This document shows positions 1 through 64,000 of a stretch of DNA of 64,000 bases, piece after piece (the first letter of the stretch is position 1; each line of letters opens with the position of its first letter). The DNA comes from Marinibacterium profundimaris (GTDB lineage: Bacteria; Pseudomonadota; Alphaproteobacteria; Rhodobacterales; Rhodobacteraceae), in NCBI RefSeq assembly GCF_002210095.1, contig NZ_AQQR01000001.1, positions 620,001 through 684,000 on the forward strand, in the 5' to 3' direction. The notes under the pieces were generated by a model. The model was not told the DNA's origin. It worked only from the letters and a program-made list of their open reading frames with translations, and ran no database searches. Position numbers and translations under genes: made by a program.

Positions 1-501
1 GAGCGCGGCATTCTCCGGGTCCAGCCCGGCCAGCGCATCCGCCAGCGCCGGCAGCCACACCGCCGCGTTCATCGGATCCAGCCAGACATGCGGGTCCTCG
101 CCGCCATGGTCATGGTCATGCCCGGCCTCCTCGACGTGGCCGTCATGGGCGTGGTCCCCGAACAGCGCCGTTTCGCGGAACGCGTACAGCTGGGTCTCCG
201 GCACCTCCATCAGCACCAGGTCCTGCGCATCGCCCGCCGCCAGCGCCCGGTCCAGCCAGGGCGACATCTCGGGCCCGATCCAGACCACCAGGTCGGCCTG
301 CATCAGCGCCCGCGCCTGGCTGGGCTTCAGCGCCATGTCATGGGCCGACACCCCCGGCGGAATCAGCAGCTCCGGCGTGCCCGAGCCCTCCATCACCATC
401 GACACCAGCCCGTGCACCGGGGCAATGTCGGCCACGACCCTTGGCGGCTCGGCCGCAAGCGGGCTGGCCAGAAGGCAGAAGAAAGACAGAAGGCGGCGCA
501 T
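1..501 (-). CDS. znuA: Zinc ABC transporter substrate-binding protein ZnuA (partial, C-terminus off the window)
   Basis: Periplasmic zinc-binding protein that delivers Zn2+ to ZnuB/ZnuC. The reverse strand reads from ATG at 501 to the window edge (167 codons) with no stop. It starts with a short signal peptide (RRLLSFFCLLASPLAAE), continues with the cluster A-1 binding-protein pattern (VVADIAPVHGLVSMVM) and carries a His/Asp-rich loop near residues 118-137 before HVWLDP, as in ZnuA. I chose ATG 501 because GGAG lies 6 nt upstream; ATG at 507 would sit directly on that GGAG. It is divergent from zur-znuC-znuB and shares the operator region 502-598, so zinc repression by Zur is expected. Confidence 0.93.
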   Translation of the reverse strand, partial: MRRLLSFFCLLASPLAAEPPRVVADIAPVHGLVSMVMEGSGTPELLIPPGVSAHDMALKPSQARALMQADLVVWIGPEMSPWLDRALAAGDAQDLVLMEVPETQLYAFRETALFGDHAHDGHVEEAGHDHDHGGEDPHVWLDPMNAAVWLPALADALAGLDPENAAL

Positions 502-515
502 GGACATCTCCGGCA

Positions 516-530
516 TGTTATACTATAACA
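516..530. promoter_or_regulatory. Zur-box-like perfect palindrome
   Basis: TGTTATACTATAACA is a perfect 7-1-7 inverted repeat 15 bp upstream of the znuA start, in the divergent znuA/zur promoter. AT-rich palindromes of GTTATA...TATAAC type are known Zur operators in proteobacteria. The assignment rests on sequence and context. Confidence 0.72.
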
Positions 531-553
531 GGTGGCGACTGCCTTAGACGGAC

Positions 554-568
554 CGTTATAACATAGCA
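554..568. promoter_or_regulatory. Second, imperfect Zur-box-like site
   Basis: CGTTATAACATAGCA aligns with the perfect palindrome at 516-530, keeping GTTATA in the left arm and ATA plus CA in the right arm. It lies 30 bp upstream of the zur start, so it could be the operator of zur-znuC-znuB while the other serves znuA. Confidence 0.5.
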
Positions 569-598
569 ACCCCGAAAGACGAGCCAAGAGCCTGCCCC

Positions 599-1069
599 AT
601 GTCCACAATCGGCTTCGACCGCCACGATCACACCCGCTGCATCACCGACACGATGGCCACCGCCGACGCCCATTGCGCCGAGGAAGGGCTGCAGTTCACT
701 CCGGTGCGCCGCCGCGTGCTCGAGATACTGCTGGCCGAGCATCGCGCGCTCGGCGCCTATGACATTCTGCCGGTGCTGGCCGAAGAGGGCCTGGGCTCGC
801 AGCCGCCGGTGGTCTACCGGGCGCTGGATTTCCTGGTGAAGAACGGGCTCGCGCACCGGATCGAGCTGCTGAACGCCTATATCGCCTGCGCCCACCTGGG
901 CCGGTCGCACCGCCCGTCCTTCCTGATCTGCCGGGAGTGCCGGCTGGTCGCCGAGGCCGAGACGGAGCTGGCCCAGGGTCAGCTGGGCGATGCCGCGCGC
1001 GAGGCGGGCTTTTCGATCGAGCGCATGGTGGTCGAGGTCGAAGGCCTCTGCCCGGCCTGCGCCGCATGA
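599..1069 (+). CDS. zur: Fur-family zinc uptake regulator Zur
   Basis: Zinc-responsive repressor of 156 aa. The N-terminal winged helix (QFTPVRRRVLEILLAEHRALGAYDIL, then QPPVVYRALDFLVKNGLAHRIE) is the Fur-family DNA-binding domain. The C-terminal half holds the metal-binding His and two CxxC pairs (CRECRLV and CPACAA) that make the structural zinc site. It is longer at the N-terminus than many Fur proteins; the start taken is the first in-frame ATG. Its last 4 nt overlap the znuC start (ATGA), so the three plus-strand genes form one operon. Zur rather than Fur is inferred from the znu context. Confidence 0.92.
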   Translation: MSTIGFDRHDHTRCITDTMATADAHCAEEGLQFTPVRRRVLEILLAEHRALGAYDILPVLAEEGLGSQPPVVYRALDFLVKNGLAHRIELLNAYIACAHLGRSHRPSFLICRECRLVAEAETELAQGQLGDAAREAGFSIERMVVEVEGLCPACAA

Positions 1070-1842
1070 CATCCCCCCTCATCGAGGCCCAGGACCTGCG
1101 CGTCGATCTCGACGGGCGGAATGTGCTGCACGGCGTCAGCCTCGCCGTCGCCCCGGGCGAGATCATCACCATCGTCGGGCCGAACGGGTCGGGCAAATCC
1201 TCGCTGCTGCGCGCGCTGGTCGGCGCGATTCCCCCCGCCCGGGGCAAGGTGGTCCGCACGCCGGGGCTGCGCATCGGCTACGTGCCGCAGAAGCTGTCGA
1301 TCGATCCGACCCTGCCGCTGACGGTGAACCGCTTCCTGTCGCTGCCGCACCGCATCCCCCCGGCCCGGGCCGCCGAGGCGCTGGAGCAGGCCGGTGCCAC
1401 GGGCCTTGGCGCGCGGCAGATGACACAGCTTTCGGGGGGCCAGTTCCAGCGCGTGCTGCTGGCCCGTGCCCTGCTGGGCACCCCCCAGGTCCTGATGCTG
1501 GACGAGGCGACCCAGGGCCTCGACCAGCCCGGCGCCGCCGCCTTCTACCACCGCATCGAAGAGATCCGCCGCACGCTGGGCTGCGCCATCGTCATGGTCA
1601 GCCACGATCTGCACGTGGTCATGGCCGCCTCGGACCGGGTGGTCTGTGTCAACGGCCATGTCTGCTGCGAAGGCACGCCCGAGATCGTCGCCTCCGCCCC
1701 CGAATACCAGGCGCTCTTCGGTACCGGCACCAAGGGCACTCTGGCGCTCTACCGGCACGAACATTCGCACCACCACCACCACGACCATCCGCATGATCAC
1801 GCCCACGATCATGTGCCTGCAGCCGCCGAGAAGACCCACTGA
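1066..1842 (+). CDS. znuC: Zinc ABC transporter ATP-binding protein ZnuC with His-rich tail
   Basis: Cytoplasmic ATPase of the ZnuABC importer, 258 aa. Walker A is VGPNGSGKSSLL, the signature is LSGGQFQRVLLARAL, Walker B is VLMLDEATQGLD and the switch His follows in VMVSHDLHVV. The last ~28 residues are a His-rich tail (HEHSHHHHHDHPHDHAHDH) that may hold zinc on the cytoplasmic face. The ATG overlaps the zur stop by 4 nt and the TGA shares one base with the znuB ATG, which suggests translational coupling. Confidence 0.95.
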   Translation: MTSPLIEAQDLRVDLDGRNVLHGVSLAVAPGEIITIVGPNGSGKSSLLRALVGAIPPARGKVVRTPGLRIGYVPQKLSIDPTLPLTVNRFLSLPHRIPPARAAEALEQAGATGLGARQMTQLSGGQFQRVLLARALLGTPQVLMLDEATQGLDQPGAAAFYHRIEEIRRTLGCAIVMVSHDLHVVMAASDRVVCVNGHVCCEGTPEIVASAPEYQALFGTGTKGTLALYRHEHSHHHHHDHPHDHAHDHVPAAAEKTH

Positions 1843-2633
1843 TGCTTGACGATTTCCTTGTCCGCGCGGCGCTGGCCGGGCTTGGCGTGGCCGTGGCCGC
1901 CGCCCCCCTTGGCGTCTTCGTGGTATGGCGCCGCATGTCCTATTTCGGAGAGGCCACCGCCCATGCCGCCGTCCTTGGCGTGGCGCTGGCGCTCGGCTTT
2001 TCGCTGCCGATGATGCCCGCGATCCTGATCGTGGCGCTGGTCATGGCGCGGCTGGTCTCGCAGCTGGCGGGCCGGGGCCATGCGATGGACACGCTGCTGG
2101 GCGTCGCCGCCCACAGCTCGCTTGCCGCAGGCCTCGTCGCGGTGGCGCTGCTGCCCGAGGTGCGGCTGGACCCGATGGGCTATCTCTTCGGCGACATCCT
2201 CGCGGTGACGCGCGGCGATCTGGCGGTGATCTGGGGCGGCGCGGCCCTGGTACTGGCGCTGGTGTGCTGGCGCTGGCAGGCGCTGCTGACCGCCACGCTC
2301 AGCCCCGATCTCGCCTATGCCTCCGGCCTCGATCCCCGGCGCGAGGACCTGATCCTGACACTCTCCCTCGCCATCGTCGTGGCGGTGGCGATCAAGGTGG
2401 TGGGCGTCCTGCTGATCGGTGCCATGCTGGTGATCCCCGCCGCCGCCGCCCGGCCGCTGGTGCGCACGCCCGAGGCGATGGCCCTCGGCGCGGGGCTGGT
2501 GGGCGCCGTGGCGGCACTTGGCGGGCTGGGCGGGGCCTTTGTGCTGGACACGCCGACGGGGCCGACCATCGTCTGCGCGGCGGCGCTGATCTTCGCGGTG
2601 ACGCTGACCCTGTCGCGGCTCAGGCGGGGCTGA
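1842..2633 (+). CDS. znuB: Zinc ABC transporter permease ZnuB
   Basis: Inner-membrane permease of the ABC-3 metal family, 263 aa, with about eight hydrophobic segments. It begins MLDDFLVRAALAGLGVAVAAAPLGVFVVWRRMSYFGEATAHAAVLGVALAL, the characteristic ABC-3 start with the conserved R-R-M-x-Y-x-G-E/D motif. It is translationally coupled to znuC by a TGATG overlap and is the last gene of the zur-znuC-znuB operon. It is convergent with the DUF805 gene. Confidence 0.95.
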   Translation: MLDDFLVRAALAGLGVAVAAAPLGVFVVWRRMSYFGEATAHAAVLGVALALGFSLPMMPAILIVALVMARLVSQLAGRGHAMDTLLGVAAHSSLAAGLVAVALLPEVRLDPMGYLFGDILAVTRGDLAVIWGGAALVLALVCWRWQALLTATLSPDLAYASGLDPRREDLILTLSLAIVVAVAIKVVGVLLIGAMLVIPAAAARPLVRTPEAMALGAGLVGAVAALGGLGGAFVLDTPTGPTIVCAAALIFAVTLTLSRLRRG

Positions 2634-2684
2634 AACCGGCGGCCCCTGCCCGTCGCAGGCCGCGCCCGTGGCAGGTGTCGGATT

Positions 2685-2707
2685 GAGTATTTCTGCAAAG
2701 ATGAAGG
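2685..2707 (+). repeat. Intergenic repeat core (copy A)
   Basis: Reads GAGTATTTCTGCAAAGATGA followed by AGG. The same core, GTATTT then about 4 nt then AAGA(T/A)GAAG, recurs on the minus strand at 4479-4503 and 4555-4578, on the plus strand at 51688-51710, and on the minus strand at 51821-51845. All copies are between genes. This one sits between the convergent znuB and DUF805 genes. Confidence 0.65.
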
Positions 2708-2744
2708 ACCGGGGCGTGCCCTTGCGGCCCGTGTGGCGCGGGCG

Positions 2745-3239
2745 TCAGGCGGGCGGCCAGCCCCACTTGTTCTGGCCGCGCTCGCTGGGCCGGGTCAGCC
2801 ACCACAGCACCAGCAGCGGCGAGATCACCAGCACGATCAGCGCGCCGAAGGCCACCAGCCCGCCGATCGCGCCGATCGCCTCGCGCAGCTGGGCAAAGGC
2901 GACGCCGGGCTCGGTCGGCATCACGCCACCCAGAAAGCCGATGAAGCTGGTCGTGCCGATCAGCACGATCGCGGGGTAGAACAGGAAAAGGCCCGACCGC
3001 CCCGTGTCGTGCATCCGCCGCCAGCCGGCCGAGATCAGCGGAAAGCCCCCGACGAACAGAAACAGCGTCGAGGCCGGCACCGCGCCGTACTCCCCGAAGA
3101 GCGCCGTATCGATCTGACCCGCGGCGGCCGAACCCAGAACGAAGAACAGCACGAAATACCAGAATTCCGGCCGGCTCGCCCGTCCCCGGAAGGTCACGCA
3201 GCGCCGGTATCCAAGACGGATCGCCTGGCCGAAGCTCAT
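2745..3239 (-). CDS. DUF805 family membrane protein
   Basis: Inner-membrane protein of 164 aa and unknown function. The family pattern is visible: a start of MSFGQAIRLGYRRCVTFRGRASRPEFWYFVLF, then a hydrophobic segment, then GWRRMHDTGRSG, then further hydrophobic segments and a polar C-terminal end (RPSERGQNKWGWPPA). About four membrane segments are seen. I chose the ATG at 3239 because homology begins there; the frame is open upstream but the extension is Arg/Gly/Pro-rich and unlike the family. It is convergent with znuB and no functional link to zinc uptake is evident. Confidence 0.85.
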   Translation of the reverse strand: MSFGQAIRLGYRRCVTFRGRASRPEFWYFVLFFVLGSAAAGQIDTALFGEYGAVPASTLFLFVGGFPLISAGWRRMHDTGRSGLFLFYPAIVLIGTTSFIGFLGGVMPTEPGVAFAQLREAIGAIGGLVAFGALIVLVISPLLVLWWLTRPSERGQNKWGWPPA

Positions 3240-3581
3240 GCCGGGACCCGGGCGGGGCGCCGCACCCTCTTGACGCAGAAATCGAACATCTCGCGGTCGG
3301 CCGGCATCGCGGTCTTCTCCCCTCACCAACTGGATACAGGGAATGTCACGGATCCCACCGCCGGTAAACATCCGCGCATCCCCCGTGGAATGTGGCCGCG
3401 ATCTCGGACCCATGGCGCGGCATCGCCCCGGCAGCTCAGGGCTGCCTGGGCTGAGAGCCGGTCTAAACCCCCGGGCGCCCGATGCGATCAAGAAACCGCG
3501 ATCTCGACCATGCTCCGGGGTTTCCGGCGCGGGCCGGCCCGCTTAGGTTGCCCCCAGATCCCCAGGAAGGAGGACCAGGCC
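3240..3581. other. Intergenic stretch with no recognised gene
   Basis: About 340 bp between the divergent DUF805 and SDR genes. Both strands are open in some frames, but those frames give Arg/Pro-rich translations without a family pattern and I treat them as GC-driven. It should contain both promoters; I see no clear operator. The SDR ribosome binding site (AGGAAGGAGG) lies at its right end. Confidence 0.6.
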
Positions 3582-4349
3582 ATGACAGCGCTCAAGGACA
3601 AGACCATCATCATCACCGGCGCCAGCCGCGGCATCGGCGAGGCCGCCGCGCGCAATTTTGCAGACCAGGGCGCCGCCGTCGTGCTCGCCGCCCGGTCGGG
3701 CGATGCGATCGACACCATCGCCGCCGAGATCCGCGAAGCCGGCGGCACCGCCTCGGCCCTGGCCTGCGATGTGGCGGATTTCTCCGCCGTGCAGCAGCTG
3801 GTCGACCATGCCGTGGCCACCCATGGCCGGCTCGACGGGCTGATCAACAATGCGGCCGTCATCGACCCGATCGCCCATATCGCCGAGGCCGATCCCGCCG
3901 CCTGGGGCAAGGCCGTCGACATCAACGTCAAGGGCGTCTTCCACGGCCTGCGCGCGGCGCTTCCGCCGATGCTCGACCAGGGCGGCGGCACGATCGTCAA
4001 CATCTCCTCGGGCGCGGCCACCGGCGTGCTGGAGGGCTGGAGCGCCTATTGCTCGACCAAGGCCGCGGTTCTCTCGCTGACCCGCGCCACGCACCTGGAA
4101 TACGGTGACAGGGGCATCCGCGTCATGGGCCTGTCGCCCGGCACGGTGGCGACCCAGATGCAGCGCGAGATCAAGGCCTCGGGCCTGAACCCGGTCAGCC
4201 AGCTCGACTGGGAGGATCACATTCCTCCCGAATGGGTTGCGCAGGGCCTGGCCTTCCTGTTCGAGCCCGCCGCCAACGACTGGCTTGGCACGGATTTCTC
4301 GCTGAAGACCCCCGAAGGCCGCGCCGCCGCCGGCCTGCCCGCCGCCTGA
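3582..4349 (+). CDS. SDR family NAD(P)-dependent oxidoreductase
   Basis: Classical short-chain dehydrogenase of 255 aa. It has the cofactor motif TGASRGIG (residues 12-19), NNAA, and the catalytic Ser-Tyr-Lys in NISSGAATGVLEGWSAYCSTK. The Arg in RSGDAIDTI after the second strand hints at NADP(H) preference, but that is an inference. The start follows an excellent Shine-Dalgarno (AGGAGG). It stands alone between the DUF805 gene and the repeat region, so the substrate cannot be inferred from context. Confidence 0.88.
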   Translation: MTALKDKTIIITGASRGIGEAAARNFADQGAAVVLAARSGDAIDTIAAEIREAGGTASALACDVADFSAVQQLVDHAVATHGRLDGLINNAAVIDPIAHIAEADPAAWGKAVDINVKGVFHGLRAALPPMLDQGGGTIVNISSGAATGVLEGWSAYCSTKAAVLSLTRATHLEYGDRGIRVMGLSPGTVATQMQREIKASGLNPVSQLDWEDHIPPEWVAQGLAFLFEPAANDWLGTDFSLKTPEGRAAAGLPAA

Positions 4350-4469
4350 GCTGAAGCTGGGCCGCTCCTGACACCCACCTGACGGGCTCCTGACATCCCA
4401 ATTCAGGGGCCCGGTCACGTCCTGACAGACAGAAAGCACCCCGCGCCGTCCACGGACCTCCGGGTGCCC

Positions 4470-4621
4470 ACCCCATGTCTTCTTCTTGGCCCAAATACCT
4501 CATTCCCCGGCCGGCCACCCGTCACATCCACCGGCAGCAGGGCACTGCCCCCTGTCTTCACCTTTGTCCAAATACTCAACCCGCAGCCGGCCACCCCGCG
4601 CAGGTGCCCGCAGCAGGGCAC
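4470..4621 (-). repeat. Two tandem ~76-bp modules carrying the GTATTTGG core (copies C and D)
   Basis: Read on the minus strand, each module starts with GTGCCCTGCTGC, then holds GGGTGGCCGGC, then the core: TGAGTATTTGGACAAAGGTG in one (4555-4578) and TGAGGTATTTGGGCCAAGAA in the other (4479-4503), ending in GAAGACA(G/T)GGGG. The boundary is near 4545/4546. The two modules differ at scattered positions, so they are an old duplication or two insertions of one element. Confidence 0.68.
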
Positions 4622-4691
4622 CGCACCCGGGAAATCCCTAAGACTTCCCTAACACGCGCCTGCAACCCATTGAAAAATATAGACCCGCCAA

Positions 4692-4711
4692 GTGTCCCAC
4701 GCGTGGGACAC
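4692..4711. repeat. 20-bp perfect palindrome, first copy
   Basis: GTGTCCCACGCGTGGGACAC is self-complementary over 20 bp. An 18-bp version recurs at 51726-51743, also beside GTATTTGG cores. On the minus strand it is followed after ~15 nt by TTTTTCAATGGGTTGCAGGC; the second copy is followed by a similar TTGAAATCAAGTGGTTGCAA, so the shared unit is larger than the palindrome. Confidence 0.75.
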
Positions 4712-4714
4712 CCC

Positions 4715-5887
4715 TCAGCCGCGCGGCCCCGCCACGGGCCCCGGAGGATAGATCGCCACCCCGGTCATCGTGTGGTTGACGTGCAGCCCGTCAATCTGCT
4801 CGCCGTAGCTGGAAAACCCGACCACCCGGAAACTGCGCAGGATCTCGGACACCTTCGCCGTCAGCTGGTGATCCTCCGCCTCGATCCGGCGCAGGATGCA
4901 ATCGAAGGCCAGGATCGCCTCAGGATGCACCTCGTCGGCCAGGCCCGACAGATGGCTTTCAAGATGCGCGGCGATTTCCGTGGGCTCGCCCAGCGACAGA
5001 ACCAGCCCCTCGTCGATGGCCGATCCCATCGACAGCGACCGGTCGTCCAGCCGCTCCTGGATGCCGCGCACGTAATGCCGGTCGCCGAAGCGGACCACCA
5101 GCGGATGCGCCGCGAAGGTCGACAGGCTCACGTCCTGCGGATCCAGCCCCAGCAGGCGGGCATATTCCTCGATCGCCGGCGCCGCGTTGATCTCGTGCAC
5201 GATCCGCTTGCCCGGCTCCGCCCCGGTCACCACCAGCCGCCGGTCCGTGGGCGAGAAATGATCCAGGCTGAACACCCGCACCGGACAGGCCGAGCGCACC
5301 AGCGCGATCACCGCGCCCCCGGTCGAAACCTTGCCGCCATGGGCGATATAGGTGGTGCGGAAGGCGCGCCCGTCCCCGGCCGAGCCGCCGAAGAACGGCA
5401 TCCCCGCCAGCCCCGGCGCCAGTTGCCGCAGCAGCGCCTCCTCGCCCATCGACACGCCGTCGATCAGCCCGTAGGCGAATTCGGACAGCCAGTTCGGGTG
5501 ATCCGCCGCCAGCGCGTTGCGCTTGGCCACGATCGCGTTGATCAGCCCCTGGGTGTCGATATTTGCCAGGTCCGCGACCTCGACACATTCCACGGCGAAA
5601 TGCCGCGCTGGAAAGCCCACCGCCACGGTCGAGCCCTCGCAATAACCCTCGGGAGAGATCTCTCCGGCGGTCGTGCAGGCGCTGAGCGGGGCGGCGCAGG
5701 CATCGGTGGCAGCCTCCACCAGCCCGGCAAACCCGGGTCCGGGGGCCGAGAAGATCAGAACATGCGCGAAAGGGCCCTGCCCCAGCGCGGCGATCAGGTC
5801 ATGTGCCACGCCCGGGCCGGTCCCCGCAACCGAGGCCGTCCGCACCACGTCGGACGGGCCGCGACTAGGATCCAACTCCTCCACCAT
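4715..5887 (-). CDS. FIST-domain signal transduction protein (NosP-like)
   Basis: Cytoplasmic sensor-type protein of 390 aa with FIST N-terminal and C-terminal domains. The segments HVLIFSAPGPGFAGLVEAA, STAGEISP-type CTTAGEISPEGYCEGSTVAVGF, DGVSMGEEALLRQLA, FFGGSAGDG and the C-terminal FSSYGEQIDGLHVNHTMTGVAIY fit the family. In Pseudomonas, the FIST protein NosP (PA1975) is a heme-type NO sensor partnered with the kinase NahK (PA1976). Here it lies 40 nt downstream of pqqE, and a NahK-like kinase lies upstream of pqqA, so I infer a NosP role. Heme binding cannot be read from sequence. ATG 5887 is chosen; ATG 5965 would overlap pqqE by 38 nt. Confidence 0.82.
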   Translation of the reverse strand: MVEELDPSRGPSDVVRTASVAGTGPGVAHDLIAALGQGPFAHVLIFSAPGPGFAGLVEAATDACAAPLSACTTAGEISPEGYCEGSTVAVGFPARHFAVECVEVADLANIDTQGLINAIVAKRNALAADHPNWLSEFAYGLIDGVSMGEEALLRQLAPGLAGMPFFGGSAGDGRAFRTTYIAHGGKVSTGGAVIALVRSACPVRVFSLDHFSPTDRRLVVTGAEPGKRIVHEINAAPAIEEYARLLGLDPQDVSLSTFAAHPLVVRFGDRHYVRGIQERLDDRSLSMGSAIDEGLVLSLGEPTEIAAHLESHLSGLADEVHPEAILAFDCILRRIEAEDHQLTAKVSEILRSFRVVGFSSYGEQIDGLHVNHTMTGVAIYPPGPVAGPRG

Positions 5888-5927
5888 GGCGGCAGTTGTT
5901 CGGGTTTTGCCGCCAAGGTCAAGCGGT

Positions 5928-7028
5928 TCAGAGCCGGCGATAGACGAAGTCCGGTTCCGCCGCATCGACCACGTCGATCTCCAGCGCCGCGTCGACCAGC
6001 GCGCGGTGCGGCGATTTCCGGCACACCGGGTCGGTCGCGGTGGGATCCCCGGCGATGGCCATGGCCTGGCAGCGGCAGCCGCCGAAATCCACGTCGCGGC
6101 GGTCGCAGGTCTGGCAAAGCTCGGGCATCCAGTCGGTGCCGCGAAAGGCGTTGAAGGCCGCGCTGTCGTACCAGATCTCGCGCAGACCGGCCTCGGCGAT
6201 GGTGCGAAAGGTCAGGCCCGGGATCGTCTCGGCCGCATGGCAGGGCAGCACCTTGCCATCCGGCGCGATGTTCAGCCCCGTGGAACCCCAGCCGCCGCCC
6301 ATGCAGGCCTTGGGGTAGTCGGCGTAATAATCCGGGGGCACGAAATCGATGGCCAGCCTGCCCTTCAGCTCTCTCCGGGCGCGGGCGACGATGCGCTTGG
6401 CCTCGTCCACCTGGTCGCGCGAGGGCTGCAGCATGGCGCGGTTCTTCAGCGCCCAGCCCTGGAACTGCACGCAGGCGACCTCGATCCGCCGGGCGCCGAG
6501 CCGGACGGCCATGTCCAGCGTCGCGGGCAGATCGTCAAGGTTGTGGCGATGCATCACCGCGTTCAGCGTCAGCGGAAAGCCCATCTGCCCGATCCGCTCG
6601 GCCACGTGCATCTTGCGCTCGAACCCGCCCGTGTAGCCGCCGATCCGGTCGGCCACCGCCGCAGTCACCCCCTGCAGCGACAGCTGGATATGGTCCACCC
6701 AGGGCTCCAGCGCCTGCAGCCGCGCATCGGTCAGCCCGATGCCGGAGGTGATGAGATTGACGTAAAGCCCCGCCTCCCGCGCGCCTTTCGCCAGCTCCAC
6801 GATATCGCGGCGCGACACCGGCTCGCCCCCCGACAGATGCAGCTGCAGCACGCCCATCTCCGCCGCCTCGCGGAAGGCGCGCAGCCAGGTCTCGGTATCG
6901 AGCTCGGCCTCGCGCCCCGTCATCTCCAAAGGGTTGGAGCAATAGGGGCAGGCCAGCGGACAGCGATGGGTCAGTTCGGCCAGCATGGCGATGGGCGGCT
7001 GGACGGATATGCGGGCGGTGTCAGGCAT
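5928..7028 (-). CDS. pqqE: PQQ biosynthesis radical SAM protein PqqE
   Basis: Radical SAM enzyme of 366 aa that forms the carbon-carbon bond between the Glu and Tyr side chains of PqqA. The CX3CX2C cluster motif is CPLACPYC (C23, C27, C30), followed by the SAM-binding LHLSGGEP. The C-terminal SPASM cysteines are seen in CMGGGWGSTG, LPCHAA and LCQTCDRRDVDFGGCRCQA. The start overlaps the pqqD stop by 8 nt, so it is coupled to its peptide chaperone. It is the last pqq gene; the FIST gene follows on the same strand. Confidence 0.96.
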   Translation of the reverse strand: MPDTARISVQPPIAMLAELTHRCPLACPYCSNPLEMTGREAELDTETWLRAFREAAEMGVLQLHLSGGEPVSRRDIVELAKGAREAGLYVNLITSGIGLTDARLQALEPWVDHIQLSLQGVTAAVADRIGGYTGGFERKMHVAERIGQMGFPLTLNAVMHRHNLDDLPATLDMAVRLGARRIEVACVQFQGWALKNRAMLQPSRDQVDEAKRIVARARRELKGRLAIDFVPPDYYADYPKACMGGGWGSTGLNIAPDGKVLPCHAAETIPGLTFRTIAEAGLREIWYDSAAFNAFRGTDWMPELCQTCDRRDVDFGGCRCQAMAIAGDPTATDPVCRKSPHRALVDAALEIDVVDAAEPDFVYRRL

Positions 7029-7293
7029 AGGCGATCAGCATCTGGTCGGCGAGACCGTCGAGAAAGGCCACCACGTCGGGTTCGATGACGTCGCGTGGCG
7101 CGTTGTAGGTCTGCGCAAGCTGGCCTGCGATGTCGGAAAGCGAGCGCTGCCCGTCCACCTCCGACAGGATCGCCACCGCTGTCTGGTCCAGCATCAGCGC
7201 GCGTTCGGGGCCCAGAAGGACCTCTTGCCCGCGCACGGCATCGTGGTGGCGGCGCACGCCACGGGGCAGCACGGGGATGCGGTCGTCGCTCAC
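7021..7293 (-). CDS. pqqD: PQQ biosynthesis peptide chaperone PqqD
   Basis: RRE-type peptide-binding protein of 90 aa that presents PqqA to PqqE. The family core is visible: RIPVLPRGVRRHHDAVRGQEVLLGPERALMLDQTAVAIL, then DGQRSLSDIAGQLAQTYNAP and VVAFLDGLADQMLI. The start is GTG at 7293, overlapping the pqqC stop as GTGA; longer in-frame ATG starts would run into pqqC and do not match the family. It overlaps pqqE by 8 nt. Confidence 0.93.
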   Translation of the reverse strand: MSDDRIPVLPRGVRRHHDAVRGQEVLLGPERALMLDQTAVAILSEVDGQRSLSDIAGQLAQTYNAPRDVIEPDVVAFLDGLADQMLIAYA

Positions 7294-8030
7294 AGCAGGC
7301 CCTCGTGCGTGTTCCAGCCGCCGGGCGGGATGCGTCCGGGTTCGACATAGGCCGACCACAGCGCATCGAGCTGGGCCCAGAGCACATCCGTCTTGAACGT
7401 CAGCGCCGCGGCGGCCTCGTCCTGTTTCTCGGCGGTGTCGGCATGGTCGATCACCCATTGCAGGCCAAAGGCCACGTCCTTGGGCGCCTCGGTCAGACGG
7501 TGCCGGAAATAGGCGATCGTGTCGGGATTGGCGAAACCGTAATGCTCAAGCAGCCCGGCGATGCGCTGTTCGTGGATCTTGGGCGCAAAGAGCTCGGTCA
7601 GCGAGGACGCCACCGCCTGCAGCAGCGGCATGTCGCGCACATAGCGGACATAGGCATCCACGGCGAATTTCGTCGCCGGCAGGATGCCCTGTTCCGAAGC
7701 CACGTACTCCGGATCCAGCCCCACGCCCTCGGCCAGCTTCAGCCAGCGCTCGATCCCGCCCATGCGGCCCTCGGCCCCGTCGTGATCCTCGATCCGCGAG
7801 CGCCATGCGCGGCGCAGCTTCGGATCGGTGACGCGGCTCATGAAGGCGGCGTCCTTCATGGGGATGCGGCTTTGGTAATAGTAGCGGTTGATGACCCAGG
7901 CGCGGACCTCGTCCATGGTGCACTGGCCGGAATGCAGACGATGATGGAACGGGTGCTTGTCATGGTAGCGTTCGGCGCCGATCCGGCGCAGGCGGGCCTC
8001 GAAGGCGGAGGCGTCGGGGATGTCCTTCAT
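7290..8030 (-). CDS. pqqC: Pyrroloquinoline-quinone synthase PqqC
   Basis: Cofactor-free oxidase of 246 aa that performs the final ring closure and oxidation to PQQ. Family sequence is clear: FHHRLHSGQCTMDEVRAWVINRYYYQSRIPMKDAAFMSR near residues 28-66, then DHDGAEGRMGGIERWLKLAEGVGL, and LTELFAPKIHEQRIAGLLEHYGF. The start overlaps the pqqB stop (ATGA). Length is normal. Confidence 0.97.
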   Translation of the reverse strand: MKDIPDASAFEARLRRIGAERYHDKHPFHHRLHSGQCTMDEVRAWVINRYYYQSRIPMKDAAFMSRVTDPKLRRAWRSRIEDHDGAEGRMGGIERWLKLAEGVGLDPEYVASEQGILPATKFAVDAYVRYVRDMPLLQAVASSLTELFAPKIHEQRIAGLLEHYGFANPDTIAYFRHRLTEAPKDVAFGLQWVIDHADTAEKQDEAAAALTFKTDVLWAQLDALWSAYVEPGRIPPGGWNTHEGLL

Positions 8031-8926
8031 GGCGTGAACCTCGTGCCGTCCCCGGCAACGGTCCAGCCGGCGTCCCGCGCGATGGCGCGTTCGGGACCGT
8101 CGGGCTGCAGCACCGGGTTGGTGTTGTTGATGTGGATGAAGACCTTCGTCGCCGAAAGCCCGGCAAGCCGCGCGATGCTGCCCTCGGCGCCCGACATCGG
8201 GACATGGCCCATGCGCGCCCCGGTTTTCCGGCCGGTCCCTGTGCGGGTCATCTCGTCATTTTCCCAGACCGTGCCGTCGAACAGCAGCAGGTCGGCGTCC
8301 GACAGACGGTCGACCAGCCAGTCCGGCACCTCGGCGCAGCCGGGGATGTAATAGGCGGTGGTCGTCCCGTCGGTGATCCGCAGGCCGATGGTCTGCTCGC
8401 CCATGGCCCTGAGCGCCTCGCTGTCATCGGCGATGCCCTCGGCTTCAAGGTAGAGAGGGATCTTCCCCGGCACGGCGAAAGGCAGGATGGTGAGCCCGGC
8501 GGCCTCGAACGGGGTCTCGAGGCGTATCGTGTCGAAGGACACAAGCGCCCGGTCGAGCACACCGAAGACCGGGTTGGCCTCGATCACGCCGGCGGTCTCG
8601 GCGGTGGCGGCCACGCGGAACGCTGTCTTCTCGCGCAGCGTCAGCAGCCCCGCGACATGGTCGATATCGCCGTTCGTCAGGACCACCGTGTGGATCGGCG
8701 TATCCCGAAGCGCGCGCGGGTGGAATTCGGGTGTCCGGGCCAGCTGGTCGCGGATGTCGGGCGAGGCATTCAGGACGACCCAGTCGGTGCCGTCCAAAGA
8801 AACACCCACCGACGACTGGGTCATCGGTGGGATCTTGCCGGACCTGGCATCCGAGCAATTGGCACAGCCGCAGTTCCATTGCGGCAGGCCCCCGCCTGCC
8901 CCGGCCCCAAGGACCGTGACATGCAT
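8027..8926 (-). CDS. pqqB: PQQ biosynthesis protein PqqB
   Basis: Metallo-beta-lactamase-fold protein of 299 aa, which hydroxylates the Glu-Tyr diamino acid intermediate in the current model of PQQ synthesis. It starts MHVTVLGAGAGGGLPQWNCGCANC with the family CxCxxC motif, and has NGDIDHVAGLLTLRE, the variant of the HxHxDH-type metal motif typical of PqqB. It lies 7 nt downstream of pqqA and overlaps pqqC by 4 nt. Confidence 0.96.
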   Translation of the reverse strand: MHVTVLGAGAGGGLPQWNCGCANCSDARSGKIPPMTQSSVGVSLDGTDWVVLNASPDIRDQLARTPEFHPRALRDTPIHTVVLTNGDIDHVAGLLTLREKTAFRVAATAETAGVIEANPVFGVLDRALVSFDTIRLETPFEAAGLTILPFAVPGKIPLYLEAEGIADDSEALRAMGEQTIGLRITDGTTTAYYIPGCAEVPDWLVDRLSDADLLLFDGTVWENDEMTRTGTGRKTGARMGHVPMSGAEGSIARLAGLSATKVFIHINNTNPVLQPDGPERAIARDAGWTVAGDGTRFTP

Positions 8927-8933
8927 GGCTCGA

Positions 8934-9029
8934 TCAGAACAGGTCGTGATCCTCGTCTTCCGCGGGTCCGTACATGTTGATTTCCATCCCGCAGGCGATC
9001 GAAGTGGCGGTCGGCTTGGTCCATGCCAT
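8934..9029 (-). CDS. pqqA: PQQ precursor peptide PqqA
   Basis: Ribosomally made substrate of PQQ synthesis, 31 aa. The conserved E-x3-Y pair that becomes the PQQ skeleton is present as EINMY (Glu16, Tyr20). A strong ribosome binding site (GAGGAGG, 6-7 nt from the ATG) fixes this start and fits a highly translated peptide; upstream in-frame ATGs lack the family pattern. It is the first gene of pqqABCDE. Confidence 0.95.
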   Translation of the reverse strand: MAWTKPTATSIACGMEINMYGPAEDEDHDLF

Positions 9030-9140
9030 GGTTGATGTCCTCCTCATGAACTTTGGCTTTCGGTGTCGCGTCCCAGATAAGGGCCGCTGTGGGAAGAGCG
9101 TAGACCCGGCCGAGCGACCTGTCATTTTCCGTGGATGGCA

Positions 9141-9157
9141 TTCTCAGGTTCTGAGAA
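9141..9157. promoter_or_regulatory. Inverted repeat upstream of pqqA, possible operator
   Basis: TTCTCAGGTTCTGAGAA is a perfect 7-3-7 inverted repeat, 112 bp upstream of the pqqA ATG in the gap between the kinase and pqqA. NarL/LuxR-family regulators bind short inverted repeats, and such a regulator is encoded just upstream (11518-12186). The link is inference. Confidence 0.4.
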
Positions 9158-9203
9158 AACCGGGCCTGCGCCTACGACCTTTGTCTGCCGAAACGCCCCG
9201 AGA

Positions 9204-9219
9204 CGGCCCGAAAGGGCCG
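9204..9219 (-). terminator. Small GC hairpin after the kinase gene
   Basis: CGGCCC-GAAA-GGGCCG lies 12 bp beyond the kinase stop. It is a compact stem without a following T-run, so it is at best a weak or Rho-assisted terminator or 3'-end structure separating the kinase from pqqA. Confidence 0.3.
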
Positions 9220-9230
9220 GCGAGGAGCCC

Positions 9231-11456
9231 TCAGCCGGCCTCCATCAGCCGTTTCGCGGCACTTACCTCGTTGAGGAAATCCAGCAGTTGCGCCCGGTCG
9301 ATCGGCTTGTTGAGAATCTCCAGCCCGTGGTCCGTGCAATAGCGGCGCAGGTTGCGCGACCGGTCGGCGGTGACGATGCGACAGGCGCAGGGCCCGTGCT
9401 GGCCCGCGATCCGGTGATAGACATCCAGCCCGGTCGGACCCTCGCCCAGGTGATAATCCAGCAGCAGCGCATCGGGCACGATCCCGGCCTCGTTCATCAG
9501 CTCCACCGCGTCCTCGGCCGATTCCGCAGGCACCACCAGCCCGCCCCAGCCCTCGATATGCAGCGACAGCGCGCGGCGCAGCTGGCGGTCGTTTTCCACC
9601 AGCAGCACGATGATCCCGTCGCAATTGGGCTCGGCCAGGACCGGGCTCTCGGCGATCATGCCCCGGTCCGAGCCCCAGTAGGCATCAAGGATCGGCACCG
9701 AGACCGAGAAACAGCTGCCCTCGCCCGGGACCGATGTCACGCTCAGCGGATGGTCCAGCGAGGCGCAGGCGCGTTCCACGATGGCCAGGCCCAGTCCCAG
9801 CCCCTGGGCGGGGCCGGAGCCGGGATCGAGCTTGCGGAACTCCTCGAAGATGACGCGCTTTTCGTCTTCGGTCATGCCGCGCCCGGTGTCGCGCACCTCG
9901 ATCCGGGCGCTGTTGCCCTGCCGCCGCACGCCGACCACGATCCGCCCCCGGTCGGTGTAGCGCACCGCGTTCGAGATCAGGTTCTCGAGGATCCGCCGCA
10001 GATAGCCCGGATCGCTCTCGACCAGCAGCGACGAGGGCACGACCGTAAGGCCCAGCCCCTTGGCCACGGCCTGCGGCGTGAACTGGTCGCGCAGGATGCC
10101 GAATATGTTTTCCAGCGGGATCGGCCGGCGGTCCATCACCACCTTGTCCGCGTCCAGCTTGGAGATATCCATCAACGCCTCGATGATCTGTTCGAGATGC
10201 GCCAGCGAGGTCTCGGCCTTGCCGATGACGTTCAGGATCTGCTCGTCCTCGGAGGTGTCGGCGATCGACGAGATGAACAGCTTGGCCGAGCTGAGCGGCT
10301 GCATCAGGTCATGGCTGGCGGCGGCCACGAAGCGCGATTTCGACGCGGTGGCCCGCTCGGCATCGCGCAGCGCCTCCCCCAGCGCCTTGGTGCGTTCCTC
10401 CACCCGGCGCTCCAGCCCTTCGTTCAGGTCTCGCAGCGCGTTGTTGGCCAGCCGTTCGGCGGTGACATCGGTGAACGACATCACCACGCCCCAGCTGGGG
10501 ATGTGCCGGCCGAAGACCTTCAGGAAGATACGCCCGCCCTGCCTGACCTCGAATGCGATGGGCGGCTGAGTAGCGGCATTGCGCATCCAATCGCCCAGGT
10601 CGTCCGCGCCAAAACCGTGCGGAAAGGTCATGGTGCGGCCCATGTGCTCCTGCATCACCTCGGCCGAGAGTTTCTTGCCGGACAGCTGCGGCGGCAGGTG
10701 CAGAAGCTCCACCAGGCGTCGGTTCTGCCCGACCGCGCCGCCATCCTCGCCGAAGATGCAGACCCCCTGGTCCAGGTGATCCAGCGTCGCCTGCAGCAGC
10801 ATCGCCTGCCGGTCCATCAGCGCGTCGCGCTCCTGCCGCTCGACCCGGATCAGGTCGGTCACGTCGGAATGCATGATCACCGTGCCGCCGGTCGCGGTGC
10901 GCTGGGACGAGGTCTGGAAATACCGGTCGCCCATCAGGGTCACGTTGAAGCTGGCGGTGTTGCTGTCGTGCAGCGCCAGGCGCCAGTTCATCCAGTCCTC
11001 GGGCGAGCGGCGGTGCCCGAGATCCAGGAATTCGGACTCGCTCACCAGCTGCAGGTAGCGCCGGAAGGCAAGGCCCGGGCGGATATGCGGGGTCACGTCC
11101 TTGAGGTTCACGCAGAACCGCGAATTGGCCAGGATCAGCCGGTCGTCGGGGCCGAACAGCGCGAAGCCCTCGGCAATCGCCTCGATCGCTTCGGACAGGT
11201 GCGCGCGGGCGGCCCGGGCTGCGACATTGGCGACGCCCAGCTTCTCCTTGCTCTCGCTCAGCTGGTCCAGCGTGCGTTCCAGCGCGCGGGTCTGCTGCAG
11301 CATCTGCGCCTCGAGATAGGCGGCGCGCTCGAACTGGGCATAGGCCAGCTCGGACGGCGCGCTGGCCTGCTCCACGCGGCGGATCAGGCTTTCGACGATG
11401 CGCGACAGCTTGTCGTTCTGAACCTCGACCGGATCCTTCGGGTCGACGAAATCCAT
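9231..11456 (-). CDS. NahK/ErcS-type hybrid sensor histidine kinase
   Basis: Hybrid kinase of 741 aa without membrane segments, so cytoplasmic. An N-terminal coiled coil (~40-90) is followed by two PAS-like domains (~90-200 and ~220-335) and a second coiled coil. The HisKA motif is FVAAASHDLMQPLSS (His382), the ATPase boxes are NLISNAVRY, DTGRGM and GLGLGLAIV, and a C-terminal receiver has LLLDYHLGEGPTG (Asp667). This order matches NahK/ErcS' of Pseudomonas, linked to NO sensing and to PQQ-alcohol dehydrogenase control. ATG 11456 has AGGAGG upstream. It lies between a response regulator and pqqA on one strand. Confidence 0.87.
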   Translation of the reverse strand: MDFVDPKDPVEVQNDKLSRIVESLIRRVEQASAPSELAYAQFERAAYLEAQMLQQTRALERTLDQLSESKEKLGVANVAARAARAHLSEAIEAIAEGFALFGPDDRLILANSRFCVNLKDVTPHIRPGLAFRRYLQLVSESEFLDLGHRRSPEDWMNWRLALHDSNTASFNVTLMGDRYFQTSSQRTATGGTVIMHSDVTDLIRVERQERDALMDRQAMLLQATLDHLDQGVCIFGEDGGAVGQNRRLVELLHLPPQLSGKKLSAEVMQEHMGRTMTFPHGFGADDLGDWMRNAATQPPIAFEVRQGGRIFLKVFGRHIPSWGVVMSFTDVTAERLANNALRDLNEGLERRVEERTKALGEALRDAERATASKSRFVAAASHDLMQPLSSAKLFISSIADTSEDEQILNVIGKAETSLAHLEQIIEALMDISKLDADKVVMDRRPIPLENIFGILRDQFTPQAVAKGLGLTVVPSSLLVESDPGYLRRILENLISNAVRYTDRGRIVVGVRRQGNSARIEVRDTGRGMTEDEKRVIFEEFRKLDPGSGPAQGLGLGLAIVERACASLDHPLSVTSVPGEGSCFSVSVPILDAYWGSDRGMIAESPVLAEPNCDGIIVLLVENDRQLRRALSLHIEGWGGLVVPAESAEDAVELMNEAGIVPDALLLDYHLGEGPTGLDVYHRIAGQHGPCACRIVTADRSRNLRRYCTDHGLEILNKPIDRAQLLDFLNEVSAAKRLMEAG

Positions 11457-11517
11457 ATGCTCCTCCTGCGGCGGAGCGGTCGTCTGCCGGCCCCCCGCCA
11501 CGGGCAACAATGGGACG

Positions 11518-12186
11518 TTACTCGGTCTCAGGCAAGACGCTGGAGAATTTCGCCTGCTGCGCGACCAGAACCGCCTGCGTCCGGCTCTGCACGCCCAGCT
11601 TGCGCATGATCGCGGTGACATGGGCCTTCACGGTGGTCTCGGCGATCGACAGTTCATAGGCGATCTGCTTGTTCAGCTTGCCCTCGCAGATCAGCTCGAG
11701 GATGCAGGTCTGCTGCCGGGTGAGCGAGGCGAGCCGTTCGACCGTGTCGAGCTTGTCGTCCATGTCGGGTGTCTCGACATAGCCGGGGGGCTTGTAGACC
11801 TCGTGGTTGCCGACGGCCTGCAGCGCCTCCTTGAAGACGGCGCGGCGGCTGTGCTTCGGCACGAAACCCGAGGCGCCGGCATGCAGCGCGGCCGAGATCA
11901 TGGCGTTCTCGCACATCGACGAGACCACGATGATCGGGCACGGGCCGACGGCGGCCTTCAGCTTGACCAGCCCGTCAAGGCCGCTGACATCGGGCAGGTT
12001 CAGGTCCAGCACAATAAGCGAGGGTTTCGAGCGGGCCGATATCGTGTCCATCGCCGAGGCCATGCAATCGGCCGTGGCGATGTTCTGCAGGGAGGAGACC
12101 GCTCTCAGCGTCAGTTCGAGGGCATCGCAGAACAGAGGGTGATCGTCGATAATCAGCGCCCAGTCCGATGTCTTCTCCTGGCTCAT
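11518..12186 (-). CDS. LuxR/NarL-family response regulator
   Basis: Response regulator of 222 aa. The receiver has LIIDDHPLFCDAL and the phosphoacceptor Asp61 in IVLDLNLPDVSGLDG; the C-terminal HTH is TRQQTCILELICEGKLNKQIAYELSIAETTVKAHVTAIMRKLGVQSRTQAV. It is 61 nt upstream of the hybrid kinase on the same strand, so the two are a likely pair. ErbR/ExaE-type regulators with this architecture control PQQ-dependent alcohol oxidation in pseudomonads, which fits the pqq operon downstream. ATG 12186 is chosen over an upstream ATG whose extension is unlike the family. Confidence 0.86.
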   Translation of the reverse strand: MSQEKTSDWALIIDDHPLFCDALELTLRAVSSLQNIATADCMASAMDTISARSKPSLIVLDLNLPDVSGLDGLVKLKAAVGPCPIIVVSSMCENAMISAALHAGASGFVPKHSRRAVFKEALQAVGNHEVYKPPGYVETPDMDDKLDTVERLASLTRQQTCILELICEGKLNKQIAYELSIAETTVKAHVTAIMRKLGVQSRTQAVLVAQQAKFSSVLPETE

Positions 12187-12343
12187 GAAAAATGCCCTGT
12201 TCCCCGCTAAATACCAAAGCATAGCCATAGACCGGAATGGGGTCCCTAGGCAAAAGGTCTTACGCGTCGGCGAACGGCCCGGTTGACGCGGTACAAATGC
12301 CCTGATTCCACGCAGCCGTCGGCCTGGCTTAAGCGCGCCTGGC

Positions 12344-12484
12344 TCAGTCGTCGTCGTTCAGGATGCGCCAGGCGTCTCCGTCGGGGTCGTCGTACTGGTC
12401 CGACCGGATCGTCCAGAGAAAGCCCGCCAGGGCCAGGCCGCCCAGGGCCAGCGACACGGGAATGAGGATGACGAGCACGTTCAT
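12344..12484 (-). CDS. ccoS: cbb3 oxidase maturation protein CcoS
   Basis: Small membrane protein of 46 aa: an N-terminal hydrophobic helix (MNVLVILIPVSLALGGLALAGFLW), then SDQYDDPDGDAWRILNDDD, the CcoS pattern including the conserved D-D-P-x-G-x-x-x-R-I-L. Known CcoS proteins help insert heme b and copper into the catalytic subunit. It starts 3 nt after the ccoI stop and is the last gene of ccoGHIS. Confidence 0.92.
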   Translation of the reverse strand: MNVLVILIPVSLALGGLALAGFLWTIRSDQYDDPDGDAWRILNDDD

Positions 12485-12487
12485 GGT

Positions 12488-14617
12488 TCAGCGAAGCCTC
12501 ATGGCATTCAGGATGACGGTGACCGAGCTTGCGGACATGGCCAACGCCGCCCAGAGCGGGGTGACGAAGCCGAGGATCGCGAAGGGCACGGCGATGAGGT
12601 TGTAGACGGCGGCCTGGCCGAAATTCTCCAGGATCAGCTTGCGCGCCTTGCGGGCGGTGGCGATCGCGTCGTCGATGCCCGAGAGCGCGCCGGTGACAAG
12701 CACGATATCGGCCACGTTGCGCGGCGCCTCCAGCGCCGAACCCGGCGCGATGGAGGCATGGGCCGAGGCCAGCGCGGCGGTGTCGTTCAGCCCGTCGCCG
12801 ACCATCAGCACCTTGTGCCCCTGCCCCTGCAGCTCGGCCAGGTAGGCCTGCTTGTCCTCGGGCGTCATCCGCGCGCGGGCTTCGGTCGCGCCAAGTGCCG
12901 CGCCGATGGTCGCCGCCTTGTCGGGCGTGTCGCCGGTGAGGATATGCACCGGCAGGCCCCGCGCGGCCAGAGCGGCCACGGCCTCTGCCGCATCGGGCAG
13001 CAGGTGTTCGGTGGGCGCCAGCGGCCAGTTTTCGCCGTCTACGGCAAACGCCGTGCCCTCGCCCGGCGCCCCGGCCCAGCCGGCGCGGCCCAGCCGGACC
13101 TCGCGGCCCGCCCAGATCGCGCGGACGCCGTTGCCGGCCTCTTCCACGATACTGTCCAGCTGCGCCGGCTGCAAAGGCGCCAGATGCGCCGCCAGCCCGC
13201 GCGACAAAGGGTGGTCCGAGGCCATGGCCAGCGCCATCAGCACCGGGGCCAGGTCTTCGGGCAGATCCTCGGGCGGGGTCAGCGCCGCGCGGGTCAGCGT
13301 GCCGGTCTTGTCGAAGACCACCATGTCGATCTCGGCCAGCCGCTCCAGCGCGGTGTCGGATTTCACCAGCAGCCCGCGCCGGAACAGCCGACCCGTCGCC
13401 GCCGTGGCCACCGCCGGCACGGCAAGGCCAAGCGCACAGGGACAGGTGATGATCAGCGTGGCGATGGCCACGTTCAGCGCCTGCCGCAGGTCCCCGGTCA
13501 GCACGACCCAGCCCAGGAAGGCCAGGAAGGAGACCAGGTGCACCGCCGGCGCGTAGATCTTCGCCGCGCGGTCGGCGAGGCCGGTGTAGCGGCTGCGCGC
13601 GTTTTCCGCGACTTCGACCAGGCGGGTCATGCGGCGCAGGGTCGTGTCCTCGCCCACCGCCGTCGCGGCGACTTCGATCGGGCCGGTCAGCGTGACCTCT
13701 CCGGCCGACAGCCGGGCGCCCCGGCCGCGCGCGACCGCCAGGCTTTCGCCGGTGATGGCGGATCGGTCGACCTCGGCCCCGTCCGACAGCAGCTCTGCAT
13801 CCACCGGCAGGCGTGCGCCGGCGGCCAGCCACAGCCGGTCGCCCACGGCGATCTCGGTCAGCGGGCGGCTCACATGGGCGCCGTCCTCGATCCGGATCAC
13901 GCGGGAGGATTCGAGCGCGGCCAGATCCTGCGCGGCGGAGCGCGCGGCCCGGCGCATGCGCTGGTCCAGCACGCGGCCCGCCAGAAGGAAGAAGGTCAGC
14001 GACAGCGCCGCGTCGAAATAGGCATGCGCCCCGCTTTGCGTCGTCTCGTACAGCGACATGCCGCAGGCCAGCAGGATCGCCAGCGAGATCGGCACATCCA
14101 TGTTCAGCCGCCCGGCCTTCAGCGCCGACCAGGCGTTGGAGAAGAACGGCTGAGCGGCGAAGAGCGCTGCGGGAATGGCGATGGCAGCCGAGATCCAGTG
14201 GAACATGTCCCGCGTGGCATCGGCCGCGCCGGACCAGACCGCCACCGACAGGAGCATGACGTTCATCATGGCAAAGCCGGCGACGCCCAGCCGCACGATC
14301 AGCATCCGCGTGCCGTCATCCGGCAGGTTCAGCTCCTGCGCCTCGTGCGCCTCGAACCCGCCCTCGGCCAGGGCGCGGATCCAGGGCGTCGGATCGGCCT
14401 CCGGGTCGGCGGTGATCGAGGCGCGCTTCATCGTCAGGTTCACCCGCGCGCCCGAAATGCCGGGCTGCTGCGCCAGGATCCCCTCGACCGAGCGGATGCA
14501 GCCGGCGCAATGGATGCCCGGCAGGACCAGGTGATGCGTGGCCGGGCCATCGGCCTGCCCGGCCGCCGCGGCGACCGGCGCCGCCGCGATACATCCGGGA
14601 CAGGCCGCGACACTCAC
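12488..14617 (-). CDS. ccoI: Copper-exporting-type P1B ATPase CcoI/FixI
   Basis: P-type ATPase of 709 aa that supplies copper for cbb3 assembly. The N-terminus carries a Cys-containing start (ACPGC) and a heavy-metal domain with GIHCAGC. The membrane CPC motif is in TCPCALGLAVPA, the phosphorylation site is DKTGTLT and the hinge is VGDGLNDTAAL. The start overlaps ccoH by 4 nt. CcoI rather than CopA is clear from the ccoG-H-I-S order. Confidence 0.95.
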   Translation of the reverse strand: MSVAACPGCIAAAPVAAAAGQADGPATHHLVLPGIHCAGCIRSVEGILAQQPGISGARVNLTMKRASITADPEADPTPWIRALAEGGFEAHEAQELNLPDDGTRMLIVRLGVAGFAMMNVMLLSVAVWSGAADATRDMFHWISAAIAIPAALFAAQPFFSNAWSALKAGRLNMDVPISLAILLACGMSLYETTQSGAHAYFDAALSLTFFLLAGRVLDQRMRRAARSAAQDLAALESSRVIRIEDGAHVSRPLTEIAVGDRLWLAAGARLPVDAELLSDGAEVDRSAITGESLAVARGRGARLSAGEVTLTGPIEVAATAVGEDTTLRRMTRLVEVAENARSRYTGLADRAAKIYAPAVHLVSFLAFLGWVVLTGDLRQALNVAIATLIITCPCALGLAVPAVATAATGRLFRRGLLVKSDTALERLAEIDMVVFDKTGTLTRAALTPPEDLPEDLAPVLMALAMASDHPLSRGLAAHLAPLQPAQLDSIVEEAGNGVRAIWAGREVRLGRAGWAGAPGEGTAFAVDGENWPLAPTEHLLPDAAEAVAALAARGLPVHILTGDTPDKAATIGAALGATEARARMTPEDKQAYLAELQGQGHKVLMVGDGLNDTAALASAHASIAPGSALEAPRNVADIVLVTGALSGIDDAIATARKARKLILENFGQAAVYNLIAVPFAILGFVTPLWAALAMSASSVTVILNAMRLR

Positions 14618-15072
14618 AGGCGGTGCTCCATTTCAAAGCGGCGGCGATAGCGCGTGCCGTCATCGGCCACGGCCTCAAGCCGCAGGTCCCACTTGCCAGC
14701 GCCAAGCGCGGGCACATGGGCGACATAGGCCTCGCCGTCCCAGGCGAAGACGGGCGTGCGATCCTCGCCCACATGGGTGGCGCGGCCCAGCGTCGCCTTG
14801 GTGATCGTCGGCATGGCCGGCCCGTTCACCGTGTCGAAGCGCAGCACCAGGAAATCGTCCTGGATCACCGCCGAGGCCTGCCATCCCAGAGCCTCCTGCG
14901 CGGCGCGGTCGGCGTTGAAGGTCTGGCTGGCGACGTAGGAGTTCTTCGTCTCCAGCCCCGGAAAGGTGCGCACGGCGTTGTAGGCCAGGGTGAGGTTGAC
15001 GGCGATGATGATGCCGAAGCCCAGGCCGAAGATCATCGCCACATGGCGGCCCTTCAGGGTGAACTCGCTCAT
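14614..15072 (-). CDS. ccoH: cbb3 oxidase maturation protein CcoH (FixH family)
   Basis: Membrane-anchored assembly factor of 152 aa. A single N-terminal helix (HVAMIFGLGFGIIIAVNLTLAYNAV) is followed by the family motif TFPGLETKNSYVASQTFNADRAAQEALGW and a periplasmic beta-rich domain. It overlaps both ccoG and ccoI by 4 nt, so the maturation genes are tightly coupled. Confidence 0.93.
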   Translation of the reverse strand: MSEFTLKGRHVAMIFGLGFGIIIAVNLTLAYNAVRTFPGLETKNSYVASQTFNADRAAQEALGWQASAVIQDDFLVLRFDTVNGPAMPTITKATLGRATHVGEDRTPVFAWDGEAYVAHVPALGAGKWDLRLEAVADDGTRYRRRFEMEHRL

Positions 15073-16496
15073 TGATCGTCCCTTCCGTTGAAGATCGTGT
15101 CGTGATGCGTCCGCTCGCCCGAGGCGAGATCCTCGATCCAGAAGCGGATGTCCGTGCGGTCGGCCTGCGACGGGCCCGCGTCGCGCGGCGCGATGACATA
15201 GACCCGCTGGGTCATCGTCTCGTTCGCGGGCACCATCACGGTCTCATAAACCGTGCCTTCAAGCGAGACCCGAAGCGTGTTGTCGCCCTCGACATGGATA
15301 CGATAGGGGCGATCCTCGCCGTTCTTGTTGCGCAGGCGCATGTCGTAGGAATTGCGGATCGAGCCGTCGGACATGGTGACATAGGTGGGGTTGCGGATCG
15401 GCGAGACGTTGACGTCGAAATCCGACCGCACGAAGAGCGCCCAGACCAGGCCCACCCCCACCAGCGACCAGAGCGCGGTGTAGATGATCGTTCGGGTGCG
15501 GAAGATATGCTGCCAGACCGGGCGCGGCTTCTCGCCCGCCTCCTCGCGGGGCTGGTCCGACAGGGCAAGGTAGTCGATCAGTCCCCGCTCCTTGCCGACC
15601 TTGGCCATGATGTCGTCGCAGGCGTCGATGCACAGCGCGCAGGTGATGCATTCCATCTGCTGGCCGTCGCGGATGTCGATCCCCATGGGGCAGACGTTGA
15701 CGCAGGCCATGCAGTCGATGCAATCGCCCAGCTGTTCCGACCCTTCCGCCTTGCGATGCTTGCCGCGCGGCTCTCCGCGCCATTCGCGGTAGGCCACGGT
15801 CAGCGTGTCCGAATCCATCATCGCCGCCTGGATACGCGGCCAGGGGCACATGTAGATGCAGACCTGTTCGCGCATGAAGCCGCCGAAGATGAAGGTTGTG
15901 GCGGTCAGGATCAGCATCGTCGTGTAGGCCACCGGCGGCGCGCTGAAAGTGACCAGCTGGCTTGCCAGGGTGGGCGCATCCGCGAAGTAGAAGATCCAGG
16001 CGCCACCCGTTGCCAGCGCGATCAGGAACCAGGCCGCGAACTTGATGGCGCGAAGGCGCACCTTCTTCGCGGTCCAGCCGGACTGCCAGAGCCGGACGCG
16101 CGCGTTGCGGTCGCCCTCGATCCAGCGTTCGACCAGCATGAACAGGTCCGTCCAGACCGTCTGCGGGCAGGTATAGCCGCACCAGACCCGCCCCAGCGCC
16201 GAGGTGAACAGGAACAGCCCCAGCCCGGCCATGATGAGCAACCCGGCCACGAAATAGAATTCATGCGGCCAGATCTCGATCCAGAAAAAGTAGAAACGCC
16301 TCCCGGCAAGGTCGATCAGCACGGCCTGGTCGGGCAGGTTCGGCCCCCGGTCCCAGCGGATCCAGGGGGTCAGGTAGTAGATGCCCAGCGTGATCCCCAT
16401 GATCCACCATTTCAGCGTGCGGAAGCTGCCCTTCACGCGGCGGGGAAAGATCGGCTCGCGGGCGGCATAGAGGCTGTCGGGTGCGGAATTGCTCAT
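15069..16496 (-). CDS. ccoG: cbb3 maturation iron-sulfur protein CcoG
   Basis: Membrane protein of 475 aa with five or so N-terminal helices, two [4Fe-4S]-type motifs (CIDCMACVNVCPMG and CITCALCIDACDD) and a C-terminal periplasmic domain. CcoG is reported to act as a copper reductase in cbb3 assembly. The conserved CGYTCPQTVWTDLFM and CIYMCPWPRIQ are present. It leads ccoGHIS, and an FNR-like palindrome lies 70 bp upstream of its ATG. Confidence 0.95.
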   Translation of the reverse strand: MSNSAPDSLYAAREPIFPRRVKGSFRTLKWWIMGITLGIYYLTPWIRWDRGPNLPDQAVLIDLAGRRFYFFWIEIWPHEFYFVAGLLIMAGLGLFLFTSALGRVWCGYTCPQTVWTDLFMLVERWIEGDRNARVRLWQSGWTAKKVRLRAIKFAAWFLIALATGGAWIFYFADAPTLASQLVTFSAPPVAYTTMLILTATTFIFGGFMREQVCIYMCPWPRIQAAMMDSDTLTVAYREWRGEPRGKHRKAEGSEQLGDCIDCMACVNVCPMGIDIRDGQQMECITCALCIDACDDIMAKVGKERGLIDYLALSDQPREEAGEKPRPVWQHIFRTRTIIYTALWSLVGVGLVWALFVRSDFDVNVSPIRNPTYVTMSDGSIRNSYDMRLRNKNGEDRPYRIHVEGDNTLRVSLEGTVYETVMVPANETMTQRVYVIAPRDAGPSQADRTDIRFWIEDLASGERTHHDTIFNGRDDQ

Positions 16497-16566
16497 GGAA
16501 CTGGCGGCCTTGTGGTTGCAGGGGTCGGCACGGCTCCGGACCTATCGGCGGGCGGTGAAGCCAGCC

Positions 16567-16580
16567 TTGACATAGGTCAA
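16567..16580. promoter_or_regulatory. FNR-family box upstream of ccoG
   Basis: TTGACATAGGTCAA is a perfect TTGAC-N4-GTCAA palindrome. It differs from the FNR consensus TTGAT-N4-ATCAA only at the inner base of each arm. Its centre is ~77 bp from the ccoG ATG, which suits an activating position near -41.5 with a ~36-nt leader. Either FnrL or a Dnr/NnrR-type regulator could bind. Confidence 0.6.
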
Positions 16581-16875
16581 CCGGAATGTGTGGAGCCGTC
16601 GACCTTGCATGCAGTCTATGCCTCTGAACGCCGGCCGAAAGGTCCTGCGACAATGCGCGACACGGGTTTCGGGGCCGGTGTCACGCGCCCGTGATCGCAG
16701 CTGCGGCATGGCGTCCCGCCGTTTTCGGCAAGAGGTGTCGAACGAAGCGTAGCGCGGCGCCGGCATCCGGGCAAGCGTCCCTGCCGGGGGCGTCGCGAAG
16801 GGCAAACCCGGCCCAGCGGCCGACTCAGGTCCGGGGCCCGAAACGGGCCGGATCGCTCACTGCGCGGCCGGAACC

Positions 16876-16902
16876 CAAAAAGGCGCCGGATGATCCGGCG
16901 CC
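16876..16902 (-). terminator. Rho-independent terminator of ccoNOQP
   Basis: On the minus strand GGCGCCGG, ATCAT, CCGGCGCC forms an 8-bp GC stem with a 5-nt loop, followed by TTTTT. It lies about 120 bp past the ccoP stop and before the ccoG promoter. Confidence 0.72.
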
Positions 16903-17024
16903 TTGTTGCTTTGGTTGGCCTGTCGCTTTGGTTGGATCGTCGGGATCCCATCGTCCCGCCGGGCCGGCCTTGCGGCCTCCTCGGGCGGATCCGTTTCACA
17001 GGGATCCCGACACGGGGCGGACCC

Positions 17025-17906
17025 TCATTCCTCCTCAGGTGCCGCCTCGCCTCCCCCAAGGCCGTGGACATAAAGCGTCACGGCCTTGATCTCGGCATCG
17101 CTCAGGCGCGGGCCCCAGGGGGGCATCACGCCGAAACGCGCATCATGGATCGTCTCGGTGATCGTATCGCGGTCGCCGCCGTAAAGCCAGATCGCATCCG
17201 TGAGGTTCGGTGCGCCCTGCATCCGGTCGCCGGTGCCGTCGTCGCCATGGCACGCCGCGCAATTGTCGGCGAAGAGCTCGGCCCCGGTGTCGGCCATCCC
17301 GGCATCGTATTCCTGCCCCGAGATTTCCAGCACGTATTCCGTGATCGCCGCGATCTCGCCCGTCGACAGTATTTCGCCAAAGGCGGGCATCTGCGAATAG
17401 CGCGCATCCGGATCGGCCTCGTTGCGGATGCCGTGGCGCACGGTGTATTCGATCGAATTCAGATCGCCGCCCCAAAGCCAGTCGTCGTCCAGCAGGTTCG
17501 GATAGCCGCGCGCGCCGGCCGCCCCTGCCCCGTGGCATTGCGAGCAATTGGCCCGGAACACGGCGGCGCCGCCGGCGATGCCGTAGCTGTGCGCGGGGCT
17601 GGACGGATCCAGCGTGTTCAGATCCGCCGCGGCAAGCTGGGCAGCCACCTCGGCGTTCTGCGCCTCGACGCGGGCGATCTCCTCGGCGACCTCGCCGCGG
17701 GTCGAATAGCCCAGCAGGCCGCCGGTCGCGCGGTTGACCATGGGCCAGGCCGGGTAGGCGATGGTGTAGAGCAGCCCGTAGACGATCGTGGCGTAGAACA
17801 GCCACAGCCACCAGCGCGGCAGCGGGTTGTTGAGTTCGCGGATGCCGTCCCACTCGTGACCCGTCGTTTCCACGCCGGTGACGTCGTCCTTCTTGTTGTC
17901 AGCCAT
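17025..17906 (-). CDS. ccoP: cbb3 cytochrome c oxidase diheme subunit CcoP
   Basis: Membrane-anchored diheme cytochrome c of 293 aa. An N-terminal helix around residues 32-52 (WLWLFYATIVYGLLYTIAYPAW) is followed by two heme-binding sites, CSQCHGAGAAG and CAACHGDDGTG, each with a distal Met region (YSQMPAFG and GVMPPWG). The family motif HEWDGIRELNNPLPRWW is present. ATG 17906 shares a base with the ccoQ stop (TGATG); a GTG one codon upstream is the alternative. GGAG lies 8 nt before the ATG. Confidence 0.96.
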   Translation of the reverse strand: MADNKKDDVTGVETTGHEWDGIRELNNPLPRWWLWLFYATIVYGLLYTIAYPAWPMVNRATGGLLGYSTRGEVAEEIARVEAQNAEVAAQLAAADLNTLDPSSPAHSYGIAGGAAVFRANCSQCHGAGAAGARGYPNLLDDDWLWGGDLNSIEYTVRHGIRNEADPDARYSQMPAFGEILSTGEIAAITEYVLEISGQEYDAGMADTGAELFADNCAACHGDDGTGDRMQGAPNLTDAIWLYGGDRDTITETIHDARFGVMPPWGPRLSDAEIKAVTLYVHGLGGGEAAPEEE

Positions 17907-18121
17907 CACGCTGTCTCCGATGTCTTGGATTCACTGGCAGTGTCGCCGCTGTCGCGGCGGCCCGGCTTGTCGTCACGCAACGGGATGCTGGCGGTGTCGC
18001 GATAGGTCTTGCTGGCGCCGGGGCGGAAGACCCAGACCACGACGCCGATGAAGAAGATGAACATCGCCAGCAGCATCCAGCTGTCCGCGAAGTGCCGGAA
18101 GATGGAATATGTGTCGTCCAT
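17906..18121 (-). CDS. ccoQ: cbb3 oxidase small subunit CcoQ
   Basis: Single-helix membrane protein of 71 aa: MDDTYSIFRHFADSWMLLAMFIFFIGVVVWVFRPGASKTYRDTASIPLRDD. The segment VFRPG...YRDTASIPLRDD is the CcoQ signature. The C-terminal tail is polar and longer than in enteric-type CcoQ. It stabilises the complex in known systems. It lies 9 nt downstream of ccoO and overlaps the ccoP start. Confidence 0.93.
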   Translation of the reverse strand: MDDTYSIFRHFADSWMLLAMFIFFIGVVVWVFRPGASKTYRDTASIPLRDDKPGRRDSGDTASESKTSETA

Positions 18122-18130
18122 GGTTCCCCC

Positions 18131-18961
18131 CTATCGGCTCTCGTCCACGGTGAAGGTCGAGAAATCGACCATCGTGCCCAGCACCTGGAGATAGGCGATC
18201 AGCGCGTCCATCTCGCTTACGCCCGGCTGGCTGTCGAAGTTCGACACCGCCGCGCCCGGGTAGCGTTCGAGCATCCCGTCGTAATCGCGGTTGGGATCGG
18301 CCTGCGCCAGCAGGTCGGACTGGGCGTTCTCCAGCATCTCGTCGGTATAGGGCACGCCGACCATCGCATGCGTGCGCATCAGGTCCTCGACCCGGGCGAA
18401 CTCCAGCGGGGTGTCCAGCAGGAAGCCGTATTTCGGCATCACGCTTTCGGGCACCACCGATTGCGGATCGACCAGGTGATCGACATGCCAGGCGTCGGAA
18501 TACCGCCCGCCCACGCGCGCCAGGTCCGGCCCGGTCCGCTTGGACCCCCACTGGAACGGGTGGTCGTACATCGACTCCGCCGCCAGCGAGTAATGCCCGT
18601 AGCGTTCCACCTCGTCGCGCATCGGCCGGATCATCTGGCTGTGGCAGACATAGCAGCCTTCGCGCACATAGATGTCACGGCCCTTCAGCTCGAGCGGGGA
18701 ATAGGGCCGCACCCCTTCCACTTCCTCGATCGTGTTCTCGAGCCAGAACAGCGGCGCGATCTCGACGATGCCACCGACGGTGACCACGAGGAAGGAGAAG
18801 ATGAAAAGCAGCGTCGGGCTCTTTTCGAGGATCGCGTGCTTGTTGATGAAGGCCGAATGGTGGGGCAGTTCGTTGGGGATTTCCTCGGGGAAATCCTTGA
18901 GCTGGCTCACCTTGGGGTCTTCGTCGGGGCTCGGGATCTTGTCGTTTTCGTTCTCAGCCAT
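18131..18961 (-). CDS. ccoO: cbb3 cytochrome c oxidase monoheme subunit CcoO
   Basis: Membrane-anchored monoheme cytochrome c of 276 aa. The family core is clear: [68 protein letters not shown] with the CYVCH heme site, and [13 protein letters not shown]. An acidic N-terminal extension of ~30 residues ([23 protein letters not shown]) precedes it, making the protein longer than the usual ~240 aa. The start is 9 nt after the ccoN stop. Confidence 0.95.
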
Positions 18962-18970
18962 GACTTGTCC

Positions 18971-20578
<1,608 letters not shown>

Positions 20579-20667
20579 AGCTTTTCCCATAGCTCGGGCG
20601 CACGGGCGTCACACACCCCGTGCACGAATTCTCCACGCCGTCATGCAGTCTTCGGCCTTGCCCCTCC

Positions 20668-20681
20668 TTGATTTACATCAA
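20668..20681. promoter_or_regulatory. Consensus FNR/FnrL box of ccoNOQP
   Basis: TTGATTTACATCAA matches the FNR consensus TTGAT-N4-ATCAA exactly. Its centre is ~96 bp from the ccoN ATG, so a start point 41.5 bp downstream would leave a ~55-nt leader, as in an FnrL-activated class II promoter. fnrL itself lies 1 kb away. Confidence 0.88.
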
Positions 20682-20853
20682 GAAGCTCCCATGAACCTTA
20701 GCAGATGCGACAGCGTCGCGGCACCTCCCTGCGCGTCACGATGTCCGCGGCGCGCCAAGGGGTCGCAGGAGGCGCGGGCCCGCCGCCTGGCCCGGCGCGC
20801 CTGTCCGGACGGGCGCGTCCCGCAGGACACGGCAGCCCGGAAATTTTGGGATA

Positions 20854-20872
20854 TCATGCACTTGCAGCATGA
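20854..20872. promoter_or_regulatory. Inverted repeat upstream of the cupin gene
   Basis: TCATGC-ACTTGCA-GCATGA is a 6-7-6 inverted repeat inside a locally AT-rich patch, 84 bp upstream of the cupin ATG. It may be an operator for an unidentified regulator, since no regulator gene adjoins. Confidence 0.4.
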
Positions 20873-20955
20873 AATCTTCTTTGTACGACCGCGACCCGCG
20901 CCGTAGCATCGGTGCCGTTGAACCAGAAGCGCAAGCGTTATCCAGGGAGATCGCC

Positions 20956-21399
20956 ATGAGCGAATTCACCAAGACAAACGACACCGTGGAATGGCTGGGG
21001 ACGTTCTACAAGACGATCCTCGATCCGGCCGCGACCGGCGCGGGGATGTCGATCGTCGACAGCCTCTCGCCCCCCGACAGCGGCCCGCCGCGGCATGTTC
21101 ACCATGCCGAGGACGAGATCTTCGTGATGCTCAGCGGACAGTGCCGCTTCTGGCTGGAGGGGACGGAAACCGTGGCCGGCACCGGCGAGACGGTCTTCAT
21201 CCCACGCGGCAAGGAACACACGTTCAAGGTCGTGGGCAACGAGCCCTCGCGCCACCTGATCATCCTGACGCCGGGGGGATTCGAAGGGTTCTTCCACGAC
21301 ATGGCCAGCGGCGCCTTTGCCATTCCGGCCGACATGCCGGCCATCGAAGAGAGCGCCAAGCGCCACAACATGTCATTCACCGGGCCGCCGCTGGACTGA
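20956..21399 (+). CDS. Cupin-domain protein of unknown function
   Basis: Single-domain cupin of 147 aa. Motif 1 is PPRHVHHAEDEIFVMLSG, giving the metal-binding His-x-His...Glu set; motif 2 is GETVFIPRGKEHTFKVVG with its His. This is the pattern of small quercetinase-like or storage-type cupins, and the substrate is not predictable. ATG 20956 follows GGGAG at good spacing; a longer ATG frame from 20869 gives a poor N-terminus. It is convergent with fnrL and divergent from ccoN. Confidence 0.8.
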   Translation: MSEFTKTNDTVEWLGTFYKTILDPAATGAGMSIVDSLSPPDSGPPRHVHHAEDEIFVMLSGQCRFWLEGTETVAGTGETVFIPRGKEHTFKVVGNEPSRHLIILTPGGFEGFFHDMASGAFAIPADMPAIEESAKRHNMSFTGPPLD

Positions 21400-21417
21400 C
21401 CCCGGCGGATGCGCCGT

Positions 21418-21441
21418 GTGCAGGCGTCCCGGCGCCTGCAC
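21418..21441. terminator. Hairpin between convergent cupin and fnrL genes
   Basis: GTGCAGGCG-TCCCGG-CGCCTGCAC is a perfect 9-bp stem with a 6-nt loop, just after the cupin stop. There is no T-run on either side, so termination is uncertain, but its place between two convergent genes fits a shared 3'-end structure. Confidence 0.42.
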
Positions 21442-21528
21442 GACTCCGCAGGTTTATGAAGTTAAGGACTATGCAAGGAGCCCCGCCTCCGGCCACCCAT
21501 CGGCGCCATACGGCAGAACAGGGCCGGA

Positions 21529-22269
21529 TCAGAAGATCATGCCACCGTCGTCGTCGTCGCCCGTCTCGGCCAGCAATGCGCCGAAATCCGGGATCAGGAT
21601 GGTGCGCTTGCCCTCGAGCTGGATGATTCCATCCTTGCGCAGCTTCGTCAGCTGGCGGCTCACCGTTTCGATCGTGAGGCCGAGGTAATTTGCCATCGTC
21701 TCGCGCGTGATCGGCAACTCCACCCGGCCCTTGTCGCCGAGGATCCCGCCATCGGGCCTGATCGACCGTTTCACGATCAGCGCCAGCAGGCTCGAGATCC
21801 GCTCGCGGGCCGTCTTGCGGCCCAGCAGCAGCATCCAGTCACGCGCCGCGTCAAGCTCGTCCAGCGCCATCTCAAGCAGCCGCTCGCGGACATGCGGCAT
21901 GTCCTCCAGCAGCTCCTCGAACGGCCTGCGGTGGAAACAGCACAACGTCAGCTCGGTCACCGCGGTCACGTCGTACTGCGCTTCGGACCGGCCCGGGCGG
22001 CCGATGAAATCCGACGGCAGAAGCAGGCCGACAAGCTGCGTGCGCCCGTCCTCGATCGAGCGGGTCAGCGTGGCCGTGCCCTTCACGATGGAGGCAACGG
22101 TTTCCAGAGGTTCGCCCCGGATCGCGATGGTCTGGCCAGCGGCGTAAGTCTTGTAGAACTTGATCCGGGACAGCGCGTCCAGCTCTTCGGGTTCGCAGCG
22201 CGCACAGACCGCCCTGTGCCGGATCGGGCAATCCGAACATTCGGGAAGAGCGGCAGATGCGATGGCCAT
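21529..22269 (-). CDS. fnrL: Oxygen-sensing transcription regulator FnrL
   Basis: CRP/FNR-family activator of 246 aa that carries an oxygen-labile [4Fe-4S] cluster. N-terminal cysteines are in CSDCPIRHRAVCARC (C11, C14, C22, C25), with C110/C111 as the internal ligand candidates (LTLCCFHRRPFEELL). The HTH is ITRETMANYLGLTIETVSRQLTKLRKDGII, where E-T-V-S-R is the FNR recognition helix for TTGAT. It is divergent from hemN across a 65-bp gap holding a perfect FNR box, so autoregulation is likely. Likely targets here are ccoNOQP, ccoGHIS and hemN. Confidence 0.95.
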   Translation of the reverse strand: MAIASAALPECSDCPIRHRAVCARCEPEELDALSRIKFYKTYAAGQTIAIRGEPLETVASIVKGTATLTRSIEDGRTQLVGLLLPSDFIGRPGRSEAQYDVTAVTELTLCCFHRRPFEELLEDMPHVRERLLEMALDELDAARDWMLLLGRKTARERISSLLALIVKRSIRPDGGILGDKGRVELPITRETMANYLGLTIETVSRQLTKLRKDGIIQLEGKRTILIPDFGALLAETGDDDDGGMIF

Positions 22270-22287
22270 GTGGGGGTCGTGTCCGGG

Positions 22288-22301
22288 TTGATCTGTATCA
22301 A
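22288..22301. promoter_or_regulatory. Consensus FNR box between fnrL and hemN
   Basis: TTGATCTGTATCAA matches the FNR consensus. It lies 18 bp upstream of the fnrL start and 33 bp upstream of the hemN start, unusually close to both coding regions. Confidence 0.88.
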
Positions 22302-22334
22302 TGCGATCCTGCGCGCCGGAGCTAGGGTCTGCTC

Positions 22335-23681
22335 ATGACCGACCTGTATCCCCGCCTGCGCCGTTACGGCCTTTTTAACGCGAAAGTTCCGCGTTTTACA
22401 AGCTATCCTCCGGCCAATCGTTTCTCCGAGACAGTCTCGGGCGATGTGGCCGGGCCGTGGCTCTCGTCGGTGCCCTCGGGCGCAGACATCTCTCTATATG
22501 TCCATATCCCCTTCTGCCGGCGGTTGTGCTGGTTCTGTGCCTGCCGCACCCAGGGGACCAAGACCGACGGCCCGCTGGCCCGCTATGTCGAGACCCTGCT
22601 GGCGGAAATTGCCATGGTCCGCGACCAGTTGCCGCGCGATCTGCGCGTGGCGCGGCTGCACCTTGGCGGCGGCACGCCGACGATCCTGCCGCCCCACCTG
22701 ATGGAGCGTCTGCTGGGCGCGCTGGACGACCGGTTCGGCCTGTCGGAGCGCGACGAATTCTCGGTCGAGATCGACCCGGTGGAGATCGACCGCCCCCGGC
22801 TCGAGGTGCTGGCCCGCTTCGGTCTGAACCGCGCCAGCCTCGGGGTGCAGGATTTCGATCCGAAGGTGCAGGAGGCCATCGGCCGGATCCAGAGCGTGGA
22901 CGAGACAGACGCGGCCGTCTCGATGCTGCGCGAGCTTGGGGTCGAGGATCTGAATGTCGACCTGCTCTACGGCCTGCCCTTCCAGACCGAGGACAGCCTG
23001 CTGCGCACGCTGGACCGGGTGCGGGACATGGCACCGGGCCGCCTTGCGCTTTACGGCTATGCCCATGTGCCCTGGATGTCGAAGCGCCAGATGGTGATCC
23101 CGGTCGATGCGCTGCCGGGGCCCGAGACGCGCTATGAGCTGTTCGAGACCGCGCGCAAGCGGCTGGTGGCCGACGGCTATGCCCAGATCGGCATCGACCA
23201 TTTCGCCCGCCCCGGCGACGGGCTGGCCCGCGCGCTGGTCGAACGGCGGCTGGCGCGGAACTTCCAGGGCTATACCGAGGACCGCGTGCCCTACCTGATC
23301 GGGCTTGGCGCCTCGTCGATCTCGCGCTTCCCGCAGGGCTACGCGCAGAACCAGCCGGCGACGGCGCTCTACCAGGCGGCCATCGTATCGGGCCGGTCCG
23401 CGACCGCGCGCGGCATCACCCTGACGGCCGAGGACAAGGCCCGCGCCGAGGCGATCCAGCAGCTGATGTGCTATCACGCGATCCGGCTGGACGATCAGAT
23501 GCTGCGCCGGTCCGAGGTGCGCGGATGGCTGGAGGCCCTCGTGGAGCAATACCCCGACGCAATGCGCTTCGACGGGCAGATGCTGACGATCGAGCCCTGG
23601 GCGCGGCCATTGGTGCGGATCTTTGCCGCCCGCCTGGGCGAAACGCGGCCGGCGGAACAGAGTTTCAGCGCGGCGATCTGA
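22335..23681 (+). CDS. hemN: Oxygen-independent coproporphyrinogen III oxidase HemN
   Basis: Radical SAM enzyme of 448 aa that decarboxylates coproporphyrinogen III during anaerobic or microaerobic heme and tetrapyrrole synthesis. The start YGLFNAKVPRFTSYPPANRFSE is typical of true HemN. The cluster motif is HIPFCRRLCWFCACRT (CX3CX2C plus an extra Cys), and the glycine motif is LHLGGGTPTILPP. HemN rather than the HemW paralogue is supported by this N-terminus and length. AGGG lies 7 nt before the ATG. Confidence 0.93.
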   Translation: MTDLYPRLRRYGLFNAKVPRFTSYPPANRFSETVSGDVAGPWLSSVPSGADISLYVHIPFCRRLCWFCACRTQGTKTDGPLARYVETLLAEIAMVRDQLPRDLRVARLHLGGGTPTILPPHLMERLLGALDDRFGLSERDEFSVEIDPVEIDRPRLEVLARFGLNRASLGVQDFDPKVQEAIGRIQSVDETDAAVSMLRELGVEDLNVDLLYGLPFQTEDSLLRTLDRVRDMAPGRLALYGYAHVPWMSKRQMVIPVDALPGPETRYELFETARKRLVADGYAQIGIDHFARPGDGLARALVERRLARNFQGYTEDRVPYLIGLGASSISRFPQGYAQNQPATALYQAAIVSGRSATARGITLTAEDKARAEAIQQLMCYHAIRLDDQMLRRSEVRGWLEALVEQYPDAMRFDGQMLTIEPWARPLVRIFAARLGETRPAEQSFSAAI

Positions 23682-23939
23682 GCCGCGCTGTCACGGATCC
23701 CGCACAGGGCGGTCCGGTCGGGGAGAGGCCCGGCCGTCCGGCGCGGGCGACCTGAGGGAGACCAGGTCGAAAGCCGCGGATCGGGTGAGGGCCCGGTCCG
23801 CGGCGCATCTGCCCGTGCCCCTGCCCAAATCCTGCGCCGGCCGCGGCGACCGGAAACGGGCGACGTCCCGCGCTCACCGCGCCGTGAGCGCGACACCCCG
23901 CCACGGCGTATCCGCCGGCGCCGGACGTATCTAGGCGGC

Positions 23940-24191
23940 ATGAGCATTCTGACACCGATCCCCCCCGCCCTTCCCTGGTACGCCCGCCTGTTCTTCGCCA
24001 TCCCGCTGCTTGGCTGGATCGCAAGGGACGTGGCCTTCGGCCATCCCGAGAACCTCTATTACGCGCTGGGTGGGCTTCTGGCCGCCTGGATCATGGCGAT
24101 CATGAGCTTCGGCGTGGTCGCCGTCTACCTGCCCATGGTGGTGCTGACGCCTGTCTGCCTGGGCATGCTGATCGTCATCTCGCGCGGCTAG
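23940..24191 (+). CDS. Small hydrophobic membrane protein of unknown function
   Basis: 83 aa, with three likely membrane segments: WYARLFFAIPLLGWIARDV, YYALGGLLAAWIMAIMSFGVVAVYL and VVLTPVCLGMLIVIS. I do not recognise the family. The frame is short but its hydrophobic pattern and low Arg content differ from the GC-driven frames around it, which is why I accept it. It lies 258 bp after hemN and 132 bp before the aldolase gene on the same strand, with no evident link to either. Confidence 0.6.
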   Translation: MSILTPIPPALPWYARLFFAIPLLGWIARDVAFGHPENLYYALGGLLAAWIMAIMSFGVVAVYLPMVVLTPVCLGMLIVISRG

Positions 24192-24323
24192 GCGGCGCCG
24201 GGAGCCCCCCGACGGGTTCCGGCGACATGTCCGGGCCGGCATGTCACGGCCCGGTTTTCAGATTTGTACCGCATGCGCCCCCGCGCTAAGCCTGACGCAG
24301 GTGGACAACACGAGGGGGAGTTC

Positions 24324-24947
24324 ATGCGCAATATCGTCGCCATCCTGAGAGGCGTGCAGCCCGACGAGGTCACCGCCGTGGCCGAGGCGCTGATCGGCGC
24401 CGGCATCACCAAGATCGAGGTGCCGCTGAATTCGCCGGATCCGATGGTCTCGATCGAACGGCTGGCCCTGGCCCATGGCGACAGGGCCCTGATCGGGGCC
24501 GGCACGGTGCTAAGCCCCGCCGACGTGGCCGCAACCAAAGCCGCCGGCGGCAGGCTTGTCGTCTCGCCCGATTGCAACCCCGACGTCATCGCCGCGACCA
24601 AGGCCGCCGAGATGCTGTCCTATCCCGGGGTGATGACGCCCACCGAGTGTTTCGCCGCCCTGCGCGCCGGGGCCGACGGGCTGAAGATCTTTCCCGGCTC
24701 GCTGATCGGCCCCGAGGGGCTGAAGGCGATCCGCGCCGTGCTGCCGGTGGGCACCGAGGTGCTGGCCGTGGGCGGTGCCGGGGCGGAGAACCTGGCCGAA
24801 TGGATCGATGCGGGCGCCAGCGGCTTCGGCATCGGCAGCGCGCTCTACAAGCCCGGCGACAGCGCCGCCACCGTCGCCAGCCGCGCAGAGCGGCTGGTTG
24901 CGGCCTATGACAAGGCCACCACCGGGATCGAGGAGGCACTGACATGA
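24324..24947 (+). CDS. dgoA: 2-dehydro-3-deoxy-6-phosphogalactonate aldolase (DgoA-type)
   Basis: KDPG/KDPGal aldolase-family protein of 207 aa that cleaves a 2-keto-3-deoxy-6-phospho sugar acid to pyruvate and glyceraldehyde 3-phosphate. The Schiff-base Lys121 is in [12 protein letters not shown] and the catalytic Glu32 in [11 protein letters not shown]; the VPLNSP segment and phosphate loop GIGSALY favour DgoA over Eda. ATG 24324 follows AGGGGGAG; an upstream ATG gives a non-family extension. It overlaps the SMP-30 lactonase gene by 4 nt. The kinase of the De Ley-Doudoroff pathway is not nearby. Confidence 0.88.
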
Positions 24948-25828
24948 CCGCAGAAAACACTTCAGAAAGCACTGGGGCACAGGTTGCCGACCCCCGTGTC
25001 TGCCAGCTGGGCGAAGGGCTGTTCTGGCATCCCGAGCGGGATCAGCTGTTCTGGTTCGATATCACCGGCCACCGGCTGCTGTCGGTCGAGGACGGCGCGC
25101 CGCGGGAATGGCCGATGGGCGAATGCGCCTCGGCCGCCGGCTGGTTCGACCGGGATCACCTGCTGATCGCGACGGAAACGGGGCTTTACCGCTTCGCGCT
25201 GGCCGACGGCAGGCGCGAGCTGATTCTGCCGCTGGAGGCCGACCGGCCCGAGACACGCTCGAACGACGGACGCACCGACCCGATGGGCGGGTTCTGGATC
25301 GGGACCATGGGCAAGGCGGCCGAGCCGCAGGCCGGCGCGATCTACCGCCTCTACCGGGGCGAGCTGCGCACGCTTTATGACGCGGTGTCGATCCCCAACG
25401 CGATCTGCTTCTCGCCCGACGGGCGGCGCGGCTACTGGGCCGATACACCGACGGGGATCATCATGGCCCAGGCGCTGGATGCCGAAGGCTGGCCCGAGGG
25501 CGAGCCGGAGGTGTTTGCCGACCTGCGCACCGAAGGCCTGCGCCCGGATGGCGCGGTCACGGATGAGGACGGCGCGCTCTGGAACGCGCAATGGGGCGCG
25601 GCGCGGGTGGCGCGCTACCTGCCGGACGGGACATTCGACCGGGCGATCGCCGTGGGCGGGCAGCATTCAAGCTGCCCGGTCTTTGCCGGCCCTGGGCTGG
25701 ACCGTCTCTATGTCACCACCGCCTGCCAGGGGATCAGCGATCCGGATGCGGCGCAGGGGCTGCTTTACGAGGCCGATCCGGGGGTTGTCGGCCGCGCCGA
25801 CCCGCCGCTTCGGATCGAGGCGGACTGA
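24944..25828 (+). CDS. SMP-30/gluconolactonase-family sugar lactonase
   Basis: Six-bladed beta-propeller lactonase of 294 aa. It shows the SMP-30 pattern: [18 protein letters not shown] with the metal Glu, [21 protein letters not shown] with the metal Asn, [20 protein letters not shown] with the second metal Asn, and [16 protein letters not shown] with the catalytic Asp. It starts within the aldolase stop (ATGA), so the two are coupled. It could open galactono- or arabinono-lactone; no lactonase is seen in the pentose cluster at 54-64 kb. Confidence 0.88.
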
Positions 25829-26016
25829 AGGCCGGATGTCTCAGGCGCCGCTCGCCGGGCCTGACAGCCCGTCTCGCTGCCGAAACGGGCAGCGGGCGCG
25901 GGGCCGGCGGTGTTCGGAGCACGAAAGTCACATGCGGGCTGTCGCCCGGTCGCAAGGGTCCTAGTCTGGCGCCGTCCGGCCAGGCGCCGGGCGGAACCAG
26001 ACGACAGGAGACCCCC

Positions 26017-26994
26017 ATGAAAGCGGTTCAGTTCCTCAAGCCCGACGGGGCGCCCGAGAGCATGATCCTCACCGACCTGCCCATCCCCGAGCCGGGTCCG
26101 GGCCAGGTTTCGGTCGACGTGGCCTATGCCGGGCTGAACTATGCCGACCTCATGATGAAGACCGGGATCTACCCGCATCCCAAGGGCTACCCGCTGGTGC
26201 CGGGGCTGGAGGCGTCAGGCACCGTCCGCGCCATCGGCGAAGGCGTCACCGGCGTGGCGCCCGGCGACCGCGTGTCGACCTTTGTCGAGGAGGCCGGCGG
26301 CTTTGCCGAGGTCTGCGTGGTGCCGCGCGACTGGCTGATGCCCCTGCCCGACGGCATGTCCTTCGAGACCGGCGCTGCCTATCCGATCCAGGGCGTGACC
26401 GCCTGGAACCTGCTGCACGGGGTGGCCGACACCCAGCCGGGCGAGACGCTGCTGATCCACGCGATCGGCGGCGGCGTGGGCCTTTACCTGACCCAGATCG
26501 CCAAGATGGCCGGTGCGACGGTGATCGGCACCGTGGGCACCAGGGGCAAGGAGACGCGCGCGCTGGACTACGGTGCGGATATCGTGGTGAACCGGGACGA
26601 GCAGGATTTCGTCGCCGTGGCGCTCGAGGCGACCGGCGGGCGCGGCGTGGACAAGGTGATCGACAGCACCGGCGCCTCGATCCTCGACCGCAGCTTCGAC
26701 GCGATCCGCCCGCTGGGCCACGTGGTCAGCTATGGCGAGGCCGAGGGCAAGCCTTGGGACAACCTGTGGGAACGGCTGGTGCGCAAGTCGCTGACCTTCA
26801 CGCGGATGCACCTGGGCCACCTGGACCATTCCACGGAAAGCTGGGCCCGCGGCGTGGACGCGGTGGTCAGCGGCATCGTCGCGGGCGACATCAAGGTGCC
26901 GATCGAGGGGATCTATCCGATGGAAGAGGCCGCCGCGATGTTCGACGCGCTGGCCTCGCGCCAGACCGCCGGCAAGCTGATCATGAAGGTCTGA
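26017..26994 (+). CDS. Quinone oxidoreductase-family (zinc-free MDR) protein
   Basis: Medium-chain dehydrogenase/reductase of 325 aa. The N-terminal GroES-like part has GLNYADLMMKTGIYPHPKGYPLVPGLEASGTV, as in NADPH:quinone oxidoreductases, with no zinc-ligand Cys set. The Rossmann motif is AIGGGVGLYLTQIAKMAGATVIGTV. Substrates are likely quinones or enones. It stands alone, 188 bp after the lactonase gene and convergent with hyuB. Confidence 0.9.
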   Translation: MKAVQFLKPDGAPESMILTDLPIPEPGPGQVSVDVAYAGLNYADLMMKTGIYPHPKGYPLVPGLEASGTVRAIGEGVTGVAPGDRVSTFVEEAGGFAEVCVVPRDWLMPLPDGMSFETGAAYPIQGVTAWNLLHGVADTQPGETLLIHAIGGGVGLYLTQIAKMAGATVIGTVGTRGKETRALDYGADIVVNRDEQDFVAVALEATGGRGVDKVIDSTGASILDRSFDAIRPLGHVVSYGEAEGKPWDNLWERLVRKSLTFTRMHLGHLDHSTESWARGVDAVVSGIVAGDIKVPIEGIYPMEEAAAMFDALASRQTAGKLIMKV

Positions 26995-27026
26995 GCCACC
27001 GTCGCACCACGGCATTGGTGCGCGGT

Positions 27027-27065
27027 CAGGGCGGCAAGGGCAGCGGGTCCTGACCCACCGCCCTG
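27027..27065. terminator. Hairpin between convergent oxidoreductase and hyuB genes
   Basis: CAGGGCGG at 27027-27034 pairs with CCGCCCTG at 27058-27065, and an inner GGGTC/GACCC can extend the structure. There is no T-run. It ends 14 bp from the hyuB stop and may protect or terminate both messages. Confidence 0.42.
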
Positions 27066-27079
27066 CCCGACGTCCGGGT

Positions 27080-28843
27080 TCAGCCCTCGCGGCCCGCGCG
27101 TTCGGCCTCGGTCGCCGCGGCATCCAAGGCACCGCCCGCGATCACCACGCCGTAATCCGCCTTTGCGGTCTCGGGCGTCAGAAGCTCGTCCAGCACGTCC
27201 TCCAGCACCAATGCCGGATCGCGTTTCAGCGGATCGCCATAGCCGCCGCCGCAGGGCCCCTGCGCGATCAGCGAATCCCCGGCCTTGACCCTGCGGTAGG
27301 GCAGTTTCGACGGCAGCGACACGTCCTCGCCCTGCTCGGGATCCAGCGTCAGCGCGGCAACCTCGCCGTCGGCCCCGCCCGCGAAGCCCCAGGGTTTGAA
27401 GCGATGCCCCTCGCCCTCGATCGAGATCCCTGCATCCTCGAGGAACCGGAACACCCGGGTCGCCCCCAGCCCGCCGCGATACTCGCCCGCGGCCATGCGG
27501 TTCTCGCGCAGCTCGTAGGCCTCGACGCGCACGGGGATATGGCTTTCGATATCCTCGATCGGGTTGTTGCGGGTGTTGGCGTAAAGCGTGTCCACCGCGT
27601 CCATCCCGTCCTTGCCATGGCGCCCGCCGTAGGCGCCTTCCATGATCTCCATATGCACCCAGTGCTGGCCCTCTTTCATGCCCGAGACCGCGACGACACG
27701 CAGGTTGCCGATCCCGGCCGACACCTTTTCGGGCACCACCTGCGCCAAGGCCTTCATCACCGTGTCGGCCAGCTGGTTGCCGGGGCAGAAACGCGCGATC
27801 ACCGGCGCCGGGAAGGTCGGGTTGGCAAGCGAACCCTCGGGCGCCACGATCTCGATCGGGCGCGTCAGGCCAGCGTTCTGCGGGATTTCGCCATAAAGCG
27901 CACTGTCCAGCAGGATCGACCGGATCGTCAGCCAGATCGCGCAGTCCACGGTGCCCACCAGCGGCATGTTGATCGGCTTGTCATCGACCTGCGGCGCGGT
28001 GCCCTCCAGATCCACGATCAACCTGTCCCCGCGCACCTTGACGGTGGCCACGATCGGCAGTTCCATCCGGGTGCCGGTGGGATCGTCGAGATAGCCGTCG
28101 ATCTTCGTCTCGGCCCGGTAATCGCCGTCCGGCAGGTCCGAGATCGCCTGGCGCATAAGCTTTTCCGAGTAATCCATCAGGTCCTCGAAGGCCGCGACCA
28201 CGGTATCGTGGCCATGGGCCTCGACCAGGGCCAGGAACCGCGCGGCGCCAATGCGCCCGGCCTCGATCTGTGCCTCCATGTCACCCACGACCATGTCGGC
28301 GGCGCGGATGTTGCCGCGCAGGATGTGCCAGACGGCATCGACACGGCGCCCTTGATCGAAGACCTTGATCGCCTTGAACTGCAGCCCCTCGGCATAGGTA
28401 TCCACCGCATCCACGATCCCGCAGGAGCCGGGCGTCAGCGCGCCGATGTCCAGGTGATGCGCCGTGGTGGCCGACCAGCCGATCAGGTGGCCGTCGTGAA
28501 AGACGGGGATGCAAAAGGCCACGTCGGGCCCGTGCGACGCGCCCCCATAGGGGTCGTTGTGCATGATCACGTCACCCTCGCGGATGGTCTCTCCACGCGC
28601 GGCCATCACCTTCAGGATGTTCGAGATATAGCCCGGGATCGGCCCCGATTGCAGCGGCGTGGACATCTTGCATTCGCACATCTGCCGCCCTTCGGCATCG
28701 GTCAGCGCCGCGCCGAAATCCTCGGATTCGCGAATGATCGAGGAATAGGACATGCGCATCAGCTTGTGCCCCATCTCGACCGCGATGTTTTCCAGCGCGC
28801 CCTGGATGACGGCGGCCGTGACAGGATCGACGGATTTTGTCAT
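27080..28843 (-). CDS. hyuB: Hydantoinase B/oxoprolinase family subunit
   Basis: Beta subunit of an ATP-dependent hydantoinase/oxoprolinase, 587 aa. Family sequence runs from DPVTAAVIQGALENIAVEMGHKLMRMSYSSIIRESEDFGAAL through HNDPYGGASHGPDVAFCIPVFHDGHLIGWSATTAHHLDIG to the C-terminal GPCGGGYGDPLKRDP. It overlaps the hyuA stop by 4 nt, so both subunits are co-translated. N-methylhydantoin, 5-oxoproline or acetone-type substrates are all known in this superfamily; the racemase and carbamoylase across the promoter favour hydantoins. Confidence 0.93.
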   Translation of the reverse strand: MTKSVDPVTAAVIQGALENIAVEMGHKLMRMSYSSIIRESEDFGAALTDAEGRQMCECKMSTPLQSGPIPGYISNILKVMAARGETIREGDVIMHNDPYGGASHGPDVAFCIPVFHDGHLIGWSATTAHHLDIGALTPGSCGIVDAVDTYAEGLQFKAIKVFDQGRRVDAVWHILRGNIRAADMVVGDMEAQIEAGRIGAARFLALVEAHGHDTVVAAFEDLMDYSEKLMRQAISDLPDGDYRAETKIDGYLDDPTGTRMELPIVATVKVRGDRLIVDLEGTAPQVDDKPINMPLVGTVDCAIWLTIRSILLDSALYGEIPQNAGLTRPIEIVAPEGSLANPTFPAPVIARFCPGNQLADTVMKALAQVVPEKVSAGIGNLRVVAVSGMKEGQHWVHMEIMEGAYGGRHGKDGMDAVDTLYANTRNNPIEDIESHIPVRVEAYELRENRMAAGEYRGGLGATRVFRFLEDAGISIEGEGHRFKPWGFAGGADGEVAALTLDPEQGEDVSLPSKLPYRRVKAGDSLIAQGPCGGGYGDPLKRDPALVLEDVLDELLTPETAKADYGVVIAGGALDAAATEAERAGREG

Positions 28844-30930
28844 TCTGTTTCTCCCGAGATATCTTTCAGCCGGATCAGGATGCTGCCTGAGGTATGAATT
28901 TCGGCCTCGGCCCCCGGCGGGACAACGGTGGTGCTGTCGGTCTGCAGCAGGATCGCGGGCCCGTCGAAGGGCGTGCCCACGGGCAGCTTCACCCGGCGGT
29001 AGACGGGGGTATCGAAGGTCTCCAGCCCCGCATCGGTACGAAAGACCGAGGGCTTGCGCCGCACCAGCGCCGCCTCCAGCGATCCGCCTTCGGGCGCGGA
29101 GAGGCGTTCGAGCTTGGGCAGAGAGGCGGTGCCGACCAGCCGGATGTTGACCAGCTCGATCGGGCTGTCGGTGAAGGCATGGCCGTATTCGCGCGCATGG
29201 GCGGCGTGGAAATCCGCCCAGAACTGCGCCAGCATCGCCTCGTCCACCGGCCCGTCGCCCAGTGGCACACGCAGTTCATAGCCCTGGCCCACGTATCGCA
29301 GATCGCCCAGCCGCTGGAACGCACGGCTTTCGGCCGGAACGTCATCGGCGTCGAAACGCTCGGTCAGATCCTCGAACATCGCGTCAAGATCGCGGCCCAG
29401 CCGGTCGGCGTCGAACCCGGTCGACACCTGGAACTGCGTCCGGATCGCGTCGTATTTCAGATCGGTGGTCAGCAGCCCCATGGCCGAGGTGATGCCCGGA
29501 TAGGGCGGCACCAGCACCTCGGGGATCGACAGCATCTTCGCCACCTCGGCGCCCGACAGCGGCCCGGCCCCGCCCATCGCCACCAGGGCGAAGCCGCGCG
29601 GGTCGATGCCCTTCTGCACCGTGCGCGAGCGGATCGCGTTGGCCATGTTGGCATTGACGATGGTCAGGATGCCTTCGGCCGCCTCGTGCAAGGAAAGCCC
29701 CATCGTCTCGGCAAAGCCCGCCACCGCACGTTCGGCCGCCTCCGCGTCCAGCGCCATGGCGCCGCCAAGGAAGTCCTCCGGCTCCAGCCGGCCAAGGACA
29801 AGGTTGGCATCGGTCACCGTGGGCTCCGTGCCGCCATGGCCATAACAAGCCGGCCCCGGCACGGCACCCGCCGATTGCGGGCCCACGCGAAAGGCGCCGC
29901 CCCGGTCCACATGCGCGATCGAGCCGCCCCCGGCCCCGATGGTATGAATGTCGAGCATCGGCTGCAGCAGCGGGAAGCCGGCGATCTCGGTCGAGCGGGC
30001 ATCGGCCTCGGCGACCTGCCCGTCCACCACGATGCCGATATCGGCCGAGGTGCCGCCGATATCGAATGTGATCAGCCGGTCACGCCCGCATTGCGCGCCG
30101 ATCCAGCCGCCGCCCAGCACGCCGGCGGCGAGGCCCGAGAGCAGCGTCAGCGCCGGTTTCTCCGACACCATGGCGGGCGTCGAGGCACCGCCGTTCGACG
30201 CCATGATCCGCAGCTCGCCCTTGACGCCCAGCGTGGTCAGCGCATCGCCCAGGTCTGCGATGTACTTCTTCACCTTCGGCCCGACGAAGGCGGCGAGCGA
30301 GGCCGTGGTGAACCGTTCGAATTCGCGGAATTGCGGCGAGACCAGCGCCGAGGTGGTCACGAAGGCGTCGGGCATCACCTCTTCGACGATCTCCTTGGCG
30401 CGCAGCTCATGCGCCGGGTTGAGGTAGGAAAAGAGAAAGCAGATCGCCACGGCCTCAACGCCCTCGGCCTTCAGCTCTTCGGCGGCCTGGCGCACGCCGG
30501 CCTCGTCGAGCGGCTCCAGCTCCTGCCCGCTGGGCGGGGCGAGACGCCCCCCGACGGTCTTGCGAAAGCGCCGTTTCACCAGCGGGCGCGCCTGCCAGGG
30601 AATGTCCTGCTGGATCGAATAGTGCTGCGGGCGCTGGTGGCGGCCGATGTGGATGATGTCGCGGAAGCCGTCGTTGGTGATCATGCCCGCGACAGCGCCC
30701 TTGCCTTCCAGCGCCGCGTTGGTCGCCGTGGTGGTGCCATGGAACACATGCGCGATCTCGGACGGGTCCACCCCGTTCTGCGCACAGATCTCACCCACCC
30801 CCTGCATCACCCCGCGCGAGGGGTCGTCGGGCGTGGTGGCGACCTTGTGAATCGCCAGCTCTCCGGTTTCGAGGTTGCAGTAGACGAGATCCGTGAATGT
30901 CCCGCCTACGTCGACACCGATGGTTTTCAT
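28840..30930 (-). CDS. hyuA: Hydantoinase A/oxoprolinase family ATP-dependent subunit
   Basis: Alpha subunit of 696 aa with actin-like ATPase folds. It begins MKTIGVDVGGTFTDLVYCNLETGELAIHKVATTPDDPSRGVMQG, the phosphate-1 motif of the family, has HGTTTATNAALE, and later TFDIGGTSADIG and TIGAGGGSIAHVDRGGAFRVGPQSAG. The start is ATG 30930; the frame is open upstream but that extension has no family match. With hyuB it forms an operon divergent from the ABC transporter genes. Confidence 0.93.
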   Translation of the reverse strand: MKTIGVDVGGTFTDLVYCNLETGELAIHKVATTPDDPSRGVMQGVGEICAQNGVDPSEIAHVFHGTTTATNAALEGKGAVAGMITNDGFRDIIHIGRHQRPQHYSIQQDIPWQARPLVKRRFRKTVGGRLAPPSGQELEPLDEAGVRQAAEELKAEGVEAVAICFLFSYLNPAHELRAKEIVEEVMPDAFVTTSALVSPQFREFERFTTASLAAFVGPKVKKYIADLGDALTTLGVKGELRIMASNGGASTPAMVSEKPALTLLSGLAAGVLGGGWIGAQCGRDRLITFDIGGTSADIGIVVDGQVAEADARSTEIAGFPLLQPMLDIHTIGAGGGSIAHVDRGGAFRVGPQSAGAVPGPACYGHGGTEPTVTDANLVLGRLEPEDFLGGAMALDAEAAERAVAGFAETMGLSLHEAAEGILTIVNANMANAIRSRTVQKGIDPRGFALVAMGGAGPLSGAEVAKMLSIPEVLVPPYPGITSAMGLLTTDLKYDAIRTQFQVSTGFDADRLGRDLDAMFEDLTERFDADDVPAESRAFQRLGDLRYVGQGYELRVPLGDGPVDEAMLAQFWADFHAAHAREYGHAFTDSPIELVNIRLVGTASLPKLERLSAPEGGSLEAALVRRKPSVFRTDAGLETFDTPVYRRVKLPVGTPFDGPAILLQTDSTTVVPPGAEAEIHTSGSILIRLKDISGETE

Positions 30931-31361
30931 GAATCCCGTCCCTGGTCTGAGCCTTGTCGTAATGCGGGCAGCTAGATCGCACCGCGGCACGAACCGCGAG
31001 CGACACCGCCCGGCCGCGCCGCTTGCGACGCGCCCGATCCTGACGCCGTGCCCCAAGCTTGGGCGCGACGCCCGGAACTTGAGCAGAACGAGATCGCGCC
31101 TGTCCCCGCAAATTGATGTCATGAGCACGATTCTGCCACCGACCGGGGCCTAACTGCCCTGCGCAGGTCGTTTATGACACGCCGGCTGCCCGTTAAGTGC
31201 TCAAAAATCAGAATGCCGCTATCCTTAAGTATATTTTCTGAGCATTTTTTCTGGTGTGATGGCCCGAAGCTGGCGAAGGCTTGGAACCCTGGGGTGATGG
31301 AACACATGATCCTGCCGAACGCGCTTCAGGCGTGAACGAAAAGACGAATTGGGGATGACAC
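30931..31361. promoter_or_regulatory. Divergent hyuA / ABC-transporter promoter region with an AT-rich core
   Basis: 431 bp without a gene. Positions ~31185-31255 are far richer in A+T than the surroundings and contain TGCTCA (31198-31203) and TGAGCA (31239-31244) as inverted arms, each next to a run of A or T, and two TTAAGT words. This is the likely shared control region of both operons. No regulator gene is visible beside it. Confidence 0.55.
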
Positions 31362-32345
31362 GTGCGCAATCCGCTCGACCTTGAACTGGTGTCGGTGACC
31401 AAGAGCTATGGAGACGTGGTGGCCGTCGATACCGTGTCTCACCTGTTTCACCAGGGCACCTATGCCTGCCTGCTGGGCCCCTCGGGCTGCGGCAAATCCT
31501 CGACCCTGCGAATGATCGCCGGGCATGAAAGCGTCAGCGACGGCGCCATCCTGCTGAACGGCAAGGACATCGCGCATCTGCCGCCCGCCAAGCGCGGCAC
31601 GGCGATGATGTTCCAGAGCTACGCGCTGTTCCCGCACATGTCGGTGCTGGACAACGTCGCCTTCTCTCTGAAGATGAAACATGTCGACAAGGCCGAGCGC
31701 CACGCCAAGGCGCGCAAGATGCTGGAACTGGTCAGTCTCGACACATTCGCCGACCGCCTGCCGGCCCAGCTGTCGGGCGGACAGCAGCAGCGGGCCGCGC
31801 TGGCCCGGGCGCTGATTACCGACCCACAGGTTCTGCTGCTGGACGAGCCGCTGTCGGCGCTGGACCCGTTCCTGCGCATCCGCATGCGGGCCGAGCTGAA
31901 GAAGCTGCAGCGCGAACTGGGGATCACCTTCATCCATGTCACCCACGGCCAGGACGAGGCGCTGGCCCTGGCCGACGAGGTGGTGGTGATGAACAACGCC
32001 GTCATCGAACAGGCCGGCCCCGCCCGCGAGGTGTTCAACGCGCCCGAGACCGAGTTCGTCGCGCGCTTCCTTGGCGGGCACAACGTGATCACGCTGGCCG
32101 GAAAGCCCTATGCGATCCGCTCCGACCGTGTTCGCCAGGTGGCCCCCGGTGCCGAGGGCATCGACACCAACGTGACCTCGGTGGAATTCCTGGGCACCCA
32201 CGTGGCCGTGCAACTGGCCGCGCCGGACGACACCGCGATCACGGCAATGGTCCCAGAAGAGACCTTCTATGCCGCGCCGCTCGAACCCGGCGGCGCCTTC
32301 CGCGCCGGCTGGGCCTCGGACGACCTGCATCCGCTGTCGGCCTGA
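31362..32345 (+). CDS. Polyamine-type ABC transporter ATP-binding protein
   Basis: PotA-like ATPase of 327 aa. Walker A is LGPSGCGKSSTLRMI, signature LSGGQQQRAALARAL, Walker B VLLLDEPLSALD, switch THGQDEAL, followed by a TOBE-type C-terminal domain (~240-320). It starts at GTG 31362 with GGGGA 8 nt upstream; no in-frame ATG fits. It leads an apparent operon with its binding protein, two permeases and hydantoin-degrading genes, so the cargo may be a hydantoin, carbamoyl-amino acid or related amine rather than a polyamine. Confidence 0.9.
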   Translation: MRNPLDLELVSVTKSYGDVVAVDTVSHLFHQGTYACLLGPSGCGKSSTLRMIAGHESVSDGAILLNGKDIAHLPPAKRGTAMMFQSYALFPHMSVLDNVAFSLKMKHVDKAERHAKARKMLELVSLDTFADRLPAQLSGGQQQRAALARALITDPQVLLLDEPLSALDPFLRIRMRAELKKLQRELGITFIHVTHGQDEALALADEVVVMNNAVIEQAGPAREVFNAPETEFVARFLGGHNVITLAGKPYAIRSDRVRQVAPGAEGIDTNVTSVEFLGTHVAVQLAAPDDTAITAMVPEETFYAAPLEPGGAFRAGWASDDLHPLSA

Positions 32346-32394
32346 TCCCCGGGATCGGGCCACGGCCACAAAAAATCCAACAGAGGAGTTTCCA

Positions 32395-33678
32395 ATGAAA
32401 GACATCAAGAAAGCCGGCCCCAGCCGCCGCACCGTCCTGAAGGGCGCGGCCGCCACGGTGACCGCCGCCGGCGCATCGACCCTTGGCGCACCGATGATCT
32501 GGGCGCAAAACATCAAGGACGTCGTCCTGCGCCAGTCCGGCACCGGCGTTTCTGCCTTCAACGAGATCGCGCAGAAGGTGAAGGAAGATCTCGGCTTCAC
32601 GCTGGAAATGACCGCGCTGGATTCCGATGCGGTGGCGCAGCGCGTCGCGACGCAGCCCGGCTCCTTCGACATCGCCGACATCGAATACTGGATGTGCAAG
32701 AAGGTCTGGCCGGTCGGCAACCTGCAAGCCATGGATGTCAGCAAGATCGCCAATTACGACCAGATCGTCGGCATCTTCAAGGACGGCAAGCTGACCCCGG
32801 AATCCGAGATCGCCCAGGGCACCGCGCCCCACACCGTGGGCTTTGTCGAAAGCGTGGACGGCACCGCCTTTGCCGACAGCCCGACCGAGTGGATGACCCT
32901 GATCCCCACGATCTACAACGCCGACACGCTGGGCATCCGCCCCGACCTGATCGGCCGTCCGATCAACAACTGGTCGGAACTGCTGAACCCCGAATTCGCC
33001 GGCAAGGCCTCGATCCTCGACGTGTCGTCGATCGGCATCATGGACATGGCCATGGTCTGCGAATCCATGGGCGAGATCCAGTACGGCGACAAGGGCAACA
33101 TGACCCGAGAGGAGATCGACAAGACCATCGCGATCTTCACCGAAGCCAAGCAGAACGGCCAGTTCCGCGCCTTCTGGAAGACCTTCGACGAAAGCGTCAA
33201 CCTGATGGCCTCGGGCGAGGTCGTGATCCAGTCCATGTGGTCGCCGGCCATCACCGCCGTGCGCTCGCAGGGCATCCCCTGCGTCTACCAGCCGCTCGAA
33301 GAGGGCTATCGCTCCTGGGGCGGCGGCATTGGCCTGTCGGCCGCGCTGTCGGGGCTGGAGCTGGAAGCGGCCTACGAATACCTCAACTGGTACCTGTCCG
33401 GCTGGGTCGGCGGCTTCCTGATGCGCCAGGGCTATTACTCGGCCGTTCCGGAGACCTCGAAAGAGTTCATGACCGACAACGAATGGGGCTACTGGTTCGA
33501 AGGCAAGCCCGCCGAAGAGCCGATCGTCAACCCGCAGGGTGTCACCATGGAAGAGGCCGGCGCCGTGCGCGACGGCGGGTCGTTCTACGACCGCATGGGC
33601 TCGGTCGCGTGCTGGAACGCCGTCATGGACGAAAACCAGTACATGGTCCGCAAGTGGAACGAATTCATCGCATCGTGA
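32395..33678 (+). CDS. Tat-exported extracellular solute-binding protein (PotD/family 1 type)
   Basis: Periplasmic binding protein of 427 aa. The N-terminus has a twin-arginine signal (SRRTVLKGAAATVTAAGASTLGAPMIWA). The mature part shows the family 1/PotD fold pattern, e.g. LMASGEVVIQSMWSPAITAVRSQGIPCVYQPLEEGYRSWGGGIGLS and AAYEYLNWYLSGWVGGFLMRQGYYSAV. GAGGAG precedes the ATG. Ligand unknown; the operon suggests hydantoins or N-carbamoyl amino acids. Confidence 0.9.
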   Translation: MKDIKKAGPSRRTVLKGAAATVTAAGASTLGAPMIWAQNIKDVVLRQSGTGVSAFNEIAQKVKEDLGFTLEMTALDSDAVAQRVATQPGSFDIADIEYWMCKKVWPVGNLQAMDVSKIANYDQIVGIFKDGKLTPESEIAQGTAPHTVGFVESVDGTAFADSPTEWMTLIPTIYNADTLGIRPDLIGRPINNWSELLNPEFAGKASILDVSSIGIMDMAMVCESMGEIQYGDKGNMTREEIDKTIAIFTEAKQNGQFRAFWKTFDESVNLMASGEVVIQSMWSPAITAVRSQGIPCVYQPLEEGYRSWGGGIGLSAALSGLELEAAYEYLNWYLSGWVGGFLMRQGYYSAVPETSKEFMTDNEWGYWFEGKPAEEPIVNPQGVTMEEAGAVRDGGSFYDRMGSVACWNAVMDENQYMVRKWNEFIAS

Positions 33679-33685
33679 TCCATAC

Positions 33686-34627
33686 ATGACCGCATCAGAC
33701 CATACGGTCGCGAAAGATGCCGTCCCCCCTTCCGGGGGGGCGGCATCAACCGCAAGGCCGAGCCTCGCCCGCCGGGTATTGTCCGACGGCTTCACCAGCT
33801 GGGCCCTTGCCACGCCGGTGACGCTGGTCCTGGCCTTCTTCCTGCTTGCCCCCATCGCGATGATCGTCGCGGTCAGCTTCTGGGGCTCGACCTCGTTTTC
33901 GATCTACCCGGATTTCATCTGGGACAATTACGATTATCTTCTTGGCTCTTCAGTGACTTACAAGGTGTTTCTCACCACACTGAAATTCGCCTTCATGACC
34001 TGGATCATCTCTTTGGTGGTGGGCTTCACGGTGGCCTATTACCTGACCTTCCACATCCGCTCGCTGACCTGGCAGATCGCGCTGTTCCTGTTGTGCACGA
34101 TCCCGTTCTGGACCTCGAACATCATCCGCATGATCTCGTGGATCCCGTTCCTGGGCCGCAACGGCATCGCCAATCAGACGCTGATGGATCTGGGCTTTAC
34201 CACCGAGCCTCTGGAATGGCTGCTGTACTCCGAGTTCTCGGTGACGCTGGCCTTCGTGCACCTTTACACGCTTTTCATGGTGGTTCCGATCTTCAACACC
34301 ATGATGCGCATCGACAAATCCCTGATCGAGGCGGCCTATGACGCCGGCGCATCGGGCTTTCAGATCCTGACCAACGTGATCATTCCGCTGTGCAAGCCCG
34401 GCATGATGATCGGATCGATCTTCGTCGTGACGCTGGTGATGGGCGATTTCATCACCGTGCGCTTCATGTCCGGCAGCCAGATCGCCAATGTCGGGCGCCT
34501 GATCTCCAACGACATCGCGCTGCTGGCCTATCCAAGCGCCGCCGCCACGGCGGTCGTGCTGCTGATCACCGTGCTGATCATGGTAGCGGTGATGCTGCGC
34601 TTCGTCGATATCCGGAAGGAGCTCTGA
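33686..34627 (+). CDS. ABC transporter permease (PotB-like)
   Basis: Inner-membrane permease of 313 aa with about six helices after a ~35-residue polar N-terminus. The EAA loop is SLIEAAYDAGASGFQILTNVIIPLCKPGMM, typical of polyamine/iron-type importers. It begins 7 nt after the binding-protein stop. It pairs with the next permease. Confidence 0.92.
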   Translation: MTASDHTVAKDAVPPSGGAASTARPSLARRVLSDGFTSWALATPVTLVLAFFLLAPIAMIVAVSFWGSTSFSIYPDFIWDNYDYLLGSSVTYKVFLTTLKFAFMTWIISLVVGFTVAYYLTFHIRSLTWQIALFLLCTIPFWTSNIIRMISWIPFLGRNGIANQTLMDLGFTTEPLEWLLYSEFSVTLAFVHLYTLFMVVPIFNTMMRIDKSLIEAAYDAGASGFQILTNVIIPLCKPGMMIGSIFVVTLVMGDFITVRFMSGSQIANVGRLISNDIALLAYPSAAATAVVLLITVLIMVAVMLRFVDIRKEL

Positions 34628-34628
34628 C

Positions 34629-35477
34629 ATGTCGGACGGCAAACGCCCCCCTTCCTTCTACGTGCTCACGGCGGTCTTCGCGCTCTTCGTGCTGTTCCTC
34701 TACGGGCCCACCATCACCATCGGGATCCTCAGCTTCCAGGGCCCCGATGGCGGCCTGACCTTCCCGATGCGCGGCGTCTCGCTGCACTGGTTCGACCAGC
34801 TGTTCCAGCAACAGGCCGTAGGCGACATCTGGGGCTCGTTCCGGCGCAGCTTCGTGCTGGGGATGATGGTCATGGTGACCACCGTGGTCCTGTCGGTCAT
34901 GGGCGGGCTCGCCTTCCGCCGCCGCTTTGTCGGCTCGACCGTGCTGTTCTACATCATCATCGCCTCGCTGGTGATCCCGTCGATCCTGGTCTCGCTGGGC
35001 GTCGGCCTGCTGTTCAGCCAGATCCTGGGATGGGAGGTCCACTGGGCCACCTCGGGCTATGGCGCGCAGTTGACATGGACCCTGCCCTTTGGCCTCTTGA
35101 TCATGTTCGCCGTGTTCAACCGCTTCGATCCCTCTTACGAGGAAGCGGCCCGCGACCAGGGGGCAAACCCGTGGCAGGTGTTCCGCCATATCGTGCTGCC
35201 GCTGATCGCGCCGATGCTGATCGGGGTCGCGCTTTTCGGCTTCACGCTCAGCTACGACGAATTCGCCCGGACGCTGATGACCGCCGGCTCGCGCAACACG
35301 CTGCCGCTTGAGATCTACGGGATGACGACCAACGTCACCACGCCGGTGATCTATGCCCTTGGCACGCTGACGACGATCTTCTCCTTCCTCGTGATCGGCA
35401 CCTTCCTGGTGATCGCGGTGGTGGCGCAGAGGCGCCGGGCACGGCTGGCCTCGGACGCGGGCAAGGGAATGGTCTGA
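34629..35477 (+). CDS. ABC transporter permease (PotC-like)
   Basis: Second permease, 282 aa, about six helices. The EAA loop is PSYEEAARDQGANPWQVFRHIVLPLIAPMLIG. It starts 1 nt after the preceding stop and ends 3 nt before the racemase ATG, so transporter and catabolic genes are one transcription unit. Confidence 0.92.
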   Translation: MSDGKRPPSFYVLTAVFALFVLFLYGPTITIGILSFQGPDGGLTFPMRGVSLHWFDQLFQQQAVGDIWGSFRRSFVLGMMVMVTTVVLSVMGGLAFRRRFVGSTVLFYIIIASLVIPSILVSLGVGLLFSQILGWEVHWATSGYGAQLTWTLPFGLLIMFAVFNRFDPSYEEAARDQGANPWQVFRHIVLPLIAPMLIGVALFGFTLSYDEFARTLMTAGSRNTLPLEIYGMTTNVTTPVIYALGTLTTIFSFLVIGTFLVIAVVAQRRRARLASDAGKGMV

Positions 35478-35480
35478 GCC

Positions 35481-36143
35481 ATGACCACGAAGATCAGCGT
35501 CATCAACCCGAACTCAACGGTGTCGATGACCGACAAGATCGCGCAGGCGGCCCGCGAAGCCGCCCCGCCCGACGTCGAGATCGAAGGCCGCACCTGCGCC
35601 GGCTCCCCGCCCTCGATCCAGGGGGCCGCGGATGGCGAACTGGCCGCGCCGCACCTGCTGGCCGAGTTGCAGAAGGCCGAGGCCGAGGGCGCCGATGCCG
35701 TGGTCATTGCCTGTTTCGACGACACGGCGCTGGCGGAGGCGCGCAAGCTCTCCGACCTGCCGATCGTCGGCATCGGAGAGGCCGGCTATCACGCCGCGAT
35801 CCTGATGGGGAAAAAGTTCAGCGTCGTCACGACCCTTTCGGTCTCGGTCCCGGTGCTGGAACAGAACCTTGAGGATTACGGCCTCACCTCGCACTGCCTG
35901 AAGGTGCGCGCGAGCGAAGTGCCCGTGCTCGACCTTGAAAAGGAAGGCTCGGACGCGCGGGCGAAGATCTCGGACGAGATCGGCCGCGCGATCGAGGAAG
36001 ACGGCGCCGAAGCCATCGTGCTGGGCTGTGCCGGCATGGCGGACCTGGCCGCCGCGCTCAGCCAGCACCACGGCGTCCCGGTGATCGACGGCGTCGCAGC
36101 CGCCACCGGGCTGGCCCGCATGCTGATCGGCCTGCGTCCCTGA
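35481..36143 (+). CDS. Asp/Glu/hydantoin racemase
   Basis: Racemase of 220 aa that interconverts D- and L-5-substituted hydantoins. The start ISVINPNSTVSMTDKI is typical of hydantoin racemases, and the two catalytic cysteines are in VVIACFDDT (Cys78) and VLGCAGMADL (Cys183), matching the spacing of the Cys76/Cys181 pair known in that family. It lies between the permease and carbamoylase genes. Confidence 0.9.
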   Translation: MTTKISVINPNSTVSMTDKIAQAAREAAPPDVEIEGRTCAGSPPSIQGAADGELAAPHLLAELQKAEAEGADAVVIACFDDTALAEARKLSDLPIVGIGEAGYHAAILMGKKFSVVTTLSVSVPVLEQNLEDYGLTSHCLKVRASEVPVLDLEKEGSDARAKISDEIGRAIEEDGAEAIVLGCAGMADLAAALSQHHGVPVIDGVAAATGLARMLIGLRP

Positions 36144-36173
36144 GCGGACGGGCCACCCGAGAAGGAGAAAGAG

Positions 36174-37115
36174 ATGTCCCGCTACGTGATGACCGCCTCG
36201 GCCCAGATGGGCCCGATCTCGAAATCCGAGACCCGCGCCGACGCGGTGAAGCGCCTGGTCGAGATGATGCGCGAGGCCAAGGGCCGCGGCTGCGAACTGG
36301 TGGTCTTTACCGAACTTGCGCTGACCACCTTCTTCCCGCGCTGGGTGATCGAGGACGAGGCCGAGCTCGACAGCTACTACGAGACCGAGATGCCGAGCGC
36401 CGCGACCCTGCCGCTGTTCGAGGAAGCGTCGAAGCTCGGCATCGGTTTCTACCTGGGCTACGCCGAGCTGGTGATCGAAAATGGCGTCAAGCGGCGCTAC
36501 AACACCTCGATCCTGGTGGACCAGACCGGCACGATCATCGGCAAGTACCGCAAGGTCCACCTGCCAGGCCACTCCGAACCGCAGGAGGGCCGCGCCTTCC
36601 AACACCTGGAAAAGGCCTATTTCGAACCCGGCGACCTGGGCTTCCCGGTCTGTCGCGGCTTCGGCGGCGTGATGGGCATGGCGATCTGCAACGACCGCCG
36701 CTGGCCCGAAACCTACCGTGTCATGGGCCTGCAGGGCGTCGACATGGTCATGCTGGGCTACAACACCCCCTTCGGCCACACCGGCAAGCACGAAACCGAC
36801 GCGCTGACCAACTTCCACAACCACCTGTCGATGCAGGCCGGCGCCTACCAGAACGCCACCTGGGTCGTGGGCACCGCGAAATGCGGGGACGAGGAAGGCT
36901 CGGTCATGGGCGGGCAATCGGTGATCGTGGCGCCCTCGGGCGAGATCGTCGCGCAATCCTACACGATGGAGGACGAGGTCATCACCGCGAAATGCGACCT
37001 CGACGCCGGCAACATCTACCGCGAGACGGTGTTCAATTTCGAAATCCATCGCCGGCCCGAACATTACGGGCTGATCGTGGAACGCACCGGCGCCGTCCTG
37101 CCGGCTGCGGAATAA
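36174..37115 (+). CDS. N-carbamoyl-D-amino-acid hydrolase
   Basis: Nitrilase-superfamily amidase of 313 aa that releases NH3, CO2 and a D-amino acid from N-carbamoyl-D-amino acids. The catalytic triad sits exactly where the Agrobacterium enzyme has it: Glu47 in [15 protein letters not shown], Lys127 in [10 protein letters not shown] and Cys172 in [11 protein letters not shown]. Length is normal. Preceded by GAAGGAGAAAG. It completes the racemase-hydantoinase-carbamoylase set. Confidence 0.94.
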
Positions 37116-37140
37116 CCCGCCGAACAATCCGGAGACTACA

Positions 37141-38043
37141 ATGCCCAAGAAGATCATGTGCGCTTTCGGCACCGACATCGACTCGGTTGCCGGCTGGATC
37201 GGTTCCTACGGGGGCGGCGACAGCCCCTCCGACATTCAACGCGGCATCTTCGCGACCGAGGTCGGCATCCCCCGCCTGCTGCGGCTGTTCAAGAAATACG
37301 ACATGCCGACCACCTTCTTCATTCCCGGCCACTCTTTGGAGACCTTCCCGGACCAGATGAAGATGATCGTGGACGCGGGCCACGAGATCGGCGCCCACGG
37401 CTACATGCACGAAAACCCGGTCGCGATGACCCCGCAGCAGGAAGAGGACGTTCTGGTCAAGTCGATCGAGCTGATCGAGGGACTCACAGGCCAGGCGCCC
37501 CGCGGCTATGTCGCCCCCTGGTGGGAGATGTCGAACGTCACCGCCGCGCTGCTGGCCAAGCACGGGTTTTCCTACGACCACAGCCAGATGTACCGCGATT
37601 TCCAGCCCTTCTATGCCCGTGTCGGCGATGAATGGACGGTGATAGACTACACCAAGCAGGCCGGCGAGTGGATGAAGCCGCTCAAGCACGGCAAGGAGGT
37701 CGACCTCGTCGACATCGCCGCCAACTGGTACACCGACGACCTGCCGCCGATGATGTTCATCAAGAAGTCGCCGAACTCGCACGGCTTCGTCGATCCGCAC
37801 GTGATCGAACAGATGTGGAAGGACCAGTTCGACTGGGTCTACCGCGAGATGGACTACGCCGTCTTCGCCTTCACCATCCACCCCGATGTCTCGGGCCGGC
37901 CGCAGGTTCTGCTGATGCTGGAACGGCTGATCGAGTACATGAACGGCCACGAGGGCGTGGAATGGATGAAGTTCGAGGACATCGCCGCGGATTTCCGCGC
38001 GCGCTACCCGTTCGACAGCGACAAGCGCCCCGAGGTGATCTGA
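37141..38043 (+). CDS. Polysaccharide deacetylase-family (NodB/PuuE-like) hydrolase
   Basis: Carbohydrate-esterase-4-fold hydrolase of 300 aa. The N-terminal metal Asp region is [11 protein letters not shown], the HxxxH metal motif is [13 protein letters not shown], and [12 protein letters not shown] carries the next motif. Family members of the PuuE type act on cyclic ureides such as allantoin rather than sugars, so here it may be a metal-dependent hydantoinase or related amidohydrolase; the catabolic operon supports that. Its stop shares a base with the next ATG. Confidence 0.85.
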
Positions 38044-38336
38044 TGTGCTCCTCCTGCGGCTTCCCCTCGGCCCCCGGTCACTGGACCGAGGCCGGGGCGA
38101 CCACGCCGGGGGACCGGATGCGGGCACGGCTGCGGCGGGCGCAGGCGGCGACGGTGCTGCTGAGGCCCTTCGGCCTGTCGGCCCGCGACGATGGCGCGGT
38201 GCCGGGTGTGCAGCTGTCGTCGGCCTTCGGCGCGACCGAGATCGTGCCGGATTTCGACGCCGTCTGGTCGGCCGCGGCGCGCATGGCCGGCAAGCCCATC
38301 GACCCGCTGAGCGACCGTTTCCTCGGTGACCGCTGA
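38043..38336 (+). CDS. Small CxxC-containing protein of unknown function
   Basis: 97 aa, translationally coupled to the deacetylase gene (TGATG) and overlapping the downstream GTPase gene by 11 nt. The N-terminus [18 protein letters not shown] has two cysteines and a nearby His that could bind a metal; the rest is hydrophilic with no recognisable domain. I do not know the family. Wedged between a metal hydrolase and a CobW-type metallochaperone, a role in metal delivery to the deacetylase is a reasonable but untested guess. Confidence 0.72.
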   Translation: MCSSCGFPSAPGHWTEAGATTPGDRMRARLRRAQAATVLLRPFGLSARDDGAVPGVQLSSAFGATEIVPDFDAVWSAAARMAGKPIDPLSDRFLGDR

Positions 38337-39279
38337 GCCCGGCGCAGACCGGCTGAAACTGGTGATTGTCGGCGGCTACCTGGGCGCCGGCAAATCCACC
38401 TGGCTGCGCCACCAGCTCTACGCCGGCGCCTTCCCCAATGCCCATCTGATCATCAACGAGGCCGCCGAGCTGGCCGTGGACGACGCCATATTCGGCGCGC
38501 GCTATCCCCTCACGCTTCTGTCAGGAGGCTGCGCCTGCTGCGAGGGACAGGCTGCCTTCCTGACATCCCTGCGTCAGCTGTGCGATGACAGAAGCCGCGC
38601 GGCCGGACCGCAGGGACGGACAAGCATCGCCGTGCTGGAAACCTCGGGCCTCGCCGATCCCGCCGCCATCGCCGCCAGCCTGCGCGCCGATCCGATGCTG
38701 GCCTTCCACCTGGCCCTGTCCGAGATCATCGTGCTGGTCGACGCCCGCAATGCCGCGGCCCAGCTCTCAGCCGATCCGCTGGGACGGGCGCAGATCGAGG
38801 CCGCCGACCGGCTTGTGATCACAAAGTCCGACCTCGCGCCCCCGTCTGACACCGCCCGCCTTGTCGCGACGCTGCAGCGCCTCAACCCGGGCGCCACGAT
38901 CACCGCCGAAACCCGGGGAGAGCCGGTGCCCCTGCCCGACGCCACCGGCGCCGATCCCCTGCCGCTCGCCGATCACGCGACCGCGCCGATCCGGCCCGTC
39001 CAGATCGACCTGCCCAAGGGGCTTGACTGGGCCTCCTTCGCCGTCTGGCTCTCGGCCCTGCTGGCGGCCCATGGCGACGACATCGTGCGCGTCAAGGGCA
39101 CGGTCCGCACCCCCGCCGGGCGCCTCTTGCTGCAGGGCATCCGCGATCATGTCCAGCCGCCCGAGATCCTGCCAGACAGCGACATGGCCCGCGACGGCAC
39201 CATCGTCCTCATCGGCCGCGAAATCGATGCCGACCGCGTGACCCGGTCGCTTACCCGGTTCGCCGGGGATCTTTTGTGA
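38326..39279 (+). CDS. CobW/P47K-family G3E GTPase (metallochaperone type)
   Basis: GTPase of 317 aa. Walker A is VGGYLGAGKSTWL (residues 15-27), the metal-binding CxCC motif is GGCACCEGQ, and TKSD is the G4 motif. The C-terminal CobW domain is short. G3E GTPases insert or deliver metals (Zn, Co, Ni) to target enzymes. It starts at GTG 38326 inside the end of the preceding gene. Being last in the hydantoin operon, it most plausibly serves the deacetylase-family hydrolase. Confidence 0.87.
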   Translation: MTAEPGADRLKLVIVGGYLGAGKSTWLRHQLYAGAFPNAHLIINEAAELAVDDAIFGARYPLTLLSGGCACCEGQAAFLTSLRQLCDDRSRAAGPQGRTSIAVLETSGLADPAAIAASLRADPMLAFHLALSEIIVLVDARNAAAQLSADPLGRAQIEAADRLVITKSDLAPPSDTARLVATLQRLNPGATITAETRGEPVPLPDATGADPLPLADHATAPIRPVQIDLPKGLDWASFAVWLSALLAAHGDDIVRVKGTVRTPAGRLLLQGIRDHVQPPEILPDSDMARDGTIVLIGREIDADRVTRSLTRFAGDLL

Positions 39280-39562
39280 TCACATCCGGCGCGCGCAAGG
39301 CCTCCGCACAGGGCGCACCCGGGCCGGATGGCCAGAGAACCGTCCCCAGGTGCCGCGCAAGACGCGGCATTCCCGCGCAATCGCCGCCTTCCGGTCCCTG
39401 CGAGCGCCAACAGCCCCGCGCATCACGTTGATCCCGCCGCGCCGCCCCGATAAGAGCGGTGCCAAGACCTGTTAACCGGAATCCCCCTGCGGCCCGACGC
39501 CCCGACACGACGGCCCGGCCCGCAGGACCCAGCCACCCGAAGTTGAAAAAAGGGAACACACC

Positions 39563-41770
<2,208 letters not shown>

Positions 41771-41795
41771 TCCGGCCGCCCCCCTGAAGACCAAA

Positions 41796-41829
41796 GGCCG
41801 CCCGCTTGCCGTGGGCGGCCTTTTCCTTT
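41796..41829 (+). terminator. Rho-independent terminator of icd
   Basis: GGCCGCCC (41796-41803) pairs with GGGCGGCC (41813-41820), a perfect 8-bp stem with a 9-nt loop, followed by TTTTCCTTT. It lies 26 bp after the icd stop. Confidence 0.88.
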
Positions 41830-41889
41830 GCCCCGCGGCGGGCGCCGTCGCTTAGTATGCCCTGGCGTGGCCTGCTCCCTACGCCCGGC

Positions 41890-42771
41890 TCACTGGGCCT
41901 CGATGATGGCGGTGACCGAGATCGGCTTGCCGTCCTTCGCGTAGATCCTGTGATCGTTGGTGTTCAGCGTCACCCGTACGGTATAGCGCCCGGGCAGCAG
42001 CGCCCCGATACGGGCGTCGCGCTGGTAGAGCCGCTGCAGTTTCAACCCGTCGAGATAGAGATGCGCGTGCCCCACCCCGGGCACGTGCGGCCCGTCGGCG
42101 AGATCCTCGTTGAAGGTGAAATTCTCCGTCTCCACCCGCAGGACCCAGCCGTCGCCATCCGGCGTGGCCGTCAGGGCAAGGTCCGGCGCAGGCCGGTCGC
42201 CCGGCACCGGGGCCAGCGTGTCATGCGCCTTGCCGGGCATCGCGTGGCCGGCATGATCGCTCATCCCGCCCGAGGCCATCGGCGCGGCGATGTCGCCCAC
42301 ACTCTCTGCCTGTGATCCGGCCTTGGCGGGCGTCGGCGCCGGTCCGGCCACGCGGGCCTGGGTGGTGACCGGCCCCGCGCCTTCGAAGGTCAGGGTCAGG
42401 GGCACCAACTGACCGGGGGCGAAGGGGCCCTGCCCTTCGAGCAGGATATAGGCCCCGTCCTCGGAGAGCTGCGGGCTGGTGCCGGCGGGGATCGGCAGCG
42501 CCGTCGTGCCCTCGATCGACACGATCCGCGCCGCCTGGCCGGCGCCTTCGGCCGACACCAGCCGGTCGGGCCCGCCGCTGTTGCCGATCTGCAGCGTCAC
42601 GACCGGACCGCCCGGCCCGTCCTCGATCCGGGCACCGGAGAGCAGCAGATGCGCCGCCGGCGGCGGCCGCAAGAGCAGCCAGGCACCGGCCACAAGTGCC
42701 AGGAAAAGAAGCCCCGCGGCCAGCCGTTTCACCCCTGTCATCCCCAACGCCCCGCGATATTGTTCCCGCAT
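41890..42771 (-). CDS. Membrane-anchored periplasmic protein with a PCuAC-like domain and Met/His-rich linker
   Basis: Protein of 293 aa: an N-terminal helix (~15-35), a domain (~41-142) resembling the copper chaperone PCuAC/DUF461 (LLLSGARIEDG...VTLQIGNSGGPDRLVSAEG...LPIPAGTSPQLSEDGAYILLEGQ...LVPLTLTFEGAGPVTTQARV), a linker with MASGGMSDHAGHAMPGKAHD (165-184), and a C-terminal domain (~195-293) with GHAHLYLDGLKLQRLY. The usual PCuAC His/Met ligands are absent from the domain. Function unknown, copper handling plausible. The start could be ATG 42771 or ATG 42741; neither has a strong ribosome binding site. Confidence 0.72.
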   Translation of the reverse strand: MREQYRGALGMTGVKRLAAGLLFLALVAGAWLLLRPPPAAHLLLSGARIEDGPGGPVVTLQIGNSGGPDRLVSAEGAGQAARIVSIEGTTALPIPAGTSPQLSEDGAYILLEGQGPFAPGQLVPLTLTFEGAGPVTTQARVAGPAPTPAKAGSQAESVGDIAAPMASGGMSDHAGHAMPGKAHDTLAPVPGDRPAPDLALTATPDGDGWVLRVETENFTFNEDLADGPHVPGVGHAHLYLDGLKLQRLYQRDARIGALLPGRYTVRVTLNTNDHRIYAKDGKPISVTAIIEAQ

Positions 42772-42801
42772 GTCCGGGAAAATTATACATCGGATCCAAC
42801 C

Positions 42802-44205
42802 ATGTGGGCAGGAATGACAGGGATCAAGCGTTTGGCGGCCCTCGGGGCCATGACATCTGCGGCACCGGCTTGGGCGCATACGTCCGAGGGTGGCTTTGTC
42901 CTGCTGCTGCCCACGGACCTTTATGCCGCCGGCGGGGTGATCGCCGTGGCGGCGACGGTGATTCTTCTGGCGCTGCTGCCGGGCGGCGCCGCTGAGCGGA
43001 TGCTGCGGCCCGTCGGTTTGATGCGCCTGCCCCGGACGCCCGTCGCCTGGCGCCACGTGACAAGCCTTTGCGCGGCGATGCTTCTGGTCTTCGCGCTCTG
43101 GGCCGGACAGGCGGGGCCGCGCGATCCGCTGGCCAATCCGCTGCCGCTGCTGGTCTGGAGCGTGTTCTGGATCGCGATGGTGACGCTGCAGGGGCTCTTG
43201 GGCAACCACTGGCGCTGGACCAGTCCCTGGACCGCGCCGGCGGCTCTGTTGCGCTGGCTTCTGGGGCCGCCGGTGCTGCGGTATCCCCGGAGGCTGGGCC
43301 ATGCGCCGGCGATCGTGACCTTCCTGGGCTTCGCGGCGATCCTGCTGGCGGACGTGGCGCCGTCGGATCCGGCGCGTCTGGCGGGCTACGTGGCGGTCTA
43401 CGCGGTTCTGACGCTGGGGCTTTGCGCGCTGTTCGGGCCGGCCTGGCTTGTGCGGGGCGAAGGGCTGACGGTGCTGATGCGGGCCTATGCGCGGGTCGCG
43501 CTCGTCGGACGCTCGCGCGGCCGCCTCGCCATCGGCCTGCCCGGCTGGCGCGTGATGACCGGGCCGCGGGTGTCCATGGGGCTGGCGCTGTTCATGGTGA
43601 TCCTGCTGGGCACCGGAAGTTTCGACGGGCTGAACGAGACCTTCTGGTGGTTCGGCCGGATCGGCATCAACCCGCTGGAATTTCCCGGCCGCTCCGCCGT
43701 CATCGGATCCAGCCTTGGCGGCCTGCTCGGCGCCAATATCGCGCTGCTGGCGGTCTTCGCGCTGTCGCTTTTGCTGGGGCTGAGGCTGGCGGGCAGCGCC
43801 ATGGGGCTGGCAGAGGCCTTTCGCCTCTTCGCGCCCGCGTTGCTGCCCATCGCGCTTGGCTACCATGTCGCCCATTACCTGAGCGCGGCCCTGGTCGAGG
43901 CGCAATATGCGCTGGCCGCGCTCAACGATCCCCTGGCCCGGGGGCAGGATCTGCTGGGGCTGGGACAGGTCCAGGTGACCACCGGCTTCTTCAACGAACA
44001 GGGCTCCGTCCGCCGGATCTTCCTGGCGCAGGCCGGCGCCGTGGTGCTGGGCCATGTGACAGCGATCCTGCTGGCCCATGCACTGGCCGTGCGCGCCTTC
44101 GGCACCTCGCGCCGCGCCGCGCTAAGCCAGGCGCCTCTTGCAATTTTCATGATCGCCTACACGCTTTTCGGACTGTGGTTGCTTGCCTCCCCGCGCGGGG
44201 TCTGA
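42802..44205 (+). CDS. Polytopic membrane protein of unknown function
   Basis: 467 aa. It starts with a signal-like segment (GIKRLAALGAMTSAAPAWAHTSEGGFVLLLPTDLYAAGG) ending in a possible AWA-H cleavage site with a free N-terminal His, followed by ten or so hydrophobic helices including WIAMVTLQGLLGNHWRWTSPWTAP and ALGYHVAHYLSAALVEAQYALAALNDPLARG. I recognise this only as an uncharacterised bacterial membrane family. ATG 42802 has GGAT 6 nt upstream; ATG 42814 is possible. It is divergent from the copper-type protein and lies 101 bp before the ABC importer genes on the same strand. Confidence 0.7.
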   Translation: MWAGMTGIKRLAALGAMTSAAPAWAHTSEGGFVLLLPTDLYAAGGVIAVAATVILLALLPGGAAERMLRPVGLMRLPRTPVAWRHVTSLCAAMLLVFALWAGQAGPRDPLANPLPLLVWSVFWIAMVTLQGLLGNHWRWTSPWTAPAALLRWLLGPPVLRYPRRLGHAPAIVTFLGFAAILLADVAPSDPARLAGYVAVYAVLTLGLCALFGPAWLVRGEGLTVLMRAYARVALVGRSRGRLAIGLPGWRVMTGPRVSMGLALFMVILLGTGSFDGLNETFWWFGRIGINPLEFPGRSAVIGSSLGGLLGANIALLAVFALSLLLGLRLAGSAMGLAEAFRLFAPALLPIALGYHVAHYLSAALVEAQYALAALNDPLARGQDLLGLGQVQVTTGFFNEQGSVRRIFLAQAGAVVLGHVTAILLAHALAVRAFGTSRRAALSQAPLAIFMIAYTLFGLWLLASPRGV

Positions 44206-44306
44206 GGAAAAGGCTGGACAGGCCGCCCCCCGCGACGCAGGCTCTGCCGCGAAGAGGCCCGCCAGCGGCCCCAGGACCAGTGACCGACAGACAGGGAGCG
44301 CAACGC

Positions 44307-45581
44307 ATGACGCTGAAACCAACGGATCTTACGCGCCGGGGCGCATTGAAGGGCCTTGGCGCCGCCGCCACCCTGCCGCTCTGGACCCGCTATGCCGGCG
44401 CACAAAGCGCCGAGCCGATCAAGATCGGGTTCCAGGTCCACCGCACCGGCATCGGCGCCGCCTACGGCCGCTGGTACGACCGCACCACCCAGGCCGCCGT
44501 GGCCATGATCAACGAGGCCGGCGGCATCAACGGCCGCCCCGTCGAGATCATCGCCGAGGATGACGGCACCGACGCCAAGCGCGGCGCCGAGGTGATCGAG
44601 AAATTCGCCACCCAGCACAATTGCGACATCGCCTACGGCACGCTGTTCAGCCACGTCGTCATCGGCTCCGCCCCCCGCGCGGGCGAGCTGAAGCTGCCCT
44701 ATTTCGTGGTCTCCGAAGGCCATCACGTGGCCTCGGGCATGCTGAACCGCTACACGCTGCAGCCCGGCATCACCGACGTCAAAAGCCAGGTGCAGGCGAT
44801 GGCGCCCTTCATCACCGACCAGCTTGGCAAGAAGGTCACGATGATCTTCCCCGATTACGGCTTCGGCTATGACCACCGCGACAATCTGGTCCCCGCCATC
44901 GAGGCCAACGGCGGCGAAGTGATCGAGCTGATCGCGATCCCGCCGACCGAGACCTCGTTCACCAAGTATTTCCCCAAGATCCCCCGCGAGACCGAGGTGC
45001 TCTACCACGTGATGGTCGGCCCCGCCGTGCTGACCTTCGTCAAGGAGCTGGGCGAATTCTTCGGCCCGCAGGCGCCCGAGATCTTCGGCTTCATCGACTC
45101 GCTGGAGGCGGTGAACATCGGCTCGCCCGGGCTTGAATTCCTCGAAGGCACCTATTTCTGGGAGGGCATGTGCCGCCACGCGCAGCCCGATCAGTCCGAG
45201 TTCGAGACGCTCTATCGCGAGAAGGTCGGCGTGGACGATCGCGGCGCCTCGCTGGCCGATCCGAAGGACGTGTCGACCTATGCGCACATGTTCGGCTGCT
45301 GGGAGACGCTGAACGTGATCAAGGCGGGGATGGAGGCCTCCGGCTACAGCGGCCCGTCGGACCGTGCCGCGCTGATCGAGGCGGTCGAGGCGATGACCGA
45401 CATGCCCGAGGGGGTCGAACATCCGCAGGGGCCGAAGCTGTTCAACGGCAAGACCCACCAGGTCTTCGGCCAGCAATACATCAGCCAGGTGCAGGACGGC
45501 GTCCTGACCAGGGTGCACACGACCTCCATCGAGGACGGGATGTACCCCGACGAGGTCGATTACACGACGCAGAGCTTCTGA
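44307..45581 (+). CDS. Branched-chain amino acid/urea-type ABC substrate-binding protein
   Basis: Periplasmic binding protein of 424 aa, Peripla_BP_6 type. A twin-arginine-like signal (LTRRGALKGLGAAATLPLWTRYAGAQS) precedes the mature IKIGFQVHRTGIGAAYGRWYDRTTQAAVAMINEAGGINGRPVEIIAEDDGTDAKRGAEV, the family hallmark. It heads a binding protein-permease-permease-ATPase-ATPase set. Ligand unknown: the pocket cannot be read, and the enzymes downstream do not point to one compound. Confidence 0.9.
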   Translation: MTLKPTDLTRRGALKGLGAAATLPLWTRYAGAQSAEPIKIGFQVHRTGIGAAYGRWYDRTTQAAVAMINEAGGINGRPVEIIAEDDGTDAKRGAEVIEKFATQHNCDIAYGTLFSHVVIGSAPRAGELKLPYFVVSEGHHVASGMLNRYTLQPGITDVKSQVQAMAPFITDQLGKKVTMIFPDYGFGYDHRDNLVPAIEANGGEVIELIAIPPTETSFTKYFPKIPRETEVLYHVMVGPAVLTFVKELGEFFGPQAPEIFGFIDSLEAVNIGSPGLEFLEGTYFWEGMCRHAQPDQSEFETLYREKVGVDDRGASLADPKDVSTYAHMFGCWETLNVIKAGMEASGYSGPSDRAALIEAVEAMTDMPEGVEHPQGPKLFNGKTHQVFGQQYISQVQDGVLTRVHTTSIEDGMYPDEVDYTTQSF

Positions 45582-45715
45582 TCGGCAGGGGGCCGCCGGG
45601 CCCCGCTCCGGCCGCGGGCGCCCCCCGCGGCCGGGTCGCGAGACGGGCCGGCAACGGCCCGGCAAGCCCCGCGCCCCCTTTCGCCCGACGGAACGCCCCA
45701 AGCAGAACGACCTGA

Positions 45716-46642
45716 ATGGAACTTGGACCCTACCTCGTGCTGGCCACGCTCGAAGGCGCGGTGATGGCGGCCGTCCTGGCCCTGACCGCCTGCGGGCTCA
45801 GCCTCGTCTTCGGCGTCATGCGCGTGGTCAACGTGGCACATGGCGAATTCTTCATGCTGGGCGCGGTCTTTGCCTGGTGGATCGCCAGCCATATCGGCGG
45901 CGCCCCGGCCTGGGGGTTCGTCGCCGCGCTGATCCTGGCGCCGCTGATCGTGGGCGCGATCGCCGCGGCCGCCGACATGACCGTGCTGCGCCGCATCGAC
46001 TACGACCCCGAGCGCACCATCGTCGCCACCATCGGCCTGCTCTACATCCTGCAGCAGGCGACACTGATGACCTACGGCCCCGATGCGCGGCCCGTCGAGG
46101 CGCCCTTCAACACCCGCATCGCCATCCCCTGGGTGGAATGGACCGAGGCCGGCTGGGCGCTCTACTGGCCCTGGGGCGTGGCCACGACCTCCTACAAGAT
46201 GTTCGTGATCGCGGCCGCCGTGGCGGTGCTGGCCGGGCTCTGGGGGCTGATGACGCGCACGCGGATCGGGCTCTTGATGCGGGCCACGCAGCTGGACCGC
46301 GACATGGCGCTGGCCTTCGGCATCCCGGTCGAGCGGGTCTATGCGCTGGTCTTCGGACTGGGCGCGGGGCTGGCCGCCCTTGCCGCCGTGCTGATCGTGC
46401 CGATCCAGCAGGCGCATTACCTGATGGGCCACGACCCGCTGCTGCTGTCCTTTATCGTGGTGATCATCGGCGGGCTGGGCTCCCTGCCCGGCACGATCCT
46501 CGCCGCGATCCTGATCGGGCTGACCGACAGCCTGGTGTCGGTGTTCTTCTCGCCCACGCTGGCCAAGATCCTTGCCACGCTTCTGGTGGCCCTGGTGCTG
46601 GTCTTCCGCCCGCAGGGTCTGTTCGGGAGCCGCGCATCATGA
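45716..46642 (+). CDS. Branched-chain-type ABC transporter permease (LivH-like)
   Basis: Inner-membrane permease of 308 aa, about eight helices. GLSLVFGVMRVVNVAHGEFFMLGAVFAWW is the LivH/UrtB N-terminal motif, and VIIGGLGSLPGTILAAILIGLTDSLVSVFFSPTLAKI the C-terminal one. It lies 134 nt after the binding-protein stop, a gap that could allow a separate expression level for that protein. It overlaps the next gene by 4 nt. Confidence 0.93.
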   Translation: MELGPYLVLATLEGAVMAAVLALTACGLSLVFGVMRVVNVAHGEFFMLGAVFAWWIASHIGGAPAWGFVAALILAPLIVGAIAAAADMTVLRRIDYDPERTIVATIGLLYILQQATLMTYGPDARPVEAPFNTRIAIPWVEWTEAGWALYWPWGVATTSYKMFVIAAAVAVLAGLWGLMTRTRIGLLMRATQLDRDMALAFGIPVERVYALVFGLGAGLAALAAVLIVPIQQAHYLMGHDPLLLSFIVVIIGGLGSLPGTILAAILIGLTDSLVSVFFSPTLAKILATLLVALVLVFRPQGLFGSRAS

Positions 46643-47574
46643 GCCGGGTCCTCGCGCTGCATCTCGGCCTCGTGGCCCTTCTGCTGGCGATGCATTTCGT
46701 GCTGCCGGCCTATCACCATGGCAACCTGGCCCGCGTCATGGTGCTGGCCTGCTACGCCATCGGCTTCAACATCCTCTTCGGCTACACCGGGCTGCTCAGC
46801 CTCGGGCACGCGCTGTTCTTCGCCGCCGGCATGTACGGCATGGGGCTGGCGATCACGCAGCTGGGCGCCGCCCCCGCGCCCGCCCTGCTGGCGGGCCTGA
46901 TCGCGGGGCTGGTGGTCGCCGGGATCACCGGGGCGCTGGCGCTGCGGACCGTCGGCGTGGCCTTCATGATCGTGACGCTGATGTTCGCGCAGGCGGGCTA
47001 TCTGACGATCCTCTATTTCGGCGACATCACCCATGGCGACGAGGGCTTCGTCATCCAGCCCGCGCAGCGCGTCCTGTGGGGGCTGGACCTGTCGGACCCC
47101 TCGTGGCGCTACCTGGCGGCCTGGGCGCTGTTCTCCGCCTGCCTGATCGCCTCGCTGGCGCTGGTGCGCCATCCGTTCGGCCGCACCCTGACGGCCATCC
47201 GCGAAAACGAGGAGCGTGCGCGCCTTCTGGGCTATGACGTGGCCCTGCGCAAATGGGTCGCGGTGGTGATCTCGGGCGGGATCTCGGCGCTGAGCGGGGC
47301 GGCTTACGGGCTGCTTTTCGGCTATGCGGGGGCGAGCTTTGCCTCGGTGCAATATTCGATCTTCCCGCTGCTCTGGGTGCTGCTGGGCGGGGCCGGCACG
47401 GTGCTGGGGCCCTTCATCGGCACGCTCTTCATGTTCTACCTGATCGACCTGACCAGCGGCATCACCACCGCCTACATGCTGCTGGCCGGCGTGGTGCTGG
47501 TGCTGCTGACGCTGTTCGCGCCTCAGGGGCTGGTGGGCGAAGTACGGCGCCGCGGCTGGGGATGGCTGCCATGA
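46639..47574 (+). CDS. Branched-chain-type ABC transporter permease (LivM-like)
   Basis: Second permease, 311 aa. VMVLACYAIGFNILFGYTGLLSLGHALFFAAGMYGMG is the LivM/UrtC hallmark, and GRTLTAIRENEERARLLGYDVALRKWVAVVISGGISALSGAAYGLLFG the conserved loop. It overlaps both neighbours by 4 nt. Confidence 0.94.
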   Translation: MSRVLALHLGLVALLLAMHFVLPAYHHGNLARVMVLACYAIGFNILFGYTGLLSLGHALFFAAGMYGMGLAITQLGAAPAPALLAGLIAGLVVAGITGALALRTVGVAFMIVTLMFAQAGYLTILYFGDITHGDEGFVIQPAQRVLWGLDLSDPSWRYLAAWALFSACLIASLALVRHPFGRTLTAIRENEERARLLGYDVALRKWVAVVISGGISALSGAAYGLLFGYAGASFASVQYSIFPLLWVLLGGAGTVLGPFIGTLFMFYLIDLTSGITTAYMLLAGVVLVLLTLFAPQGLVGEVRRRGWGWLP

Positions 47575-48272
47575 GCGCGATCCTGCAGACCTCCGGCCTG
47601 ACCCGCCGCTTTCACGGGCTGACCGCCGTGGACGCGGTCGATTTCACGCTGGAGCGCGGCGAGGTGCGCGCGCTGATCGGGCCGAACGGCGCGGGCAAGA
47701 CCACCTTCGTCTCGCTGCTCTGCGGCCGCATCCCGCCCAGCTCGGGCAGCGTCCGCTTCGACGGCGCCGACATCACCGCCCTGCCCGCGCACCGGCGCAT
47801 CCGGCTGGGCATGGCCTACACGTTCCAGATCACCTCGATCTTTTCGGGCCTGCCGGTTGCCGAGAATCTCTCGCTCGCCGCCCGTGGCCGGGACGTCTCG
47901 CTCTCGGCGGCGCTGGAGCGCGTGGGCCTGCCCGAGCGCGAAGAGACGCTGGCCGGCGATCTGTCCTACGGCCACCAGCGCCTGCTGGAGATCGCCATGG
48001 GCCTGGTGCAATCGCCCCGCCTGCTGATCCTGGACGAGCCGACCCAGGGCCTGTCCGACGCCGAGATCGCCCGCTTCAAGGCGCTGATCCGCGATCTGGC
48101 CGGAGAGACCACGATCCTGCTGATCGAACACAACATGTCCGTCGTGATGGAGACCGCCGACCGCGTCACCGTGCTGAACTTCGGCCAGGTGCTGGCCGAG
48201 GGCACGCCGGCCGAGATCCACGCCAATGCCGATGTCCAGGCCGCCTATCTGGGCACCGGGGGGGCCGCCTGA
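47571..48272 (+). CDS. Branched-chain-type ABC transporter ATPase (LivG-like)
   Basis: ATPase of 233 aa. Walker A is GPNGAGKTTFVSLL and Walker [14 protein letters not shown]. The position of the ABC signature reads DLSYGHQRLLEIAMGL, the LivG/UrtD variant. EHNMSVVMETADRVTVLNFGQVLAEGTPAEI is the typical end. It overlaps LivM by 4 nt and shares a base with the LivF start. Confidence 0.94.
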   Translation: MSAILQTSGLTRRFHGLTAVDAVDFTLERGEVRALIGPNGAGKTTFVSLLCGRIPPSSGSVRFDGADITALPAHRRIRLGMAYTFQITSIFSGLPVAENLSLAARGRDVSLSAALERVGLPEREETLAGDLSYGHQRLLEIAMGLVQSPRLLILDEPTQGLSDAEIARFKALIRDLAGETTILLIEHNMSVVMETADRVTVLNFGQVLAEGTPAEIHANADVQAAYLGTGGAA

Positions 48273-48967
48273 TGCTGGAGCTTGACCAGATCGACACCGG
48301 CTACGGCCGCGCGCAGGTGCTGCGCGGCTTCTCGCTGCGCGTCGAGCCGGGCGAGATCCTGTGCCTCTTCGGCCGCAACGGCGCCGGCAAGACCACGGTG
48401 ATGAAGGCGATCATGGGCCTCCTGCCGCTCTGGTCCGGCGAGGTCACGGTCGATGGCACGCCCACAGGACGCCTGCCCGCGCACAAGGTGCCGCTGCAGG
48501 GCGTGGGCTATGTGCCCCAGGGGCGGCGGTTGTTTTCCGAACTGACGGTGGCCCAGAACATCGAGATCGGACTGCGCGCGCGGGGCTCGGGGCCGGAGGT
48601 CGAGGAGGAGGTGCTGGCACTTTTCCCCCGCCTGCGCGAACGCTATCGCCAGCGGGCCGAAACACTGTCGGGCGGGGAACAGCAGATGCTGGCCACGGCC
48701 CGCGCGCTGTGCCTGCGGCCCAAGGTGCTGCTGCTGGACGAGCCGACCGAGGGGCTGCAGCCCTCGATGATCGAGGCGATCCGCCAGGTGATCACGGCGA
48801 TGCGCGACCGGGGTGTCGCGGTGCTGCTGGTGGAACAGCGGGTCGATGCGGTCCTGACCGTGGCCGACCGCGTGGCCTTCATCGAGAACGGCCGCAACGG
48901 AGAGGTCATGTCGGCGCAGGCCCTGCGCACCGATCATGCCATCGTGGAACGCTACATCGGGGTCTGA
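48272..48967 (+). CDS. Branched-chain-type ABC transporter ATPase (LivF-like)
   Basis: ATPase of 231 aa. Walker A GRNGAGKTTVMKAIMG, signature LSGGEQQMLATARAL, Walker B VLLLDEPTEGLQPSM, and VGYVPQGRRLFSELTV, a LivF/UrtE hallmark. TGATG coupling with LivG. It ends the five-gene importer set; the PaaA/PaaC-like gene starts 132 bp later on the same strand. Confidence 0.94.
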   Translation: MLELDQIDTGYGRAQVLRGFSLRVEPGEILCLFGRNGAGKTTVMKAIMGLLPLWSGEVTVDGTPTGRLPAHKVPLQGVGYVPQGRRLFSELTVAQNIEIGLRARGSGPEVEEEVLALFPRLRERYRQRAETLSGGEQQMLATARALCLRPKVLLLDEPTEGLQPSMIEAIRQVITAMRDRGVAVLLVEQRVDAVLTVADRVAFIENGRNGEVMSAQALRTDHAIVERYIGV

Positions 48968-49099
48968 TCGCCCCGCGGCCTGCCCGCCGGACCCGTCCCG
49001 GTTAAGCGATTGATAAGACATCCCCTCCTATCCTGCCGGCCACGGCCGGGCCCGCGCGCGGCCGGGCAGCGGCAAACGCCACGGGGGATCCGGCAAGGG

Positions 49100-49867
49100 A
49101 TGAAGGACGACAGGCAGTTCGAAGAGCATGTCGCCGGGGGCGGCACGCTGGACAGCCCGGTGCACATGCCGCAGGACTGCCGCGAGGAGCTGGTGAAGCT
49201 CATGACCGGCTTCGCCGACAGCCAGCTTGCCGCGGCCGCCGGCCTCGCCCGGGTGCTGAACGAAGGGCCCAGCCTGCGCGAACGCATGGCGCTGGCCAGG
49301 ATCGTCTATGAAAAGATCCAGATCGCCGAAACCGTGCTGGAGATCGCCTCCACCTTCGGCGCCGACATCTCGCGCTATGCCGCATATCACGCCTGGGACT
49401 CCCGCGTGGACCGCGACGCGGACCTGCCCCCGGCCCGGAGAGAGGGCGACCGCAGGCTGGCGGTCTTCCACTTCCCGATCGCGAACTGGACCGACGGTCT
49501 GGTGATGCACCACCTGATGAGCCAGGTCACGCTGGTCCAACTCGAGGAATACGCCCATGTCTGCTATGAGCCGCTGGGCACGGCGCTGCGCGGGCTGATC
49601 CCGGTCGAGACCCGCCATGCCATGCTCGCCCGCGAAGGTATCGCCCATGAACTGGCGCGCGGGCATCGCGACATGGTGCAGGCCGCGCTGGACTACTGGT
49701 GGCCGAAGGCAGGCGCCAGTTTCGGCGCCCGGCGCTCGGCAAAGTACCGCGAGCTGCGCCGCATGGGCCTGCGCCGCCGCCCGAACGAGACTCTCCTGAA
49801 GGACTGGACCACGCTGATGCGCGCCTACCTGGACCGCATGCATCTCGACCCTCCGATGAGCGTCTGA
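49100..49867 (+). CDS. Ferritin-like protein of the PaaA/PaaC (phenylacetate oxygenase) type
   Basis: 255-aa, mostly helical protein resembling the ferritin-like subunits of phenylacetyl-CoA epoxidase: VKLMTGFADSQLAAAAGLARVLNEGPSLRERMALARIVYEKIQIAETVLEIAS, then VFHFPIANWTDGLVMHHLMSQVTLVQLEEYAHVCYEPLGTAL and AREGIAHELARGH. The ExxH iron pairs are not clean: the first reads EKIQ (71-74) and the last has Glu179 and His183 at one residue's offset. A di-iron oxygenase is possible but catalysis is unproven. No paaB, paaC, paaE or CoA ligase lies nearby. ATG 49100 follows AAGGG. Confidence 0.7.
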   Translation: MKDDRQFEEHVAGGGTLDSPVHMPQDCREELVKLMTGFADSQLAAAAGLARVLNEGPSLRERMALARIVYEKIQIAETVLEIASTFGADISRYAAYHAWDSRVDRDADLPPARREGDRRLAVFHFPIANWTDGLVMHHLMSQVTLVQLEEYAHVCYEPLGTALRGLIPVETRHAMLAREGIAHELARGHRDMVQAALDYWWPKAGASFGARRSAKYRELRRMGLRRRPNETLLKDWTTLMRAYLDRMHLDPPMSV

Positions 49868-49996
49868 GGCGCGTGCCCCGGCGCCCCGCCGCCGCGCCGG
49901 GACCGGAGAATGGGATTGTCTCGACACCCCCTCGAAGGCATGGTCTGCCTGACCGCGCGGCCCGGACCGCGCCACGAGGAGCAAGGACACAGAGAC

Positions 49997-51652
49997 ATGC
50001 AGCGCCACGGCGGACAACTTCTGGTCGAGAGCCTGGTCGCTCTCGGCGCGACTAAAAGCTTCGGGATCCCGGGAGAGAGCTACCTCGCCGTGCTCGACGC
50101 GCTGCATGACAGCGCCGGGGCGCTGGATTTCGTGCTCTGCCGGAACGAAGGCGGCGCCGCCTTCGCCGCGGCCGCCTGGGGCAAGCTGACCGGATCGCCC
50201 GGGATCTGCTTCGTCACCCGCGGCCCGGGCGCCACCAATGCCTCGATCGGGATCCACACCGCGATGCAGGACAGCGCGCCGATGCTGGTCTTCGTGGGCC
50301 AGGTCGGCACCGACATGCGCGAGCGCGAGGCCTTCCAGGAGGTCAATTACCGCGCGGTCTTTGGCACCATGGCCAAGTGGGCGACCGAGATCGACGATGT
50401 CGGGCGCATCCCCGAGATCCTCGCCCGCGCCTGGACCACGGCCACCACCGGCCGCCCCGGCCCGGTGGTCATCGCCCTGCCCGAGGACATGCTGACCAGC
50501 CTCACCGACACCGCGCCGCTGACCGGGCCCGCCGAGATCTCGGAACCCGCGCCCGATGCCGCGGCGGTGGACAAGGCGCTCACGCTGCTTTCGGCCGCGG
50601 ACCGGCCGGTGGTGCTTGTCGGCGGCTGCAACTGGCAGGCCGATGCGCGGGCTGCGCTGAAAGACTTCGCCGAAAGCTCGGACATCCCCGTGGTCGCCGC
50701 CTTCCGCTACCAGGACCAGTTCGACAACCTCTCGCCGGTCTATGCCGGCGAGGCCGGTGTCGGCATGCCGCCCAACGTCCGCAAGCTGCTGGAAGACGCC
50801 GATGTGGTGCTGGCGATCAACGTCCGCTTTGGCGAGATGACGACCGGCGCCTACGAGATCTTCGAGGTGCCGGTGCCACGCCAGACCATCGTGCATGTCC
50901 ATGGCTCGGACCGCGAGATCGGCAAGATCTACCAGCCGCGCCTGGGCATCCAGGCCGGCCCCAACGCCTTCGTGCGCGCGCTGCGCCCGGTGACGGGCGA
51001 CTGGTCCGGCTGGACCCGCGCGGCGCGGGCGGCGTTCCTCGCCTCGCTCGAGGCGCCGGACCAGCCGTCGCCGGTGGACATGGTCAAGGTCTCGGCCCAC
51101 CTGCGCGACGTGCTGCCCGAGGATGTGATCGTGACCAACGGCGCGGGGAATTTCGCGATCTGGCCCAACAAGTTCCTGACCTACGGCCCCGATGCCCGGC
51201 TGCTGGCGCCGCAATCGGGAGCCATGGGCTACGGCCTTCCGGCGGCGGTGGCGGCCAAGGTCGCCTGCCCCGACCGCATGGTGCTGTGCTTTGCCGGCGA
51301 CGGGGATTTCCAGATGACCTGCAACGAGCTTGGCACCGCGATGCAGGCCGGCGCCCAGCCGATCGTGCTGATCCTGAACAACGGCACCTACGGGACGATC
51401 CGGGCGCACCAGGAAAACCACTACCCGGCGCGCGTCTCGGGGACCGATATCGTCAACCCGGACTTCGTGGCGCTGGCGAAGGCCTACGGGTTCCACGCCG
51501 AAAAGGTCGAGCGGACCGAGGAGTTCGCCGCCGCCTTCGACCGCGCCGCGGCGAGCGGGACCGGGGCCGTGCTGGAGCTGAACGTCTCGGCCGAGGCGAT
51601 CACGCCGCGGCGGACGCTCAGCCAGATGCGGGAGGCGGCGCTGGCGAAATAG
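49997..51652 (+). CDS. Thiamine-diphosphate-dependent enzyme (acetolactate synthase-like)
   Basis: Three-domain ThDP enzyme of 551 aa. The activating Glu is in VLCRNEGGAAFAAAAWGKLTG, the FAD/middle domain region follows, and the ThDP motif is FAGDGDFQMTCNELGTAMQAGAQPIVLILNN. It resembles IlvB-family proteins of unassigned substrate (synthases, decarboxylases, oxalyl- or glyoxylate-type carboligases). No small regulatory IlvN-type subunit is adjacent, which argues against biosynthetic acetolactate synthase. It lies 129 bp after the PaaA/PaaC-like gene on the same strand and may use its product. Confidence 0.85.
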   Translation: MQRHGGQLLVESLVALGATKSFGIPGESYLAVLDALHDSAGALDFVLCRNEGGAAFAAAAWGKLTGSPGICFVTRGPGATNASIGIHTAMQDSAPMLVFVGQVGTDMREREAFQEVNYRAVFGTMAKWATEIDDVGRIPEILARAWTTATTGRPGPVVIALPEDMLTSLTDTAPLTGPAEISEPAPDAAAVDKALTLLSAADRPVVLVGGCNWQADARAALKDFAESSDIPVVAAFRYQDQFDNLSPVYAGEAGVGMPPNVRKLLEDADVVLAINVRFGEMTTGAYEIFEVPVPRQTIVHVHGSDREIGKIYQPRLGIQAGPNAFVRALRPVTGDWSGWTRAARAAFLASLEAPDQPSPVDMVKVSAHLRDVLPEDVIVTNGAGNFAIWPNKFLTYGPDARLLAPQSGAMGYGLPAAVAAKVACPDRMVLCFAGDGDFQMTCNELGTAMQAGAQPIVLILNNGTYGTIRAHQENHYPARVSGTDIVNPDFVALAKAYGFHAEKVERTEEFAAAFDRAAASGTGAVLELNVSAEAITPRRTLSQMREAALAK

Positions 51653-51687
51653 GCGTCTGATCCTGGCTCTGGCGGCCGGGGTCGGAT

Positions 51688-51710
51688 GAGGTATTTGGGC
51701 AAAGATGAAG
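51688..51710 (+). repeat. Intergenic repeat core (copy B)
   Basis: GAGGTATTTGGGCAAAGATG followed by AAG and then CAGGGGG, 36 bp after the ThDP-enzyme stop. It is the best match to the consensus of the five copies in the window. Confidence 0.7.
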
Positions 51711-51725
51711 CAGGGGGTCGCGCCG

Positions 51726-51743
51726 TGTCCCACGCGTGGGACA
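51726..51743. repeat. 18-bp palindrome, second copy
   Basis: TGTCCCACGCGTGGGACA repeats the palindrome at 4692-4711, lacking only the outermost pair. Downstream similarity continues (GGTTGCAACGGCGAATTAAC region), so the element is longer than the palindrome. Confidence 0.75.
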
Positions 51744-51820
51744 TGTATCCACCCTTTTGAAATCAAGTGGTTGCAACGGCGAATTAACGAACCCGCAACG
51801 ATTTGCAGAGCCGCGCCCCT

Positions 51821-51845
51821 GCTTCTTCTTGGGAGAAATACTCCG
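51821..51845 (-). repeat. Intergenic repeat core (copy E)
   Basis: On the minus strand GGAGTATTTCTCCCAAGAAG followed by AAGCAGGGG. It faces copy B across the palindrome, giving a roughly mirror-symmetric arrangement. Confidence 0.65.
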
Positions 51846-52022
51846 GAAATCCCCTGCCCGCCCACGCGACGGCAGCAGCAGGGCGCCCCCCACAACCAGC
51901 CGGTCCTGGCCGTGACGAAAGCGGCCGGGCGCGGTCAGCGGCGCGGCGATGCTCCCTTTGCCCGCCTTGTGGCAGCGGTGCAGAGCGGCTAAGGCGGCGC
52001 GGGAGCATCCGGGGAGACGACC

Positions 52023-53186
52023 ATGATATTTGCCGACAGCCTGACGCGGCTTGGAACGGAATCCGCCTTTGTCGTGCTGGCACGGGCGCAAAAGCTGGCG
52101 GCCCAAGGGCGCGATATCATCAACCTCGGGATCGGTCAGCCGGACTTTCGCACGCCACAGCATATCGTCGAGGCCGGGATCCGCGCGCTGCAGGACGGGC
52201 ATCACGGCTACACCCCCGCCAACGGGCTGCCGGTGCTGCGCGAGGCGGTGGCCGCCGACCTCGAGGCGCGGCACGGCACGAAGGTGGATCCGGACCATGT
52301 CGTGGTGGTCCCGGGCGGCAAGCCCACGATGTTCTTTGCCGTGCTGATGTTCGGCCAGCCGGGGGACGAGATCATCTGCCCCAACCCGGGTTTCCCGATC
52401 TACGACAGCGTGATCCGCTATTCCGGCGCGACCCCGGTGCCGATGGCGCTGGAAGAATCCAACGGCTTTGCCTTCTCGGCCGAGGCGGTGCTGGCCCAGA
52501 TCACCGGGCGCACGCGGCTGATCATCATCAATTCGCCCGCCAACCCCACGGGGGGCGTGACCCCGAAGGAAGAAATCGACAGGCTGGTCGCCGGGCTGGC
52601 CGACTGGCCCGACGTGGCGATCCTCTCGGACGAGATCTATTCGCGGATGCTGTACGACGGGCGCGAGCACGTCAGCCTGCTGCAATACCCCGAGATCCGC
52701 GACCGGCTGATCATGCTGGACGGCTGGTCCAAGACCTATGCCATGACCGGCTGGCGGCTGGGCTATGCGGTCTGGCCCGAGGCGGCGGTGGACCATGTCA
52801 CGCGGCTGTGCATCAACGACCATTCCTGCGTGAACGCCGCGGCGCAATATGCCGGGCTGGCCGCGTTGCAGGGGCCGCAGGACGCGGTGGACGAGATGAT
52901 GGAGGCCTTCGACGCGCGCCGGAAAGTGATCGTCGCGGCGCTGAACGGCTTGCCCGGGGTCCGCTGCACGGATCCGGCCGGGGCGTTTTACGCCTTTCCC
53001 AACATCTCGGGCACCGGGCTGAACGCGGCGCAGGCGCAGGATCTCTTTCTCGACAAGGCCGGGGTAGCGACGATTGCCGGGACCGCCTTCGGCACGTGGG
53101 GCGAAGGCTACGTGCGGTTCTCCTACGCCAATTCGACGGAGAATATCGAGAGGGCGATCGAGCGGATCGCGGGCGTGCTGAGCTAG
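52023..53186 (+). CDS. Class I/II pyridoxal-phosphate aminotransferase
   Basis: Fold-type I aminotransferase of 387 aa, AspC/AatA-like. Motifs: INLGIGQPDFRTPQHIVEAG, PANPTGGVTPKEEI, the aspartate/tyrosine that hold PLP in AILSDEIYSRMLYDG, and the Schiff-base Lys in GWSKTYAMTGWRLGYAVW. The substrate is not predictable from these. GGGGAGACGACC precedes the ATG. It is separated from the ThDP gene by the repeat region and is convergent with an SDR gene. Confidence 0.92.
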   Translation: MIFADSLTRLGTESAFVVLARAQKLAAQGRDIINLGIGQPDFRTPQHIVEAGIRALQDGHHGYTPANGLPVLREAVAADLEARHGTKVDPDHVVVVPGGKPTMFFAVLMFGQPGDEIICPNPGFPIYDSVIRYSGATPVPMALEESNGFAFSAEAVLAQITGRTRLIIINSPANPTGGVTPKEEIDRLVAGLADWPDVAILSDEIYSRMLYDGREHVSLLQYPEIRDRLIMLDGWSKTYAMTGWRLGYAVWPEAAVDHVTRLCINDHSCVNAAAQYAGLAALQGPQDAVDEMMEAFDARRKVIVAALNGLPGVRCTDPAGAFYAFPNISGTGLNAAQAQDLFLDKAGVATIAGTAFGTWGEGYVRFSYANSTENIERAIERIAGVLS

Positions 53187-53303
53187 GGCAACGAGGCGTG
53201 GGCTGCCTGGGTCATACCGGGACGCCGGTCATGCGGCGCAGGACGTGAGACAAGCGCGCAACGGGGCACGCCGCGGCGCCGACCCTGCCGCAAGCCCTAG
53301 GGC

Positions 53304-54038
53304 TCAGCCGTAATCGGGCCAGGGCGCGCGGGAGAAGACGCCGCCGTCGACCATCAGGGTCTGGCCGGTGATGAACCCGGCGCGATCGGAGGCCAGGAAG
53401 ATCACCGCCTCGGCCACGTCCTCGGGCAGGCCGATACGGCGCAGCGGCGTGATCTCGGCCCATTTGCCGGCATAGTCCGGGGTTTCGGAGCGGGTGCGGT
53501 CGGTTTCGATGGCGCCGGGGGCGACGCAGTTGACGCGGATGCCATGGGGCCCGAGTTCAAGCGCGGCGGAGCGGGTGAACTGTTCGATCCCGCCTTTCGA
53601 GGCGCCGTAATCCACCAGCTTCGGGAAGGCGAGCCGGTTGCAGCCCGAGCCGATGTTGATCACCGCGCCTTGGCGCCCCGCCGCGATCATGTGGCGCGCA
53701 CCGATGCGGGTGTTCAGAAAGGTGCCGCGCAGGTTGGTGGCGATGACCTCGTCCCAGTCCTTGGCCGACAGGTCCATCAGCGGCGCCCAGGTCTGCCGGC
53801 CGGCATTGTTGACCACGACCGACGGCGTGCGGCCGTAGGTCTCGCGCAGGTTGGTGAAAAGCGTTTCGACCTGGGCCTCGTCGGCGGCGTCGCAGGTGAA
53901 CACCCCGATGCCGTCGTCGCCCGGCGCCTCGGCCCCGGGCGGCACGGTCACCGCCACCTCATAGCCTTCGCGGCGCAGGGATCTGGCGATCTCGCGTCCG
54001 ATGCCGGACCCGCCGCCTGTCACGATTGCCAATGTCAT
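53304..54038 (-). CDS. SDR family oxidoreductase
   Basis: Short-chain dehydrogenase of 244 aa: cofactor motif TGGGSGIGREIA, NNAGRQTW, and the catalytic Tyr/Lys in VDYGASKGGIEQF with Ser in NIGSGCNRL. The end ITGQTLMVDGGVFSRAPWPDYG is typical of glucose-dehydrogenase-like members. It lies 57 bp downstream of the LysR gene on the same strand; with the sugar cluster across the promoter, a sugar or sugar-acid dehydrogenase is a reasonable guess. Confidence 0.88.
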   Translation of the reverse strand: MTLAIVTGGGSGIGREIARSLRREGYEVAVTVPPGAEAPGDDGIGVFTCDAADEAQVETLFTNLRETYGRTPSVVVNNAGRQTWAPLMDLSAKDWDEVIATNLRGTFLNTRIGARHMIAAGRQGAVINIGSGCNRLAFPKLVDYGASKGGIEQFTRSAALELGPHGIRVNCVAPGAIETDRTRSETPDYAGKWAEITPLRRIGLPEDVAEAVIFLASDRAGFITGQTLMVDGGVFSRAPWPDYG

Positions 54039-54095
54039 GATGTCACCTCCCCTTTCCTCGCTAACACAGCGCCAGAGGAGCTACAATCGGATCGA

Positions 54096-55061
54096 TCACA
54101 GACGCGCGAGCACCTCGGTCAGGACACGGTCGACGGCGGTTGAAAACTGTCGGGCGCGGTTGCGAATGATAAAATACGGCGTCACCGCGATGGGCCGGTC
54201 GACGTCCAGCCGGCGCAGGCGCGCGCCGATGCCGGGGCGGGTCAGAAGGGCTGCGACCTCTTCGGCGACGGGGGCGATGACGGCGGAGTTTTCCAGCAGC
54301 GCCAGCATGACCAGCAGCGAGGAGGAATTGGTGATGCCCGAGGGCACCGGCACGGCGGCCTCGTGGAAGGCGGCCTCGACCGCCGCGCGGATCGGGGAGC
54401 CGCGTTCCTGGATGACCCAGTCGTGTTCGGCGAGCCGGTCGAGCGTCAGCCCGCGCTGCCCGGCGAGCGGATGGCTGTCGTGGACCAGAAGGGCCACCCG
54501 TTCGAACCGCGCCGGCTGGATGTCGAAGGCGCGCGGGTCGTAGTCCTGCGGCAGGCGGGCGAGGACGAATTCGAACCGCCCCTCTTCCAGGCCGCGGACA
54601 AGTTCGGTCGAGGGGCCGACCTCGATCGTGACCTCGACGCCCGGGGAGGCCGCGCGCACCGCCTGCACCGCCGGGACCAGGCATTGCACCGCCGGGCCGG
54701 TGACCGAGCCCACGCGCACCTCGCCGGACTGGCCCTCCTTCAGATCCTCGACCTCGGTCTCAAGGCTGTCGAGCGTGGCGAGGATGGCGCGGCCGTGTTG
54801 CAGGAAGGCCTGGCCGATGGCGGTCGGAACCATGCCCTTGGGGTGGCGATCGAAGAGCTTCGTGCCGAGGTCGGTTTCGAGTTCCGCGAGGATGCGCGAG
54901 GCGGCGGGCTGCGAGATCGCGAGCGCACCGGCGGCGATCTGGAGCTTGCCGCTTTCGGCGATCTTCACGATCAGGCGCAGGTGCTGGGGCTTGAGACGGC
55001 GGGCAAGGTCCAAGGGCGGCGTCCGGTTGCGGGATCTGGGCGGCGGTGCGCAGAGAGGCAC
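54096..55061 (-). CDS. LysR-family regulator (GbpR-like)
   Basis: LysR regulator of 321 aa with N-terminal HTH (LKPQHLRLIVKIAESGKLQIAAGALAISQPAASRILAELETDLGTKLFDRHPKGMVPT) and an effector domain from ~110. It is divergent from chvE; in Agrobacterium and Azospirillum the LysR protein GbpR controls chvE/sbpA in response to L-arabinose, D-galactose and D-fucose. The position and helix sequence (LARRLKPQHL) support GbpR. The first ~15 residues (MPLCAPPPRSRNRTP) are unusual, so a downstream non-ATG start is possible. Confidence 0.87.
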   Translation of the reverse strand: MPLCAPPPRSRNRTPPLDLARRLKPQHLRLIVKIAESGKLQIAAGALAISQPAASRILAELETDLGTKLFDRHPKGMVPTAIGQAFLQHGRAILATLDSLETEVEDLKEGQSGEVRVGSVTGPAVQCLVPAVQAVRAASPGVEVTIEVGPSTELVRGLEEGRFEFVLARLPQDYDPRAFDIQPARFERVALLVHDSHPLAGQRGLTLDRLAEHDWVIQERGSPIRAAVEAAFHEAAVPVPSGITNSSSLLVMLALLENSAVIAPVAEEVAALLTRPGIGARLRRLDVDRPIAVTPYFIIRNRARQFSTAVDRVLTEVLARL

Positions 55062-55081
55062 ATACCGATTGTGTTATGCGG

Positions 55082-55098
55082 ATTGCGGCTAATGCAAT
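55082..55098. promoter_or_regulatory. LysR-type operator candidate between gbpR-like gene and chvE
   Basis: ATTGC-GGCTAAT-GCAAT is a 5-7-5 inverted repeat containing T-N11-A, the LysR-family binding pattern. It lies 20 bp upstream of the regulator start and 113 bp upstream of chvE, the usual place for a LysR recognition site in a divergent promoter. Confidence 0.68.
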
Positions 55099-55211
55099 TT
55101 GAAGGACATGTAAAGCTAGGCTACCCCGACGGCGGGGTCGGAGGCCCCGTCACATTCGCAAGAACCGCGCGGCGGCCGGCATCATGAGCGGCGCGCGCAA
55201 GGGAGGCATTC

Positions 55212-56264
55212 ATGAAATTGAAAATGGTCCTGGCTTCGGCCACGGCAGTCTTTGCGCTTGCCACCGGCGTGCTGGCCGAAGGTACGGTGGGCATCGCCAT
55301 GCCGACGAAATCCTCGGCGCGCTGGATCTCGGACGGCAATTCGATGGTCAATCAGTTCCAGGAGGCCGGATACGACACGGACCTGCAATATGCAGAGGAC
55401 GACATTCCGAACCAGCTGGCGCAGATCGAGAACATGATCACCAAGGGCGTCGACGTGCTCGTGATCGCGGCGATCGACGGCACGACGCTGTCGAACGCGC
55501 TGGAGAACGCGCATTACGCCGGGATCAAGGTCATCGCCTATGACCGGCTGATCCGCGACAGCGAATACGTCGACTATTACGCGACCTTCGACAACTTTCA
55601 GGTGGGCGTGCAGCAGGCGACCTCGCTGGTGGAAGGCCTGGAAGAGCGGTTCGGCGAAGGCCCCTACAACGTCGAGCTCTTCGGCGGCAGCCCGGACGAC
55701 AACAACGCGTATTTCTTCTATGATGGCGCGATGTCGGTTCTGCAGCCGCTGATCGACGACGGCACGATCAACATCGTGTCGGGCCAGATGGGCATGGACA
55801 CCGTCGGCACGCTGCGCTGGGACGGATCGGTTGCTCAGGCGCGCATGGATAACCTGCTTTCGGCCCATTACACCGATGCCCAGGTGCATGGTGTGCTGTC
55901 GCCCTACGACGGGCTGTCGATCGGGATCCTGTCGTCGCTGAAGGGCGTGGGCTATGGCTCGGGCGATCTGCCGATGCCGATCGTGACCGGCCAGGACGCC
56001 GAGGTCCCCTCGGTCAAGTCGATCCTCGCGGGTGAGCAGTATTCGACCGTGTTCAAGGACACGCGCGAGCTGGCACGTGTCACCGTGGGCATGGTGGACG
56101 CCGTGCTGGAAGGCGGCGAGCCGGAGATCAACGACACCGAGACCTATGACAACGGCATGAAGATCGTGCCCTCCTACCTGCTGGAACCGGTGGCAGTGGA
56201 CGCGTCGAACTGGGAAGAGATCCTGATCGGCTCGGGCTACTACACCGAAGACCAGGTCAAGTGA
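55212..56264 (+). CDS. chvE: Multiple-monosaccharide ABC transporter binding protein ChvE
   Basis: Periplasmic sugar-binding protein of 350 aa with an N-terminal signal ([22 protein letters not shown]). The mature sequence follows ChvE closely: [135 protein letters not shown]-type. ChvE binds arabinose, galactose, glucose and xylose. GGGAGG precedes the ATG. A strong stem-loop lies between its stop and gguA. Confidence 0.95.
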
Positions 56265-56282
56265 CCTCCTCCACTTGATCTC

Positions 56283-56328
56283 CCCCCTGCCCGCGCCAAC
56301 CATCGCGGCCGCGGCGGCGGGCAGGGGG
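56283..56328 (+). terminator. 12-bp GC stem-loop between chvE and gguA
   Basis: CCCCCTGCCCGC (56283-56294) pairs perfectly with GCGGGCAGGGGG (56317-56328) round a 22-nt loop. No T-run follows, so it is more likely a 3' stabiliser or partial terminator that keeps chvE message above the membrane components than a full stop. Confidence 0.58.
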
Positions 56329-56401
56329 ACCATTCCTGAAGAACAAGTCGCGAAAGATGTTCCCTGAAGATCTTTCCACCGCTTCCGGTCGAGGGGCACC
56401 G

Positions 56402-57934
56402 ATGCAGAATTCCACACAGCCATTGCTTGAAATGCGCGCGATCACCAAGACCTTTCCGGGGGTGAAGGCGCTGGACGAGGTCAACCTCTCGGTCCGCAAG
56501 GGCGAGATTCACGCTCTGGTCGGCGAGAACGGCGCCGGCAAATCCACCCTCATGAAGGTGCTGTCGGGCGTCTACCCGGCCGGAACCTACGAGGGCGAAA
56601 TCCATTACGATGGCGCACTGGCCGAATTCGCCTCGCTCAGCGACAGCGAGGACCGCGGCATCGTCATCATCCACCAGGAACTGGCGCTTGTGCCGCTGAT
56701 GTCGATTGCCGAGAACCTGTTTCTGGGCAACGAGATCGCCGAGGGCGGCGTGATCCAGTGGCAGGAAACCTTTCGCCGGACCGAAGAGCTGCTGGCCAAG
56801 GTCGGCCTCAGGGAGGCCCCCGGCACGCTGATCGACAAGCTGGGCGTGGGCAAGCAGCAGCTGGTCGAGATCGCCAAGGCGCTGTCCAAGGACGTGCGGC
56901 TGCTGATCCTGGACGAACCGACCGCGGCCCTGTCGGAAAGCGACAGCCAGGCCCTGCTGGACCTGATCCTGGAGCTGAAAGAGCGCGGCGTGACCTCGAT
57001 CATCATCAGCCACAAGCTGAACGAGGTGCGGCGCGTGGCCGACAGCGTGACGGTGATCCGAGACGGATCGACCGTGTCGACCATGGACGCCAAGACCGAC
57101 GAGATCACCGAGGACCGCATCGTGCGCGACATGGTCGGCCGGGACATGGCGCATCGCTATCCCGACCGCGAGCGCCGCGCAGGCCCCGTGCTGATGGAGG
57201 TCAAGGACTGGAACGTCTGGCACCCCGAACATGCCGACCGGCAGGTGATCCGCGACGCCAACATCACCGTGCGCGCCGGCGAGGTCGTGGGCATCGCAGG
57301 CCTGATGGGCGCGGGCCGGACCGAGCTGGCGATGTCGATCTTCGGCCGCTCCTACGGGCGCAACATCACCGGTACGGTCGAGATGAACGGCAGGACGGTC
57401 GATACCTCGACCGTGTCCAAGGCGATCGAGGCCGGGCTGGCCTATGTGACCGAGGACCGCAAGTCGCTGGGCCTGATCCTGGACGAGACGATCCAGCGCA
57501 ACATCACGCTGACCAACCTGCCCGCGGTGTCGACCAACGGCGTGATCGCCGAGAATGCCGAGACGCAGGTCTCCGAAAGCTATCGCAAGGCGATGAACAT
57601 CCGCACGCCCAGCGTCTTCCAGAAGGTCGTGAACCTGTCGGGCGGGAACCAGCAGAAGGTGGTCCTGTCGAAATGGCTCTTTGCCGAGCCCGAGGTGCTG
57701 ATCCTCGACGAGCCGACACGCGGCATCGACGTGGGTGCGAAATTTGAAATCTACGGCCTCATCAACCGGCTTTCCGCCGATGGGAAGGGGGTCGTCATGA
57801 TCTCGTCGGAGATGCCCGAACTGCTGGGCATGTGCGACCGGATCTATGTCATGGGCGAAGGCCATTTCGTCGGTGAACTTACCGCCGAAGAGGCAAGCCA
57901 GGAGCGCATCATGTCGCTCATCGTGAACGACTGA
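56402..57934 (+). CDS. gguA: Multiple-monosaccharide ABC transporter ATPase GguA/MmsA
   Basis: Tandem-ABC sugar ATPase of 510 aa. First Walker A is [17 protein letters not shown] (~40-56), first Walker [14 protein letters not shown]; the second half has [16 protein letters not shown] in the Walker A position, the usual substitution in this family, [15 protein letters not shown] and [19 protein letters not shown] 56402 after GAGGGG is chosen; ATG 56357 gives a 15-residue non-family extension. It lies 137 bp after chvE and 13 bp before gguB. Confidence 0.94.
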
Positions 57935-57947
57935 GGAGAGACAAGCC

Positions 57948-59141
57948 ATGGACCTGGCGGATCAGACCAAGACATCCGGACAGCCGAGCATCGGCCATTA
58001 TCTTCTGGGACACCTGCGCGAATTCGGGCTGCTGTTTGCCCTGATCGCGATCATGATCTTCTTCCAGATCGTGACCGACGGCACGCTGCTGCGCGCGGTG
58101 AACCTGACCAACCTGTTCCTGCAGAACAGCTATATCATCATCATGGCGCTGGGGATGCTCATCGTCATCGTCGCCGGCCATATCGACCTGTCGGTCGGTT
58201 CTGTCATGGGCTTCATCGGCGCGCTGGCCGCGGTGATGATCGTGGAATGGGAGCTGGCGGTGCTGCCGGCGATCCTGCTGTGCCTGGTGGCCGGCGCCCT
58301 GATCGGCGCCTGGCAGGGGTACTGGGTCGCCTACTGGAAGATCCCGTCCTTCATCGTGACGCTGGCCGGCATGCTGGTGTTCCGGGGCATGTCTCTGTGG
58401 CTGCTCGAAGGGCAGTCGGTCGGGCCCTTCCCGAAATCCTTCCAGCTGCTGTCGACCGGGTTCATCCCCGACATCTTCGGCATCGACCGGCCCAACGGCA
58501 CGGCGCTCGCCGCCGGGGTGATCGCGGCGATGCTGATCATCTGGCTGGGCCTGCGCGCCCGCGCCCGCAACAAGCGCTACGGCATCGAGGGCGAACCCCT
58601 GCCCTTCTTCGTGGCGCGCACCGGCATCGTCGTCTGTGCCGTGCTCTTCATCTTCTACAAGCTGGCCGAATTCCGCGGCATGCCCAACGTGCTGATCACC
58701 ATGGCGGTGCTGACGGTGATCTATGCCTTCGTGACCGAGAACACGACGCTGGGCCGGAGGGTCTATGCCCTGGGCGGCAACGAGAAGGCGGCGAAGCTTT
58801 CGGGCATCAAGACCGAGCGGCTGACCTTCCTGGCCTTCGTGAACATGGGGCTGCTGGCCGCGCTGGCGGGGCTGATCTTTGCCGCGCGGCTGAACACGGC
58901 GACGCCCAAGGCCGGCTTCGGTTTCGAGCTCGACGTGATCGCGGCGGTCTTCATCGGCGGTGCGTCCATGTCCGGCGGGGTCGGCAAGATCGTCGGCGCC
59001 GTGGTGGGCGCCTTCATCATGGGCGTGCTGAACAACGGCATGTCGATCATGGGCATCGGCATCGACTACCAGCAGGTCATCAAGGGGCTCGTGCTGCTCG
59101 CCGCCGTGTTCTTCGACGTCTACAACAAGAGTAAGGGTTAA
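57948..59141 (+). CDS. gguB: Multiple-monosaccharide ABC transporter permease GguB/MmsB
   Basis: Membrane permease of 397 aa with about ten helices. It has NLTNLFLQNSYIIIMALGMLIVIVAGHIDLSVGSVMGFIGA and the C-terminal RLNTATPKAGFGFELDVIAAVFIGGASMSGGVGKIVGAVVGAFIMGVLNNGMSIMGIGIDYQQVIKGLVLLAAVFFDVYNK of the GguB/XylH family. It begins after GAGGAGAG and ends 3 nt before the dehydratase ATG, so uptake and catabolism share a transcript. Confidence 0.94.
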   Translation: MDLADQTKTSGQPSIGHYLLGHLREFGLLFALIAIMIFFQIVTDGTLLRAVNLTNLFLQNSYIIIMALGMLIVIVAGHIDLSVGSVMGFIGALAAVMIVEWELAVLPAILLCLVAGALIGAWQGYWVAYWKIPSFIVTLAGMLVFRGMSLWLLEGQSVGPFPKSFQLLSTGFIPDIFGIDRPNGTALAAGVIAAMLIIWLGLRARARNKRYGIEGEPLPFFVARTGIVVCAVLFIFYKLAEFRGMPNVLITMAVLTVIYAFVTENTTLGRRVYALGGNEKAAKLSGIKTERLTFLAFVNMGLLAALAGLIFAARLNTATPKAGFGFELDVIAAVFIGGASMSGGVGKIVGAVVGAFIMGVLNNGMSIMGIGIDYQQVIKGLVLLAAVFFDVYNKSKG

Positions 59142-59144
59142 TTC

Positions 59145-60887
59145 ATGTCCTTCACCCCCGCCCCGTGGCCCCGCAAGCTGCGTTCCCAGGAATGGTATGG
59201 AGGGACGACCAAGGATTCCATCTATCACCGGGGATGGCTGAAGAATCAGGGCTACCCGGATGACCTGTTCGACGGGCGCCCGATCATCGGGGTGCTGAAC
59301 ACCTGGTCGGATCTGACGCCCTGCAACGGCCACCTGCGCGAGCTGGCCGAGAAGGTGAAGGCCGGGATCTGGGAGGCCGGCGGCTTCCCGGTCGAGGTGC
59401 CGGTGTTCTCGGCCTCCGAGAACACGTTCCGGCCCACCGCGATGATGTTCCGCAACCTCGCCGCGCTGTCGATCGAAGAGCAGATGCGCGGGCAGCCCAT
59501 CGACGGCGCCGTGCTGCTGGTGGGCTGCGACAAGACCACGCCCTCGCTGCTGATGGCGGCCGCTTCGGTGGACATGCCGTCGATCGTGGTGACCGGCGGG
59601 CCCATGCTGAACGGCTGGTTCCACGGCGAGGCGGTGGGTGCGGGCACGCATCTGTGGCGGTTCTCCGAGGCGGTGAAGGCCGGCGAGATGACGCAGCAGG
59701 AATTCCTGGATGCCGAGAGCGCGGTGACGCGGTCGTCGGGGACCTGCAACACGATGGGCACGGCCTCGTCGATGGCGTCGATGGCCGAAGCGCTTGGCAT
59801 GGCCCTGTCGGGCAATGCGGCGATCCCGGCAGTGGACAGCCGGCGCCGGACCATGGCGCAGCTGACCGGCCGGCGCATCGTGCAGATGGTGAAGGACGAT
59901 CTGAAGCCCTCCGACATCCTGACCCGCGAAGCGTTCGAGAACGCGATCCGCGTGAACGGCGCGGTGGGCGGGTCGACCAACACGGTGGTGCACCTGCTGG
60001 CCATCGCGGGCCGCGTAGGCATCGATATCACGCTGGACGACTGGGACCGGCTGGGCCGCGACGTGTCGACCATCGTCGATCTGCAGCCCTCGGGGCGGTT
60101 CCTGATGGAGGAATTCTACTATGCCGGGGGTCTGCCTGTGGTGCTGAAGCGGCTGGGAGAGGCCGGGCAGCTGCACAGGGAGGCCCTGACGGTCTCCGGA
60201 AGCACGATCTGGGACGAGGTCAAGGGGGCGGTGAACTACAACGAAGAGGTCATCCGCCCCGCCGACAGGCCCCTGACCGACAAGGGCGGGATTGCCGTGC
60301 TGCGGGGCAATATCGCCCCCAACGGCGCGATCCTGAAGCCCTCGGCGGCCTCGCCCGCCCTGATGCAGCACCGGGGACGCGCGGTGGTCTTCGAGGATAT
60401 CGACGACTACAAGGCGAAGATCAACGACGACGCGCTCGACATCGACGAGACCTGCATCATGGTGCTGAAGAACTGCGGGCCGCGCGGCTATCCCGGCATG
60501 GCCGAGGTCGGCAACATGGGCCTGCCGCCGAAGGTCCTGAAGAAGGGCATCACCGACATGATCCGCATCTCGGATGCGCGCATGTCGGGCACGGCCTATG
60601 GCACAGTCATCCTGCACACCTCGCCCGAGGCCGCCGTGGGCGGGCCGCTGGCGGTGGTGCGCGACGGCGACATGATCGAGGTCGATGTCGCGGCACGGCG
60701 TCTGCACCTGGACATCAGCGAGGAGGACCTTGCCGCGCGCCTGGCCGGATGGGCGCCCAGCCACGAGCAGGCGACATCGGGCTACGAATGGCTGCACCAG
60801 ACCCATGTGGGCGGGGCGGACACGGGCGCGGACCTGGACTTCCTCAAGGGCTGCCGTGGCGCGGCGGTCGGAAAGGATTCACATTGA
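59145..60887 (+). CDS. L-arabonate dehydratase-type IlvD/Edd-family enzyme
   Basis: Sugar-acid dehydratase of 580 aa converting an aldonate to the 2-keto-3-deoxy acid. The iron-sulfur cysteines are Cys60 (TPCNGH), Cys128 (GCDKTTP) and Cys201 (SGTCNTMG), the three-Cys arrangement of [2Fe-2S] sugar-acid dehydratases. The N-terminus LRSQEWYGGTTKDSIYHRGWLKNQGYPDDLFDGRPIIGV is typical of the arabonate/xylonate/galactonate branch rather than IlvD. L-arabonate is preferred because of the genes that follow; xylonate or galactonate activity is possible. TGATG coupling with the next gene. Confidence 0.88.
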   Translation: MSFTPAPWPRKLRSQEWYGGTTKDSIYHRGWLKNQGYPDDLFDGRPIIGVLNTWSDLTPCNGHLRELAEKVKAGIWEAGGFPVEVPVFSASENTFRPTAMMFRNLAALSIEEQMRGQPIDGAVLLVGCDKTTPSLLMAAASVDMPSIVVTGGPMLNGWFHGEAVGAGTHLWRFSEAVKAGEMTQQEFLDAESAVTRSSGTCNTMGTASSMASMAEALGMALSGNAAIPAVDSRRRTMAQLTGRRIVQMVKDDLKPSDILTREAFENAIRVNGAVGGSTNTVVHLLAIAGRVGIDITLDDWDRLGRDVSTIVDLQPSGRFLMEEFYYAGGLPVVLKRLGEAGQLHREALTVSGSTIWDEVKGAVNYNEEVIRPADRPLTDKGGIAVLRGNIAPNGAILKPSAASPALMQHRGRAVVFEDIDDYKAKINDDALDIDETCIMVLKNCGPRGYPGMAEVGNMGLPPKVLKKGITDMIRISDARMSGTAYGTVILHTSPEAAVGGPLAVVRDGDMIEVDVAARRLHLDISEEDLAARLAGWAPSHEQATSGYEWLHQTHVGGADTGADLDFLKGCRGAAVGKDSH

Positions 60888-61813
60888 TGCAGATCGCGCT
60901 TGTGGGCATCGGCAAGATCGCCCTGGACCAGCATGTCCCCTCCATCGCCGCCTCCCCCGACTGGGAGCTGGCGGCCACCGTGTCGCGGCACGGGACGGTG
61001 GACGGGGTCGAGGCCTTTACCGATTTCGACGCAATGCTCGCCGCCCGTCCCGACATCCGGGTCGTTTCGCTCTGCATGCCGCCGGTTCCGCGCTATGATT
61101 ACGCGGCCAAGGCGATCCGGGCCGCGCGGCACGTGATGCTTGAAAAGCCCCCGGGCGCCACCCTGTCGGAATGCCATGCGCTGGCCGACATGGCGGCGGC
61201 GCAGCGGGTGTCGCTTTATGCCACGTGGCATTCGCGGTCGGCCGACAAGGTGCAGGCGGCGAAGGCCTGGCTGGCCGGCAAGACGCTGCGGAAGTTCACC
61301 GTCACCTGGAAGGAGGACGTGCGCCGCTGGCATCCCGGGCAGGAGTGGATCTGGGAGCCCGGCGGCATGGGGGTCTTCGATCCCGGGATCAACGCCCTGT
61401 CCATCGTGACCGAGATCCTGGCCGACCCGATCCACGTGACCTCGGCCCTGCTGGAGGTGCCGGAGAACCGGCAGGCACCGATTGCCGCGAAGATGGCCTT
61501 CCACCATCCCACCGCAGAGGTCGCGATGGAGTTCGACTGGCGCCAGGAGGGCGACCAGACCTGGTCGATCGAGGCGGAATGCGACGAAGGCACGCTTGCG
61601 CTGCACGACGGCGGCGCGCGGATGCTGGTCGACGGGGCCGAGACCGGCGACGAGACCAGCGCGGCGCTCTCGGGCGAATACCCGCGGCTTTATGCCCGGA
61701 TGTCCGAGCTGGTGCGCGCGGGCACCTCGGACGTCGACCTTGCGCCGATGCGCCATGTGGCCGATGCCTTCACCCTCGGACGGCGCGAGCTGGTCGCGCC
61801 CTTCACGGAGTAA
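60887..61813 (+). CDS. Gfo/Idh-family sugar 1-dehydrogenase (L-arabinose/D-galactose type)
   Basis: NAD(P)-dependent dehydrogenase of 308 aa. It begins MQIALVGIGKIALDQHVPSIAASPDWELAATVSR, close to the L-arabinose 1-dehydrogenase of Azospirillum and the galactose dehydrogenase of rhizobia. The family E-K-P motif is MLEKPPGATL and the catalytic region EPGGMGVFDPGINALS. It would oxidise the sugar taken up by ChvE-GguAB to its lactone, the first step of the non-phosphorylative route. Confidence 0.88.
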   Translation: MQIALVGIGKIALDQHVPSIAASPDWELAATVSRHGTVDGVEAFTDFDAMLAARPDIRVVSLCMPPVPRYDYAAKAIRAARHVMLEKPPGATLSECHALADMAAAQRVSLYATWHSRSADKVQAAKAWLAGKTLRKFTVTWKEDVRRWHPGQEWIWEPGGMGVFDPGINALSIVTEILADPIHVTSALLEVPENRQAPIAAKMAFHHPTAEVAMEFDWRQEGDQTWSIEAECDEGTLALHDGGARMLVDGAETGDETSAALSGEYPRLYARMSELVRAGTSDVDLAPMRHVADAFTLGRRELVAPFTE

Positions 61814-61816
61814 CCC

Positions 61817-62800
61817 ATGGCCGAGCATTTCGCAGACACGCCGGAGGGACTGCCGGTCGACGTGATCCGCCTGCAGGCGGGCGGCACGCGGGCGCAGATT
61901 CTGACCTGGGGCGCCACGCTGCAGGATCTGCGGCTTGATGGCGTGGACCATGGCCTGGTGCTGGGCGCGCCACAGCTGGCGCCCTACCTTGGACCGATGC
62001 GCTATTTCGGCGCCATCGTCGGGCCGGTGGCCAACCGCATCGCGGGCGGCACGGCCGAGCTGGACGGCACGCGCCACGATTTCGAGAAGAACGAGGCCGG
62101 GCGCACCACGCTGCATGGCGGGCACATCGGCACCGATGCGCGGCTCTGGCAGCTGGAGGAGGAGAGCGACAGCCATTGCCGCCTGTCCCTGCGGCTGGCC
62201 GATGGCGAGGGCGGGTTTCCGGGCAACCGGGTGCTGTCGGCCGAGTACCGGCTGGGCGATGACGGTGCGCTGACGCTGACGCTGACGGCTGTCAGCGATG
62301 CGCCGACTTGGATGAACCTGGCCAATCACGCCTACTGGAACCTGACGGGCCGGGACGGGCTGGAAGATCATGCGCTGAGCATCGCCGCCTCCAGCTACCT
62401 GGAGGTCGACGACCACCTGATCCCCACCGGCGCCCCGGTGCCGGTGGCGGGCACGCGCTTTGATTTCCGCGCCCCCCGCCCCGTGCGGCGCGAGGGCGAG
62501 GCGATGGTCGATCACAACTTCTGCCTCGATCCCGGCGCGCGGCCGTCGCTGGTGCTGACCGGCGGTGGGCTTCGGCTTGAGATCACCACCGATGCGCCCG
62601 GCGTGCAGATCTTCGACGCCACGGGCCTGACCCCCGGCCCCGGCCATGACGGGCGCCAACACGGCCCCCATGCCGGCCTCGCGATCGAGCCGCAGTTCTG
62701 GCCCGATACGCCCAACCATCCCGATTACCCTTCGATCCGGCTTGACCCCGGCGCGACCTGGTCCCAGGTCAGCCGGTACCACGCCACGGTCGAGAGCTGA
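61817..62800 (+). CDS. Aldose 1-epimerase (mutarotase)
   Basis: Galactose-mutarotase-like epimerase of 327 aa. It shows YFGAIVGPVANRIAGGTAELDGTRHDFEKNEAGRTTLHGG with the first catalytic His, LANHAYWNLTGRD with the second His, and PQFWPDTPNHPDYPSIRLDPGATW near the end. The catalytic Glu is most likely in AIEPQFWPD. It supplies the anomer needed by the sugar dehydrogenase upstream, from which it is 3 nt away. Confidence 0.92.
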   Translation: MAEHFADTPEGLPVDVIRLQAGGTRAQILTWGATLQDLRLDGVDHGLVLGAPQLAPYLGPMRYFGAIVGPVANRIAGGTAELDGTRHDFEKNEAGRTTLHGGHIGTDARLWQLEEESDSHCRLSLRLADGEGGFPGNRVLSAEYRLGDDGALTLTLTAVSDAPTWMNLANHAYWNLTGRDGLEDHALSIAASSYLEVDDHLIPTGAPVPVAGTRFDFRAPRPVRREGEAMVDHNFCLDPGARPSLVLTGGGLRLEITTDAPGVQIFDATGLTPGPGHDGRQHGPHAGLAIEPQFWPDTPNHPDYPSIRLDPGATWSQVSRYHATVES

Positions 62801-62822
62801 GCAGAGAAAAGGACGATTGCCC

Positions 62823-63740
62823 ATGAAATCCCCCCTGACAGGCATCCTGCCCGTGGCGCCCACACCGTTTCACGCCGATGGCCGCGTGGACGAAGAGGGC
62901 ATGCGCCGTGTGCTCGACTGCATGATCGACCAGGGCGTCGACGCGATCTGCATCCTGGCGAATTATTCAGAGCAGTTCCTGCTGTCCGATGCCGAACGCG
63001 ACCTGCTGATGAAGATCAGCCTTGAGCATGTCGCCGGCCGGGTGCCGGTGATTGCCACCATCAGCCATTTCGCGACCGAGGTGGTCACCGCCCGGGCGAA
63101 GGCGGCCGAGGCGATGGGCGCGGCCATGGTGATGATGATGCCGCCCTATCACGGTGTGGGCCTGGTCCCGGCCGAGGCGGGCATCTTCGAGCAGTTCGCC
63201 GCCGTCTCGGATGCGATCTCGATCCCGATCATGGTGCAGGACGCGCCGCTGTCGGGTGTCTCGCTGCCCGTCCCGCTGCTGGTGCGGATGGCGAAGGAGA
63301 TCGAGAACGTCTCTTACTTCAAGATCGAAACGCCCTTTGCCGCCGACAAGCTGGCCGCGCTGATCGAGATGGGTGGCGAGCATATCGTCGGCCCCTTCGA
63401 CGGCGAAGAGGCGGTGACGCTGCTGGCCGACCTGGACGCGGGCTGCACCGGTACCATGACCTCGGCCTTGCAGCCCGAGCTGATCCGGCCCATCGTCACC
63501 GAATTCCGCGCCGGCAACGAGGCCGCCGCGCTGGAGCGCTGGCAGATGTGCCTGCCGCTGATCAACCACGAAAACCGTCAGTGCGGCCTGCGCGCCGCCA
63601 AGACGGTGATGATGGAAGGCGGCGTGATCGGATCCGATCACGTGCGTCATCCGTTGAAACCCATGTCCGACCGCACCCGCGCCCGGCTGCTTCAGCTTTC
63701 CAAAGAGCTGGACGTGATCGCGCTGCGCTGGGGCAAATAG
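62823..63740 (+). CDS. L-2-keto-3-deoxyarabonate dehydratase-type DHDPS-family enzyme
   Basis: Class I aldolase-fold enzyme of 305 aa, DapA superfamily. The Schiff-base Lys167 is in VSYFKIETPFAADK. In place of the Tyr-containing YNVP motif of DapA this protein has MVQDAPLSGV (137-146), which argues against dihydrodipicolinate synthase and for the keto-deoxy sugar-acid dehydratase branch. The expected reaction is L-KDA to 2-oxoglutarate semialdehyde. It is followed, 13 nt later, by the aldehyde dehydrogenase that would take that product. Confidence 0.88.
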   Translation: MKSPLTGILPVAPTPFHADGRVDEEGMRRVLDCMIDQGVDAICILANYSEQFLLSDAERDLLMKISLEHVAGRVPVIATISHFATEVVTARAKAAEAMGAAMVMMMPPYHGVGLVPAEAGIFEQFAAVSDAISIPIMVQDAPLSGVSLPVPLLVRMAKEIENVSYFKIETPFAADKLAALIEMGGEHIVGPFDGEEAVTLLADLDAGCTGTMTSALQPELIRPIVTEFRAGNEAAALERWQMCLPLINHENRQCGLRAAKTVMMEGGVIGSDHVRHPLKPMSDRTRARLLQLSKELDVIALRWGK

Positions 63741-63753
63741 AAAGGATCGAACG

Positions 63754-64000
63754 ATGACCACCTTCACACCGCACGGCAAGAACCTGATCGCAGGGGAATG
63801 GGTCGCCGGAGAGGCCACCTTTGCCTCCGCGCCCGTCTCGGGCCCGTCGCACAGCTTCACCGACGGCTCGCCCGCGCTGGTCGATGCCGCCGTCAAGGCC
63901 GCCGAAGAGGCGTTCTGGACCTACGGCTATTCCAGCCGCGAGGACCGCGCCGCCTTCCTGAACGCCATTGCCGACGAGATCGAGGCCCGCGGCGAGCAGA
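63754..64000 (+). CDS. 2-oxoglutarate semialdehyde dehydrogenase-type aldehyde dehydrogenase (partial, cut by window end)
   Basis: Only the first ~82 residues are present: MTTFTPHGKNLIAGEWVAGEATFASAPVSGPSHSFTDG, then VDAAVKAAEEAFWTYGYSSREDRAAFLNAIADEIEARGEQ, the N-terminal pattern of aldehyde dehydrogenases. AAAGGA precedes the ATG. In the arabinose pathway this enzyme yields 2-oxoglutarate. The catalytic Cys and Glu lie beyond the window, so the substrate is inferred from context. Confidence 0.85.
   Translation, partial: MTTFTPHGKNLIAGEWVAGEATFASAPVSGPSHSFTDGSPALVDAAVKAAEEAFWTYGYSSREDRAAFLNAIADEIEARGEQ

Follow-up and report, generated by a model that had tools for sequence, protein, structure and literature searches.

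The region analyzed here, a window of 64,000 nucleotides from Marinibacterium profundimaris, contains a locus that we regard, with moderate confidence and inclusive of the mechanism proposed below, as a genus-specific rearrangement of a widespread cassette that has merged with the pqq genes. This cassette, with the order response regulator (RR), FIST protein and hybrid kinase (HK), is linked to periplasmic alcohol and aldehyde oxidation across alpha-proteobacteria, and cofactor supply is probably tuned to alcohol/formaldehyde metabolism rather than to NO. Pfam and NCBIfam searches place the RR, the PAS-PAS hybrid kinase, pqqABCDE and the FIST gene, all on the minus strand, as originally predicted:

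4715..5887, minus strand: FIST/FIST_C protein, candidate NosP/GfdT-like sensor (Pfam; start from a genus relative and an ATG check; open frame extends to 5965)
5928..7028, minus strand: pqqE (Pfam Radical_SAM and SPASM; open reading frame)
7021..7293, minus strand: pqqD (Pfam PqqD on 7021-7302; GTG start read from the sequence; 4-nt overlap with pqqC)
7290..8030, minus strand: pqqC (Pfam TENA_THI-4)
8027..8926, minus strand: pqqB (Pfam Lactamase_B_2)
8934..9029, minus strand: pqqA precursor peptide, 31 aa (NCBIfam TIGR02107, 27.8 bits against a cut-off of 20)
9142..9156, no strand assigned: dyad TCTCAG-N3-CTGAGA, 15 bp, 113 bp upstream of pqqA
9169..9190, minus strand: putative partial operator of the cassette RR, right half ACAAAGGTCGTAGG (matrix score 1.9 bits, p 0.066 in the region, weak alone)
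9231..11456, minus strand: PAS-PAS hybrid histidine kinase with receiver, NahK/ErcS'/FlhS-like (Pfam and NCBIfam: PAS_7 in two stretches, HisKA, HATPase and Rec)
11518..12186, minus strand: LuxR-type response regulator, AgmR/ErbR/FlhR-like (Pfam Rec and GerE; open frame to 12228)

The contiguous pqqA, B, C, D and E genes constitute a PQQ biosynthesis operon by their Pfam and NCBIfam matches. The FIST start is more likely to lie at 5887 than at 5965, given that a genus relative (L097) begins there and an ATG is present, and this leaves a gap of 40 bp to pqqE. The kinase is separated from pqqA by 201 bp harboring two conserved elements, and a hairpin 3' of the kinase is strong relative to shuffled sequences in the other two genomes of the genus (z -6.1 in G150 and -3.7 in G151) and ordinary in the window (z -1.05). 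This gap and the hairpin of the relatives disfavor a single eight-gene operon; hence, the locus appears to be transcribed as two units, RR-kinase and pqqABCDE-FIST. The window scan reported no T-run terminator after the kinase, no sigma-70-like promoter was found in 4400-12700, and Rfam returned no match in the window.

The RR-HK-pqqABCDE-FIST order is retained in all three genomes of the genus that were examined, with FIST identities of 81-86%, and is absent from every other locus read. Thus, the anticipated adjacency of FIST and pqqE in related genomes holds within the genus and is not kept in the loci read outside it, and the regulators and the cofactor pathway are indeed physically joined in a maintained arrangement. 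Among 69 FIST places in the family sample, only the window has pqqC within 3 kb. The nearest FIST protein outside the genus in a quick tree with SH-aLRT support only, that of G039, is encoded at a contig edge, and RR, kinase and pqq matches are absent from the piece read.

Elsewhere, the RR-FIST-HK order is seen in 81 of 85 other named loci among the matches listed, 80 of the named loci being the best 80 of at least 584 listed. The window retains the same trio of LuxR-type RR, FIST protein and PAS-PAS hybrid kinase in a different order. In other genomes the cassette often lies beside genes for PQQ-alcohol dehydrogenases or molybdenum hydroxylases and less often beside pqq genes (the annotation of the molybdenum-hydroxylase, CoxG and other neighbor clusters coming from one representative each), while 44 of 134 cassette loci have none of these neighbors. 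Cassettes of the window type flank either ExaA-like dehydrogenases, 34-39% identical to the XoxF of the window genome, or molybdenum hydroxylases; a XoxF/GSH-FALDH neighborhood was seen for a lower-identity cassette subtype and not for that of the window. A PQQ-alcohol dehydrogenase gene occurs within 5 kb of 21 of 51 window-type FIST genes, mostly at about 1 kb.

The association is also apparent in phyletic patterns. In a sample of 150 genera with one genome per genus, PQQ-alcohol dehydrogenase is present in 40 of 57 genomes with FIST as against 6 of 93 without it (odds ratio 34, p 1e-16, by statistics that ignore kinship), and pqqC in 27/57 as against 5/93. The FIST set is 58 genomes minus G066, whose match had 27% identity, and of the 46 genomes counted for the dehydrogenase 44 exceed the family cut-off. 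In the same sample nirK shows no association with FIST (5/57 versus 14/93), and it was not found in the window genome.

Promoter comparisons point in a similar direction. A new predicted operator, AATTGCACAATGGTCGTA, precedes genes for alcohol dehydrogenase, pedF, coxG, the RR itself and some pqqA genes. Of 38 alcohol-dehydrogenase promoters, 34 served to train its matrix, which yields 103 sites across 175 loci (109 raw sites before dropping 7 redundant among 182 loci): 39 at alcohol dehydrogenase genes, 21 at pedF, 19 at coxG, 9 at the RR, 8 at pqqA, 2 at ALDH and 5 elsewhere. By comparison, ten column-permuted matrices gave 2-9 sites, none upstream of those genes. The recognition helix of the window RR agrees with the consensus from 116 window-type RRs. 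When a window-type cassette lies no more than 25 kb away, the operator is found at pqqA in 5 of 8 genomes; among the remaining genomes it is found in 2 of 22 (Fisher p 0.007). This tally was made per genome for the 30 of 32 pqqC genomes that could be scored, with G046 and G084 left out. An earlier tally per locus gave seven sites with FIST in the locus and one without; in it L081 and L188 represent the same contig, and some loci split pqqA from FIST. Among the eight genomes with a nearby window-type cassette, G121, G101 and the window genome lack the operator at pqqA. That pqqA is preceded in several other genera by the operator predicted for this RR subfamily nevertheless upholds the proposed link between the regulators and PQQ, which for the window is thus supported by inference from relatives.

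Within the window genus itself, the full operator is absent from the pqqA promoters of all three genomes, which carry its right half only and score 1.9, 3.3 and 5.8 bits, as against 17.8-37.9 bits for accepted dehydrogenase sites. As for control of alcohol/C1 oxidation genes, the operator lies upstream of such genes in other genera, and this genus has half-sites only. Within the window the matrix scores highest at 19778 (11.2 bits), a position inside ccoN, and this hit is attributed to chance. Close variants of the half-box recur in the two other genomes of the genus, next to the dyad in 3/3, a count that is descriptive because the pattern was derived from the very sites that are counted.

The dyad, TCTCAG-N3-CTGAGA, precedes pqqA, xoxF, xoxG and the PQQ-ABC gene in the window genus, and a reversed-pattern control had no match in any of four genomes. 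As an operator of the cassette RR it is weakened by G004, which carries the dyad upstream of pqqA, PQQ-ABC and GSH-FALDH and in which neither FIST nor an RR orthologue (best match 31%) was found; for this reason, the dyad probably belongs to another regulator. If only that regulator controlled pqq, the cassette might simply have landed by the pqq genes, displacing FIST with no functional consequence. The dyad distribution in the genus and in the cassette-less G004 is consistent with such a juxtaposition, as is the reduction of the cassette operator at pqqA to a half-site. We nevertheless consider it unlikely, since the merged order is maintained in 3/3 genomes with FIST identities of 81-86%, the half-box beside the dyad is conserved in all three, and the genome has no second FIST match.

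Separately, an OmpR-type RR and a HAMP-type kinase encoded near xoxF in the window genome and in G150 are candidates for the regulator acting on the dyad; G004 has a relative, 48-50% identical, of this HAMP-type kinase near xoxF.

The original prediction took the FIST protein for a NosP-type haem/NO sensor and the kinase for a NahK-like partner, with PQQ supply following NO. Both FIST domains exceed the Pfam gathering scores (PF08495, 122 bits versus 23.2; PF10442, 69 bits versus 28.5), and the protein is a full-length NosP homologue (NCBIfam NF041558, E 1.9e-99). However, its score of 333 bits falls below the curated cut-off of 450, as do those of five other Rhodobacterales FIST proteins that were scanned (349-404 bits). 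An Azospirillum relative with 42% identity reaches 501 bits, with an NnrS-family gene annotated some 10 kb from it, and the available portions of PMC8846402 and PMC12570481 report haem and/or NO binding by FIST-FIST_C proteins. The kinase likewise falls below the NCBIfam thresholds (NF041831 for NahK, 374 bits with a cut-off of 1500; NF041832 for the NahK/ErcS C-terminal domain, 337 bits with a cut-off of 400). As long branches were encountered in its quick, SH-aLRT-only tree, the placement of this probably soluble PAS-PAS kinase is not drawn from it. The NO link amounts to an argument from homology. The missed cut-offs, the lack of association with nirK, and neighbors and a predicted regulon pointing to alcohol/aldehyde oxidation render NO improbable as the main signal, more so than a chance juxtaposition, as does the role in formaldehyde and methanol metabolism described for the relatives considered next.

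Among described systems, AfdRTS/RfdRTS and FlhRS, of formaldehyde/methanol metabolism, and Pseudomonas AgmR/ErbR come closest. AfdR-AfdT-AfdS and RfdR-RfdT-RfdS of Rhodobacter sphaeroides and FlhR-orf2-FlhS of Paracoccus denitrificans are likewise two-component pairs of Rhodobacterales in which a further open reading frame separates RR from kinase, and they control formaldehyde/methanol oxidation (AfdRS, RfdRS and FlhRS, in the portions available of PMC4776306 and PMC8879981). The loci of Cereibacter johrii, C. ovatus and Paracoccus kondratievae show the RR-FIST-HK order, and judging from such relatives AfdT, RfdT and orf2 would be FIST proteins. Unlike in these systems, the window FIST gene follows pqqE, with pqqABCDE between it and the kinase. 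The Pseudomonas ped/exa region combines the same three kinds of protein, PP_2663 (GfdT/NosP), PedS1 (NahK/ErcS') and AgmR (ErbR), with PQQ-dependent alcohol oxidation, and AgmR/ErbR activates pqqFABCDE (PMC12997753). FIST is co-cistronic with the kinase in P. putida, where pqq lies at a distance, whereas in the window FIST is inside the pqq unit; in certain other pseudomonads the ped/exa cluster includes an entire pqq operon (PMC12997753). The window further differs in having no local alcohol dehydrogenase match. The NosP-NahK pathway shares a FIST/FIST_C protein and a hybrid kinase, but the window proteins fall below the family cut-offs and are accompanied by a LuxR-type RR with predicted metabolic targets rather than an Hpt or c-di-GMP output.

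As already noted, no match to the model of methanol/ethanol-type quinoproteins (TIGR03075, E <= 0.001) lies in the window range. The one match of the genome above the cut-off of this model is on contig C23, and a relative of the glucose-type quinoproteins on C38 lies just below its model cut-off (799 versus 833 bits). The genome encodes a XoxF-like enzyme, its sole dehydrogenase of the PQQ-alcohol kind, with a DYD motif, as well as GSH-FALDH. The adjoining cbb3 genes, previously viewed as extending the respiratory theme, look instead like an independent cluster: ccoNOP, ccoG, FnrL and hemN each exceed their NCBIfam cut-offs, and their grouping is the usual order in Rhodobacterales.

In the rearranged cassette that we favor, the FIST protein would modulate the PAS-PAS kinase, which would phosphorylate the LuxR-type RR upon a signal presumably arising from alcohol/C1 oxidation. 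The RR may then bind a AAAGGTCGTA-type operator, as predicted from other genera and present as a half-site in the window genus, and switch on pqqABCDE-FIST. The resulting PQQ would serve the XoxF-type methanol dehydrogenase encoded elsewhere beside the glutathione-dependent formaldehyde dehydrogenase. As the pqq unit ends with FIST, the level of FIST would rise with PQQ synthesis, and its position suggests a feedback on the kinase.

In its strongest form, which we regard as highly improbable, the move of FIST from the RR-kinase operon to the end of pqq would have converted a module that senses substrate into a closed feedback loop, with FIST, produced together with the cofactor, reading PQQ, an intermediate or a quinone-derived aldehyde and setting the kinase to match supply to the demand of distant dehydrogenases. 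The related notion that FIST senses PQQ itself, one of its intermediates or a product that depends on PQQ, making the module a sensor of cofactor supply, is compatible with its terminal position in this genus. The predicted fold of FIST resembles that of FBXO22 and, to a lesser degree, those of Toblerone/chorismatase enzymes acting on small ring compounds (Z 10-12), although a common fold reveals no ligand; no FIST match emerged when PDB sequences were searched with a profile. Most FIST cassettes lie away from pqq, many are beside molybdenum-hydroxylase genes, and 16 genomes with FIST yield no match to either pqqC or PQQ-alcohol dehydrogenase, which makes this notion highly improbable.

The FIST partner of the Afd/Rfd/Flh systems has had no settled role, and in the available portion of PMC4776306 an rfdT mutant of R. 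sphaeroides left adhI unaffected. The present observations caution that not every FIST-kinase pair is a NO sensor. They also point to a predicted operator common to alcohol dehydrogenase, cytochrome, molybdenum-hydroxylase-linked, regulator and pqq promoters. With FIST tied to a cofactor operon in one genus and a sharply predicted operator, both the regulon and the role of FIST would be directly testable.

The original prediction read a response regulator (RR), a PAS-PAS hybrid histidine kinase (HK), pqqABCDE and a FIST-domain gene on one strand, and open-frame reading with Pfam and NCBIfam recovers all of them in the interval that it gave:

11518-12186 (open frame to 12228), minus strand, RR of LuxR type
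9231-11456, minus strand, HK
8934-9029, minus strand, pqqA
between pqqA and pqqE, minus strand, pqqB, pqqC and pqqD
5928-7028, minus strand, pqqE
4715-5887 or 4715-5965, minus strand, FIST/FIST_C protein

The pqqA-pqqE genes are packed tightly or overlap, with 201 bp separating the kinase from pqqA and 40 bp separating pqqE from the FIST gene, which is the only FIST match in the 6.15-Mb genome. Homologues in titled records are, among the matches listed, for the most part from Rhodobacterales. The order RR-HK-pqqABCDE-FIST is retained, with ccoG-ccoI adjoining, in all three genomes of the genus examined. The flanking cbb3 oxidase genes (12488-23681: ccoN, ccoO, ccoP and ccoG, with a copper P-type ATPase, FnrL and hemN) follow what we take to be the ordinary Rhodobacterales order. 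On the other side, 599-2633 is a predicted zinc uptake locus, encoding a Fur-family regulator closest to Zur and a ZnuB-like permease, both under NCBIfam equivalog cut-offs, and, by eye, an ABC ATPase between them.

Across a family sample of 150 genera, FIST is present in 58 (57 once one 27% match is left out) and pqqC in 32; in 16 of these 32 genomes the distance from pqqC to a FIST gene is at most 25 kb, and in three at most 5 kb, and among the 69 FIST places in the sample only that of the window lies within 3 kb. Most often the three genes form a same-strand unit RR-FIST-HK, henceforth the cassette, as in 81 of 85 loci (the best 80 of at least 584 species-collection matches, plus five plasmids); the remaining four have no RR match. 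One genome, G027, has RR-FIST-HK-pqqABCDE, and the window order could derive from such an arrangement by a move of the FIST gene.

The neighbors of the cassette are often genes of alcohol and aldehyde oxidation. A PQQ-dependent alcohol dehydrogenase lies within 5 kb of 21 of 51 window-type FIST genes (43-53% identity, and the window's own), mostly about 1 kb off, and within 10 kb of 8 of 18 lower-identity ones (35-41%), near which two XoxF-like enzymes and five GSH-dependent formaldehyde dehydrogenases occur in the loci read. Among five plasmid records, a PQQ-dependent methanol/ethanol dehydrogenase is named near the cassette in three, pedF in three, and the FIST protein is labelled GfdT in one. 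Of the 134 loci behind the FIST tree, 44 have no PQQ-dehydrogenase, molybdenum-hydroxylase, pqq or GSH-dependent formaldehyde dehydrogenase gene. Solitary cassettes (L099-L114, L159-L236) adjoin molybdenum-hydroxylase (coxL/M/S-like) and CoxG genes, the large-subunit gene occurring in 31 of 58 such loci.

In raw counts across the 150 genera, uncorrected for phylogeny, a PQQ-alcohol dehydrogenase occurs in 40/57 genomes with FIST versus 6/93 without (p 1e-16), pqqC in 27/57 versus 5/93, and nirK, which is not associated with FIST, in 5/57 versus 14/93 (p 0.32). The proposal that PQQ supply may respond to NO, through a NosP-like FIST protein and a NahK-like kinase, has homology and one distant relative as the whole of its support here. 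On one of the five plasmids, from Azospirillum, the FIST protein is annotated NosP, with formate and aldehyde dehydrogenase genes adjoining and an NnrS-family gene about 10 kb away. The AlphaFold2 model of the window's FIST protein is confident (mean pLDDT 89.9), and it matches FBXO22 best in the PDB, at Z 19-20, followed by Toblerone/chorismatase folds at Z 10-12, which point to no ligand. Separately, a PQQ-alcohol dehydrogenase is matched in 46 genomes of this sample, 44 of them over the cut-off; pqqC is missing from 15 of the 46 (14 of the 44), which might be PQQ auxotrophs importing the cofactor. Two pqqC matches are in two pieces (G101:C44:253220-253943; G042:C16:455053-455765, where pqqB is also split), suggesting frameshifts or assembly errors.

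Two k-mers are enriched, AAAGGTC 5' of RR genes (51/128 versus 5.2 expected) and GGTCGTA 5' of PQQ-alcohol dehydrogenase genes (33/42 versus 1.4), and a 22-bp matrix (consensus AATTGCACAATGGTCGTAGGAC) was therefore built on the promoters of the dehydrogenase genes, using 34 of the 38 left after deduplication; the distance from accepted site to gene is 87-129 bp, with the site upstream and in a single orientation throughout. At a threshold of 15 bits the matrix has 103 sites in 175 non-redundant loci: 39 before dehydrogenases (the training genes), 21 before pedF, 19 before coxG, nine before RR, eight before pqqA, two before aldehyde dehydrogenase and five elsewhere. As a control, ten matrices with permuted columns found between 2 and 9 sites each, none before those genes. 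The pqqA promoter reaches 15 bits in 5/8 genomes where a window-type cassette lies no more than 25 kb away, 1/8 with the lower-identity type nearby and 1/14 with no cassette nearby, this last (G058) having one elsewhere. The recognition helix (residues 195-212) is near-invariant in 116 window-type RRs and is of consensus sequence in the window's RR. We infer that the cassette RR binds this predicted operator. In the window genus, pqqA has the right half only, ACAAAGGTCGTAGG or close variants, in all three genomes, with scores of 1.9, 3.3 and 5.8 bits and regional p values of 0.04-0.07. The half-box pattern, derived from the same pqqA sites that it counts, has eight matches in 274 kb of genus sequence (reversed control 1): three before pqqA, two before xoxG, one intergenic before the PQQ-ABC genes of G151, a second genome of the genus, and two elsewhere.

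The single methanol/ethanol-family quinoprotein of the genome lies on a contig other than the window's, adjoining GSH-dependent formaldehyde dehydrogenase, with MoxJ-like, CXXCW and PQQ-ABC genes alongside; it has the DYD motif, presumably the lanthanide signature of XoxF. A third contig carries a glucose-type relative. The gene 3' of xoxF, here xoxG, is a methanol-related cytochrome (TIGR03874) in G151 and in G004, of another genus, where scanned. A second element, the dyad TCTCAG-N3-CTGAGA, lies at 9142-9156, 113 bp upstream of pqqA. When one mismatch is allowed, it has five sites in this genome (reversed control 0), before pqqA, xoxG, xoxF and PQQ-ABC, and one elsewhere; the sites at such PQQ/C1 promoters are 3, 2 and 3 of 4 in G150 (the other genome of the genus), G151 and G004, respectively. 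The four genomes together have six perfect sites, every one of them at a promoter of this sort. The dyad marks PQQ/C1 promoters in two genera. Positions in other loci are L129 5408, 11525 and 13574, L091 4477, L266 464 and L267 9245. Since G004 has the dyad but no FIST match in the family-sample search, its best RR match being 31%, the dyad is probably read by a regulator other than the cassette RR, possibly an OmpR-type two-component pair near xoxF.

Comparable systems are known. PMC4776306 reports an open frame between regulator and kinase in afdR-afdT-afdS, rfdR-rfdT-rfdS and flhR-orf2-flhS, activation of adhI by AfdRS in formaldehyde, and adhI unaffected in an rfdT mutant; PMC8879981 describes FlhRS. 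According to PMC12997753, the ped cluster includes nosP/GfdT, NahK/ErcS'/PedS1 and AgmR/ErbR, and pqq is activated by AgmR; a connection between regulators of this kind and PQQ is therefore already known in Pseudomonas. What is new is the predicted operator, together with a merged gene order specific to this genus; neither is described in the titles and abstract openings listed by full-text searches of non-subscription literature. Gene content, order, genus conservation, co-occurrence and enriched motifs are direct observations; as to mechanism, the RR would bind the motif and the FIST protein would modulate the kinase of the locus, the signal and the feedback being likewise predicted.
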